Assembly: GCA_026874595.1 (NCBI GenBank)
Contig: CM049320.1
Coordinates: 42,914,714-42,978,713, forward strand
DNA from: Sipunculus nudus
Taxonomy: Eukaryota; Annelida; Sipuncula; Golfingiida; Sipunculidae
Length of the DNA: 64,000 nucleotides
Direction of reading: 5' to 3'
The first letter of the stretch is position 1. Each line of letters opens with the position of its first letter. The notes under the pieces were generated by a model. That model was given only the letters and a program-made list of their open reading frames with translations, was not told where the DNA came from and did no database searches. Both the position numbers and the translations under genes were made by a program. Shown here in pieces: positions 1-64,000 of the stretch.

Positions 1-490
1 AAAACCATTCAGTATACAGTTACTAACAGAGACAGACCAAAAACCATTCAGTATACAGTTACGGTCAGAGACAGACCAAGAACCATTCAGTATATAATCA
101 CTGTCAGAGACATGCCAAGAACCATCAAATATACTTACTGTCAGAGAAGACCAAGAACCATTCAGTATATATTCACTGTCGTGGCCAGACCAAGAACCAT
201 CAAATAAATAGGTTCTGTCAGAGATATGCCAAGAACCATTCAGTATATAATCACTGCCAGAGCCAATCCATAATCCATGCGATTATACGCAGCGATATAA
301 AGTTACTGTCGGAGACGACGAAGAACCATTCAGAAAATAATCTCTCAGCCTCAGGCCAAGAACTGTGCAATATATAGTTATAATCCTGTCAGAGGCAGGC
401 CAAGAACCGTTCAATGTATAATTTCGGTCAGGGCCAAGAACCACTAGGTGACATTCTACCACTCTGTACCGTTTCTGTTTCAGAGACAAC
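1..490. repeat. ~39-bp degenerate minisatellite
   Basis: About a dozen head-to-tail units of 35-41 bp share the core CCAAGAACCATTCAGTATA followed by a TCAGAGACAGA-like tail. The first two or three units are nearly identical and the later ones increasingly degenerate. The array runs off the left edge of the window, so its full length is unknown. No coding content is seen. Confidence 0.85.
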
Positions 491-500
491 CAAGCTATTA

Positions 501-644
501 TGAACTGACACCTGTAAGTGTCTCAGAGTGACCAGTCCAGGTTAAGGTGACTCCACTTTTGTCTATGGCTAGTGAACTGACACCTGTAAGTGTCTCAGAG
601 TGACCAGTCCAGGTTAAGGTGACTCCACTTTTGTCTATGGCTAG
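501..644. repeat. 72-bp direct duplication, two identical copies
   Basis: Positions 501-572 and 573-644 are identical 72-bp copies beginning TGAACTGACACCTGTAAGTG. The absence of differences suggests a very recent tandem duplication, or an assembly artefact. Bases 645-959 contain no gene I recognise. Confidence 0.9.
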
Positions 645-959
645 TGATCTGTATAACTTGTCCTGCCTCCCGTGACCTGCGTGCAGTGACCGAAGTCATT
701 TATCATGTGGGCGACGTCGTGTTGCTTATGCTTTTCTTACCACTTCTTCTTGTACGTCAATGTACACGTATACCTGATGTCTCTCTTGCTGTCTCTGTAA
801 CGCTGTGAATTGATCCTGCCCCAAACCATGGGTTCCATGACCACTGATCCGTCGACTCCCTCGCCCCGGCGCCCTGGTGTGTGTATTGACGATTGTGTGA
901 TTGATCTGTGTAGTCCGCTTCACTGTATCACCTTCTAAATGTGTATTGATAATCCTGGG

Positions 960-3155
960 AACCCTGGCGTGATGAATTCCAAACTATCTAAATACGACCA
1001 TGCCCCTTTAAAGACCTTTCGTGTCAAGCATCACCGTAAAAATCCTTGGATGCCTCGACACATTGAACAACAAATTTATCACCGCGAAAGAGCTTGATCA
1101 AAAGTAGCCTTGAAAAACGGCAGTCTCGCCTCATGGAAAAATTTTCACATTCTACGCAATCGGGTGACCTGCGTGATAACAGAAAAGCATATTTTACCAT
1201 GATAAAATAACCTCTTCATCATCTAAACAAATGTGGCAAACTCTTTACACGGTTATTCAACCAAAAAATAGCTGTGAGCATAACTCTGTCAGCTTCACCG
1301 CCTACGAACTCATTGAATAATTGAACTCAATCGGAGATGAATTATCCAGTACTTTACCCATGATCCGATAAAGCAATGTCATATCCTCAATTCCTCTGAT
1401 TCAACTTATGAGTTGGCACAAATTAATAGCCCTACTGTTCTTAATCATCTGCGACAACTGATAAGCAAACCTGGCCTTGACCTATAAAACGTCTGGCACT
1501 TTGCTTTGTGCTGCCGCAGATATTTTCGCTCCTTCTCTTACACATATTTTTTTAGTTCCTCATGATTGGAAAAGCGCTAGAGTAGTTCCAATATATAAAG
1601 GGAAGAGTAAATTAAAAGAAATAGGTAATTACCGTCCTATATCTGTAACATGGGTTACTTTCAAAATTCTTGAAAAAGAAGTAAAAAGTTCTCTTATTGC
1701 TTATCACCTTCTCTCTGAACAAACAGCTTCCTGTCAAATAACTCCACTCAAACTCCTCCTCACCTTAGTCGACAACTGCCTCTTATCATTGATCAGTGCT
1801 AACTTAATGCCGCGCGTTTTCTAGATTTTGAAAAGGGCTTTGATTCTCCAACACACAATATTCTTTTGAATAAAACGGAACAATACAGAGTTTATGGGAC
1901 TTCTCTGAAGTGGTTTCATTCACATTTAAATGATCGCAAACAATTTGTAACCTTCGCTAACTTCGCTAAATTAGATGCGTAATAAAAGCTCTTAATAAAT
2001 GCCGAAAAATAATCTTTCGTGTTAATACACTCCAAACAACGTAGGTCTAATGATAACTTATCAATCAGTATAGGTGCTTGTACTATTGTGAGTGTTGCAG
2101 ATGTTCGCTATTTGGCAATTGCAATTGACCGCCATCTATCTTGGAAGAATCAAACAAAAGCAGTAATAAAGAAATTATGATCAAAGATAGGATTCCTGCA
2201 AGGAACTAGCAAATTTCTCCCAAAAAATACTTAAATACATTTTACCATGGGTTCATTTAGCCAAATATAGAGTATGGCCTTACTGTTTTGGGAAATTGTG
2301 CTCGTACATTTCGTTTTCCCATTAGAGGCTTCAAAGTCGAGAAGCCAGAATAATCTAGGTCATTCATGATCACTAGCATAGCAGCTTGACAATGATCCAT
2401 GACAATAGATGGAAGAACATACAGCAACGATACTTGTACCTTTTATAGATATTGACGTATCAATATATCATTGGAATCGCACCTTCTTATCTTAACAAGA
2501 ATTTTACTTTTACCAGTGATTTTCATCAGTATAACACTCGTTTATCAGTAAACTCTCACGTTTATCTTCCGAAACCGCACTAAGAAATTCTAAAAAAAAT
2601 CCTGTTATGTCGGTAGTGTTCTATGGAATAGCCTTCCGATAAAACTAAAAAAAATGCCAACAATCTAAAGAGCTTAAAAAGGGTAGCGCGCTCATATTTT
2701 CTTGCATATAAAACAAATGTAGAATAACTTCCTTTTATTTTCTACTTGTATTTATGGCTAAATAAAACTTATATTTAAGCGTAATCTAATTTTTTTCATT
2801 ACAATACTTGTGCACATTTTATCTAGACCATACACATTTTTTTTCAGTTGTACACAATGGTGCTTTCTTGAGTTTTTAACCAAGCCTCGTTTTATGTATT
2901 TAGTTGCTCTGTTGCATACTTTTTTACAACGTATCACTACTATATATATATATTTGTACCTCATTTATAGCTGTGTTTATACGTCACTGCGTTTTCGCTA
3001 AATGATTTGTGATTGTATGATGTCATTTTAGTTTAATGGACCTACTGGAAATTGGATTTTGTTGTGATTTCTCTATGTATTACAGGGCCTTTCTCTAAAC
3101 AATTTTATTCTGATAAAGGCTATCCTTGAAGATGTTGTAATAAATAAATAATATC
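960..3155 (+). pseudogene. Decayed non-LTR retrotransposon (LINE), ORF2 remnant
   Basis: Reading-frame fragments in order resemble a LINE ORF2. A pre-RT linker lies at about 1000-1200 (contains PWMPRHIEQQ). RT follows at about 1540-1830 (contains ARVVPIYKGK and NYRPISV) and continues at 1826-1980 (DFEKGFDSP, YGTSLKWFHSHL). A later segment at about 2107-2180 has VRYLAIAIDRHLSWKNQ, and an LWGNxxRT-like stretch lies near 2290. The C-terminal part sits at about 2540-2650. Many frameshifts and stops separate the pieces. The 3' end is a short TAAATAAATAATA tail near 3150. The endonuclease domain was not found, so the copy is probably 5'-truncated. The clade (Jockey/CR1-like) is not resolved. It is not functional. 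Confidence 0.8.
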
Positions 3156-3216
3156 TAGAGCTTTCCTTGTGCGCAGCGTCCAATATTTTGTCCCATAGGA
3201 TACTCTATATATACAG

Positions 3217-3432
3217 CAGAAGCGGATCCAGACAGAGGATCGATGACCCCCCCCCCCCCCGCCCCCGCCCTTTCCTTTTTTTCAACCACAGCTACTTTTT
3301 TCAGACTTTCGGACCGAATTTTAAAGGCTGGACCCCCCCCCCCCTTCCGGAACTAGGGGACCTTTTTAGGTTTCGTTTATAGTCGTCCTGGGTTAGTCCC
3401 CTCCGTTTTCAAAATGTTGGATCCGCCCCCTG
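3217..3432. mobile_element. Short MITE-like element with terminal inverted repeats
   Basis: The left end CAGAAGCGGATCCA and the right end TGGATCCGCCCCCTG are inverted relative to each other, with internal C-rich runs. A CAG...CTG terminus with GGATCC is typical of non-autonomous hAT-like elements. The target duplication is unclear. A related left end (AGAAGCGGATC) recurs near 6964. Confidence 0.55.
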
Positions 3433-4884
3433 AATTACATGTATACTAATTATCGTTGTCCGCCTTTCCACCACCCCCCCCCCCCCCACCCCCAAGATTT
3501 TTTCTCCATTTTTGGTAATATCCAAGTTAAAATAGAAAAAGGTGATACAAATGATAAAGAAGATTTCACTCCGGATCAGTGCCCTGTCCATCTGCTATTT
3601 TGTTTCAAACCGGTTTAGGCCCAGTTGCCAAACCAAGCCAATCAGTTGAATATAAATGAAATATCACTAGAGTATGGTCCTTTTTTCAGCAGACTTAATA
3701 AAAAACCAATTTGTCAATTCATATACATAAACTGCCTCAATGTTTGTTATGCATGTTAATCTTATAAAGCCATGAAACCGGTCCTGCCACCCGAAACCTT
3801 TTCTTGATGTTTGCCGGTTTAATGATTGAGACTAAAAATATCAAGCATGTCGCAGAATTATCCCCGTAAATCATCTGAAGAAACGTGACAAATGAAAATT
3901 TTCTGTATGATTTAATTATTTTACTTTGACCTGTTAACCTTGATGAATATGTCATAAAATACATATAGTTTATCAAATAGTTCAAGTGTTGGTTGTTTTT
4001 AATCCAGGTTTAGATATATATTATTTCATAGTAAACACAGAAAGGGAACCAAAGCCTATAATTCATATTTTTTATATATTTCATTTCCAATATATCAATA
4101 TTTTTCTGTTTATTGCAGGGGGGAGGGTGATAACATTGACACCCCCCCCCCCGCACCACCCCGTTGCTAATCGAAAAATGTTTTAATTTCTTGTCTGGCT
4201 GGCCATTTGAAGATGTTCGTGATCCTGACCAAGCTATCACCCGCTGGTCCTACTGTTTATCATTAGACACTATTTAGATATTATTGAGATACTATTTTAG
4301 GTTGTATTGTATTCGGATACTGTATGTATGTACATGTAACAATAACAAACAAACTTTTTCTTCTTCATCGTCTTCTTTTTGTAGCCGGCAAACGTAAAAC
4401 GAAACAGCTAGGCCGCCAGTCTTAAGTCGTATGTGACTGATATGGTCGGTATAATCGTATATATCAGTCAGTCACGTTTTCTCGTTTGTCAATCACATTA
4501 TTTCAAAAAGATACATATTAATAAAGCAACATTTATATACATACCATTTATATACCATATATATACCATGTATGTACCATAAGTTATATGTACCAGAAGC
4601 TCTTGTGCCGACCACGACAAGGAATTCTCTATAGCAATAATCTGTGTGCCTGATTGTGTTAATGCATGAGTGTATATAATACAACATTTGCAGTATTAAT
4701 TAGCAGTGTGTAATTTGAACCAACCCAAGAACCAGAATCAGCAGCATATACTGACATTTGGCAAGCAATTATTGTTTTTCCATCTATCAACTTGAGAAAC
4801 AATATTTTTCCCTAATATCGGGGCCAATAAAGAGAACCACTCTCATGAAAAGGAGATGAATTTATACTTTATAAATGGTAAGGT
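3433..4884. other. Gene-free AT-rich stretch with poly-C tracts
   Basis: No coding exon is recognised. C-rich homopolymer runs occur near 3473-3492 and 4141-4153; similar runs in this window sit inside MITE-like elements, and the second is probably another such remnant. TATA-rich microsatellite-like sequence lies at about 4535-4580. Confidence 0.5.
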
Positions 4885-5800
4885 AGGTGGCGCCACCTGT
4901 CTGCTTGACGAGAAAACTCTCCAAGATTGATTTACATGCCAAATTTGAGACCAACACATTGAAGGCTCCTCAGATAAGAGCAATTTTCATCTAAAAACAA
5001 ATATACAGGTGGACGTCATGGCAAAACGATTGCAGATGGCGCCACCAGTCTTGCGTACAAGATGGAGGAGTCCAAGATCCATAGATATGCACAATATAGG
5101 CCAAAAGGCCAAATCATTCCTGAGAAAAGGGCATCATTTTATTCAACAAAAAAAGGAAGTTACGTGGCGCCACCTGTCTGTTTATGAGAAAACTTTCAAA
5201 GATGGATTGACATGCCAAATTTTCGGACAAATACCTTGAACCACTTCGGTGATAAAAGAAATTTTCACCGAAAACACATTTACAGATGGACGCCACAGCA
5301 AAATAATTGCAGATGGCACCACCAGTCTTATGTACAAGATGGAGGAGTCCAAGATCTATGGATATGCACAATTTCAGGGCATTAGGGCAAACCACTCCTC
5401 AGAAAAGGGCATTAATTTATTCTAAAAAAAGTGAAGGTAAGTAGCGCCACCTGTCTGTTTATGAGAAAACTTTCAAAGATGGATTGACATGACAAATTTT
5501 CAGACAAATACCTTGAACCACTCCGGTGATAAAAGAAATTTTCACCGAAAACACATGTACAGATGGACGCCAGAGCAAAATAATTGCAGATGGCACCACC
5601 AGTCTTATGTACAAGATGGAGGAGTCCAAGATCTATGGATATGCACAATTTCAGGGCATTAGGGCAAACCACTCCTCAGAAAAGGGCATTAATTTATTCT
5701 AAAAAAGTGAAGGTAGGTGGCGCTACCTGTCTGGTTTACGAGAAAAATTTCCGAGATGGATGGACATTTCAGACCAATACCTTGGACCACTCTCCTTGTA
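4885..5800. repeat. ~278-bp tandem repeat, about 3.3 copies, with GGCGCC palindromes
   Basis: A module beginning with a GGTGGCGCCACCTGTCTG-like motif recurs at about 4887, 5165, 5447 and 5718, a spacing of 272-281 bp. Each unit also carries a second internal box, CAGATGGCGCCACCAGTCTT or a G-to-A variant, near its middle. Units 2 and 3 are most alike. Short ORFs seen in both directions repeat from unit to unit and are by-products of the repeat. The palindrome links this array to those at 36-39 kb and 60 kb. Confidence 0.85.
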
Positions 5801-8639
5801 AAGGTCCTGGCCCCAATTTAAATATACATCATCCCATAACCCATGTCTATGTATATGCTTAATATGCAAGAAATCTGTCCATTAGTTTTGACTTATAATG
5901 CTCAAAGTACTGTTAAGTGGCAATGATGGGGGTATTAAATGGCAAGAAAACAAGAAAAGGAAAACAGGTGGCGCCACCAGTTTCTGATACATAAAAACAC
6001 ATTCTAAGATCTTCAGTCAAGTTGATTTTTGGATCAATCCGTGCAAGATTTCTTGATATAATTTTTTAAGAATTTGTGTGATTTTTCCCAAAAATGGACC
6101 TATTCAAGGTCAAGGTCATGACCCTATTTTAAAAAGACTTCGTCCTCTGACCCATATCTATGCACATGTCAAGTTTGGTAAAGATCCATAAATATTTTAT
6201 GAGTTATCCCGTCCAAACGAAATCTCTGCGGCGCAGAAATCTCTTTGTCTGGCGATACAATAATGATCAATGAACAGTGCATTTTTTCAGAACAATTCGC
6301 AAAACCATTTCTCATACCAAGGTAATGATAATTCTGAATGAACCTTATTTTTCTATGGGCGAGAAACCTTGAGGATTTTTTTTTAATTTCAATCCTTTAT
6401 TAGTGTTCATCTGGCTGTCATAATAAGGCAGTTAGTTTATGAGGTAGTGGCATAGGAGGTCAACTATGCAAATGAAAACAAAAAAACATTTATTGCTCCA
6501 CCAGCCAAGATGAATATATTCATCATACTTTAGGGTTACCTTTTCTTTGGAAACCTATTATTTTGTACCATAAAAAGCCTGGGAAGCTTAAAATATAAAC
6601 TAATGATCACTTAGTGTATTGCATATGTATCTATCTTCGCTTATGTTGAACTTCTGGTGACTCTGCTTTCATGATTGTGTTATTAGAAAATATACTAAAT
6701 GTGTTTTATCTAGCATGCATGGGGACACCTATACATACCACGAAACAGCCTATTACCATGGGTTCATGTTTTCTCCTTTCATGTATTGGTATTGTAGGAC
6801 TGGTCAGATAACTTATTGATCGAATAAATACAGTAATAATTAATAATATTTCTATTTGGAGTAAGCATCTAAATACCATGGTGTAATTCACCTTGACCTA
6901 CGACCTTTATCCTTTAACACTCGCACCCTTAAATCTATAGTTTTTTCAGAGTGATGAATGACAGAAGCGGATCAAAGGGAGGTCCAGGAGGTTCGAACTT
7001 TTACTTTTGCACTAGTACACAGCTTACAGTTTTGTTCAGAACTAGTTGAATTCGCTTCAAAGCCAAATGAAATATAAATTACAGATTTTGCCATTTCATA
7101 AGGTAAGGCATAGCAGCCAGACAGGTTTTCCTTGTTTTGTTGGGTATTTATTCCTTAAGATCAGATAAACTACCCAAAATCGGAAAATGGTTATCTGGAG
7201 TTAAATTGAGTGGCCATGATTACCTAAAGTGGAATTAATATATGCAAATAATCTTATTTTGGGTGATCAGTAATATCTGATCACATGCTTTATGGCACAG
7301 CGGGAAATGGGAAGTAATAGAAAGTTATACATATTACTCTTATTATATTATCATTCCTATTACAGCTCCATTTATATCTATTATATTACAATTACTTTGA
7401 AAATCTGAAAATTTGTGTTATTATATATATTATTATCCCATCCCGGGTGTGCTAAATTTGTTGATACAAACAATTCAGGAACAGTGATTAAGAAGCATTT
7501 AATCTGTTGTCATGTTCCTTCTGTTACCATTGAGAGGAATTTGTGTTTGATTTTAACCAAATACTGCATGGCCGATCTTTACACTGACCTGGTGCAACTT
7601 TCAATGAGCGACACCTAGGAAAATATAAGATTTGGAACTTCTGTTCATCAATTTAGATCAGGTCAATGAAGCCTGTAAACTTCAATTGCAATTCAATCCC
7701 AATTCATTTTATTTCCCGTCATTTCCAATTCAATTCCAATTCAATTCAGAAATGACTCCAGGCCTGGTCTCACCTGGTCCACATGGGCCCATCCAGCAAG
7801 AACCTAACTTGTCATGAGCAGCCGGTGGATAGAACAAATAATCCCGGTCTCCTTCTGTGAAACCTCAGGGCTACATTTGACTTCTTCGCCAGGCACTTCT
7901 AAACCACCCGTCTTGACAAAACTCGCGTTCCTCCCTCGTCTTCCAGCCAGGACGCGGCTATCTTCCGTCTGGAGTAGACTGGTATATGCTCACATATCTA
8001 AATACATAATGGCTGTAAGTGCAAAATGTGATTAACGAATCAAGACGCCATATGTTGTCTGACTTGCATTCTGGATACTCTGTATAGAGTTTACATAGTT
8101 TACCAGAGGGGCAGCTTCATACAGTTTGGCTTGACAGGCTATACCAGTCATACATGCCCCTTTTAAAGGAGATAATATAGTGACTATGGTACCGGATTCG
8201 AATAGCTATACTTCTATAGACTTCAGACATTTCATTTAAACCGTTGTTTTAGGTGCCACTTCATAATAAAGGTTTATGGGCTCAAATGATAGACATCTTG
8301 TCAGAAAATTTACCTCTTTCTAAACCAAACTAATCGAACGAAAAAATTATTGTTCTGTCAGGAGTGATTTACCCATGTAAAGAAATGATTTCTTTATCCT
8401 TATCATGGATGCATAATTACTTATTGTTAAGCTTACACATTGAACGACATCGGATTAGGATAATCTCTAACTTAAACCTATTGCCACACACAGTTATGTA
8501 CTGTCCCTTTATGCATCAATCTGCAAATTGCTCTTTGAGATCCTACCGTTTCTGGTCAATTATCTTTCCTAATATTTACCTTCTCGTATTTATCATACCG
8601 AGACGGTGTACTGGTTGAATCAGATAATGGCATATCGGA
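5801..8639. other. Gene-free stretch with dispersed-repeat fragments
   Basis: No gene is recognised. About 5803-5880 (CCTGGCCCCAATTTAAATAT and following) reappears in inverted orientation at about 30,780-30,880. About 6110-6245 is repeat-like sequence ending in CTCTGCGGCGCAGAAATCTC. A further GGTGGCGCCACC box is at about 5968. The region 7400-8640 carries only short ORFs without recognisable motifs. Confidence 0.45.
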
Positions 8640-9229
8640 TCGTGATTTTTCTCAAGACTAGTCTCTACACGGGCATCCTTACTGGTAGGCCCAGTAGGAG
8701 TATCAGAATCCCGGTACTTCCTGGTTACTTCCGGTACATTTTCTAAGGTAAAGGGTACATCTGTCTGCGGATGCGTCTTTTTTTAGGCAGTGCTTCTTTA
8801 ATCACTCCATGTTCTACTGATTTCTATTTCTGAATCTGACAGATTCAACCGGGATTGGCTGGAGAATACTTTGGCTTTTCCTGTCATATATTTTCTGCTC
8901 GTCCTGCCTAGTTTCCTGCGGAAAAGTACGGCTTCGCATTCCATAATTTCAGAATGAAATGCATGGTAAGGCTTGGTCTCTATATAGGCACATTCTTTCT
9001 AAATCTCGGCCATCCTGATTCCACAAGTTCACTTACCTTCATTAGCGCTGGATCTCGTGCAGCTAATCTAGGCTCATTTATGGAATCTGACAGATAATGC
9101 TCATGATCTCCCGAGCATCGTCATGCTCTGGGGCTCGTCATTTACTGTGGCAGGGCTCAATTCATCGGAAATTAGCAGTTCTTTGCCAGGTATCCATACG
9201 ACTTCTAAGTTATATCTCAGTAATGATAT

Positions 9230-9480
9230 ACTGAATTAATTCGGAATTAATTTGCGTAGGGGTTTCTGGAAGATCAAAACTAAGGGTTTATGATCTGTTT
9301 GGACAAATGCTAAAGCTATGGTAATGGAATGGCTGGCAGCCAAACTGAAAGGCATTTATTTCGAATTCTATGGGCGCGTAATTTCTCTCCGCTTAGATGT
9401 TGAGTCTCCGTGACGCATACACGACGGGTTGCGTCTCTTGGCTGTTCATGGCTCCTTAGTCCATGGACCAGTATGGGTAT
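9230..9480 (-). pseudogene. gypsy RNase H fragment
   Basis: On the minus strand the segment contains QPVVYASRRLN, then AERNYAPIEFE, and after a frameshift a TDHKPL-type block. These match the conserved RNase H order of Ty3/gypsy polyproteins. It lies downstream, in element sense, of the RT connection at 10706-10500 but is separated from it by the duplicated block at 9540-10175. At least two frame changes are needed to read it. Confidence 0.65.
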
Positions 9481-9539
9481 AGCTGGAGGGGGGGGGGGAT
9501 TCTAGACTCTAAGGTCCTTATAGCTAAAGCTCCCTAGTT

Positions 9540-10175
9540 TGTGAAAATGAATGTTGGCACTTGAAACAAGGCCGATTTTTCAAGAAATGGCCCTTTTATC
9601 ATACCGCGTCAAAGAGCCAAGTTCACGGCGGAGAGAAATCGTTAGGGGGTATGGTCACAGAATCGACTGTAACTTCCTTAATACTAGTCCTATGGTAGTG
9701 AAATAAACGTCATTTTACTCCTCTCTTATTGCTCAATAAGATAGATATAAATGTGTTTGTATATGGATGAATTACATGTTTATAAAGTGCAGTTATGTCT
9801 AACTCCCAAAATAATTTTAAATGTATATAATGTGTATACATTAAAAAAATAGACATGATGAATTAGTCGGATCTACTTCATAATCTGAGTTTATTTTATA
9901 GTTTCTGTGATCCCCTGATTATGAAAAGTAATTTTGGTAGTTGAAACTAGGTGAAATTTTGGAGAAATGGCCTGCTTATGAACCGTGTCAAAGTTCCAAG
10001 GCCTAAGAAAGGCGGAAATGGGACATGAATGGTCACTAAAATCAACTATAACTTCCAAAAAACTAGTTCCAGGGCCATGAAATAAGTACCATTTTATTCC
10101 TTTTTTATTGCTGCATAAGACATATAAATTGGTGTCGAAAATTCTTTTTTTGCAGTGAAAATCCGACAACGTCAT
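9540..10175. repeat. Diverged ~225-bp direct duplication
   Basis: About 9535-9755 and 9905-10135 are alignable over their length. Shared landmarks are a TTGAAACNAGG box, AGAAATGGCC, a CCGTGTCAAAG-type box, a CAACTATAACTTCC-type box and TTATTGCTNNATAAGA. About 150 bp of AT-rich sequence separates them. The pair interrupts the gypsy relic between RT and RNase H. The minus ORF across the second copy has no recognisable domain. Confidence 0.65.
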
Positions 10176-10338
10176 GAATTAGTTGACATTTGTATAAATT
10201 TACCTTAAAATTTTCAGTATACTTAAATGCAGAAAATAGTCCACTGGCATATCTGAGTCTGAGCCATACTTTTCTGCAAAATTACAGGAGTTATAATTGG
10301 AAAACTTCTGTCGCTAGACCATATTATATTTAGCCAAC

Positions 10339-10340
<2 letters not shown>

Positions 10341-10391
<51 letters not shown>
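10341..10391. repeat. (CA)n(TA)n microsatellite
   Basis: A compound dinucleotide run, CACACACA directly followed by TATATATA. Confidence 0.95.
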
Positions 10392-10397
<6 letters not shown>

Positions 10398-10499
10398 TCC
10401 AGAACCTTCGGGTCTAAGTAATGTGTGACTTCTAGGTATGAGAAAATTAGGGTCTAGAAAATTTTCTCGGGGGGTGGGGAGCTTACTGGCCCATGGACT

Positions 10500-11344
10500 T
10501 TAGACCAAGACCGCTCGCGTCAGTTTGCAGGGTAACTTGTCTGGAGAGATCGCAGCGGGGGCAGCTGAGGCAGCACTTATCAGCTGATTAAAATCTTTAT
10601 CATGGCGCTTTTCTCCCAAGTCCATGCGATATCTTTCTTCCACCAATTCTCGGAATGGAGATGATAGACGCGACAGGTTGGGGATACATTTTGCTAAATG
10701 GACCATGATATCAAGGAATGATTCTAATTCGGATCTGTTCTAAGGTTTAGGCATATCTTGTAGGGCTCTGACACGCTCCTGGTCACGCTTGAGACCCTGA
10801 TCCGTCACCATGTGACCCGAGTATATACAAAACTATTCATACTAATTTTTCAATTTGGGAGATTGAACTTCAGAACCGATTCTCTGGCACGGTCAAGGGA
10901 TTGTTATAATTGGTTTCCAGGTTGTCTATTGGAATCACCTGAGGGCATTTTGTCTATAATGATATCTAGACCATCTAGTATGTCGACCTCCTCTACCAGT
11001 GCACGCTGCCAAATTTCTACCGCCGAACTGATTCCAAACGGCATTCTCTTGAATATGAACCAGACCTAGGGAGTATTCAAACAAGTGAGTTTTGAACATT
11101 CTTCTGTTAATCTTAACTGCCAATAGGCCGATGTTGCATCAAATTTTGAAAATATTCTGGCATTAGGCATTTTGGAGACTTCATGTTCCAGGGTTGTGGT
11201 AGGGAAACGCTGACGGCGTATCGATTTGTTCAAGTCCTGCAGGTCCTGGCAAACTCTAACATTGTTTTCATGGTGGTAGTAATTTGATTCAACCACAGTA
11301 TATGTCGGTTCGGTAATGGGCTCGCTTACACCCAGACCCACCAT
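10500..11344 (-). pseudogene. gypsy reverse transcriptase and connection domain
   Basis: The minus-strand frame at 11344-11066 includes VCQDLQDLNKSIRRQRFP, then NARIFSKFDATSAYWQL, the conserved RT palm motif region (FSKFDATSAYWQ equals the FxxxDxxxxYxQ block). The frame at 10706-10500 includes VHLAKCIPNLSRLSSPFREL, the connection region seen in Ty3/gypsy polyproteins, ending in LPCKLT before RNase H. The catalytic YVDD region was not located cleanly; the intermediate sequence around 10,800-11,060 is frameshifted. Confidence 0.75.
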
Positions 11345-11589
11345 TCTATCTATTTTTTATCCTTTGCCTTATCTCTTATCATATAGATTAACTGGCGAGG
11401 GGGGTTGGTGCTGCGGTTTTGCGGGCGGATGGGGCGATACGTTGTGGGAATCCGACTTGTCACAATACGCAGCGAGGGAGAGGATACCACCAATATCATG
11501 GTCAATTCTTTTATAAATATAAGCTTTATTTATTTTACTTGGATAGTACAACTAGTTATGATAACTAATACGAGGCACTATCCATGGCT

Positions 11590-11757
11590 CGGATGTTGGC
11601 GCTCGTTAGTCTGTAAGGTTGGAGAAATCAAGAACCCGGAGAAAACCACCGACCCTCGACGAGCATCTACAACCCACTCTTATAGCCACGCCGGGAACCG
11701 ATCCCGAGTCGCCAGCAGAGAAGGCCAGGCGTTTTACCACTCAGCTGTCCATGGTCA
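11590..11757 (-). mobile_element. tRNA-derived SINE copy
   Basis: On the minus strand the sequence starts near 11,755 with an A-box-like AGCTGAGTGGTAAAACGC (about 11,729-11,746). About 35 bp later comes a B-box-like GGATCGGTTCC (about 11,693-11,703), the arrangement of a tRNA-type pol III promoter. It is followed by a conserved-looking body with GGTCGGTGGTTTTCTCCGGG (about 11,636-11,655), of the kind shared by several metazoan SINE families. It sits inside the gypsy relic between protease and RT. The exact 3' end is not clear. Confidence 0.65.
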
Positions 11758-12008
11758 ATTTCATTTGCAACATCACAGATACGTTGCAAAATGCCCAGCA
11801 TTTCACGAGTAGTCTTGCCTAGGATTGGGACTATGCTGTCGCAGACTATACCTGACAGGTTACTTGGGTTGGATTGGGCATTAGGCCTGTTTCTTTACCT
11901 AAATCTGTGTGGTTTCACCATTAATGAGTCCGTCCTAATTGCTAATGGAATGATTGCTATAACGTTTCAAGTTTCACTAGGTTTCAATTTACCCTGAAAA
12001 GCCTCAGG

Positions 12009-12236
12009 CTACCGTTTGAACGTTACCCGAGGAAAAGTATCGACTTGAGACCCACTATCCAGTTTGAACTTTACCAGTGTATTACCAATAAAGCAGTATT
12101 TATCCATTCTTGAATGACAATACCAAACACTACCTTTATCCGTCCGAGCAGACACAGTTTCGTCAATTGAAAACACAAAAGTTGGGTCGAAAACCCGTTC
12201 ATCCTGCTCGTCTGCTTCCAGCGATCCTCCAGTCAA
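12009..12236 (-). pseudogene. gypsy aspartic protease fragment
   Basis: The minus-strand frame contains VKFKLDSGSQVDTFP, with the DSGS variant of the retropepsin D(S/T)G active site. This is the expected position between gag and RT. The gag zinc-knuckle side is replaced by the 22-bp minisatellite immediately adjoining at 12239. Only the N-terminal half of the protease is readable. Confidence 0.7.
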
Positions 12237-12238
12237 TT

Positions 12239-12895
12239 AAATCCTCCACGGGCTCTGGACAGATCCTCCACTGGCTCTGACATATCCCCCACGGGCTCTG
12301 GACAGATCCTCCACGGGCTCTGATAGATCCTCCACGGGCTCTGGACAGATCCTCCAGAGGCTCTGACAGATCCTTCACGGGCTCTGGATAGATTCTCCAT
12401 GGGCTCTGACAGATCCTCCACGGGCTCTGGACAGATCCCCCACGGGCTCTGGACAGATCCTCTGCGGGCTCTGATGGATCCTCCGCGGGCTCTCGATAGA
12501 TCCTCCACGGGCTCTGACAGATCCTCCAAGGGCTCTGGACAGATCCTCCACGGGCTCTGACAGATCCTCCGCGGGCTCTGGACAGATCTTCCTCCGCGGG
12601 CTCTGATAGATCCTCCGCGAGCTCTGGATAGATCCTCCATGGGCTCTGACAGATCCTCCGCGAGCTCTGACATATCCTCCACGGGCTCTGGACAGATCCT
12701 CCACGGGCTCTGGACAGATCCTCCACGGGCTCTGGACAATCCTCCACGGGCTCTGATAGATCCTCCACGGGCTCTGGACAGATCCTCCACGGGCTCTGGA
12801 CAGATCCTCAACGGGCTCTGATAGATCCTACACGGGCTCTGGATCGATCCTCCACGGGCTCTGACAGATCCTCCACGGGCTCTGACAGATCCTCC
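12239..12895. repeat. 22-bp minisatellite, about 30 copies
   Basis: The 22-bp unit is CCTCCACGGGCTCTGGACAGAT with frequent GACAGAT/GATAGAT and CCACG/CCGCG variants. Because 22 is not a multiple of 3 and no unit contains a stop on the minus strand, all three minus frames stay open. They give the same 22-residue cyclic peptide (EDLSRARGGS, VQSPWRICPEPV) in rotated registers, which produces overlapping ORFs of 109-192 codons. The array lies exactly between the gag and protease remnants of the gypsy element. Confidence 0.95.
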
Positions 12896-12944
12896 ACCGC
12901 CTTGATATCCACGATTTGCTTGGGTTCTTGCTTGCCTGGATGGA

Positions 12945-13444
12945 TCAAAATTTTAAAGAGAAGTGGTTTATTTTGCACTTATTACACGTCTTTGGCAGGC
13001 CATTTACCAAGATCATGAGTGTACCATGGTCCCTTTCTGATCTGTCAACGGAGTTCACTTCTTGGTCGGTATTTGGGTTAATTAGTGACTTTAAAATGTC
13101 TGCGCTTAGATCGGCTACCTTGTATGCATTGAATGCCTGTTCCACCCTTTTCAATACGGATACCAAACAATGTGGTAGCAGAGAAATAAATCTGTAATGT
13201 CATCCGGGAATTCACAGTCCTTTCTCAACGTTCTCAGTGCCGTGAAATTTTCACTGGGTTTGTTGCCTACTATTGAACAGATATCGAGATGCTGTTGTGC
13301 TTTTCTTGGTCTCACAATAGAGTGCATATATCTCTTTAACACCATTATTTTATCTTTATCTGCATCAGCAAATGTGAATGTTTCAAATACCTGCTGCGCC
13401 GGAAGTCCAGCGAAGTGTAGAAACGTGGCACCTTTGACCGTCAC
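12945..13444 (-). pseudogene. gypsy gag-like fragment
   Basis: Two overlapping minus frames (13444-13151 and 13166-12945) read on from each other after a frameshift. The first contains LHFAGLPAQQVFETF and NFTALRTLRKDCEF, resembling gag sequences of invertebrate gypsy elements. The second ends with LPKTCNKCKINHFS, a start of a CX2C zinc knuckle. It precedes protease in element orientation, which supports the call. Confidence 0.65.
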
Positions 13445-13599
13445 CTTCTCACCTTTTTGGAGCTCCGCCGAGGTGGAGGATATGTACGTCCCAGCTCCGC
13501 TTTCAGTCTTTCCAGTTCTTTACCATGTTTCCTACGAGGGACAGAGCGGATGGTTCCTTCAAATTAATATTGGCAATGCTGCTTATTCCTCATTCCTTC

Positions 13600-13721
13600 C
13601 AGTGGCGTCAACTTTTTTTCCAGGGTGGGGGGATGACTTTGTATAAATATATATATACACACACAATATAATATATACCTTTTTCAGCATCTCTGAGTGA
13701 CATATTCATCTATATATATAT

Positions 13722-13770
<49 letters not shown>

Positions 13771-14099
13771 CACATATAGGCCTATATATACGATTATAAT
13801 ATATATATATTTATATATATATACTTAATTATATTTCAAATAATTATAATATTAAAGTAGAAAATAAGTTATTTTGTGAATTCTAAGCAAGGTTAAGATA
13901 TAACATTTTCTAGTAAATGGATCCAAATTCTTTAATTCTATTTATTAATATAGGCCCCTATTTCATTTGCAATATTATAATATTATTCTTTGAAAAGTGG
14001 GGGGGGGGGGGATGATTACATTGGCCATCCCCCCCTGCCCAAAAAGTGGGGGGTATACCCCCCATCCCCCCCCCCCCCCCCCCCATATTGACGCCCCTG
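13600..14099. mobile_element. hAT-like MITE (500 bp) with TIRs and 8-bp target duplication
   Basis: The left terminus CAGTGGCGTCAA and the right terminus TTGACGCCCCTG are inverted repeats with 11 of 12 matches. Flanks 13592-13599 (ATTCCTTC) and 14100-14107 (CTTCCTTC) match at 7 of 8 positions, as expected for hAT insertion. The interior is AT microsatellite (about 13,645-13,825) plus G- and C-homopolymer runs; no transposase is present. Confidence 0.8.
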
Positions 14100-15950
14100 C
14101 TTCCTTCCTTCTGACAACATGAAAAACGAGTCAAAACGCAAGTGGTCGTCCCATGTGCATTCTGATCAACTTTATTCAAACTAGTTTACGTAGCTTAAGA
14201 TAGGGGGCAGCACCATACGGTATGGTTTGATTGTCATCCATCACACTCGTGCACACAAAATTTGTGAGAATTGCCCAGCCATTCCATAAAAAAAATGTTG
14301 TCGACAGACGAAAGGCGACAGACGGACGCTGCGCAATGGCTAAAGATCATAAGTGAGCGACTGAGCGTGCATACTCGTGTACTATAATGTTAAAAAAAGA
14401 CTTATTAAGCGCGTTTCTTTTTTCCCCATGATATTTTTTAGATAAATATTAATTTGGTTTTTTTTTCTTTACTTAATATTGATATTATTCTAATATAAAT
14501 TATTTTTCATAAAATTTTATTTTTAAAAATACATTCTATATGTTACGAGCTCTTAAGCAATAAATTATAGATATATTTAAATTACATTAATGTTTCTAGA
14601 ATAGTTTACGCCTGACATACGGAACAAACTTTTTTTCAATATACACAAACCACAGTTTAGAGAGTTTGCAGCTTTATTTTATATACGACCACGGTGGGAC
14701 AACCATTTGATCGTGTTTTTAACAAGGGGTCCATGTCACGTATCTCATTCCGTGTTTTATGCAGACCCTGCCACGTTATGGTCTCCAGTATCCCGCGCAC
14801 ACACACACCCACTCTCACACAAACATACCCTCGGTATTCTGGTCGGTGTAACTGTTACACATCATGATCTGAGAGTTTCAAAGACAGGCTCACTGCCTGT
14901 TCCTGCAGTTTTGCAGGTCGTTCAAAGAAGTGCCACTTGGCACCATAGATTTTTGGCGAAAGCCTGGTCACTTATTGAGTGGGTAGTCGAGCTGTCAGTG
15001 GGAAGAGTAAAACTAAAACGTTGGATGCTAAAAGTCGAAAGAGCTCCGTAGAATCATCAATCGCAATGCTTGTCATACTTGTAGAAACGTAGAAAATGTC
15101 TATTTTGATTATGTCAGTTAAGACATTAATACGGAAATTATGTCATTACAAAGCTTTAAACATGAAATCCGTAAAAAATACTTGAAAAAAAAATTGGAAA
15201 TCCCCTTTAATTGATATATTTATTGAATCTAGTTTGATGATGGATTTGACAAAAATATTTTGTAACAGGCTCTCGCCGCGAGCACAACACACACACGCAC
15301 ACATTCAGAAATGACGTAGTAAAATCAGCTATTTGCAGAAATTCGAAATTTGACCCATACTCATAAGAAACACTTTTGCTTTAACTTGTATCCATTCTAA
15401 TAATACATATGTTTAGCAGGACGCCTATTTACGAACGCCGTCTTAAAATTTTAAAAGGCGAACCGAAAATTTATTCGTTTTAACGAAATATTTTTCTAGC
15501 ATGTAAATATTCATTTATTTATTTTATAATTTTATCTATTTTAAAGATAATTTACCAGTATGGCCTATTCAGCACAATATGCTGATTTTCAATAGGGTGC
15601 TGGGTCCAGTGAACATTTCAATTATATACACATAAATGGCAATTTTACTACACTCATCCTATATGGACCCGCTCGACGAACTCGCCATGAGGTAGTGGCA
15701 ACGCCATGTCCCTCAGCACTGCATATAGAAGTGGGAGAGCAGCTACCCGAACAGGTAAGTCTGCCGAGCGGAGCCTCGTTAGGTATGAGTGAGCGAGCAC
15801 GTTGAATATGTAAATATATAAAAATGTAAATATATAAAGATGTAAATGCTGAACATATAGCATGAAGATAAATACATAATTAGTACCCGAATAACTACAT
15901 TGAAATCTAAGATAATTGTACACTCTAGGACATTAACTAAAACATTTACA
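14100..15950. other. Gene-free stretch
   Basis: No gene is recognised. A 114-codon + frame at 14707-15051 has no domain I know, includes a CACA-rich run near 14,799-14,823, and is likely chance. The remainder is AT-rich. Confidence 0.4.
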
Positions 15951-15959
15951 ATAAAATGC

Positions 15960-16540
15960 AAACGAGAATATGACTATGGCAAATATTAGGTATGTACCGG
16001 TATACATACATTATAAAATGTTCTGTTACATTAAACTCTGTATTAGGGCTTAAAAAGCCTTTGACGCAGTCGGAAATTCAGCCAAGTGGCAACTGATCCC
16101 TAAGACAAGGGCAAGCATAATATGTAGCAGATATATGTATAAGTATACATCTAATTATATGTAAGGCGGCGTCGATAAAATGTTCACTATCCGATGCTGA
16201 CTTGAAAATAAGCTGATTAAAGACATAGATCGAGATAATAAAAACTAGACTTAAAACCTAAGCGAAAATACAAATCATGATAATGGTGAACTCATTGGCT
16301 ATAAACTAAAACAATACAGCACATATCTATATTATACGAGAAATCCAATGAATTGGCGAATATCGGGTAAGAATACATATAATTATTAAATGTTCTGCAT
16401 CGAACTTTGTACAAGTACTTAAAATGATCGCTATCTGAGGCGGTCTTTAAACTAAATGGCAAGTGATTCCAAAGACGGGGGCCAGCGTAACAAAAACTGG
16501 ACTTAAAACATTAACTTCTGGGCATAGGTATACATGATTA
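15960..16540 (-). pseudogene. Two diverged LINE ORF2 C-terminal fragments
   Basis: On the minus strand about 16,520-16,385 reads FCYAGPRLWNHLPFSLKTAS then HFKYLYK, the PRLWNxLPxxLRTAxxxxxFK pattern found at the C-terminus of many LINE ORF2 proteins. A second, more decayed copy with the same landmarks lies at about 16,130-16,020 (DQLPLG, then SPNTEFNVTEH). Both keep the ATTATAANNATGT-like sequence that follows. The copies are ~370 bp apart and probably arose by tandem duplication or two insertions. Confidence 0.6.
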
Positions 16541-17810
16541 AATTGTGTTTAGCAGAAGATCTTGTTTTGTATGGAATCTCTTGATAATAAAGAGCATTTT
16601 TAAATATTCAGGTACGTCCTCAGACAAACATTTATATATACATGTACCCACATAAAGTAGCGATACCTTTGTTAAACAGCCATCCAACCTAGTTTGTTAA
16701 TTAAAGACGCAGAGGATGCATGTGTTGCCAGTGCAAAGATGTGCCGTCATGCACTAGCAAAATATAGCTTATATTCCATACAAATGTCTATATTTTGCCT
16801 GTACAAAAAAGACATCCACTGTAACTTTGATTGTGTCATAAATTAAAAGCTTACATAGGGCAACTCATTCAATTAGAGGAGTTGTTTAAGCAAGGGTGAG
16901 TTTGTGCTATGATGGTCACATCGTAAAAGGTTGTACTGACATAATAAGGTGGGTTGTTTGAGTTTGTTTGTGTCATAGTGGTCACACCTTCAAAGAGGAC
17001 TCTGCAATGAGAAAAGCCAGGAATAATAAAATCTTTTACACCTATTACATCTTGTTTTTATACATAGTCTACAACACAGTGTGTATTACCAGCTATATAG
17101 CCAACTGTGCTATGGTTATGTGAAGTCTATATATGAAAATATGTTTGTGTAATCTCAAACGCAATACAATGATTATACACTTATTATACCTATGTTTTTA
17201 TGCATATATATATACTCTACAACATAGAGTTTATGGTATCCATTACCAGCAATATAGCCTACTTGGCTATGGTTATGTATAGTCTATATGTATATATTCC
17301 TGTCACTCATTATACGTGTGCTGCCTTTAGACTGTAAAAGAAACTAACCGAGCTTCGCCAATGGCGATGAAATTTGAGCTTTCCCTTCGGTGAACCTAAT
17401 GAAGAAAGGGCATGCACGTTTCCTAAAAGCAGGTTAGACTGATCAAACCTTGTCAAATAAGGTCTGCAATATAGGCCTATCCAATATTTTATATATTACC
17501 CGGTCATCCATTACGTAGGTCGAATTTTAACCGGGGTAAATGGCATTAAGTCAATCATTACCTGCATGTCATACGAACTTGCCGATAGACCCATGACCGT
17601 TTTTTTCCGAAATTTCGTTTTTCCTAACAAAATGCCTGTCCCCGACGTTTTGAGAAAAACGGTGGTCTACTGAATATATATATATAAAGAATCTTAGTCC
17701 ATTGATACATGTATTATAAAACTAGCTCGTCGTCATTAAGACATTATGCTGCTCGATCATACTTACAAAGTTGTCATCAAATTGATAACAGTCACAACAA
17801 TGAAATGAAT
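16541..17810. other. Gene-free stretch
   Basis: AT-rich sequence without recognisable coding exons. About 17,040-17,130 and 17,185-17,290 are mutually similar (ACACTTATTATACC... TACAACATAG... ATTACCAGC... TATAGCC... GGTTATGTNNAGTCTATAT), a diverged direct repeat. Confidence 0.45.

Positions 17811-17882
<72 letters not shown>
17811..17882. repeat. (TA)n microsatellite
   Basis: About 36 uninterrupted TA dinucleotides. Confidence 0.97.
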
Positions 17883-17884
<2 letters not shown>

Positions 17885-17934
17885 GTGATATGATATTGAA
17901 TGTTTATACAACAATGAGATCATCAAGAGGCCAT

Positions 17935-18105
17935 TATATGTGCATCAAGCTACGACGCTCACTGTCCGTGACTGATATTATTACTTGAGAAAATCGAGGA
18001 ATTCATATGATAAAATAATTATTGTACATGTTCACACAGCTGATTTTACTCCAGGGTATGTTACAAAATGAAAACGCCTTTAATATGCAGTAAAAGGCGG
18101 TATAT
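17935..18105. repeat. Dispersed repeat, copy 1
   Basis: This ~165-bp block is alignable to 23505-23670. Landmarks in order are GACTGATATTATTACTTGAG, AAAATCGAGGAATTC, ATGATA, CACACAGCTGATTTTACTCC and ACGCCTTTAA. It is non-coding; the family is not identified. Confidence 0.75.
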
Positions 18106-18302
18106 ATGTCACAAATATAAAAATAATTTTATTGCGGGTTGCTACCATTAAATATGAGAAGTGAACTAATATTATAAGCTTAATAGTATGTCAGCGAATC
18201 AAAATGATAAAATATATAACCTGAAGTTTTTATTTCATAAAGTAATATGTCGGTTTTTAACTCAATTCTGTAAAAAAAAATCTGTAAAAAAGGGGAGCGC
18301 GT

Positions 18303-18304
<2 letters not shown>

Positions 18305-18346
<42 letters not shown>

Positions 18347-18352
18347 TCTCTC
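18305..18352. repeat. (TC)n microsatellite followed by CA-rich run
   Basis: An uninterrupted TC run at about 18,305-18,341 is followed by a CA/CG-rich stretch to about 18,385. The + ORF across it (18188-18451) is an artefact of the repeat. Confidence 0.95.
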
Positions 18353-18532
18353 ACACACGCGCGCGTGCACACAAGCACACACACGTTTATAAAATTCATT
18401 TTCTTACATGTAAAGATACTCGCAAAATACTCAAAATTTTCTCCTTTTTAATCGCGAAGCACATCCACCTGTGTAGCTGTATTAACGGCCAGCCGACATC
18501 CAAGTTTTAGCCCGCACTGATATTCAGATTAT

Positions 18533-18796
18533 TCACTGGTAATAGGACACAACATCACACGGCCGGCAACAACATGTGCAGACGAGAAGCGACCAAGACC
18601 TCTGGTCCAGAGTGAAACAGGATTTATCCTGGGTCAGCTGAGTCTGGGCCCTGTGTATTGAGAGTCCATCGACTTTACATATTACAAAGTTGGACGTCTC
18701 CGCCAGACACAAGTTTACACCACAGTCCTCGGGTAGGTCTTCACAACCGTACCGGTGTATACACATATAGCCCACAGGCCAAAACCCGGAACGCAC
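18533..18796 (-). CDS. Hypothetical Cys-rich ORF or exon, 87 codons
   Basis: The minus frame has ten cysteines in 87 residues, including RYGCEDLPEDCGVNLCLAE and SLLVCTCCCRPCDVVSYYQ before the stop. Composition is more protein-like than its AT-rich surroundings (GC-richer, no low-complexity). I do not recognise a domain. There is no signal peptide at the listed start. It could be a terminal exon of a minus-strand gene whose other exons are not visible, a TE fragment, or chance. Confidence 0.2.
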   Translation of the reverse strand: MRSGFWPVGYMCIHRYGCEDLPEDCGVNLCLAETSNFVICKVDGLSIHRAQTQLTQDKSCFTLDQRSWSLLVCTCCCRPCDVVSYYQ

Positions 18797-18839
18797 GGAT
18801 CATGGAAATTGTGTATGTATAAATATATGCAACTGTAGA

Positions 18840-20535
18840 GTTTGAGAATGTATGTTATTTTTAAATAATAATATTAATAATAATGAAAAAAATTATTAGG
18901 ATCATGTATTATTTCTGTTGATAATACATCCTCAAATAGGTGAATTAGCATATTAGATTGTTTTAATTATCATATTTGACACTTTATAAGGGCGTTTAAG
19001 ACATTTGAGTTTGTATCTGAATTTGCCTCTATGTATATATATATATATATATATGTTGATACTGGGTGCATACAAACTAAACTGCCTCACCATTAACCCA
19101 GCAGGCACTGGATGTTGATTCAACATTAATTCAACGTTTTCAACATGATTTCAACTTTAAATCAACATTGACAACATGGAATTATAGTTAAATCAATGTC
19201 CAGTGGCCCCTGGGAAGGCTGGCTTTGTTTTGCGAAGCAGATTAAGAAAATAATAGGCTTGCGTGCCACCTAACAAAAGTGGGGCTCCTCCTAACAGGGT
19301 TGGCAAGTTTCTGCCATTGCCATTTCTGCTGTGGGTTTCTGCCTGGCAACTGCCGTGTAACAGAAATACCTTTTGGCCCTTGTGTCTGCCATAAGGGCAT
19401 AAATTTTCTGAAAACTGCAATAAAATGAATTAATAATAGCTACCCAATTTGAATATAATACAGCAAATACAGCAGTAATATAACAGTAATAAAATTGAAC
19501 CAGGTGTAAACTTGTGACAGAATATATTAATAATTACTGGAGGTTCCAGGAGCTCCCTGAAGAAGGCCTAAGAAACCTAAACTATAGAGAAGGTTGGGGG
19601 GGGGGGGGTGAAGTTCACAGTGGGGGGGGGGGGGGCTTTGCTGATCGCTCAGTTAATAATCTAAACTTAAGCAGGGTTCCTGCAGCAAAAGTCAGAGGCT
19701 CAGTTAGCATCATTTTGGTCAGCATTATGTCATGCATGAAGGAACACATGATCTTTCCACATCACACTCATCAGTGCTTAGTAACTACTGGACTCAGGCT
19801 TGCCTACCCTTTCCCTTTAAATGCTCAGCCTTAGGAGAGCACTACTGTAGCTAGGCTCCGTTACATCATTTCAGGTACCCGTTACACACATGACTATGTA
19901 AACAAGTTATACATATCAGTAATCCTAAAGGGCTGTGATAATGACATTACCTGAGCCTAGGAACCCATGTGCCACACATATACATGGTCTCCTACAAGGC
20001 AATACAGGCTCTAGTCAGCTGGGACAGTATAATCCCACTCAACTGGAAATCATCACATACGCCTAAAGATTTTGAGTTTAGAACAGCCCTGTGACTACAC
20101 TGCTTCCGTCACAACAGTCTATATAAATCGTTTAGTCATTTATATAAATTTGGGCAAAATTGGTTTAGGCAAAGTGCTGTTTTGAGCTGGCAATTAAAAT
20201 CAGTTTATAATCCTATTGCTTAATCCCCCTAGAACTTGCAAACCTTGTTTGTTACAGAAAGTGAAGAGGAACACTGGTCATTTTTATCATTTACTAAATT
20301 GAATAAAATAACTATCATTTCTTAATATATAAATATAATGCTTGTATTGTACATGTTAAAGGCAGCTTTTGATATATTAAGATTACTATCTCTTGTTAAA
20401 ATACAGTATGTATTTTGATAAATCAGTCTGCCATTTCTGCCCAGCTGAAACACATTTCTGCCTGGCAGAATGGTTTTCTGCCTCATTTCTGCTTCAATTT
20501 TTTATTTTGGATATCTCAGTTTTCATTTTGTTACA
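18840..20535. other. Gene-free stretch
   Basis: No gene is recognised. It contains a short TA run (19,033-19,056), an imperfect CAACATTGATTTCAAC-type internal repeat at about 19,110-19,195, and G-runs at 19,597-19,609 and 19,622-19,635, which resemble the homopolymer runs inside MITEs elsewhere in the window. Confidence 0.4.
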
Positions 20536-21085
20536 TTAATTCCTGATAATTTGGATTTCTTCCTGTTTTTTTACATATGTTTCCTTAATACAACCCATCT
20601 GATCAACACTTTCTTCTAAACATTTATTTTTACTTTTTAACAGTGCATTGCTACTTTGTAACCTCAATTTTTCTTCTTTTAATTTCTGAATTTCATTTTC
20701 AAGATCACATACTATAGAATATACAAGCAGCTCCAGCTGATCAAATCTTGCAGACTGAGCACATAATTCAGTCTTCATAGATGCAACTGAATCTGTAAGC
20801 AACTGTCATGAACAGTTATTACCTTCACGAGCGACAGATTCCCCAGCAATTGCACTAGCAACATTGTTATACTAGGACATTTCATCATTATTGTCCACCA
20901 AGACTGAGATATCACACCTACGGTTAGAGGTGCTGATCACTTCTTTGAGATCGCACACAGGGCCGCCCTGCATAAAGTTATGCAATGTGAAGCAGTCTCT
21001 AGCCAGTTTTTTGGCTAATGGGTCTCCACGTTTAGTTCTTGGGTTCTGCCTCTTAATCAGTGTACCCTCAGGAAAATATTCTTGT
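20536..21085 (-). pseudogene. Broken ORF with basic N-terminal block and coiled-coil C-terminus
   Basis: One continuous minus frame runs from about 21,085 to the TAA at 20536. It contains FPEGTLIKRQNPRTKRGDP, LAKKLARDCFTLHNFMQGG and CDLKEVISTSNRRCDIS, then two in-frame stops: TAG at about 20,873 and TGA at 20,806-20,808. It then reads an 88-codon segment with a long charged helix (LENEIQKLKEEKLRLQSSN; heptad leucines) that predicts a coiled coil. The protein-like composition on both sides of the stops suggests a once-functional ORF, perhaps from a transposable element. I do not recognise the family. The weaker frame further upstream (about 21,180-21,100, KHSLKDTFIDSLLLKVCEN) may be an older continuation. 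Confidence 0.5.
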
Positions 21086-21089
21086 GTTT

Positions 21090-22436
21090 AAGTGCAAAGA
21101 AATAAGGCCATGCTTATATTTTGTAGTGTCGTCACATTTTCACAAACCTTTAATAAAAGGCTGTCAATAAATGTGTCTTTAAGACTGTGTTTTATTGTAG
21201 CAACATTGTATGTTTTTGTAGCAATATACTCTGATCGTCAGACTGTGCTACATTACACATTTAAACTTGCGTCAAAAGACTGCCAGTATAGTCATCATTT
21301 TGAGTACCAGCAGCCAAATGTTCTATATAACCAAATTTCCAAGTGTTGCACAGTCACTGTCATAATTAACATCTTCATTAAGCACAGCGTACGACTGTGT
21401 TATTAAAGTTTTACCATGCTGAGCATTTATTTTCCTGTCCTAACCAAGTAGGTTTAAAGGGACATAATCACGTAAAAAGCATGTTGAATAAACACCAAAA
21501 AAAACAGCATTTTCTCTTTGAAATAATTTGGCACCTGCAAAATTTTTTGTGCTACAGATTTGTTGTGGCAGCTTCTACAGTAAATTTACATTTGGCCCAT
21601 GGTCTGTAATGTCCATCCAGCAGAGATATATCAATATATCAGAGGACATGAAGGTCCATGTGTGGACTAGTTTGGACTAGTCCTTGTTTGGGATCTGTCA
21701 TACATGTGCAAAATCTGACCTCGGGTCATGCTGCCTTGTTATGATGGACAGACACACACAACCATAACAAAATGTAAAAGCCATATGAGAGATACTGAGA
21801 CTGTGTGATAGAAGGGTTTTGCTGGGAAACTGTTGTATAAAGCAAAACCAAACTGATTGTGTGAAAGATTAGGCATTATATTGCTCCTGAAATTTTATTT
21901 CCCTTTAACAGTGGGTAAGTATATATAAACTAGCTGTTTCCTGACTTGGCCATCCTGCAGTAATGTAGTGGAGCCACACTATCCGAGTCCAATGTCCGAG
22001 TCCAGGCCACTAAACCAAGTCAGGTGAGTCTTTGAGTTCAAGTCCACTTTCCTCTTGTCCGAGTCATTTGGAACCAAGTCCAGGTCTTAGTTAGAGTCCG
22101 ATGCAGATATTCTTGTTACAAGAAATTAAAAAGTATTATTTGAGGTAATCATTCAAATTTTATGTCAATTGAATGTTTAATTATGTTTAGCCCCTGATAC
22201 AGAGCTAAATTGGTATGTATAATCTTTTAAGCTATAGAGATCACTGTATGTCTGTCATCCTTCCGTCTGTCTGTTAACAGAGCACCTTGAACCCTCTTAT
22301 TTAATATCCTGGAATATCCTTGAAAAATCTGTATTGAAACCAGAAAGTAGGTCACTGTGGCCTATATTCTCTGAGTAATGGGGCGTGTTTCAGTACCCAA
22401 GAATAATTAAAAATTTAATTAAAAATTTCTGTATCT
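21090..22436. other. Gene-free stretch
   Basis: Only short ORFs are present. Around 22,230-22,280 lies a diverged copy of the sequence that starts the ~340-bp repeats at 36 kb (AGCTATAGAGATCACT, GTCTGTCATCC, TCTGTCTGTTAACAG). Confidence 0.45.
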
Positions 22437-22685
22437 TGTCACGGAACCTAATAATAACAGATCACGTAATCATGAGGAGCATAAATTTTGTATTGGATAT
22501 AAAAAATAAAAATCAGATTCCACAACACTAGGCAACATGAAATGTCTGGGGGAATGAACTAAGAAGTCAGTGGGTTTTTTTTAACAAATAATTATAATTT
22601 ATTCTTAGAACAATCCTAACTTTACAATACACTAAATCAATACAATTACACAGTATAACAATAATAAAAATGTACAGTACCAGAG
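22437..22685 (-). mobile_element. Truncated LTR of the same family as the solo LTRs
   Basis: Starts TGTCACGGAACCTAATAATA, clearly alignable to the first ~240 bp (on the + strand) of the solo LTR at 26449-27222, including AACAGATCACGTA, CACTAGGCA and AATACACTAAATCAATACAA. It ends abruptly near 22,685, so about two thirds of the LTR is missing. Confidence 0.8.
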
Positions 22686-25494
22686 TGATACACTCCTGAG
22701 ATATGGCCTATAATCCCTAAGATGCACAGGTGGACACAGCATACAAAAGGAGTGAAGGTGGCGCCACCAATATTTGTTAGATAGGTGATCAGGTGTGACC
22801 CAATAATTATGCCATGTTTCAGAAAGATCAGTCAAAGTGGAAACATGGTATCTGGAAAACTGTTTTGGCAGATACAATAATGTGCCCATGCCTGTTCTTC
22901 TGGCTGATTGAATATTGCCTCCTAATATTCATCATAGAACTCTAAAGAACAAAACAAATAGGAATAATTATAAACTTTTAGCAGAAATGTTTGCATCAAT
23001 ATAGTTAATAAGAGGTCAATTAGCTGCAAGTAAACAGCTGTTGCAATCATTTATTATACCCTGTGACTATGTGCAGTTCTGATTAAGACTGTTATACTTG
23101 GTATGCAAACACTACCAGGTATTGATTGATGCCACACTGAGTGGTAAACATTAATAGTCAGTCACACTATCCAGCACTTTATAATTAACAACCACACGTA
23201 TACACACATAAAGCTCCTACTCAGCTCACAAATGAAGTACCTGGTATATTCAACACCTGCAGGACAATCATACACATGGCGTGTCCATCCAGTAGAAAAT
23301 GTGTGCATCTCTATTATACTCTATTATTTAAATGTCTTATCTGTATTATTAAATGCCTAATCTTCAGCCACCAGTAGAAAGATTTAATATTGAAGGCTAA
23401 AGCAGTTGTTATCCTATGCAACAATCACCAAAACATTGAGGTAACCACCTATATAGTATACGTTCATGTAATATACAGCCTATCTGAAACCAGGCAATCA
23501 TCAATATATGCATATATAAGCTACAATACCTACTGCCTGTGACTGAAATTATCACTTGAGAAAATCAAGGAATTCTTATGATAGATAACTATAATACATG
23601 CATACACAGCTGATTCTACCCCAGGTAAAATAAAAACTGACTACGCCTTTAACATCCAAGTAAGAATGGGCAATGCTGACTTCTAGTGGACTAAAAGAGT
23701 ATGTTACACAATTACTGTGCTGAGCATATATTTCCTTAGTGCTACAAGTACCTGCTCGCCTCCGGTCCGGAACAGCCGTGTAGCAGCTAATATTTCCTAC
23801 CCCAATGAAGCAGGGTCAGTAGTCAGCAGATGGTTAGTATATATATGCTGACTTTTCTGTCCTGCATTGGATCTTTAGTGAACCAGGGTGACTGTTAAGT
23901 ATGCTTGTAAGAGAAATAATTCCTATATTTTAACAAAATTAAAATTATTACCTATGTCTGGTTAGTATTTCTTGAAGAGATGTTATATCACACAGCACCT
24001 TAGATGTTTCAGGACTGGCTGGATTCATTGACCTCACAATTTGCATTTCCTTAGATCCCTGACAGCTTGATCTGGCACACAAGACTGGTGGTACCATCTG
24101 CAATGATTTCCCCATTTTGATGGAGTTTAAACACCCAACCAGTAGTACCTAACAACAATGTAAGCTGTTTAACTCCAAAACTATTAGATGAATTTATGTC
24201 AAATTATGCATAAATCTGTTCAGGAACAGCTGTCTTAAAAGTTAAAATCTTTTCTTAAGAAAATTAACCTCACATGTGGCCTTGCTGTGTTAATGTCCAT
24301 AGCTGCTACAGATAACAACAAGCTGCCCATTCCACTGTCTGTGGCGGGTGAGCCTTGGTTATGATGGTTATAACTCTGATTCTTCAGCAAATGTTAGCCA
24401 CAAATTTTTTTTGTTGAATGAACTAAACTGTCAAACATAAGAATAATACATGACAAATGGAACTGGTAACAGCTGGTATTTTTATGGAAGCTGAACCAAC
24501 CAGTGTTTTCATGTGGGCCACGAAAAGAATGTCATTGACTGTTTCGATGATTTATCAGTGGATGTATATGCTGGTCTGAGCTCATATGCAATTGAAAACA
24601 CAATGTCTGGATGAACATGCTGGTCTGAGCTAAAATTCATCAGAAAAAAACAACGTCTGCTGTGCCTGTTCGACTCTTTAAAATAGAATCAAAGATGAAA
24701 AAAGTTAATATGAAAGTAAAGAACTCAGTGCTTGTTCAATGTCAAATATTCCTAATCCAGAAGTCAGGCCCCAGTAACATATGACTGCTTTTATAAAATG
24801 TTAGAGGCTTCAGTATATATAACTGAAAAGATGTCATTAAAGATTGGTGCTTAAATTTAGTCATGGTCTGATGGAATTAATGTTGTAAAATAAATATTTT
24901 AAATTTATAATTAATTACAAGGTGTCTGAAAAGTAATAGGCCTGCTGTCACAAACAATTTGTTTCAGTGCCAAACAACAAACTACATGATTTCCTTTCCA
25001 GTGGTAGAAAAGGATGGAAAAGTGGAAAAGACTAAAGGCAGATTACTTTGAAGTGTTTGGTTGTTTGGTATTGAAATGACTTGTTTGTGACACCAATCTG
25101 GTTACTTTTTCAGACATACCTGGTGGATGGTTGATCATGTGATCCATGATGTAATCAGGTCTGTATCAAAAGAGCAAAACATGAAACAACCTTCATATCT
25201 TGTTTAGAATTTTTTTACAGTGGGCCATTTTGCCTGTAAAATTGAGTTCTGTACACATACAGATATGTCTTTATCTAACAAGTTGTCATTTAGTATTATT
25301 ATAATTATTGCACAATTAAAATTGGTGAAATTCCAAGATTACAATTCAGACTTCCTGTCTACTGCTGCCACCTGGTACCTACAATTCAGAAAGATCTGGT
25401 TCTTTCTTATTCCAGTGGGAGTATGCATTGTGACACCCTGCATGTATAAGTGCACAAATAATTTATTTAGAGGTCTTTATTTATATCTATTTTA
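22686..25494. other. Upstream region of the transporter gene, no coding exon seen
   Basis: Contains a GGTGGCGCCACC box (22,758), a second copy of a dispersed repeat (23505-23670), and an ACTGGTGGTACCATCTGCAA fragment (24,087) related to the GGCGCC repeat family. About 24,990-25,090 looks like a hairpin-forming element: AGTGCCAAACAACAAACTAC and its imperfect inverse GTTTGGTTGTTTGGTATTG. A non-coding 5' exon of the transporter is expected here but could not be placed. Confidence 0.4.
23505..23670. repeat. Dispersed repeat, copy 2
   Basis: Alignable to 17935-18105 through GACTGAAATTATCACTTGAG, AAAATCAAGGAATTC and CACACAGCTGATTCTACCCC, then ACGCCTTTAA. Confidence 0.75.
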
Positions 25495-25498
25495 GGGA

Positions 25499-25648
25499 AT
25501 GAATGGAATAACTTCCATGCCTGAAGAAAAGTACCTGTACAATAAACTATCCAAAACCAGCCAGAATGGGAAAAGGCTCCTCAGTCATAGGCTCATTCTT
25601 CCAAAGAATAACTCGCAAGAAGGCTTTGGAGAGATCTGGAAATCTTGA
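25499..25648 (+). promoter_or_regulatory. Upstream ORF overlapping the transporter start codon
   Basis: A likely splice acceptor (TATTTTAG, ending at 25495) is followed three bases later by an ATG. It opens a 49-codon ORF in a different frame, passing over the main ATG at 25566 and stopping at TGA 25646-25648. A second upstream ATG (25503) is in the main frame but stops after two codons (TAA 25509-25511), which fixes 25566 as the first usable in-frame start. The main ATG has a strong context (A at -3, G at +4). Whether the uORF is in the mature mRNA depends on the unplaced 5' exon. Confidence 0.45.
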
Positions 25649-25761
25649 GACCGCACTTCATCGTTGCTATGGCACAGTTGATCTGACGCTACTTGGGATT
25701 GGTTCCATGGTTGGCTCCGGCATATACGTGGTTGTTGGCACAGCCACACGTGATCAGGCTG
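25566..25761 (+). CDS. SLC7A4-like: SLC7A4-like cationic amino acid transporter family protein, coding exon 1
   Basis: Encodes residues 1-65 and the first base of Gly66. The N-terminal cytosolic stretch (MGKGSSVIGSFFQRITRKK) leads into LTLLGIGSMVGSGIYVVVGT, the first transmembrane helix of APC/SLC7 transporters. Its GSG break at residues 50-52 forms part of the amino-acid-binding site in known APC structures. The start is supported by an in-frame stop upstream and a good Kozak context. The exon ends at a donor GTAGGA after GCT-G, phase 1, and joins exon 2 to read ATRDQAGPGIVLSFL, matching the conserved REVAGPGIVLSF region of CAT proteins. The product should be a plasma- or endo-membrane carrier. 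SLC7A4 relatives are poorly characterised for transport, so the substrate is not inferred. Confidence 0.9.
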
Positions 25762-26448
25762 GTAGGAATCAAGTGTTTTTATTTGTGGTGAATTTTTGTT
25801 TTTGTGTAATTAGATAAGTGCATATATTGTGTGTGTTTAAGCAATTCCCTGAATCCTGTTCTGGCATATGAAAATCCCTTAAAGGGAAGTGCCACTATTA
25901 TTTCTGGAATTGATAATCAGCTGAAACTTTTATACTTTTTGCTTAAGGTTGATTCATGTTGGAAATCAAACTGATCAAGGGTTGTCACCATGCATTTTGG
26001 TAAGATATGTCCTTTAAACAAGACGGTGGTCAACTGGATTTTATGATGGAATGAAGAAAAATCAGTTAAAGAATATGATATGCTACAGAATTGCAATAAA
26101 GTGTAATTTGAAAACTTTTTTTAATAAAAGAAGTGAAAAAAATCATTTTTTTAAATGAAATAAAGAAATTTTATCATAAAAACAGAAAAATATATTGCCA
26201 AATCTCATATATTAAAAAAATTAAATGTCTGGCGGAAATGACCAGAATACATCACTCCTCTGCAGGAATAAAATAAAATTTACAAAAACTAGAATTGATT
26301 TCTTATTTTACTTTGACCTATGAATCACTTATACTGTATGATAAATTTTCACCCCTAAAAAATATGGGGTCACCACAGATCTAGGGCAGTCAACCACTAG
26401 TTTCTGTATTTCAGGAATATAGAACTTGCATAAAAATTATGCATATAT

Positions 26449-27222
26449 TGTTACAGAACCTAATATAAACAGATCACGTATGCGTGATGAACACAAATTT
26501 TGCAATGGAGATAAAAACAAATCAGATTCTGTAACACTAGGCAGTGTGAAATGTCTATGGGAATGAATAAAGAAGTCAGTGTTTTTTTGTTAACAAGTAA
26601 ATATAATTTATTCTTAAAACAACCCTGACAATACAATACACTAAATCAATACAATTATACAATTAAACGGCAGTACAGCAACAAATCAATACAATCACAT
26701 AGAAAATAATGTGCACAGTACCTGGATACCAACACCATCACAACATTAAGTCCTTTAAATGTAAACTCTTGGAGAATGACAGTCCAGTGTTAAGCTCTTG
26801 TAACATCCAGAAAGTAAACTGAAGTCCAAATGCATAAAATCCATGAAAATCTATTATTGCTTCATTCGTCGGATAAGGTCCTGACACACGCTTCTGCGTC
26901 CGCTGGAATCTGCTCTGCTGCTCTCTCTGCCTCCTGCTTAAACACAGCCCCTTATATACTCTTCACCCCGAACCGAGAATTTTCCACTTCTTGAAAAGTC
27001 TATAAGGACCCTACTCAAGAGTAAACACGCGTTTCAGGAATTCTCTAGAAAACATCGCCGTGCCTCTACACACCATGGTGTACACGTGATCCCGCCCCAA
27101 GCCAGCATGACAACGAGAGTTCAACCAGTACGGATTAAACATAGAATGTAATACGCGGCCAGACACGAGTGCCACAACAGGAGTTACGCCCGTGTCACAT
27201 AATAAAAAGAGAACCGGTAACA
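26449..27222 (-). mobile_element. Solo LTR (774 bp), LTR retrotransposon
   Basis: Bounded by TGTTAC...GTAACA (TG..CA ends) and flanked by a perfect 4-bp target duplication ATAT (26445-26448 and 27223-27226). In element orientation it contains a TATA box in GAAGAGTATATAAGGGG. It is alignable along its whole length with the + strand LTR at 51352-52173. No internal region is attached, so it is a solo LTR left by recombination. It lies in intron 1 of the transporter gene in antisense orientation. Confidence 0.92.
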
Positions 27223-27226
27223 ATAT

Positions 27227-28530
27227 CTATAAAAGAAGTTATCCTTAGCATGATGACATGAAATTCTGAGATAAGTGACTAAGCAGGAGTGGTATTGTAT
27301 ACAGAGTTGTGTGGAGGGCAATAAATTAAGCAGCAGTAGGCAATTAATTATCGATCTGCCACCTCCAATTATTTCCTATTTTTTCACTAAGTAAAGTGGT
27401 GATTGTATGATATAGTGCAACATTAATCTGTGGTCCTAACTAATACCTAAAACATAAAATTTAAATTCATTTGAAGATTATGGTTTTACCAGTTCAAATA
27501 AAAATTAAACACTTGACGGTAGCAGGAGTAAACATTAGGGCTATTTAATTCGAAACATGTTGAAAATTGGACCTCTGTGCCCCATACAATGCATGACGAT
27601 TTGGGTCCAGTTATCGTCTATGGTACGTTCATTATATAGCCTTTTATGAGACCATCCCGAAAACCGTAATAAATGCTTGAAAATCAGAATATTTTACGTT
27701 TTAAATCATGTACACAGTTATGTGATTGTCTAATCTAACGTTACCAGTAAATTGAGAAATATATAATTTGCAATTTCCCGGGAGACGTATGTCGGGAAAA
27801 TTGACCGTCTGTCGGACCATATGTTTTAGTGAGGTATCGGCTTGCTTTTCCAAATTTTAGTTCCCTTTCTGGTGTCTGTGGTTAGATAACTGTCCATTCT
27901 ATTATAATCAACTATAGAAAGTGTAAAATATGCATAAAATAAGTATGATACGGGTGTGGCCTGTGGGCCTGGGTTTTCTGACGGCCCCAAATAAAGGCAT
28001 TTTAACCATTATTAAGAGAAATAAATTACCACTAAAAATATGAATTATCAGCAAAATTTTTATTTCATAGGGAATTGATAAACCCAATCTTAATGATTAA
28101 CTCAGTATCAAGATCGATTCTATTATGTAAGGGTCTTTATTCATGTGTTTAAATAGGCCTTAGTTTCTCATTCTGGGCCCGGCTTTCAGTGTGTCCCAAT
28201 ACCGAGTGCACCAGTAGCTAGCTGGGCGTCCGCGCTGTGCAGTAGCAAGGGTGGCACTTCCCTTTAATGTGCTTTTCACCTGTAGCAGTGTACCTCCTGT
28301 TGTTGAGACTACACGGGAGATGGAAGGGGTTAAAATTAATCACCAACATAGGATAGTCCCTAAAATCTTTTTTCAGTTTCAGTGGCATACCTCCAGAAAA
28401 GGGAAATGAGTCAAATGGCATTTTGTGATATATGTGTGCCCTGATAGTCATCCCCCCCCCCCCCCCCAATATTCTCATCAACTCAGGGCAGAAAATAGTG
28501 AAAAAAAATAATCCATATCAAGATTTATAT
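27227..28530. other. Intron 1, no recognised element
   Basis: AT-rich intronic sequence; a C-homopolymer run at 28,452-28,468 marks a possible MITE remnant. No exon-like sequence was found. Confidence 0.4.
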
Positions 28531-29480
28531 ATTGTTTCCACCAAAACAGTTTTGTGGATACTATGTTTTCAGCAGGACACTGCCACTGCATAGATATTGG
28601 GTTGACCTCTGCCTGTTCCTGTCTGCAGAGCGTCCATTTGTGCATCTGTTTTCACACATAAACCCATATATCTTGGGACTTATTTCTTGGGACATACACA
28701 AAACTAGTGGCACCATCTACAACCATTTTTGCACAGCATCAATATGTTCATTTGCACATCATGGAAAGGTTTCTCATTTATATGACAGGTTGCCCTACCT
28801 ACTATCTCTTTTATACTGCAGACATCCATGCTAATATCTCAGGACTGGTTCGGCTTATCAGCCTGAATTTTTGCATGTTTATAGATCTTACATTGTTCTT
28901 TATAATACAAAAAACTGGTTGCCCCACATACAAAACTATTTTTACATGGGGTTCATTTGTTTTTCTGTCTAGGGTAAAAATCACTAATATCCCGGCAGTG
29001 GTTAGACTTATCAGCCTGAAATTTCGCATGTGTACATATCTTGGATAGATTTTTTGTTGAATTGGCAGGTGGCACCACCTATAAACATGTTTACTAGGCA
29101 GACACCCATGCTTATATCTCAGGACTGGTTTGACATCTCGGCCAAATATTTTGCATTTGTATAGATCTTACATAGTTCTACAGCTTTAAATACAAATTTG
29201 ATGGCCCAACCAACAACCATTTTTGCATGTAGTCCATCTGCTTCTCTGCCCAGGGTAAAAATCACTTATATCTCAGGATTGGTTTGACTTATCCATCTGA
29301 AATTTTGCATGTGTATACATCATGGACAGGTGGCTTCCATGCTTATATCTCAGGACTGGTTTGACATATCAGCCTAACCCTCCACCCCATTAATAATGCA
29401 ACACATCTCCCTCCATTTCCCCTTAGCACTTGATCCATGCCTCACTTCAACAATACCACTCTGATATCAGTGTTCTTTTC
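28531..29480. repeat. Degraded member of the CCGCCAAAAC / GGCGCC dispersed element family
   Basis: Begins TTCCACCAAAACAGTTTTGT, then GGATACTATGTTTTCAGC, cognate to the ends at 38,127 and 59,700. It repeats the family's internal phrases (ATATCTCAGGACTGGTTTGA, CTGAAATTTTGCATGTGTA, ACAAAACTAGTGGCACCATC) three or four times at intervals of about 150-300 bp. It ends near TCCATGCCTCACTTCA (29,440), like its relatives. The open frames in it are repeat by-products. Confidence 0.7.
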
Positions 29481-29649
29481 AACTAGCCATATTCTTATTG
29501 GTACTCAGTAACAAGTGTATGCCTGAGAATGACAAGTAAATGTGTGTGTGTGCACTGTTTGTGTGTATGTTTTTTTTTCAAGTTGATTAAAATTAAAACA
29601 CAATGCATCTGAAGAAACAGAAACAAGAGAAATTATAATCCTTTCACTG

Positions 29650-30108
29650 ACATAAACTTGTTCTGTGAATGTTTGTGATTTCAGGCCCTTGGGTAGCACT
29701 GTGATTTATATCTGTTCTGTAAAATTTTGTGATTTCAGGCCCTTTGGTAGCACTGTGATTTATATGTTCTGTGTACGTTTGTGATTTCAGGCCCTGGTAT
29801 AGCACTGTGATTTATATCTGTTTTGTATGTGTTGTGATTTCAGGCCCTGGCATAGCACTGTTATTTAAATCTGTTCTGTAAAATTTTGTGATTTCAGGCC
29901 CTTTGGTAGCATTGTGATTTATATGTTCAGTGTAGGCCTACATTTGTGATTTCATGCCCTTGGGTAGCACTGAGATCTGTTCTGTAAAATTTTGTGATTT
30001 CAGGCCCTTTGGTAGCACTGTGATTTATATGTTCTGAGTACGTTTGTGATTTCAGGCCCTGGTATAGCACTGTGATTTATATCTGTTTTGTATGTGTTGT
30101 GATTTCAG
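29650..30108 (+). repeat. Tandem array of the exon-2 splice acceptor (~53-bp unit, about 8 decoys plus the real site)
   Basis: The motif TTGTGATTTCAGGCCCT, i.e. the 3' end of intron 1 plus the first bases of exon 2, recurs with its AG at 29684, 29738, 29790, 29843, 29897, 30003, 30055 and finally 30108. A ninth copy near 29,955 is mutated to TTCATG. Spacing is 52-57 bp. The last copy is the true acceptor, as only it is followed by the transporter reading frame. After each decoy the exon-like sequence gives GPxxAL and then TGA (or TAA slightly later in the copy at 29843), so use of any decoy would truncate the protein. Confidence 0.85.
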
Positions 30109-30279
30109 GCCCTGGGATAGTACTTTCCTTTTTGGTAGCAGCAGGGGTGGTGGCTCTGGCAGCGGTGTGTTTTACAGAGTTTGCTACTCGCATCAGTAAG
30201 ACCGGCGGCACATATCTGTACACCTACTGCAGTCTTGGGGAGATCTGGGCGTTCCTGGTGGGCTGGGGTCTGCTCTGCA
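30109..30279 (+). CDS. SLC7A4-like: SLC7A4-like transporter, coding exon 2
   Basis: Encodes residues 66-122 and the first base of codon 123. It contains GPGIVLSFLVAAGVVALAAV (TM2) and CFTEFATRISKTGGTYLYTY, the conserved C(Y/F)xEFxxRxxxTGxxYxY block of SLC7A1-4/14, then the start of TM3, GEIWAFLVGWGLLC. The acceptor is the last of nine tandem copies. The donor is GTGAGT directly after TGC-A, phase 1. Compared with family members, about five residues (normally a xYxIG-like segment ahead of T/G-xxVA) are missing at the junction with exon 3, so a microexon in intron 2 may be unrecognised. Confidence 0.9.
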
Positions 30280-31329
30280 GTGAGTACCTCAAATTACATA
30301 AAATGTTCTGGACTAATCACAACATCATTGAAAAGTTGGCAATGAATGCAAAATATCTGCAACAAGTTACATACTGTACTCCTCAGAAAATTACTTGATT
30401 TCATTAACTGGAAATCAGTTTTAGTACCAGATAGTCTTGCAAAAATGGAAACACAGACTCCTCCTTCAAAATGATTCATTTACCATGATAAAGCCTGAAT
30501 GCTAGCTTACTAGCAGACAGTATCATATTTGCATACTAAGCAACTTTTCCTTTCCAGTTCACTGGATGTGACAGTTATTATTGTATAAATGGTTAACAAC
30601 TGTTGATTAAACTGACAGTACTTTGAACTCTTTGCCAATATAACACATTAACACTGTTGTTGATCATGTAAAGTAGTTCATGTAACAGTTTAAGCCACTC
30701 AAAGCAGTTGTCATTCTTTGTATCCCCAGTCAAAGTCAGGGATATTATGGTTTAAGCACAGTCCCACCACTGCTGTCCAACTGTTGGACAGATTTCTTTC
30801 ATATTATCCATATGCAAAGATATAAGGTTTATGGGATGAGGTATATTTAAATTGGGGTCATGACCTTTACCATGAGAGTGGTCTTGACCTTGAATATCTC
30901 CATATTTGGTGAAAATCACACCAAAATGTTGTTTCTGAATTGAATGTATCTGTCTGATAATCAAAATGAAAGATGTCAGATGATAAGTTGTTGAAAGAGT
31001 TTAAAAACCTGTGACCTTCACCTTCACCTGTCAAATCTGCCAATTTATAGAATCTTTGTTTACCCCATTACTTTTGAAGTACCCTATCTTTCTTCAAATG
31101 TGACACACAGATTGTTTCCTCCAAAATCTCTGACATGTTTAAAGTCTTGTGACCTTGACCATGTTTTCAAGGTCAAATATGTGGAAACAAAGGAATTTTG
31201 TTTACCCCTTAACTTTTGAAGTAAAGTATTTCTTTTCTTCAAATTTTATACATAAATTGTTTCATACAAGTTGTTGGATGTGTGGACATGATTCTGGTTT
31301 CCTTGGCCTTGTCAAGTGTTAATGTATGC

Positions 31330-33660
31330 TTCAGAAGAAGGGGGCCTATTTAAGAGGGGTTATGCCTTAATAATCTCTGGTGTGACTGGTCTGTCCCTGT
31401 GTACACAATGTACAAAATAATCTAATTCTTGTTCAAACTCTGTTGTAGTTTTATCAGTGTTATGTTGTGGTGCTCTACTTAAAGTCAGCAATGTATAGTT
31501 CTTCCCCTTTTCTTTAGGTGTATTCAATGTCATATTTCTCTAATCTACTGAGCATTCTCTGTATTTCCTGGAGGTGTATGCATCAGAGGTTTTCTAAATA
31601 TAGTTTCAAATGGTTTGTGATCATTTTCGATTTTGAGTTTTTTTTCATAAGTGTACTGATGAAACCTTACACAAGCAAAAACTACTGATAAACATTCTTT
31701 TTCTTACTGTGCATGGATTTGTTCTGTGTATGGGCTTATGAAGCATATAACATGGGTTGTCCTTGCTGTAACAACACAGTATCTAATCCTGGTGTGCTTG
31801 CATCACATGATATTGTTGCTTCATTTTCAAGATTATAATATTTCAAACAGTGTTTGCTTGTAACAACTTCTTTGATCTTTTTAAAAGCTGTTTCTTGTGC
31901 CAATTCCCACTAAAATTCTACATCTTGTTTGAGCATCAATTTAAGTGGTTGTGTCACATATTAAGCATTTGAAAAAAACCTGGATAACCAGTTAACCAAA
32001 CCTTCTAACCTGTGTATACCCTGTTTGTCTGTTGGTCTTTCCATTTTGACAATAGCTTTAACCTTGGATAGATCTGGTGACATCCCTCCTCCTGTGATAA
32101 TGTGCCCTAAATACTTTATGCTACCCTGTTTGATCAGACATTTCTCCACATTCAGTTTGATGTTTTCTATTTTGCATGTTTCTAGTACCCGTTGTTATAT
32201 CTGATCATTTTCCTGTTCTGTTCTGGCATATATCAGTATGTCATCCACATAGTTTACAGTGCCTGTTATTCATTTTAACAGTTGACTAACCTTTTTCTGA
32301 AACACTTCATGTGCACTAGAAATTCTGAGAGGCATTCTCCTAAACCTGTAATGCCCAAATGGTGTGTTAAAGGTTGTTCACCTTGAGCTTTTCTCTTAAG
32401 AGTTTTACTTACCAGTACCCTGATGAGCAATCTAATGTGGTGAAATACTTACAACCTGCTAGTCTAGCCTGAATATCTTCCATGGTTGGTCTAGTATAAT
32501 CTCTTTTTATTACCTTGTTCAGCTCTCTGGGGTCCTAACATATTCTGAGTGATATATCTGGCTTCTCAACTGTAACCAAACTGTTAACCCAATCTGAAAG
32601 CTCATCCACTGGTGTTATTATTTTGTTTTTGACCATCTTGTCTAAATAAGCTTTCAGTTTTGGTTTTATGCTTTCTGGAATTCTTCTCACTGGGTAAGCT
32701 ACTGGTTCTACATTCTCCTGTAAACTTAGGTCATATTCAACTTTTAGTTCTCCTAATCCTTTGAATATATCTTTGAGTAAATACATCTTCTTGTTTGTAA
32801 GAATCTCTTTGCATAGCGTGGATACTCTGAACCATATTAAGTTCTGTCAATGTTTTCAGTCCCAGGATAGGTATAGAATCAACCTCTACAATGAAGAATT
32901 TTACAGGATACAACCCTCCTCTGTACTCTAGATTTACTATCACTTTTTTACCCACAACTTGTTGGCTGCTGGTATCTCTGTTATATGCACTAATCCTCAC
33001 TTTACATTTGTTCAACTTATCTGGTATGTCTAGATCTTTATACACCTTGTTTGGTATTATGTTTATCTGAGACCCAGAATCCAATTTGAAATTTAGTTGC
33101 TGGTCAGCTTCACATATCTCTGTCTGCTCAATCCACTCATCGTCATCTTGTTCTACATCTGTACTACATTTGCTCAATGCATTTGTTGTCATACCTTCAT
33201 GTACATTGTGATTATCAGCATCAACATGAACTTTATCATTATCATTTAACTGTGAACAGCATCAACATGAACTTTATCATTGTTATCATGTATAACATCA
33301 TCATCACATGCATCAAACATATTATTCAAGTGCATATCAATGTGGTCATCTTTGTAAAACTAGAGTCTCTATAGAATAATTAAAGTCTCTCTCACCGGTC
33401 CTGGACTCAGTCTCTGATACCTGTTGTACCGGTATGTACTCTGTATATATGGTGCTTCTCTATGTGGCTTTCTCTTCTGTGTTTTGTGTTGTCTGACAGC
33501 ACCTTGTGAAATGGTTAGTCTTGTTTTACTTCTTGCATGTCTTGCAGTGTGCATGAAAGTTTTCTGGTGCATGTTGTGAGCCACATCTGGTACATCTAGA
33601 TATAGGTCCTTCTGCTACAGGTGCCACATTTCTACTGTGTCTACGAAATCATGGACAGAT
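31330..33660 (-). pseudogene. Ty3/gypsy retrotransposon fragment (gag zinc finger-PR-RT-RH) in intron 2
   Basis: Read on the minus strand: a Cys/His knuckle CTRCGSQHAPENFHAHCKTC at about 33,595-33,535; protease with FKLDSGSQINIIPNKVYKDL in the frame 33192-32737; RT entry with YPVRRIPESIKPKLKAYLDK and KNKIITPVDELSDWVNSL (32786-32535) followed by a frame-broken DPRELNK; a later RT part with IKYLGHIITGGGMSPD and INRLEGLVNWLSRFF-like sequence (32149-31961); and RNase H remnants with CDAST and GQPMLYAS at about 31,800-31,730. Stops and frameshifts show it is dead. It is of a different subfamily from the 8.6-13.4 kb relic. Integrase and LTRs were not found. Confidence 0.82.
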
Positions 33661-34403
33661 TGACTCGTCACGTGGGAGCCAGTCATGTGTATTATTTCGG
33701 CCACTTGTTCTCTGGATGCTTCACAATATTCCTGTGGGCACAGCAGTAACACTTGATACCCTTTTTATACTGGACTACTTTGTTTATTCTTTTACAATAT
33801 CAGTTCACTGTCTAGACCAATGACCTTGACCTTAGCCTTATAAGCCATGAACAATATAAACAATAAGATAGTTCAATTATGTAACAACTGTGGATTTTTT
33901 TTGTGAGCTATGTGAAACAACACGATTTGAAAACCCTATAAGTCAGATTGACACAAGTCATAGCAGTTTGACAGAGAAACTTCTAACTTTGCATCCAGGG
34001 AGTTCCTGGTAAAATCTTCTTGGTAACTTTAAAAAAGGTGACTGTGACCTATTTTTCTAAAGATTATCAGCAAAAAAACATGATTTTGAACACTCTGGAA
34101 GTGACTCTACCCATTGTTCAAGGTTCCTCAACAAATAGTTTTCATTTGATCATAACATCAATAGTTGATTGAATTTCTAAGTGTCAGAGATTAACTGAGC
34201 ATCATGACCCCTAGGTCACTTGTTTATAACACTGGAAATAACATCTGCAATATATCTGTTGTTTCTTTTGTTTACTTTTCCATGAGTACATCAAGTGTTT
34301 GCTTTAGAGACATGTCTGTAATGTAGACATTCAGAGAGCTTCCTTTGTGTACCTATATTAAATCAATGCAAGAATAAACATTGGGATGCTTCTTTCATTT
34401 CAG

Positions 34404-35983
34404 CTAGTGTTGCTAGTGCAGCAACTAATGCCAAAGCATGGAGTGGATACCTGGACTCACTGTTTGACCACCAGATCAGGAATCTGACAGAGACCTATGT
34501 TGCTCACTGGACAGTGGGTAAACCTATTGGTTCCCACCCGGACTTTGTGGCATTGGGAGTCATATGTATCCTCATGGTGGTAGTATCTTTGGGTGCTCAG
34601 TGTACAGCCAGATTTAACCATATATTTGCAGGGCTTAATGTGCTAGTTCTCATGTTTGTGACAATAACTGGGCTAGCTCATGCCAACATTTCTAACTGGA
34701 CATCTAACAGTACCGGTGGATTCTTGCCATATGGAGTCAAAGGAGTTCTAGCTGGGTCGGCTTCAGCCTACTGGGCAATGACGGGATTTGAAAGTATTTC
34801 TGTTGCAAATGAGGAAACTAAAGATCCGTTAAAGTCCATCCCTTGTGCAACAGCTGCAGCAATAACCACTGTTACTCTGTTGTATATCGGAACCAGTTCA
34901 TCACTCACGTTAATGACATCCTACAAAAATGTGGAAGTCAGGGCACCATTACCAGGAGCTTTCGCAGATATTAACTTAACATGGGCCCAATACATCGTGG
35001 CCATTGGTCCTCTATTTGGCTTCACCACAACCTTACTTGGGACTGTGTATTCCTATACCAGACTCAGCTATACAATATCTCACCATGGCCTCTTGCCTCA
35101 GATTTTAGGTAAGCTAAACAGCAGAACAAAAGTACCAGTCAATGCTGTGCTGATCGGAGGAAGCCTGATGGCATTAATCGCCGTGTTCTTAGACATCAGG
35201 GACACCATTGACTTTGCGGTTAACCTGACCTTGTTACAGTATTTATTAATCGCATCTTGTGTTCTTGTTCTTCGGTATCAGCCATCAGACTCCCATCTGT
35301 TGGACCTGCCAGGTTTCCTGGACAACAGCATGAAACGTGACAGCGACGGGAAATGTGACAGTGAAGAGGAAGTTGTGCTGCTTGATGTTCCAGGAGCATT
35401 GAAAGGCATACACAAGGACCCTGATACAACACAGCTAGCAAACTCCAGTAATAACAAAACAAACAGTACATCAGAACTCATGCCATCTAAGGCCCCACAA
35501 GGGGAGGATAATGCTCTGTTCTCATCTGATGATGAACAATCAGGTTTATCAAGACACAGACATCCATCCACCAGCAGTGACATTCTAACAAATGTACATG
35601 AAGATGAAGTTGGAAGAAGTCCTCATAATAAACCCAGGTCACATTCACCCACAGAGGATTTGATATTTAGGTCTTCTACTGCGCTGCAAGTTCCATCAGG
35701 TCATACCTTGAACAGTGCATTAAATGCAGGCCAATTAAAAGACACATTCAGATGCCTGCAGCCAGTCTCAATCCCTCCTGCTGGATGCTGTGTGAAGATT
35801 TCCATTGTCCTCTCTATTGTCTGCATGACACTTTTGTTATTAGTGGTGGTGTTTGCTCATGTCCAGTTGGCTCAGGGGGCATGGTGGCTTATTGCTACAG
35901 TTGTCATATTAATTATCCTCATCATCATCCAAGGATTCATGATCTGGACTCATCGCCAAAATATATACAAACTCAAGTTCAAG
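34404..35983 (+). CDS. SLC7A4-like: SLC7A4-like transporter, coding exon 3 (main transmembrane exon)
   Basis: Encodes residues 124-649 plus the end of codon 123. It opens with SVASAATNAKAWSGYLDSLF and HQIRNLTETYVAHW, closely resembling vertebrate SLC7A4 after TM3. Further helices follow, including GVICILMVVVSLGAQ, NVLVLMFVTITGLAHA and YWAMTGFESISVANEETKDP, the conserved FxGFDxxAxxxEExxNP region (TM6 and after). NWTSNST gives candidate glycosylation sites. A hydrophilic insert rich in Ser/Asp/Glu runs from about residue 415 to 580, then two helices (ISIVLSIVCMTLLLLVVVFA and WWLIATVVILIILIIIQGF). The acceptor is TTTCATTTCAG and the donor GTTAGT after TTC AAG, phase 0. The ~165-residue loop is the least conserved part. 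Confidence 0.93.
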
Positions 35984-36030
35984 GTTAGTACTCTGTTCTT
36001 TATAAAAGTCAAGTTTTAAAGTTATGGTTG

Positions 36031-38125
36031 GTTTTTAGCTCAGCTGACTGAAAGTCATCTGAGCTATAGCGATCACTCTTTGTCCGTCGTCCGTCTGTCC
36101 GTCTGTCTGTCTGTCCGTCTGTCTGTCTGTCCGTCTGTCCGTCTGTCCGTCCGTTAACCAGGCACAAATCGTAACCGCTGGACCTAGAACCTTGTAACTT
36201 GGGATTCTGAGAGGTCCATAAAAAATCTCCTTGGAAACCAGAAATTAGGTCTCTGTTTCCCATATCCTTCGAGCTATGTGGCCCCAAATACCCCCAGAAA
36301 AGTAAAAAATTTCATACAAAAACTTCAATATCTCATTAACTACTTGACTGATGGTCATGATTTTTGGCATACATATTGATCATGAGATGTTACATCACTT
36401 CCTGCAGACTGGTGGCGCCACCTGTATTTTTCGATTTTTTACGAATTTTTTTCTCTATTTTTGAGACCTTTAAAAATGTGAACATCTGTTAACAAGGCAC
36501 AAATCATAAAGACTGGACTTAGAATCTTAATTCTTGACACACTGAGAGGTCCATGAAAAATCTCCTTGGAAACCAGAAATAAGGTCTCTGTTACCCATAT
36601 CCTTTGAGCTATCGGGCCCCAAAGTACCCCCCAGAATAGTAAAAAATTTCATACAAAAACTGCAATATCTCAATAACTACATCACTGATGGTCTTCATTT
36701 TTGGCATACATATTGATCATGAGATGTTCGATCAGTTCCTGCAGACTGGTGGCGCCACCTGTACTGTTTGATTTTTTACGATTTTTTCCTCTATTTTTGA
36801 GACCTTTGAGGATGCTGTCATCTGTAAGCGTGGCACAAATCGTAACGACTGGACCTAGAATCTTTATTTTCGACACACTAAGAGACCTATGAAAAGTCTC
36901 CATGGAAACCAGAAATTAGGTCTCTGTTACCCATATCCTTCGAGCTATGGGGCCCAAAATTACCCCCCAGAATAGTCAAAAATTTCATACAAAAACTTCA
37001 ATATCTCATTAACTACATCACTGATGGTCATGATTTTCGACATACATATTGATCATGAGATGTTTCATCAGTTTGTGCAGACTGGTGGCGCCACCTGTAT
37101 TTTTTAATGTTCACGAATTGTTTTCTCCATTTTTGAGACCTTTAAGGATGTAGTTATCTGTCAACAGGGTACAAATCGTAACGACTGGACCTAGAATCTT
37201 CGTTCTTGACACACAGGGAGACCCATGATAAGTCTCCATGGAAACCTGAAATTTGGTCTCTGTTACCCATATCCTTTGAGCTATGGCACTCCAAAGTACA
37301 GCTCAGAATAATGGAAAATTTGATACAAAAGCTAAAGTATCTGAACAACTAATGCAGAGATAACCATAATTGTTTGCATGGATATTGATCATGGAGTGTT
37401 TCATAAGTTTCTGCAGACTGGTGGCACCACCTGTATTTGTTCGTTTTTTTTTACGAAATTTTTCTGTATTTTTGAGACCTTTAAAGATATGAACATCTGT
37501 TAACAGGGCACAAATCATAAAAACTGGACCAAGAATCTTCATTCTTGACACACAGGGAGACCCATGAAAAGTCTCCATGGAAACTTGAAATTAGGTCTCT
37601 GTTACCCATATTCTTTAAGCTGTATGGGTCCAAAATACCCCCCCCACCATGAATAATGGAAAATTTGATACAAAAACTGCAGTATTTCAATAACTACAAC
37701 ACTGATGGTCATGATTTTCGGCATACATATTGATCATGAGCTGTTCCATCAGTTTCTGCAGACTGGGTGTGCCACCTCTATTTTTTTTCAAATTTTTACG
37801 AATTTTTTTCTTTTTTTTGAGACCTTTTAAGATGTGGTTATCTGTCAACAGGGTACAAATCGCAACAACTGGACCTAGAATCTTCATTCTTGTCATGCAA
37901 GGAGGCCCATGAAAGGTGCCTGTGGAAACTTGAAATTAGGTCTCTGTTACCCATATCCTTCAAGCTATAGGACTCCGAAGTATCCCTCAGAATAATGGAC
38001 AATTTGAAACAAAAACTGAAGTATCTGAACAACTAATGCAGAGATCACCATGATTTTTTGCATGGATATTGACCATTAAGTGTTTTTATTAGTTTCTGCA
38101 GACTGGTGGAGCCACCTGTATTTTT
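36031..38125. repeat. ~340-bp tandem repeat, six units, with GGTGGCGCCACCTGTA box
   Basis: The box GGTGGCGCCACCTGTA or close variants occurs at about 36,411, 36,748, 37,083, 37,422, 37,766 and 38,106, a spacing of 335-344 bp. Each unit also carries ACCTAGAATCTT, GGAAACCNGAAATTAGGTCT, CTGTTACCCATATCCTT, AGCTATGGG and ATATTGATCATGAGATGTT. The first unit is preceded by TTTTTAGCTCAGCTGACTGA and a (GTCC/GTCT)n run at about 36,085-36,152. The many short minus ORFs are phase-shifted repeat translations. It lies in intron 3. Confidence 0.9.
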
Positions 38126-39310
38126 GTATCCGCCAAAACGAAGTTTTGCAGATACTATGTTTCTGACCGAGTTCCTCCGCCGTGGCGGCGTTCGTTTCCA
38201 GAGAGCTCGTCGGAGACTAATGGACCAATTTTTCCCAAACTTACACCTATTATCGGGTCACATGTGAACTGGTGCCTAACCAATTTGCATTGACCTCTGA
38301 CCTTTCCTCTCTATCCAGTGTCCATTTGTGGGTCTGTTTCCACTCATAAACCCTCATATCTCGGGAACCGTTTGACCGATCAGGAAATAAAATTGATACA
38401 AATGTAGCCCTTGGATTGCTTTATAACATACACAAAAAATGGTGGCGCCACCTGTAACCATGTTTCCACAGTGTCCATCTGTTCATCTGCCTTGGGTTAA
38501 AATCACTCATATCTCTGCAGTGAATTGACTAATTCACCTGAAATTCGTCATGTGTATACATCCAGGATAGCTTTCTTGATTTTATGACAGGTGGCGCCAC
38601 CTACGTTCACGTTCACGCTGATGACATCCAAGCTTATATCTCGGGAACCGTTTGACCGATCAGGAAATAAAATTTATACAAATGTAGCCCTTTGATAGCT
38701 CTGTAACATACACAAAAAATGGTGGCGCCACCTGTAACAATGTTTGCACAGCGTCTGTCTGTTAGTCTGCCGTGGCCTAAAATTACTCATTTCCCTGTAG
38801 TGGTTCGACATAACTGCCTAAAATTTTGCAGGTTTATACATTGTGGACAGCTTTCTTGATTTTATGACAGGTGGCGCCACCTACATTCTAGTTAACGCTG
38901 GACACATCCAAGCTCATATCTCAGGAACCATTTGACCGATTGGGCCAAAATTGTGCATGTGTTTAGATCTCACATAGGTCTTTATCATACACAAAACTGG
39001 AGGGGTTACCTGCAAAGATTTTTGCACAGTGTTTGTCTGTTTGTCTGCCATGGGCAAAAATCGCTCATATACATGTAGTGGTTTGGCTTTTCTGCCTAAA
39101 ATTTTGCAGGTGTATACAACTTGGACAGATTTCTGGATATGTGGTAGGTGGCACAACCTACATACACATTTAGGCTGCAGACATCCATGCTAATATGCAA
39201 CATACCTCACTCTATTTCCCCTTGCCACTCAATCCATGCCTCACTATCCGATTTTGGCAGATACATGTAGTCACTTGTCGGTTACCCGTATTCTAGTTTT
39301 AAAAGTTTAC
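38124..39310. mobile_element. Dispersed ~1.2-kb repeat element, copy A
   Basis: Starts with TGTATCCGCCAAAACGAAGT and ends with TTGGCAGATACATGTAGTCA, then CGTATTCTAG. It is alignable over its length with 59669-60858. The sub-terminal sequences GTATCCGCCAAAA and TTTTGGCAGATAC are near-perfect inverted repeats. The interior has several sub-repeats (ATATCTCGGGAACCGTTTGA, GACAGGTGGCGCCACCTAC) at 38,442, 38,591, 38,720 and 38,871. No transposase is seen. It appears to be a non-autonomous element, class undetermined. Confidence 0.7.
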
Positions 39311-39763
39311 ACATTTTTCTCTATTTTTGAGATATATAAATACAGACTAAATCTTGGCCTGTTGGTTAATCTGTTTGATGCTTCAGTTGAATGGGTATAT
39401 ACTACCATTCTGGTGATAAATTTCCTTTTGCGAATCTCTTCCCAGTCAGCTGAGCGCCATGACCCATGGGTCACTTGTTGATGGTGTGAAGTAAAGAGAG
39501 TTTCTTTTGAAAGAGTACAACATTGGAAAAGTGGTATTACTTAGAGATAAAAGGAAAAAAAAGAAAATAAATAAAAGAACAAGATGAACCATCAGCTAAT
39601 GTATGGTGTCACTGCTGTGTTCAGATCTGTACTGTGTGTTGTAGTTCTTCTTAATTTCCTGAAATGAGTCACATTCATTATTATAAATAATTTTTTTTGA
39701 AAATTTAATGTTATTTTTCAACAGTTTCTTAACATATTTATCTTTTTTGCATTATTAACCCAG

Positions 39764-39875
39764 GTCCCATGTGTACCAGTACTACCGCTGCTCAGCATGT
39801 TCAGTGTGCTGGTGTTAATGGTGAACTCAGGGTCAGTTAGTAGTTGGGTAGGCTGCCTGACCATCATGTTAATAG
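39764..39875 (+). CDS. SLC7A4-like: SLC7A4-like transporter, coding exon 4 (founder copy of the 81-bp satellite)
   Basis: Encodes residues 650-686 and the first base of Gly687: VPCVPVLPLLSMF, then SVLVLMVNSGSVSSWVG and CLTIMLI. This is the penultimate transmembrane region of CAT-like transporters, cognate to the PxLPxxSxxxNxxLMxxLxxxTWxRFxxWMxxG block. Acceptor TTATTAACCCAG; donor ATAG-GTAAGTAC, a strong site, phase 1. From 39,799 onward the exon, its donor and the first intron bases form the first 81-bp unit of the array that fills the following 11.5 kb. Reading through the donor would add about 40 residues and stop at TGA 39,995-39,997. Confidence 0.9.
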
Positions 39876-42800
39876 GTAAGTACAGTGTGCTGATGTTTAT
39901 GGTGAACCCAGGGTCAGTGAGTATTTGTGGAAGTTGCTTGGCCATCATGTTACTAGTTAGGTCTAGTGTCCTGGTGTTAATGGTGAACTTAGAGTGAGTG
40001 AGTAGCTGGGTAGGCTGCCTGGCCATCATGTTATTAGTTAGGTACAGTGTCCTGGTGTTAATGGTGAACTCAGAGTCCGTGAATAGCTGGGTAGGCTGCC
40101 TAGCCATCATGTTATTAGTTAGGTACAGTGTCCTGGTGTTAATGGTGAACTCAGGGTCAGTTAGGAGCTTGGGAGGCTGCCTGGCCATCGTGTTATTAGT
40201 TAGGTACAGTATGCTGGTGTTAATGGTGAACTCAGAGTCAGTGAGTAGCTGGGTAGGCTGCCTGGCCATCATGTTATTAGTTAGGTACAGTGTGCTGGTG
40301 TTATGGTGAACTCAGGGTCAGTTAGTAGCTTGGGAGGCTGCCTGGCCATCATGTTATTAGTTAGGTACAGTGTGCCGGTGTTAATGGTGAACTCAGGGTC
40401 AGTGAGTAGCTTGGGAGGCTGCCTGGCCATCATGTTATTAGTTAGGTACAGTGTGCTGGTGTTAATGGTGAACTCAGAGTCAGTGAATAGCTGGGGAGGC
40501 TGCCTGGCCATCATGTTATTAGTTAGGTACAGTGTGCTGATGTTAATGGTGAACTCAGGGTCAGTTGGTAGCTTGGGAGGCTGCCTGGCCATCATGTTAT
40601 TAGTTAGGTACAGTATGCTGGTGTTAATGGTGAACTCAGGGTCAGTGAGTAGCTGGGTAGGCTGCCTGGCCATCATGTTATTAGTTAGGTACAGTGTCCT
40701 GGTGTTAATGGTGAACTCAGAGTCCGTGAATAGCTGGGTAGGCTGCCTAGCCATCATGTTATTAGTTAGGTACAGTGTCCTGGTGTTAATGGTGAACTCA
40801 GAGTCAGTGAGTAGCTGGGGAGGCTGCCTTGCCATCATGTTATTAGTTAGGTACAGTGTGCTGGTGTTAATGGTGAACTCAGGGTCAGTTAGGAGCTTGG
40901 GAGGCTGCCTGGCCATCGTGTTATTAGTTAGGTACAGTATGCTGGTGTTAATGGTGAACTCAGAGTCAGTGAGTAGCTGGGTAGGCTGCCTGGCCATCAT
41001 GTTATTAGTTAGGTACAGTGTGCTGGTGTTATGGTGAACTCAGGGTCAGTTAGTAGCTTGGGAGGCTGCCTGGCCATCATGTTATTAGTTAGGTACAGTG
41101 TGCCGGTGTTAATGGTGAACTCAGGGTCAGTGAGTAGCTTGGGAGGCTGCCTGGCCATCATGTTATTAGTTAGGTACAGTGTGCTGGTGTTAATGGTGAA
41201 CTCAGAGTCAGTGAATAGCTGGGGAGGCTGCCTGGCCATCATGTTATTAGTTAGGTACAGTGTGCTGATGTTAATGGTGAACTCAGGGTCAGTTGGTAGC
41301 TTGGGAGGCTGCCTGGCCATCATGTTATTAGTTAGGTACAGTATGCTGGTGTTAATGGTGAACTCAGGGTCAGTGAGTAGCTGGGTAGGCTGCCTGGCCA
41401 TCATGTTATTAGTTAGGTACAGTATGCTGGTGTCAATGGTGAACTCAGGGTCTGTGAGTAGCTGGGGAGGCTGCCTGGCCATCATGTTATTATTTAGGTA
41501 CGGTGTGCTGGTGTTAATGGCGAGCTCAGGGTCAGTTAGTAGCTTGGGAGGCTGCCTGGCCATCATGTTATTAGTTAGGTACAGTGTCCTGGTGTTAATG
41601 GTGAACTCAGAGTCAGTGAGTAGCTTGGGAGGCTGCCTGGCCATCATGTTATTAGTTAGGTACAGTGTGCTGGTGTTAATGGTGAACTCAGGGTCAGTTA
41701 GTAGCTTGGGAGGCTGCCTGGCCATCATGTTATTTTCATTAGGTACAGTATGCTGGTGTTAATGGTGAACTCAGAGTCAGTGAGTAGCTTGGGAGGCTGC
41801 CTGGCCATCATGTTATTAGTTAGGTACAGTGTGCTGGTGTTAATGGTGAACTCAGGGTCAGTTAGTAGCTTGGGAGGCTGCCTGGCCATCATGTTATTAG
41901 TTAGGTACAGTATGCTGGTGTTAATGGTGAACTCAGAGTCAGTGAGTAGCTTGGGAGGCTGCCTGGCCATCATGTTATTAGTTAGGTACAGTGTGCTGGT
42001 GTTAATGGTGAACTCAGGGTCAGTTAGTAGCTTGGGAGGCTGCCTGGCCAACATGTTATTAGTTAGGTACAGTGTGCTGATGTTAATGGTGAACTCAAAG
42101 TCTGTGATTAGCTGGGGAGGCTGCCTGGCCATCATGTTATTAGTTAGGTACAGTATGCTGGTGTTAATGGTGAACTCAGGGTCAGTGAGTAGCTTGGCAG
42201 GCTGCCTGGCCATCATGTTATTAGTTAGGTAGAGTGTCCTGGTGTTAACGGTGAACTCAGGGTCAGTGAGTAGCTTGGGAGGCTGCCTGGCCATCATGTT
42301 ATTAGTTAGGTACAGTGTGCTGGTGTTAATGGTGAACTCAGAGTCAGTGAGTAGCTTGGGAGGCTGCCTGGCCATCATGTTATTAGTTAGGTAAAGTGTG
42401 CTGGTGTTAATGGTGAACTCAGGGTCAGTTAGTAGCTTGGGAGGCTGCCTGGCCATCATGTTATTAGTTAGGTACAGTGTGCTGGTGTTAATGGTGAACT
42501 CAAAGTCTGTGATTAGCTGGGGAGGCTGCCTGGCCATCATGTTATTAGTTAGGTACAGTATGCTGGTGTTAATGGTGAACTCAGAGTCAGTGAGTAGCTG
42601 CGGAGGCTGCCTGGCCATCATGTTATTAGTTAGGTACAGTGTCCTGGTGTTAATGGTGAACTCAGAGTCAGTGAGTAGCTGGGGAGGCTGCCTAGCCATC
42701 ATGTTATTAGTTAGGTACACTGTGCTGGTGTTAATGGTGAACTCAGGGTCAGTTAGTAGCTTGGGAGTCTGCCTGGCCATCATGTTGTTAGTTAGGTACA

Positions 42801-45800
42801 GTATGCTGGTGTTAATGGTGAACTCAGAGTCAGTGAGTAGCTTGGGAGGCTGCCTTGCCATCATGTTATTAGTTAGGTACAGTGTGCTGGTGTTAATGGT
42901 GAACTCAGGGTCAGTTAGTAGCTTGGGAGGCTGCCTGGCCATCATGTTATTAGTTAAGTACAGTGTGCTGATGTTAATGGTGAACTCAGAGTCAGTGAGT
43001 AACTTGGGAGGCTGCCTGGCCATCATGTTATTAGTTAGGTACAGTGTGCTGATGTTAATGGTGAACTCAGGGTCAGTTAGTAGCTTGGGAGGCTGCCTGG
43101 CCATCATGTTATTAGTTAGGTACAGTATGCTGGTGTTAATGGTGAACTCAGGGTCAGTTAGTAGCTTGGGAGGCTGCCTGGCCATCATGTTATTAGTAAG
43201 GTACAGTATGCTGGTGTTAATGGTGAACTCAAGAGTCAGTGAGTAGCTGGGTAGGCTGCCTGGCCATCATGTTATTAGTTAGGTACACTGTGCTGATGTT
43301 AGTGGTGAACTCAGAGTCAGTTAGTAGCTTGGGAGGCTGCCTGGCCATCATGTTATTAGTTAGGTACGGTATGCTGGTGTTAATGGTGAACTCAGAGTCA
43401 GTGAGTAGCTGGGTAGGCTGCCTGGCCATCATGTTATTAGTTAGGTACAGTGTGCTGGTGTTAATGGTGAACTCAGAGTCAGTGAGTAGCTTGGGAGGCT
43501 GCCTGGCCATCATGTTATTAGTTAGGTACAGTATGCTGGTGCTAATGGTGAACTCAGAGTCAGTGAGTAGCTGGGTAGGCTGCCTGGCCATCATGTTATT
43601 AGTTAGGTACAGTGTGCTGGTGTTAATGGTGAACTCAGGGTCAGTGAGTAGCTTGGCAGGCTGCCTGGCCATCATGTTATTAGTTAGGTACAGTGTGCTG
43701 GTGTTAATGGTGAACTTAGAGTCAGTGAATAGCTAGGGAGGCTGCCTGGCCATCATGTTATTAGTTAGGTACAGTGTGCTGGTGTTAATGGTGAACTCAG
43801 GGTCAGTTAGTAGCTTGGGAGGCTGCCTGGCCATCATGTTATTAGTTAGGTACAGTATGCTGGTGTTAATGGTGAACTCAGGGTCAGTGAGTAGCTGGGT
43901 AGGCTGCCTGGCCATCATGTTATTAGTTAGGTACAGTATGCTGGTGTTAATGGTGAACTCAGGGTCTGTGAGTAGCTGGGGAGGCTGCCTGGCCATCATG
44001 TTATTATTGAGATACAGTGTGCTGGTGTTAATGGCGAGCTCAGGGTCAGTTAGTAGCTTGGGAGGCTGCCTGGCCATCATGTTATTAGTTAGGTACAGTA
44101 TGCTGGTGTTAATGGTGAACTCAGAGTCAGTGAGTAGCTTGGAAGGCTGCCTGGCCATCATGTTATTAGTTAGATACAGTGTGCTGGTGTTAATGGTGAA
44201 CTCAGGGTCAGTTAGTAGCTTGGGAGGCTGCCTGGCCATCATGTTATTAGTTAGGTACAGTATGCTGGTGTTAATGGTGAACTCAGAGTCAGTGAGTAGC
44301 TTGGGAGGCTGCCTGGCCATCATGTTATTAGTTAGTTAAAGTGTGCTGGTGTTAATGGTGAACTCAGGGTCAGTTAGTAGCTTAGGAGGCTGCCTGGCCA
44401 TCATGTTATTAGTTAGGTACAGTGTGCTGATGTTAATGGTGAACTCAAAGTCTGTGATTAGCTGGGGAGGCTGCCTGGCCATCATGTTATTAGTTTGGTA
44501 CAGTATGCTGGTGTTAATGGTGAACTCAGAGTCAGTGAGTAGCTGAGGAGGCTGCCTGGCCATCATGTTATTAGTTAGGTAGAGTGTCCTGGTGTTAATG
44601 GTGAACTCAGGGTCAGTTAGTAGCTTAGGAGGCTGCCTGGCCATCATGTTATTTGTTAGGTACAGTGTGCCGGTGTTAATGGTGAACTCAAGAGTCCGTG
44701 AATAGCTGGGTAGGCTGCCTGGCCATCATGTTATTAGTTAGGTACAGTGTGCTGATGTTAATGGTGAACTCAGGGCCAGTGAGTAGTTGGGTAGGCTGCC
44801 TGGCCATCATGTTATTAGTTAGGTACAGTGTGCTGGTGTTAATGGTGAACTCAGAGTCAGTGAGTAGCTGGGGAGGCTGCCTGGCCATCATGTTATTAGT
44901 TAGGTACAGTGTCCTGGTGTTAATGGTGAACTCAGGGTCAGTGAGTAGCTTGGGAGGCTGCCTGGCCATCATGTTATTAGTTAGGAACAGTGTGCTGGTG
45001 TTAATGGTGAACTCAGAGTCAGTGAGTAGCTTGGGAGGCTGCCTGGCCATCATGTTATTAGTTAGGTACAGTGTGCTGGTGTTAATGGTGAACTCAGGGT
45101 CAGTTAGTAGCTTGGGAGGCTGCCTGGCCATCATGTTATTAGTTAGGTACAGTGTGCTGGTGTTAATGGTGAACTCAGGGTCAGTGAGTAGCTGGGTAGG
45201 CTGCCTGGCCATCATGTTATTAGTTAAGTACAGTGTGCTGATGTTAATGGTGAACTCAGAGTCAGTGAGTAGCTTGGGAGGCTGCCTGGCCATCATGTTA
45301 TTAGTTAGGTACAGTGTGCTGATGTTAATGGTGAACTCAGGGTCAGTTAGTAGCTTGGGAGGCTGCCTGGCCATCATGTTATTAGTTAGGTACAGTATGC
45401 TGGTGTTAATGGTGAACTCAGGGTCAGTTAGTAGCTTGGGAGGCTGCCTGGCCATCATGTTATTAGTAAGGTACAGTATGCTGGTGTTAATGGTGAACTC
45501 AAGAGTCAGTGAGTAGCTGGGTAGGCTACCTGGCCATCATGTTATTAGTTAGGTACACTGTGCTGATGTTAATGGTGAACTCAGAGTCAGTTAGTAGCTT
45601 GGGAGGCTGCCTGGCCATCATGTTATTAGTTAGGTACAGTATGCTGGTGTTAATGGTGAACTCAGAGTCAGTGAGTAGCTTGGGAGGCTGCCTGGCCATC
45701 ATGTTATTAGTTAGGTACAGTATGCTGGTGTTAATGGTGAACTCAGAGTCAGTGAGTAGCTGGGTAGGCTGCCTGGCCATCATGTTATTAGTTAGGTACA

Positions 45801-48800
45801 GTGTGCTGGTGTTAATGGTGAACTCAGGGTCAGTGCGTAGCTTGGGAGGCTGCCTGGCCATCATGTTATTAGTTAGGTACAGTGTGCTGGTGTTAATGGT
45901 GAACTCAGAGTCAGTGAATAGCTGGGGAGGCTGCCTGGCCATCATGTTATTAGTTAGGTACAGTGTGCTGGTGTTAATGGTGAACTCAGGGTCAGTTAGT
46001 AGCTTGGGAGGCTGCCTGGCCATCATGTTATTAGTTAGGTACAGTATTCTGGTGTTAATGGTGAACTCAGAGTCAGTGAGTAGCTGGGTAGGCTGCCTGG
46101 CCATCATGTTATTAGTTAGGTACAGTGTGCTGGTGTTTATGGTGAACTCAAAGTCTGTGAGTAGCTGGGGAGGCTGCCTGGCCATCATGTTATTAGTTAG
46201 GTACAGTGTACTGGTGTTAATGGTGAACTCAGAGTCAGTGAGTAGCTTGGGAGGCTGCCTGGCCATCATGTTATTAGTTAGGTACAGTGTCCTGGTGTTA
46301 ATGGTGAACTCAGGGTCAGTGAGTAGCTGGGTAGGCTGCCTGGCCATCATGTTATTAGTTAGGTACAGTATGCTGGTGTTAATGGTGAACTCAGGGTCAG
46401 TGAGTAGCTGGGTAGGCTGCCTGGCCATCATGTTATTATTTAGGTACAGTGTGCTGGTGTTAATGGTGAACTCAGGGTCAGTTAGTAGCTTGGGAGGCTG
46501 CCTGGCCATCATGTTATTAGTTAGGTACAGTATGCTGGTGTTAATGGTGAACTCAGAGTCAGTGAGTAGCTGGGTAGGCTGCCTGGCCATCATGTTATTA
46601 GTTAGGTACAGTGTGCTGGTGTTAATGGTGAACTCAGGGTCAGTTAGTAGCTTGGGAGGCTGCCTGGCCATCATGTTATTAGTTAGGTACAGTATGCTGG
46701 TGTTAATGGTGAACTCAGAGTCAGTGAGTAGCTTGGGAGGCTGCCTGGCCATCATGTTATTAGTTAGGTACAGTGTGCTGGTGTTAATGGTGAACTCAGG
46801 GTCAGTGAGTAGCTTGGGAGGCTGCCTGGCCATCATGTTATTAGTTAGGTACAGTGTGCTGGGTTAATGGTGAACTCAGAGTCAGTGAGTAGCTTGGGAG
46901 GCTGCCTGGCCATCATGTTATTAGTTAGGTAAAGTGTGCTGGTGTTAATGGTGAACTCAGGGTCAGTAAGTAGCTTGGGAGGCTGCCTGGCCATCATGTT
47001 ATTAGTTAGGTACAGTGTGCTGGTGTTAATGGTGAACTCAAAGTCTGTGATTAGCTGGTGAGGCTGCCTGGCCATCATGTTATTAGTTAGGTACAGTATG
47101 CTGGTGTTAATGGTGAACTCAGAGTCAGTGAGTAGCTGGGGAGGCTGCCTGGCCATCATGTTATTAGTTAGGTACAGTGTCCTGGTGTTAATGGTGAACT
47201 CAGAGTCAGTGAGTAGCTGGGGAGGCTGCCTAGCCATCATGTTATTAGTTAGGTACACTGTGCTCGTGTTAATGGTGAACTCAGGGTCAGTTAGTAGCTT
47301 GGGAGGCTGCCTGGCCATCATGTTGTTAGTTAGGTACAGTATGCTGGTGTTAATGGTGAACTCAGAGTCAGTGAGTAGCTTGGGAGGCTGCCTGGCCATC
47401 ATGTTATTAGTTAGGTACAGTGTGCTGGTGTTAATGGTGAACTCAGGGTCAGTTAGTAGCTTGGGAGGCTGCCTGGCCATCATGTTATTAGTTAAGTACA
47501 GTGTGCTGATGTTAATGGTGAACACAGAGTCAGTGAGTAGCTTGGGAGGCTGCCTGGCCATCATGTTATTAGTTAGGTACAGTGTGCTGATGTTAATGGT
47601 GAACTCAGGGTCAGTTAGTAGCTTGGGAGGCTGCCTGGCCATCATGTTATTAGTTAGGTACAGTATGCTGGTGTTAATGGTGAACTCAGGGTCAGTTAGT
47701 AGCTTGGGAGGCTGCCTGGCCATCATGTTATTAGTAAGGTACAGTATGCTGGTGTTAATGGTGAACTCAAGAGTCAGTGAGTAGCTGGGTAGGCTGCCTG
47801 GCCATCATGTTATTAGTTAGGTACACTGTGTTGATGTTAATGGTGAACTCAGAGTCAGTTAGTAGCTTGGGAGGCTGCCTGGCCATCATGTTATTAGTTA
47901 GGTACAGTATGCTGGTGTTAATGGTGAACTCAGAGTCAGTGAGTAGCTTGGGAGGCTGCCTGGCCATCATGTTATTAGTTAGGTACAGTATGCTGGTGTT
48001 AATGGTGAACTCAGAGTCAGTGAGTAGCTGGGTAGGCTGCCTGGCCATCATGTTATTAGTTAGGTACAGTGTGCTCGTGTTAATGGTGAACTCAGGGTCA
48101 GTGAGTAGCTTGGGAGGCTGCCTGGCCATCATGTTATTAGTTAGGTACAGTGTGCTGGTGTTAATGGTGAACTCAGAGTCAGTGAATAGCTGGGGAGGCT
48201 GCCTGGCCATCATGTTATTAGTTAGGTACAGTGTGCTGGTGTTAATGGTGAACTCAGAGTCAGTGAGTAGCTTGGGAGGCTGCCTGGCCATCATGTTATT
48301 AGTTAGGTACAGTGTGCTGGTGTTAATGGTGAACTCAGGGTCAGTTAGTAGCTTGGGAGGCTGCCTGGCCATCATGTTATTAGTTAGGTACAGTGTGCTG
48401 ATGTTAATGGTGAACTCAAAGTCTGTGATTAGCTGGGGAGGCTGCCTGGCCATCATGTTAATAGTTAGGTACAGTATGCTGGTGTTAATGGTGAACTCAG
48501 AGTCAGTGAGTAGCTGGGGAGGCTACCTGGCCATCATGTTATTAGTTAGGTACAGTGTGCTGGTGTTAATGGTGAACTCAGGGTCAGTGAGTAGCTTGGG
48601 AGGCTGCCTGGCCATCATGTTATTAGTTAGGAACAGTGTCCTGGTGTTAATGTTGAACTCAGAGTCAGTTAGTAGCTTGGGAGGCTGCCTGGCCATCATG
48701 TTATTAGTTAGGTACAGTGTGCTGGTGTTAATGGTGAACTCAGGGTCAGTGAGTAGCTGGGTAGGCTGCCTGGCCATCATGTTATTAGTTAGGTACACTG

Positions 48801-51332
48801 TGCTGATGTTAATGGTGAACTCAGAGTCAGTTAGTAGCTTGGGAGGCTGCCTTGCCATCATGTTATTAGTTAGGTACAGTATGCTGGTGTTAATGGTGAA
48901 CTCAGAGTCAGTGAGTAGCTTGGGAGGCTGCCTGGCCATCATGTTATTAGTTAGGTACAGTATGCTGGTGTTAATGGTGAACTCAGAGTCAGTGAGTAGC
49001 TGGGTAGGCTGCCTGGCCATCATGTTATTAGTTAGGTACAGTGTGCTCGTGTTAATGGTGAACTCAGGGTCAGTGAGTAGCTTGGGAGGCTGCCTGGCCA
49101 TCATGTTATTAGTTAGGTACAGTGTGCTGGTGTTAATGGTGAACTCAGAGTCAGTGAATAGCTGGGGAGGCTGCCTGGCCATCATGTTATTAGTTAGGTA
49201 CAGTGTGCTGGTGTTAATGGTGAACTCAGAGTCAGTGAGTAGCTTGGGAGGCTGCCTGGCCATCATGTTATTAGTTAGGTACAGTGTGCTGGTGTTAATG
49301 GTGAACTCAAGGTCAGTTAGTAGCTTGGGAGGCTGCCTGGGCATCATGTTATTAGTTAGGTACAGTGTGCTGATGTTAATGGTGAACTCAAAGTCTGTGA
49401 TTAGCTGGGGAGGCTGCCTGGCCATCATGTTATTAGTTAGGTACAGTATGCTGGTGTTAATGGTGAACTCAGAGTCAGTGAGTAGCTGGGGTGGCTGCCT
49501 GGCCATCATGTTATTAGTTAGGTACAGTGTCCTGGTGTTAATGGTGAACTCAGGGTCAGTGAGTAGCTTGGGAGGCTGCCTGGCCATCATGTTATTAGTT
49601 AGGAACAGTGTCCTGGTGTTAATGTTGAACTCAGAGTCAGTTAGTAGCTTGGGAGGCTGCCTGGCCATCATGTTATTAGTTAGGTACAGTGTGCTGGTGT
49701 TAATGGTGAACTCAGGGTCAGTGAGTAGCTTGGGAGGCTGCCTGGCCATCATGTTATTAGTTAGGTACAGTGTGCTGGTGTTAATGGTGAACTCAGGGTC
49801 AGTGAGTAGCTTGGGAGGCTGCCTGGCCATCATGTTATTAGTTAGGTACAGTGTCCTGGTGTTAATGGTGAACTCAGAGTCAGTGAGTAGCTTGGTAGGC
49901 TGCCTGGCCATCATGTTATTAGTTAGGTACAGTGTCCTGGTGTTAATGGTGAACTCAGAGTCAGTGAATAGCTTTGGAGGCTGCCTGGCCATCATGTTAT
50001 TAGTTAGGTACAGTATGCTGGTGTTAATGGTGAACTCAGAGTCAGTGAGTAGCTTGGGAGGCTGCCTGGCCATCATGTTATTAGTTAGGTACAGTGTGCT
50101 GGTGTTAATGGTGAACTCAGGGTCAGTTAGTAGCTTGGGAGGCTGCCTGGCCATCATGTTATTAGTTAGGTACAGTATGCTGGTGTTAATGGTGAACTCA
50201 GAGTCAGTGAGTAGCTTGGTAGGCTGCCTGGCCATCATGTTATTAGTTAGGTACAGTGTGCTGGTGTTAATGGTGAACTCAGGGTCAGTTAGTAGCTTGG
50301 GAGGCTGCCTGGCCATCATGTTGTTAGTTAGGTACAGTATGCTGGTGTTAATGGTGAACTCAGAGTCAATGAGTAGCTTGGGAGGCTGCCTGGCCATCAT
50401 GTTATTAGTTAGGTACAGTGTGCTGATGTTAATGGTGAACTCAGAGTCAGTGAGTAGCTTGGGAGGCTGCCTGGCCATCATGTTATTAGTTAGGTACAGT
50501 GTGCTGATGTTAATGGTGAACTCAGGGTCAGTTAGTAGCTTGGGAGGCTGCCTTGCCATCATGTTATTAGTTAGGTACAGTATGCTGGTGTTAATGGTGA
50601 ACTCAGGGTCAGTTAGTAGCTGGGTAGGATGCCTGGCCATCATGTTATTAATTAGGTACACTGTGCTAATGTAATGGTGAACTCAGAGTCAGTTAGTAGC
50701 TTGGGAGGCTGCCTGGCCATCATGTTATTAGTTAGGTACAGTATGCTGGTGTTAATGGTGAACTCAGAGTCAGTGAGTAGCTTGGGAGGCTGCCTGGCCA
50801 TCATGTTATTAGTTAGGTACAGTATGCTGGTGTTAATGGTGAACTCAGAGTCAGTTAGTAGCTTGGGAGGCTGCCTGGCCATCATGTTATTAGTTAGGTA
50901 CAGTATGCTGGTGTTAATGGTGAACTCAGAGTCAGTGAGTAGCTTGGGAGGCTGCCTGGCCATCATGTTATTAGTTAGGTACAGTATGCTGGTGTTAATG
51001 GTGAACTCAGAGTCAGTGAGTAGCTGGGTAGGCTGCCTGGCCATCATGTTATTAGGTACAGTGTACTGGTGTTAATGGTGAACTCAGAGTCAGTGAGTAG
51101 CTGGGTAGGCTGCCTGGCCATCATGTTATTAGTTAGGTACAGTGTGCCGGTGTTAATGGTGAACTCAGGGTCAGTTAGTAGTTGGGTAGGCTTCCTGGCT
51201 ATCATGTTATTAGCTAGGCACAGTATGCTGGTGTTAATAGTGAACTCAGAGTCAGTGAGTAGCTGGGTAGGCTGCCTGGCTATCATGTTATTAGGTAGAT
51301 ACAGTGTGCTGGTACTGATGTTGAACTTGGGG
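39800..51332. repeat. 81-bp satellite derived from coding exon 4, about 140 copies
   Basis: The unit is CAGTGTGCTGGTGTTAATGG, TGAACTCAGGGTCAGTTAGT, AGCTTGGGAGGCTGCCTGGC, CATCATGTTATTAGTTAGGTA. The first unit is exon 4 and its donor. Recurrent variants are AGGGTCAGT(T/G)AG versus AGAGTCAGTGAG, CTTGGGAGG versus CTGGGTAGG versus CTGGGGAGG, and GTGCTGG, GTCCTGG or ATGCTGG. Higher-order structure is evident: 40,309-41,036 recurs at 41,037 (728 bp), and a one-base insertion CTCAAGAGTC recurs at 43,231, 45,501 and 47,769 (about 2,268 bp, 28 units). As 81 is a multiple of 3 and units lack stops in two frames, sense and antisense ORFs reach 965 and 712 codons. The sense peptide is the transmembrane segment SVLVLMVNSGSVSSLGG plus CLAIMLLVRY. 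Confidence 0.97.
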
Positions 51333-51351
51333 TACTTCTATAACTGGCCTG

Positions 51352-52173
51352 TGTTACAGGTGCTCTTTTTATTGTGTGACACGGGCGTGACTCATGTTGT
51401 GACACCCTCGCCGGGCAGTTTGTTACATTCGCAGTTTAATCTGTACTGGTTGAACTCTCATTGTCATGGCTAGCTTTGGGCTTTTTCGCCTGGTTGTGAG
51501 TCACGTGTGGACCCTGGTATGTAGGGACGCACACGGCAATGTTCTTCTAGATGGTTCCTGATGGTTCGTGTTTACTGTGTATTGTAGGATCTTTTAGACT
51601 GTTAGAGAAAAGGAAAATTCTCGGCTTGGGGTGAAGAGTATATAAAGGGGCTGTGTTTTAGAGCCAAGAGAGCAGCAGAGAAGATTTCCAGTGTACGCAG
51701 AAGCATGTGTGTCAGTAGCTGGGACCTTATCTGACGAGTGCGGCAATTATAGATTTTCTTCAAACTTTCTCCTGGATTTTGTGCATTTGGACTTCACTTT
51801 ACTTTTTGGATTGTTACAAGAGCTTTACACGGGACTGTCATTCTCCGAGAGTATATATTTAAAGAACATATCGTTGTGATGGTGGTGGTATCCAGGTAAT
51901 GGGCACTTTGTGTATTTTACTGTGTGATTGTATTGATTTCTTGTCATACTGCTGTTTTACTGTATAATTGTATTAATTTAGTGTATTGTAATGTTAGGGT
52001 TGTTTTAATAAATAAATTATGGTTATTTGTTAACAGAAAAACACTTACTTCTTTATTCATTCCCCTAGACATTTCACGCTGCCTAGTGTTACAGAATCTG
52101 AATTTTTTTATCTCCATTGCGGGATTTGTGTTCATCACGCATACGTGATCTGTTTATATTAGGTTCTGTAACA
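51352..52173 (+). mobile_element. Solo LTR (822 bp), same family as 26449-27222
   Basis: TGTTAC...GTAACA ends with a perfect 4-bp target duplication CCTG (51348-51351 and 52174-52177). A TATA box lies in GAAGAGTATATAAAGGGG (about 51,632-51,649) and a polyadenylation-type AATAAATAAA near 52,008. It sits immediately after the last partial 81-bp unit, in intron 4, in the same orientation as the transporter. Several indels distinguish it from the copy in intron 1. Confidence 0.92.
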
Positions 52174-52269
52174 CCTGTCATACCAGTCGTTGGTATTTTA
52201 CCAAATAAAGATATATCAAGAGAAAAAAAGCCTTGTGAAGCTTTTTATACAGTTGTAGTTTATGTAAAA

Positions 52270-53561
52270 TATGTCTGTACTCAGTGGTCTACTTCACATA
52301 GTCTCCTGTAGAATATGTGCATCTTCTCACTGTATATACTAGGGCTGCATCAATATACCAATACACATCAATTTGGTTACCAATACACCTCGCATGCTGT
52401 ATCTTTGTATCAATTAACAATTCCTGCAAACAAATATAGAGACAATGCTAACCTAAGCTATGATCATAATCTTGAGCTAGTTTTGTTTCTTTTGTTGGCC
52501 TTTTAAGACTTGAATAAGATCACATTTATTGTTGTATGATCAACTAGATAAGGGATGTATGTACACTTGCCAGTGCTTCCATGACAAACCGGCAAGTGTG
52601 AGCATTGACAGACAGATAATGTGAACGGTCCTCCATAGCGTTGATTGTATTTCTATCACTGAAATATGTATATGTACGGCATGTATTTCATTTTATGATT
52701 CATTATCATATCTCTGATTATTTTTTAAATATGAGCAAAGCAATGTCTTGAGGTCTTTTTATACCTGCACAGCCTGTACTAGATGAAAACAACTGTAATT
52801 GGGCGTCAAAGCCTAGTGAAAATCAACCATTACTTTACCAGGAGAAATGTGATTTTGGGATTCACATTCCCAGAAACATATGAAAACTGTGCTTTCATAA
52901 CATATAAGATAATGACCTGAATTCTTCCCATTAACCTACTAGGAAGGGGTTGAGGAAAGGACAAAAAAACAAAATCTAAATTTTAATACCTGATATTTAG
53001 TCCACTTTTAAACACATGAGGTTAAATAAATAGGAGATAAAACTTATCTAAATATTAAATATCTCATGCCATATATGAAATGAATGTTTTTGCCCATCAT
53101 TTGAAATGAGTGCCTACCAACCCTGAAGTGGACACTGCAGCACTATCTTATGGCGTCACTGATATGTGGATCACTTGAGCTAAACATAAGCATACGACTG
53201 CCTGAAATGCTCTGGCATATATTTGTATATATGTAAATATATATATATATATATGTAAGTATGTGTGTGTGTTTCTGTGTGTACACATAAATTATGGGTC
53301 TTTTTAATCACAAAAGTTTTAATAAGAAAATGATTCACAAAGAAAACTAAGCGTATCATCAATACGTATCAGATATCGCTTTAGGTGTATCACAATTCGT
53401 ATTGTACTAGAATAGGCTGACCAATACCTAGCCCTAGTAGATACACTAGTGTACTTCATGTGCAGTCTCCTGTCTAATATATCTGCTGTATTTTCTCTGT
53501 AGGTAGACTGCTGAACTTCACTTGCAGACTCCTGTGTAATATGTTTGTATTTTCTCTGTAG
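52270..53561 (+). repeat. Tandem copies of the exon-5 splice acceptor, split by a hAT insertion
   Basis: The exon-5 border TATTTTCTCTGTAG|GTACCGTGGTGTACTTTACA is preceded by a ~60-bp copy ending TGTATTTTCTCTGTAG|GTAGACTGCTG (AG at about 53,503). Before that is a copy with GTAGATACACTAGTGTACTT (53,437 onward), and, beyond the inserted element at 52340-53436, another with CTCAGTGGTCTACTTCACAT and AGTCTCCTGTAGAATATGTG (52,277-52,320). All share CAGTCTCCTGT(C/G)TAATAT-like sequence that matches exon 5 itself (CAGTCTCC at 53,586). Thus exon 5 and its acceptor were duplicated about three times upstream. Confidence 0.75.
52340..53436. mobile_element. hAT-like non-autonomous element (1.1 kb)
   Basis: Ends TAGGGCT...AGCCCTA, flanked by GTATATAC (52332-52339) and GTAGATAC (53437-53444), a 7-of-8 match consistent with an 8-bp hAT target duplication. 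Sub-terminal sequences carry repeated CCAATAC and CAATACGTATCAG-type motifs in both orientations. No transposase ORF is present. It interrupts the duplicated exon-5 acceptor series in intron 4. Confidence 0.75.
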
Positions 53562-53668
53562 GTACCGTGGTGTACTTTACATACAGTCTCCATCACAGCG
53601 TAGAGAATCACGTGTTCAGAGAAGACATCCAGTTGGAGGAAAGAGCTTTACTCCTTGACCAGGAATGA
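53562..53668 (+). CDS. SLC7A4-like: SLC7A4-like transporter, coding exon 5 (C-terminus)
   Basis: Completes Gly687 and encodes residues 688-721: TVVYFTYSLHHSVENHVF then REDIQLEERALLLDQE and TGA (53666-53668). GTVVYFTYSLHHS matches the last transmembrane helix of CAT-like transporters (IGxxIYFxYGIxHS), and the acidic EExxLL-type tail could serve as a dileucine sorting signal (ERALLL). The acceptor is TTTTCTCTGTAG. The splice from exon 4 across about 13.7 kb restores MLIGTVVYF, confirming that the satellite is intronic rather than coding. A 3' UTR follows that may include the 45-bp minisatellite; no polyadenylation site was fixed. Confidence 0.9.
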
Positions 53669-53783
53669 ATATGTATGTAACAGAGGGCTTACTTTACAAC
53701 CAGTTTATCTTATAGATGCCAACTGTTTCACCTCTAAATATTTGTGTTGAAAGGTTTGGTTTTGTTGCATTAAACATGTTGAG

Positions 53784-55350
53784 AGGTTAACACACTAACA
53801 CAAACTGCTTTGTCAGTTTAACAAGGGAATGACTGAGGGATTAACACAGCTGGCTTGTCAGTATAACAAGGAAATGACAGAGGGACTAACACAGCTGGCT
53901 TGTCATTATTGTAAGGGAATGACAGAGGGACTAACAAAGCTGGTTTGTCAGTAAAACAAGAGAATGACTAAAGGACTAACACAGCTGGCTTGTCAGTATA
54001 ACAAGGGAAAGACTGAGGGACTAACACAGCTGGCTTGTCAGTATAACAAGGAAATGACAGAGGGACTAACACAGCTGGCTTGTCATTATTGTAAGGGAAT
54101 GACAGAGGGACTAACACAGCTGGTTTATCAGTAAAACAAGAGAATGACTAAAGGACTAACACAGCTGGCTTGTCAGTATAACAAGGGAAAGACTGAGGGA
54201 CTAACACAGCTGGCTTGTCAGTAAAACAAGAGAATGACTGAAGGATTAACACAGCTAGCTTGTCATTATAACAAGGAAATGACAGGGACTAACACAGCTG
54301 GCTTGTCAGTAAAACAAGAGAATGACTAAAGGACTAACACAGCTGGCTTGTCAGTATAACAAGGGAAAGACTGAGGGACTAACACAGCTGGTTTGTCAGT
54401 AAAACAAGAGAATAACTGAAGGATTAACACAGCTGGCTTGTCATTATAACAAGGAAATGACAGGGACTAACACAGCTGGCTTGTTAGTAAAACAAGAGAA
54501 TGACTAAAGGACTAACACAGCTGGCTTGTCAGTAAAACAAGGGAAAGACTGAGTGACTAACACAGCTGGCTTGTCAGTAAAACAAGAGAATGACTGAAGG
54601 ATAAACACGGCTGGCTTGTCATTATAACAAGGAAATGACAGGCACTAACACAGCTGGCTTGTCAGTATAACAAGGGAATGACTGAGGGACTAACACAGCT
54701 GGCTTGTCAGTAAAACAAGAGAATGACTGAGGGACTAACACAGCTGGCCTGTCAGTATAACAAGGAAATGACAGATGGACTAACACAGCTGGCTTGTCAT
54801 TATAACAAGGAAATGACAGAGGGACTAACACAGCTGGCTTGTCAGTAAAACAAGAGAATGACTGAAGGACTAACACAGCTGGCTTGTCAGTATAACAAGG
54901 AAATGACAGGGACTAACACAGCTGTCTTGTCAGTAAAACAAGAGAATGACTAAAGGACTAACACAGCTGGCTTGTCAGTATAACAAGGGAAAGACTGAGG
55001 GACTAACACAGCTGGCTTGTCAGTAAAACATGAGAATGACTGAAGGACTAACACAGCTGGCTTGTCAGTATAACAAGGGAATGACAGAGGGACTAACACA
55101 GCTGGCTTGTCAGTAAAACAAGAGAATGACTAAAGGACTAACACAGCTGGCTTGTCAGTATAACAAGGGAAAGACTGAGGGACTAACACAGCTGGCTTGT
55201 CAGTAAAACAAGAGAATGACTTAAGGACTAACACAGCTGGCTTGTCAGTATAACAAGGAAATGACAGAGGGACTAACACAGCAGGCTTGTCATTATTGTA
55301 AGGGAATGACAGAGGGACTTACACAGCTGGCTGGTCAGTAAAACTAGGGA
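53784..55350. repeat. 45-bp minisatellite, about 35 copies, downstream of the transporter stop
   Basis: The unit is GGACTAACACAGCTGGCTTG, TCAGTATAACAAGGGAATGA, CTGAG (45 bp). Shorter 42-bp forms lack AGG before GACTAAC, and the recurrent alternates are TCATTATAAC and TCAGTAAAAC. Unit types alternate in runs, indicating a higher-order arrangement. It starts ~115 bp after the stop codon, so it may lie in the 3' UTR. The minus ORF at 54876-54622 simply translates the repeat. Confidence 0.95.
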
Positions 55351-57955
55351 ATGCTTGAGTTTGCACTAATACATTTTGATACTTATTTGTCATCTTCCAT
55401 CATCTCTGATAACCAGTGTGTGACAATATGTATGTCTTATTGTGCATATTTATCAAAAAGCTTGTATGAAGGGGGTAGAAACTGTCCCAGACCTGTGTCA
55501 GATGTCCCTAAGGGGGGCCTAAATGTTACATAACACAGGGACACCTACTGATTATAAGACCAGCAGAGCATTAGAACCGACACCCTCCCCCCCCCCCCCC
55601 CCCCACCACCACTAACCATTTGTTTGTTTCTGATCCTGTGAATCTAAAAATTAACATTCTACAGTAATTATATATAAAAACATATATTCCATTGGCCAAT
55701 GTGGGCACATTGTATGTACCATGATATGTAAATAATAAAAGGCAGCATCCCACATTTTACACAGATGCCAGCTAGTAGCTGGACAATGTATGCTTTTGTA
55801 GCTGTGAAGGTCCCTCATAATATTCCCACATCAGAAATTAAACATTTGCATTCATTCTATAAAGATCAAAGAGCATTTTTCATCACTATCATAAGCTCCT
55901 TGATATTTATATAAAAATACAGTATACAGTTCTGCTTCAACATACTTCTCCTACCTAGATGATTTTAGTCAATACAAGATGGCAGCACAGGTCTACCCAA
56001 ACTCTGTCACATTGTAATGTATCATATAAACACCAGGTGACAGCACACGTTTATTAGCCTCATGAAATATCTTTCTGGCCTTCTCACATTCTAGTAAGGT
56101 TAAGTATAAAATTTACTAGCAGTGAAAGGCAAATTGTTCCTGTGGCAATGCCATGTTTTTATTTAATGCACTTTATTTTTATTTCTGGGACTTCAGAATT
56201 ATAAAAACGGATCAGGGTAGGAGAAGTCTAATCATTGGAAGATTTTGTGATTTTATTTGTGATATGCATGTCCAGGGTAAGATTCTTGTTGGCTACAAGA
56301 AAGATAACATTGGCTTTATATTTACCAGAAAAGAAACAGTCATAACCAATTGTTAACAAAGGTGTTGTGCATTGTTTGGATGAAATTAAACAATTGTCAG
56401 ATGTCCACTTGAAAGGGCATATGGTCTGCTGAGTGTGCAATCAGTGTACCAACTGTATTGATAGGTGGAATAATATTTTTTTTATCGTGTGGGACCTGTT
56501 CATGTGTGTAACCATTCAAGTGGTTCTAATGAGTTTGGTATGAGATGTTCACATGTTTAGGCAATATCATATAATGTATTTATATAAATGTATTTAACAT
56601 GTATGTTTATTTTTATTTGTATAGTAACTGTGATGAAATATTTTCAATGCCTATGTCATTTAATTTCAAGTTAGATAATCTGGGTGCCTCATGAGACCAG
56701 ACCTTGTCAATTTAGTGGCAGGTTAACTATGTTATTTAAAGATGTACTTAAATATTAGCTCAAGGATACAGTATCAGCTTATTCCTGAAGTCTTATGAAA
56801 AGTCATCAACGCTACAGGCACTTTACGCTCAGACCCATGGAAACTTGTAATACTGTTATGAAGTGGTAACTTTAAATACTGGTAATTAAACAAACTCTAA
56901 ATTCAGTGACAGAAACATTTTGATCCACAGGTATCAGGATGTATGAGGCCTGATATTCAGACAGAGCCAAAGAATATTAATGTCATCACGGAACCAAGTA
57001 ACTAATGGTAATTCATTATGTTTGTAAAGCCTTAATATACTCTCACAAATTAGCTCTAAATTGGTTTCTGTGATGAAATTATCAAATCATTTTCATATGA
57101 GTCTGGGAATAGGATTTTCAGGTCGTCTATGACTGGGTGTATGTCAAGTCAGATTTGGAATTTACCAGAGAACTTTAGACCAATCAAATCAAATGAAATT
57201 GTTAAGGTAATTTTGACGTAATTGTGACCTACTTTGGGTCATCCGATAAGGTTAAGCTTTCATGACGAAATGCAGAAACATGGATATATATGTCCCGTGA
57301 CAGCTCTGTATCAAAACTATCTGTAGTGTGCACTTTGGGAGAGTCAGAGAGACGGACCTTCTCTGCCAGGCCCTGCAGACTACCGGACACCTCTCTGCTG
57401 TGAATAAAGACTTCTGTCATCAAACTGGTCTTGGAACATTGTTAGCAACACGCAACAGTAACAGTATGTGGTCCACACACAAATATGATGACAGATCCAC
57501 ACAAGTACTTGGTGCCAAACTATTGAATGAACTTTGACCTGTCCTTCAATCTCCAATGTCATCGTAAGCTGCATTCAAAGGGCATCATGAGGCTCATAAT
57601 CATAAAGGTTGATTAATTTTAACATTGGGTCATCTTTCAAGAACTCAGTGCAATATACTTATTTCAAATGAGATGTAATGGCCTTAATGTTGATTTTGGA
57701 CAGAAGTAAAGTTTCAGTTTTATTTATGTGACATTTAATACATATTTTTTATTTGATTCAAATGTATTGTGAAAATTATTAATTGAGTGGGCTTTATGGT
57801 TTTAACTGTAGCTTTTCTTATGATAAGGCAAATTTATACATACATAAACATGAACACGTTTTAAAATGTTGTTAATAGTAAAACTGTCAACAAAATGATT
57901 TTGTTAAAGAACCTTAAGGACATATTCCAGATTCCTGCCCAAAACTGGTATTATC
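55351..57955. other. Gene-free stretch, possible distal 3' UTR
   Basis: No coding exon is recognised. A C-homopolymer run lies at 55,587-55,604. An AATAATAAAAGG stretch at about 55,732 and several AT-rich blocks could contain the transporter polyadenylation signal. The small ORFs at 57229-57574 have no known motif. Confidence 0.4.
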
Positions 57956-58438
57956 CAGGGTTGGGGGTCAAATACATATTTATATTTGTACTTGTTTTTA
58001 AATACAGTCAAATGTATTTGTATTTAAATTTGTTTTTGTGTTGTGCAAAATGATAATATTTGTATTTGTATTTCATCTCATTGATCAAATACTGTATTGT
58101 ATTAATACATATTCATATCTGCCATAATTTTAAAAATTTAACTACTACCTAATTTATGAACAACTCAAAATACTGCATCAAGTCAAGTGTTTGCCATCAC
58201 AGATGTGAGTGGATAATTAACTGCTCAATCCCTTTGCTCATTAACTGCTCTTGGTCTCTGCCTCACCAGGTTGTTCAGTGCCAAGAGTCAGTATTTGATT
58301 TGTATTTGTATCTGATGTTTTTTATTTGTATTTATCTTCACTCACTCATATTTGTATTCGTATTTGTATTTTGAGGAAACAGCTATCATATTTATATTTT
58401 TATTTGTATTTGGTACACTGAATTTGACCCCAACTCTG
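57956..58438. mobile_element. hAT-like MITE with TATTTG-rich interior (483 bp)
   Basis: The left terminus CAGGGTTGGGGGTCAAATAC and the right terminus GAATTTGACCCCAACTCTG are inverted repeats. Flanks GTATTATC and GTATTTTA share 6 of 8 bases, an aged 8-bp duplication. The interior has many TATTTGTATTT blocks and their complements (AAATACA), a structure seen in hAT-derived MITEs. Confidence 0.78.
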
Positions 58439-58541
58439 GTATTTTAACACCTTTAATGCAAGGGTCTGTGAACATGATGTAAGCAGTATTCTGATTTACC
58501 TGTAAATTTTTTAACCTATTATTTTATCATCTGCTATTCAG

Positions 58542-58546
<5 letters not shown>

Positions 58547-58588
<42 letters not shown>
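58547..58588. repeat. (TA)n microsatellite
   Basis: About 20 uninterrupted TA dinucleotides, followed by GTATGTATG. Confidence 0.95.
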
Positions 58589-58596
<8 letters not shown>

Positions 58597-59339
58597 GGGT
58601 TGGAGGTTACCGCTTCCATTTTATGCTTTCTTATCTATATCATAATCTCAGTATATACATCTGCAGAGTTTCATTCGGTTTGGGACTACCTGACAGAGCA
58701 GTAGTACTCGCTTCCTATAATATTATCATATTATTTTTGTATGTGTCTACCGCCCCTGCGGGTCCTGGGTATTGTAATCAACCCCATTTGCATTGCTGGG
58801 CCATAACACCAAGGAACCTCCTGTTGCCGGAGTTATAATTCTCATTTTGTTTAATGTTTGAATGGCGTTTTTGCCATGGCACTAAAAATTGCATAACCTT
58901 ATATCATGCCTTACAATATTGGTATACAAACAGTCACAGTTAATGTATGAATCCGTTCATTCACATTGCATCTCATTGTTATTTATGCAAAATACTTGTA
59001 GGAAGTGGGATAAGAAATAAAAAAGACAAAATTATAATAATTTTTTCTTTGTACGCCTGTGCATGTCAACCACAAGCTATGCAGGGTTCCCCTTAAAATC
59101 AAATTCGGTGTTCAGCATGGTACATAAAGACGTCAGACCAATTGCTCTCAATCGTGCATCACTCGCATGTGAACGCAAGACCACTGGTACAAGCGTATGC
59201 GACATAGTTGTGCAAGGGTCGCTCTGATTGTAAGACAGCTGTTGCATATATGATGCTTTTGTGACACTTTATGTGATCTATGGTGATAGAAGATTTCTTG
59301 AAGTTATGGACCTAGGCTATACTTAAACCCCTCTTCACC

Positions 59340-59545
59340 TGTATGTCACCCTTGTTGACCTTTCAGGCTAACTATACAAGCTTGAAGTGGGGCATACTGG
59401 GCAGCCAGCCAAGAGCTGGCTGGCCACAGCTGGCCCAAGGTGCCCCCCCCCCCCCCCCCCCCGAATTTGTTATGGCCCACAAAATAAAAATAAACAATAA
59501 TAAAATAATTTCTTATTGGTTTATAAAAACAACTTTAAGAAAATA
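59340..59545. repeat. Dispersed repeat related to 63750-63990
   Basis: Shares with the window's last 250 bp the ordered landmarks TGTATGTC, TTGACCTTTC, GGGCATA, GCTGGNNNG, CCACAGCTG and a final AATAAACAAT run. A poly-C run (59,442-59,462) is unique to this copy. Bases 58,589-59,339 show no feature I can name. Confidence 0.6.
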
Positions 59546-59668
59546 AATGGAAAAGGAATTTGATATTTAATGAGTACCTTGCAATTACTGATGTTGTGTG
59601 GATCTAGTATGGATGGCCCCAAATGTATTCCAAATGGCACTGAATAGTCACCTTCAGGTATTTTTTAT

Positions 59669-60858
59669 TGTATCCGCCAAAACAAAGTTTTGCGGATTCG
59701 TTTTGGCGGATACTATGTTTTTGACCGGGTTCCGCCGCTGCGTTCATTTCCAGAGAACTCCTCTGAAACTACTGGACCGATTTTTCCGAAACTGACACCA
59801 ATTATCGGTTCAAATGTGAACTGGTGCCTAACCATTTGGCGTTGACCTCTGACCTTTCCTTTCTGCCCAACGTCCATTTGTGCGTCTGTTTCCACACATA
59901 AATCCACTTATCTTGGGAACCGTTTGACCGATCAGGAAAAATGTTTTGTACAAAATGTAGCCCTTGGATAGCTTTATAGCATACACAAAAATCGTGGGGC
60001 CATCTGCAACCATGTTTGCAGAGTGTCCATCTGTCTGCCTTGGATTAAAATCACTCATATCACTGCAGTGGTTTGATTCACCTAAAATTCGGCATGCGTA
60101 TACATCCTGGATAGCTTTCTTGATTTTAAGACAGGTGGTGCCACCTACGTTCACTTTCTCGCTGAAGACATCTGTGCTTATATCTCAGGACTGGTTTGAC
60201 GTATCTTCCTGAAAATTTGCATGTGTATAGGTCTCACATAGCTCTTTATCATAGCAAAACTGGTGGCATCACCTGCAACCATTTTTGCACAGCGTCCGCC
60301 TGTTTGTCTGCCGCAGGACAAAATCACTCATATCTCGGCAGTGGTTGTACATATCTACCTAAAATTTTGCAGGTTTATACATCCTGGACAGCTTTCTTGA
60401 TTTTATGACAGGTGGCGCCACCTACGTTCTAGTTTATGCTGTAGACATCCAAGCTCATATCTCGGGAACCATTTGACCGATTGGGCCAAAATTTTGCATG
60501 TGAATAGATCTCACATAGCTCTTTATCATACGCAAAACTAGTGGCGCCACCTGCAACCATTTTTGCACAGCATCCGTCTGTTTGTCTGCCGTGGGCTAAA
60601 ATCACTTATATCTCAGTATTGGTTTCACTTATCTGCATAAAATTTAGCATATGTATACAACTTGGACAGCTTTCTGGATTTTGTGGTAGGTGGCGCAACC
60701 TACATACAAATTTCGGCTGCAAACACATCTATGCTAATATGCAACACACCTCACTCTATTTTCCTTGCCACTTAATCCATGCCTCACTTCACCCGTTCCA
60801 TTCTGATTTTGGCAGATACACGTAGTCGCTTGTCGACTACCCGTATTCTAGTTTTTCA
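59669..60858. mobile_element. Dispersed ~1.2-kb repeat element, copy B
   Basis: Alignable with 38124-39310, from TATCCGCCAAAACAAAGTTT to GGCAGATACACGTAGTCGCT and CGTATTCTAG. Its left end carries an extra inverted copy (TTCGTTTTGGCGGATACTAT), so 59,671-59,716 can form a hairpin. Palindromic GGTGGCGCCACCT or GTGGCGCCACCTG boxes occur at about 60,412 and 60,540, with variants at 60,134 and 60,690. Confidence 0.72.
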
Positions 60859-62034
60859 ATTGTTCCTTACTATTAGGGATTATATGTCAGACAAGGATGA
60901 AGTTATTTATAATAAACTAAATCCAAATTCCTATGTCTTTAATATGTGTTTCAATTTGTTAATTTATATTTATTGCAAAAAAATAATTATAAAATGTCAA
61001 ATATTTTAAATAGTACTCAGACAAGTACTCATTAAATATGTTAATCTTTTCTACTAATGACTTTAAGACTGGTGGATGTATCAGCTGTAACATGATACTG
61101 TGTAAATAATCAAAATTTATGTTACTAATTGCTTGATTTCAGTAAATAATAAAATTAAACATGCCCATATGCCCAATTTATTGGGTGTTCTGATCCTTGG
61201 AATATTTTTACGTGTATTAGTTTCAAAGTTGTGATTTCTTTTAATTTTTTTCTGATTCATATATTAAAAAATAAAAATATTCAAATGTGATAAAAAAATC
61301 AGGTCTTAGACAAGTTTTCATTGATGTCTATAATGTTAATAATTGTCATATGACTCTTGCTATGTTTCGTGTGAAGATTGCTGTGAAAGTAATCACTTCT
61401 GAATATAATAGTTTTATTGTTTAAATATAAATAAAAGCCATAAAATCAGGTACTTATGACCATTATTTATATTTCTGAAATTTGTATATCCTGGATTCTC
61501 AACAATTTTGTTTGACTGAAACTGAATAAATACTCGTGCGATAAAATTTACATGATAAAACTGAGAAAATCGTGTATACTTGCAGCGTCAGGCCACGTCA
61601 AAACTTGTGTGACAGTAGCACTCCATTTTCAAATGTAAATAATATAATTACATCAGTCCTCTTCCCTATATCCCAGGATTTTGTCCAAAAGTTACATAAC
61701 TTGAGTAAAACACCGTAATCTCATAATACAGCTTATATTGCCACACAAAACAGGCATTTGTCTACCCCCTCTTCCAAATCATATTTTGTGATCATATATA
61801 ACACCTGGGCACCGTGACCCATGGGTTCCTTGTTAAATGACGATCAGTCAGGCTTTCGCTCCGGGAGGTCAACATTTGATCATATATTCCGGCTTAGTCA
61901 GGCCACAGGCGCTTGAATCCCTATTTATAATAATGTCTTTATCTCCAATGTTCTTCGAGATAATACGAACAAATCAGGTCAGAGGACCCAATAATAAAAC
62001 GGTTATACCTTCTTATCACTTGTAATATGATTTT
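60859..62034. other. Gene-free AT-rich stretch
   Basis: No exon, RNA gene or well-defined element recognised. Confidence 0.4.
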
Positions 62035-63640
62035 TAGCTCAGCTGACTGCAAGTCAACTGAGGTATAGGAATGGCTCTTTGTCCGTCGTGTGTCCGTTAG
62101 CAGGGCAAAAATCGTAACTGCTGGACCTAGAATCTTCTTAGTGAATATTCAGGGAGGTCAATAAAAAATCTCCTTGGAAACCTGAAATTAGGTCACTGCG
62201 ACCTATATCCTCCCAGCTATGGGGCTTGAAAGTACCCCCCCCCCCCCCCAGAATAATCAAAAATATAAAACAAAACCTCCAATATCTTGATAATTAATGT
62301 ATGGATTGTCATGAATCTTGCCTTGAATATTGACCATGACTAGTTTTGTCAGTTCCCGAAAAGTGGTGGCGCCACCTGTATTTTTAGCTCAGCTGACTAG
62401 AAGTCATCTGAGCTATAGTCGTGATCCTTTGTCCGTCGGCTGTCCGTCCGTCCGTTAAATTGGCACGTTTTGAAACCATTGGACCTACGAATCTAAAATT
62501 CGGCATACCTTTAGATGTCCCCAAAATCTCCTACCATACCGAAAATTGGGTCACTAGGACTTTGTTCCTTAGAATTATTAAGGAAAAACCTCCGTTTTCC
62601 ATTTAAAACCCATTGTTTCACTTCAAGACTGCCTAATATCAAAACCACTGACCTGATATTGACCATTTTGAAAATATTTATTCCTCTATATATTTCCTAT
62701 GTACATACCAGAAATTACTTCAATATTTGTTAAATTCTTGAAGTAATGGGCCCAAACATAAAGCACTTTGAAAAAATTCAGATATATTTACTCCCTTAAC
62801 TTGAGAATTGCTGAAGCTAGAGACTTTCTTTCAGGTGTATAACTATATTTAATCAAGATTCAATTGTATACCCAAAATTAGATCTGAATTTTTAAAATTT
62901 TATAAGTTATTAGCATAAATATAAAATCAGTAACTTAAATTTTGCCATGATTTGACCATGGCACAGTTTTTTCCTGTAATTTTTCTGAAATTTGAAACCA
63001 GTTGATCAAAAACTGTAGATTTTATTCAAGTTTTTTAAGCACCATGTAAAGTATTGTTTAGATCAAGCAAATGTTATGCAGTTTGCTAGAGCTCAGCTCC
63101 CCAGCTTCCCAGGCCAGCTCTCAGCTCCCAAAATTTGGCATACAGTTAGATGTCCCCCAAAGCCTCCTACCATTCCAAAAGTTTGGTCACTAGAACTTCA
63201 TTCCTTCGAGATATTAAGAAAAAAACTCCGAAAATTGGGTCACTAGGACTTTGTTCCTTAGAATTATTAAGGAAAAACCTCCGTTTTCCATTTAAAACCT
63301 ATTGTTACACTTCAAGACTGCCTAATATCAAAACCACTGATCTGACTTTGATCATATAAAATATACATTTTCTTCTTTTTATACTCTATGCACATGTCAG
63401 AAATGATGCGAGTATTGCGAAATTGTTTTAAGTTATGGGCCCGAACATAATGCACTTTGTAAACAAGAAATATGTTTACTCCCTTAACATGAAAATTGCC
63501 GAAGCTAGAGATTTTTTTTCGTCAGGGATATAACATTATTTAATCAAGATTCAATTGTATACCCAAAATTAGTTCTGAATTATTCAAATATAAAGTTATT
63601 AGTATAAATATAAAATCAGTACCTTAAATTTTGCGTAATT
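62035..63640. repeat. AGCTCAGCTGACT repeat family, with a ~650-bp partial tandem duplication
   Basis: TTTTTAGCTCAGCTGACT starts occur at 62,033 and 62,381, the same start as the repeat at 36,031; a GGTGGCGCCACCTGTA box is at 62,367. Sequence from about 62,495 (GGCATACCTTTAGATGTCCC) is repeated from about 63,135 (GGCATACAGTTAGATGTCCC). The second copy has an additional internal doubling of the TTGGGTCACTAGGACTTTGT segment (63,182 and 63,234). Matching tails run to about 62,960 and 63,640. The ORFs at 62515-62733 and 63150-63359 are copies of the same repeat frame. Confidence 0.8.
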
Positions 63641-63739
63641 TTTATCATGGCATGTTTGTTTCGTGTAAGCACTGTTGATATAATTTTCTTATCATGCAGA
63701 AATAAGGATTTCAGCTTGTTAGTTTTGAAAGTTGAAAGA

Positions 63740-63990
63740 AAATGGCTAAAAACTGTAGTTTTTGTGACACCATGTCAGATCCAGGCTCTAACCAGGCCAT
63801 ATTCAGTCACATGTATGTCCTCTACTTGACCTTTCCTGCCAATTATGCACGCATGATGCTGGGCATATACTTGCAGCTGGGTAGCTTATTGCTTCCCACA
63901 GCTGATCCAGGTGTCCAACCCAGCTCATCTGTTAGTTGTTTAGACCAACAGCATAACAATAAACAATGAATAAATAAATTTTTATAGATC
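63740..63990. repeat. Dispersed repeat, related to 59340-59545
   Basis: See the relative at 59340-59545 for shared landmarks. It ends in an AATAAACAATGAATAAATAA A-rich tail, which suggests a retroposed (SINE-like) element on the + strand; no clear pol III boxes were identified. Confidence 0.5.
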
Positions 63991-64000
63991 TATAATAACA

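Follow-up and report, generated by a model that had tools for sequence, protein, structure and literature searches.

Introduction

Minisatellites that span exon-intron borders have been described in amphioxus under the name "mirage", where they are found in Adh3, in the globin genes BflGb6 and BflGb9 and in troponin C, with similar repeats in PGBD5 (PMC3087553, PMC3902484). As these accounts present them, mirages affect 5' as well as 3' borders, the unit at the end of the array is the authentic border and homogenisation spares the edge units; both papers, as far as the accounts given there extend, place the name within cephalochordates (PMC3087553, PMC3902484). Two more features of mirages are mRNA that is spliced normally in spite of the repeats and array lengths that vary between haplotypes or in somatic tissue. 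In human segmentally duplicated genes, minisatellite expansion alters the length of exons or introns, sometimes at the exon-intron border itself, and human internal tandem repeats, which average four units of ~30 bp and lie mainly inside exons, are given as a source of new introns in the sections of PMC2812944 on which we draw. A related idea is the Rogers model, which, as given in PMC3087553, explains intron gain via tandem duplication of AG|GT-bearing segments. Intronic minisatellites and duplications of the fourth exon are reported for earthworm metallothionein genes (PMC12783039). The excerpts of PMC12783039, PMC3039753 and PMC7931591 on which we rely do not describe border-spanning arrays, and we make no claim that the literature lacks long border arrays.

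Here, we analyse a 64-kb stretch of DNA (C15:42914714-42978713; hereafter the window, whose positions are numbered from its first base) from a genome of 1.43 Gb on 153 contigs, in which an exon of a predicted transporter gene runs into an array of 81-bp units, and we compare this array with the systems named above.

Results and discussion

An 81-bp array starts within exon 4 of a CAT-like gene

The forward strand of the window carries a five-exon gene, predicted to be CAT/SLC7A4-like, on which all features given below by window position also lie. Once joined, the exons yield an open frame of 721 aa, and the spliced protein matches the Pfam families AA_permease_2 (134.3 bits), AA_permease (117.1 bits) and AA_permease_C (40.9 bits, residues 648-699, with the whole profile covered). 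The coding part of exon 1 (25566-25761) has the frame MGKGSSV...DQA, with a presumed start codon, and ends at the donor G|GTAGGA; its assignment is supported by the AA_permease_2 match over the spliced protein. Exon 2 (30109-30279) lies between the acceptor TTTCAG and the donor A|GTGAGT and joins its neighbours in phase, and exon 3 (34404-35983) is a long open frame that contains the CAT body, with the acceptor TTTCAG and the donor AAG|GTTAGT. Exon 4 (39764-39875) encodes a predicted transmembrane segment, VPCVPVLPLLSMFSVLVLMVNSGSVSSWVGCLTIMLIG. Its donor GT is at 39876 and its final G is shared with exon 5 (53562-53668), which is joined in phase (G|GT) and runs to a TGA codon ending at 53668. 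Exon 4 is supported by the AA_permease_C match over exons 4 and 5, by borders shared with the paralogous exon L011 and by the structure of CAT1, since residues 1-53 of the exon 4-5 peptide align with residues 541-592 of the solved protein (9fqt_A, E 2.5e-5). When the genome was searched exon by exon with the AA_permease_C profile, four matches were obtained and the window's own exon 4 was absent from them, which indicates that exon 4 is a diverged member of the family. Exon 4 is putatively still in use, to judge by a reading frame that is intact, by its splice signals and by its match to the family. Two further CAT-family exons, L012 and L013, lie on the minus strand ~36 and ~24 kb upstream of the window (C15:42878452 and 42890208), so near that the transporter may belong to a local cluster.

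Using TRF, we found a single array at 39802-51327 with a period of 81, 142.3 copies and 93% matches, and segmentation divided the same region into 142 units up to position 51301, the exon unit included, which corresponds to a span of ~11.5 kb. The founder unit (39802-39882) consists of 74 exon bases and seven intron bases, the latter being the donor GTAAGTA, and is followed by 141 further units of ~81 bp (39883-51301) and by a decayed partial unit at the array edge (51302-51333), in which 26-32 bases can be aligned with the unit or with the exon. Unit length is exactly 81 bp in 132 of the 142 units, the remainder measuring 80 bp (four units), 82 bp (four), 83 bp and 77 bp. Just beyond the downstream edge, an 822-bp element (51352-52173) with TG...CA termini is flanked by a 4-bp target duplication, CCTG, and is judged by its ends to be a solo LTR. 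A preliminary description of this DNA had placed the first 81-bp unit in exon 4 with about 140 more behind it and had joined exons 3 and 5 to exon 4 in phase; the TRF and segmentation results (one plus 141 units) and the open frame with its family matches bear out both statements. The array it reported is likewise present, while its estimate of 70-95% similarity between units was slightly loose, since identity of the 141 non-exon units to the exon unit ranges from 81.5 to 93.8% (mean 88.6%).

The unit is confined to one locus and exon 4 is most likely its source

A genome-wide search for the unit, which the preliminary description had called for, was carried out with a 24-mer from the unit core at up to two mismatches, a cutoff that more diverged copies would escape. 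It returned 135 forward matches and no reverse matches in the genome, precisely as many as the window alone contains (135), and the reversed pattern, used as a control, had no genomic match. At the stringency tested, the unit core thus occurs nowhere else and the 81-bp unit forms a single-locus array rather than a dispersed satellite; it does not lie at many genomic places, as the unit of dispersed high-copy satellite DNA does.

The polarity of the relationship between exon and array can be read from four paralogous CAT exons in the genome. All four carry a GT behind the first base of the glycine codon that is common to the family, and L011 also agrees with exon 4 in the placement of its acceptor. 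None of the four has a repeat that crosses the coding match: L011 is accompanied by a short 16-bp repeat, L012 by a TTA run and L013 by no repeat, and the ATG-type repeat near L014, seen also as a BLAST self-hit, stops 31 bp before the coding match. When the exon unit and the 137 stop-free array units were scored against the paralogs, the exon unit outscored all array units in comparison with L011 and L013, and 133 of 137 in comparison with L012. The comparison with L014, for which the slice was shifted, did not discriminate between exon and array, as 93 of the 137 array units equalled or exceeded the exon. Residues shared by the paralogs are mostly lost from the array, with the W kept in 50 of 141 units and the terminal G in one of 141. 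Taken together, paralog borders, paralog scores and the loss of shared residues suggest that exon 4 most likely came first and gave rise to the array, as had been proposed when a coding transmembrane exon with its donor was named as founder. Similarity to the exon shows no gradient along the array (rho 0.009).

Units differ from one another by ~6% in pairwise comparison, and 91 distinct aligned sequences are found among the 142. The 141 non-exon units have a mean identity of 96.2% to their own majority sequence, those least like it being unit 2 (84%) and unit 141 (88%). Unit 142, the last full unit, reaches 91% and ties with the interior units 52 and 134, so that an edge effect is evident in units 2 and 141 but not clearly in the third edge unit. 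Within the array, an exact block of 563 bp recurs nine units away and exact blocks also recur at 2268-2270 bp (28 units). Divergent edge units and recurring exact blocks are the pattern given by unequal exchange and block duplication. A regular higher-order repeat was considered and rejected: only weak lags were seen (56, 61, 28, 40, 12, 67 and 9 units, among others), at which mean identity was 0.944-0.949 versus 0.940 overall.

The donor is dead in nearly all array units

The donor +1 position carries T in 139 of the 141 array units, C in one and G in one. As unit 2, which adjoins the exon, already has T, the change most likely preceded amplification. The splice donor itself had been described as amplified together with the exon; this holds for the founder unit, which contains the donor, and does not hold for the working form. 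To compare the remaining GT sites, we calculated pairing energies with the sequence that we take to be the 5' end of U1. Of 1507 GT sites counted over exon and array, the exon-4 donor pairs best, at -11.9 kcal/mol compared with -8.9 for the next site, and the donors of exons 1, 2 and 3 reach -7.7, -7.1 and -8.1 kcal/mol. Among the 1489 GT sites past the first unit, 30 equal or exceed the exon-3 donor in pairing strength, and the corresponding numbers for the exon-1 and exon-2 donors are 75 and 233. U1 pairing is therefore predicted to favour the exon-4 donor, though not absolutely, and since GT sites in the array rival the gene's other donors, splicing need not ignore the array.

Repeats at the borders of exons 2 and 5 and of a kinase exon

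The exon-4 array had been considered singly, which turned out to be incomplete, as repeats copied from acceptor borders occur at exons 2 and 5 of the same gene and a donor array is found at a kinase exon on another contig. At the end of intron 1, TRF detected a run of nine copies, each ~53 bp long, of the acceptor border of exon 2 (TGTGATTTCAG|GCCC...; 29659-30124), the last of which is the real start of exon 2. The AG is intact in eight of the nine, and the exon-2 border query scored 102 against a shuffled maximum of 28. The acceptor border of exon 5 is present in two tandem copies (TTTTCTCTGTAG; 53437-53561), the second being the real acceptor, and the two score 64 against each other (shuffled maximum 27, with 0 of 1000 shuffles reaching 64). 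A distant, decayed copy of this border appears to lie in intron 4 at 52284-52334 as judged by a shuffle test, in which its exon part scored 29 (0 of 1000 shuffles) and its intron part, a second-best match, likewise scored 29 (5 of 1000); with the nearest copies left out, the exon-5 border as a whole is marginal (30, where shuffles reach at most 29). At the remaining five borders of the gene, no long match was obtained. Among them, the exon-1 donor, the exon-3 donor and the exon-4 acceptor scored 28, 26 and 27 over ~20 bases, against shuffled maxima of 26, 21 and 24, and the exon-2 donor and the exon-3 acceptor stayed under their own shuffled maxima.

In the kinase locus (L050, positions 1-3031), the exon (C4:93861713-93861946, minus strand) continues with its last bases and its donor into a 65-bp repeat array. 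A 37-base pattern taken from this border had 48 matches at up to three mismatches, including the exon's own border, and all of them lie in the 4.6 kb between C4:93857187 and 93861742. The donor motif AAG|GTAGATAC is retained in 38 of the 45 copies that were read. Given that the kinase array keeps its donor motif in most copies, the T at donor +1 in the exon-4 array may be a founder accident, and since splice motifs are mostly intact in both the kinase and the exon-2 arrays, death of the donor is unnecessary for an array to be tolerated.

The kinase array came from a survey of 74 exon loci, comprising 70 of at least 138 kinase matches and the four CAT matches. In many of the kinase loci the match is one long exon or the borders lie out of view; at least three loci contain stops (L020, L033 and L041) and 20 have flanks of only ~400 bp. 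Among these 74 loci, two (L045 and L050) have a TRF array (period at least 15, at least 2.5 copies) no more than 60 bp from the coding match, and an array takes in coding bases in one; that of L045 begins a few bases past the donor and holds no exon bases. BLAST self-hits near the coding match were also obtained for L043, L046, L057 and L066, and reading the sequences of L046 and L057 revealed no border copies.

Mirage-type repeats thus recur in the CAT-like gene and in at least one place elsewhere in the genome, which is a richer finding than the exon-4 array alone. Three borders of one gene and a single kinase exon show such repeats, and a tentative extrapolation would make splice borders sites at which minisatellites and long arrays arise repeatedly in this genome, where splicing would shield border duplications from selection and donor-dead copies would perhaps be favoured in the largest arrays; we regard this generalisation as rather doubtful.

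Origin of the array

We consider it very probable that the array belongs to the mirage type of minisatellite, as a very long example, and that it was seeded by a duplication of the exon 4 / intron 4 border and grew by unequal exchange. A tandem duplication ~81 bp long would once have spanned this border. Splicing from the first donor, on the exon side, to exon 5 would have remained possible, which would have left the extra copy intronic and presumably harmless. An early copy would then have lost its donor GT, as the T common to nearly all units, unit 2 included, suggests, and the descendants of this donor-dead copy would have multiplied by unequal exchange and block duplication, processes whose pattern the array displays. 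Selection would keep the exon unit, and the remaining units would drift as non-coding DNA. A similar process may have made the acceptor repeats of exons 2 and 5 and the kinase donor array elsewhere. We propose that the outermost site stays available for splicing after a border-crossing tandem duplication and that this explains why such duplications are tolerated.

That the array is instead older and of another source, with its edge unit recruited as, or overwriting, the end of exon 4, would accord with the divergence of exon 4, which together with exon 5 reaches 40.9 bits to PF13906 as compared with 54.9-75.2 bits for the paralog exons and was missed by the genome search with AA_permease_C, and with the lack of preference for exon over array in the fourth paralog. 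But exon 4 retains the family phase, the W and the terminal G, which most array units do not, its alignment with CAT1 begins at the first residue and the unit core has no other place in the genome, so that we hold such an origin to be very unlikely. Somewhat less improbable, though still unlikely, is a length produced by the assembler through expansion or collapse of the repeat. Exact blocks as long as 563 bp could be taken as a sign of this, yet the number of distinct unit sequences and the size of the contig (64 Mb) speak against it, and an artefact would not produce the founder relation.

The least credible of the readings considered is that the array is expressed and translated as a run of transmembrane segments. 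As 81 bp equal 27 codons, sense open frames extend up to 969 aa, and only four of the 141 units contain an in-frame stop. The antisense strand is nearly as open, however, with a frame of 719 aa, and long open frames follow from the open frame of the founder and a period divisible by three. Moreover, all ten off-length units among the 142 break the frame, and read-through from exon 4 runs into a TGA (39995) within the third unit. Constraint on codon positions is absent: position 2 is the most variable in array units, and nonsynonymous and synonymous variants stand at 46:22, a ratio of 2.09 where 2.65 would be expected without selection. Frame-breaking units, similar openness of the antisense strand and unconstrained codon positions led us to reject the coding reading. 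The array peptide had no Pfam match. Hence, the array is most likely non-coding, and no function of it is indicated.

Comparison with mirages and other border repeats

Read as a border-seeded minisatellite, the exon-4 array fits those anatomical features of mirages that we tested (as described in PMC3087553 and PMC3902484), its size and dead donors being the notable differences. Its unit crosses the exon-intron border, the exon unit is the end unit of the array with the further copies intronic and the border supported by paralog exons, donor (exon 4) and acceptor (exons 2 and 5) borders are both affected, and the edge units 2 and 141 are the least homogenised, with unit 142 less distinct. As to length instability, the one haplotype analysed contains long exact blocks. 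In contrast, the 142 units compare with six and three in the two BflGb6 haplotypes for which these papers give numbers, the unit is almost entirely exonic (74 of 81 bp) with a donor that is dead in nearly all copies, and three borders are affected in one gene. The human repeats resemble the array in that a minisatellite grows at an exon-intron border, and differ in that an old intron is enlarged here, by 11.4 kb (PMC2812944). The same distinction separates the array from the Rogers model, with which it shares duplication over splice signals (PMC3087553): an old intron grows and none is created. The preliminary description had called the origin unusual. A coding-exon origin stands, but a kind without precedent is unsupported, because amphioxus mirages and human border minisatellites are known (PMC3902484, PMC2812944).

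The locus offers a readable case of coding sequence turning into repetitive DNA, in which founder, border and direction can all be named. Some satellites derive from transposons, and tandem arrays thus grow from a non-satellite source; the exon-4 array is alike in having grown from a source other than a satellite and differs in two respects, its source being a coding exon of the host and its units having stayed in place. A further published study reportedly deals with tandem duplication as a route of intron gain. The array would carry the known range of mirages, so far a few copies, up to the length of a satellite, with several in one gene, and, together with the kinase array, it provides material on how splicing handles dozens to hundreds of copied borders, mostly intact in the kinase array and mostly dead in the exon-4 array. 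If our reading is true and the host is not a lancelet, the mirage process would be wider than the accounts in PMC3087553 and PMC3902484 state. On the host, searches with the egg lysin, GFP and mollusc haemocyanin families matched neither this genome nor any control genome and thus carry no weight, and a COX1 search yielded no host sequence.

Other repeats in the window and further observations

Tandem repeats with a period of at least 15 make up 29.6% of the window versus 6.1% of the flanks surveyed (235,027 bases), which makes the window unusually repeat-rich. An array of 45-bp units (34.8 copies) lies just past the gene's stop codon at 53794-55353, and an array of 22-bp units (30.4 copies) at 12241-12897. 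Tandem repeats of ~277-336 bp were found at 4880-5767, 36161-38125, 38356-39196 and 59968-60703; they have in common a motif like GTGGCGCCACCT and perhaps constitute one recurrent repeat family. Elsewhere in the assembly, nine stop-free COX1 frames of 577-578 aa with near-equal scores are distributed over eight contigs (C60, C61, C62, C66, C72, C74, C75 and C89) and look like bacterial sequence, from a symbiont or a contaminant; an additional stop-free COX1 frame of 489 aa is located on C123.
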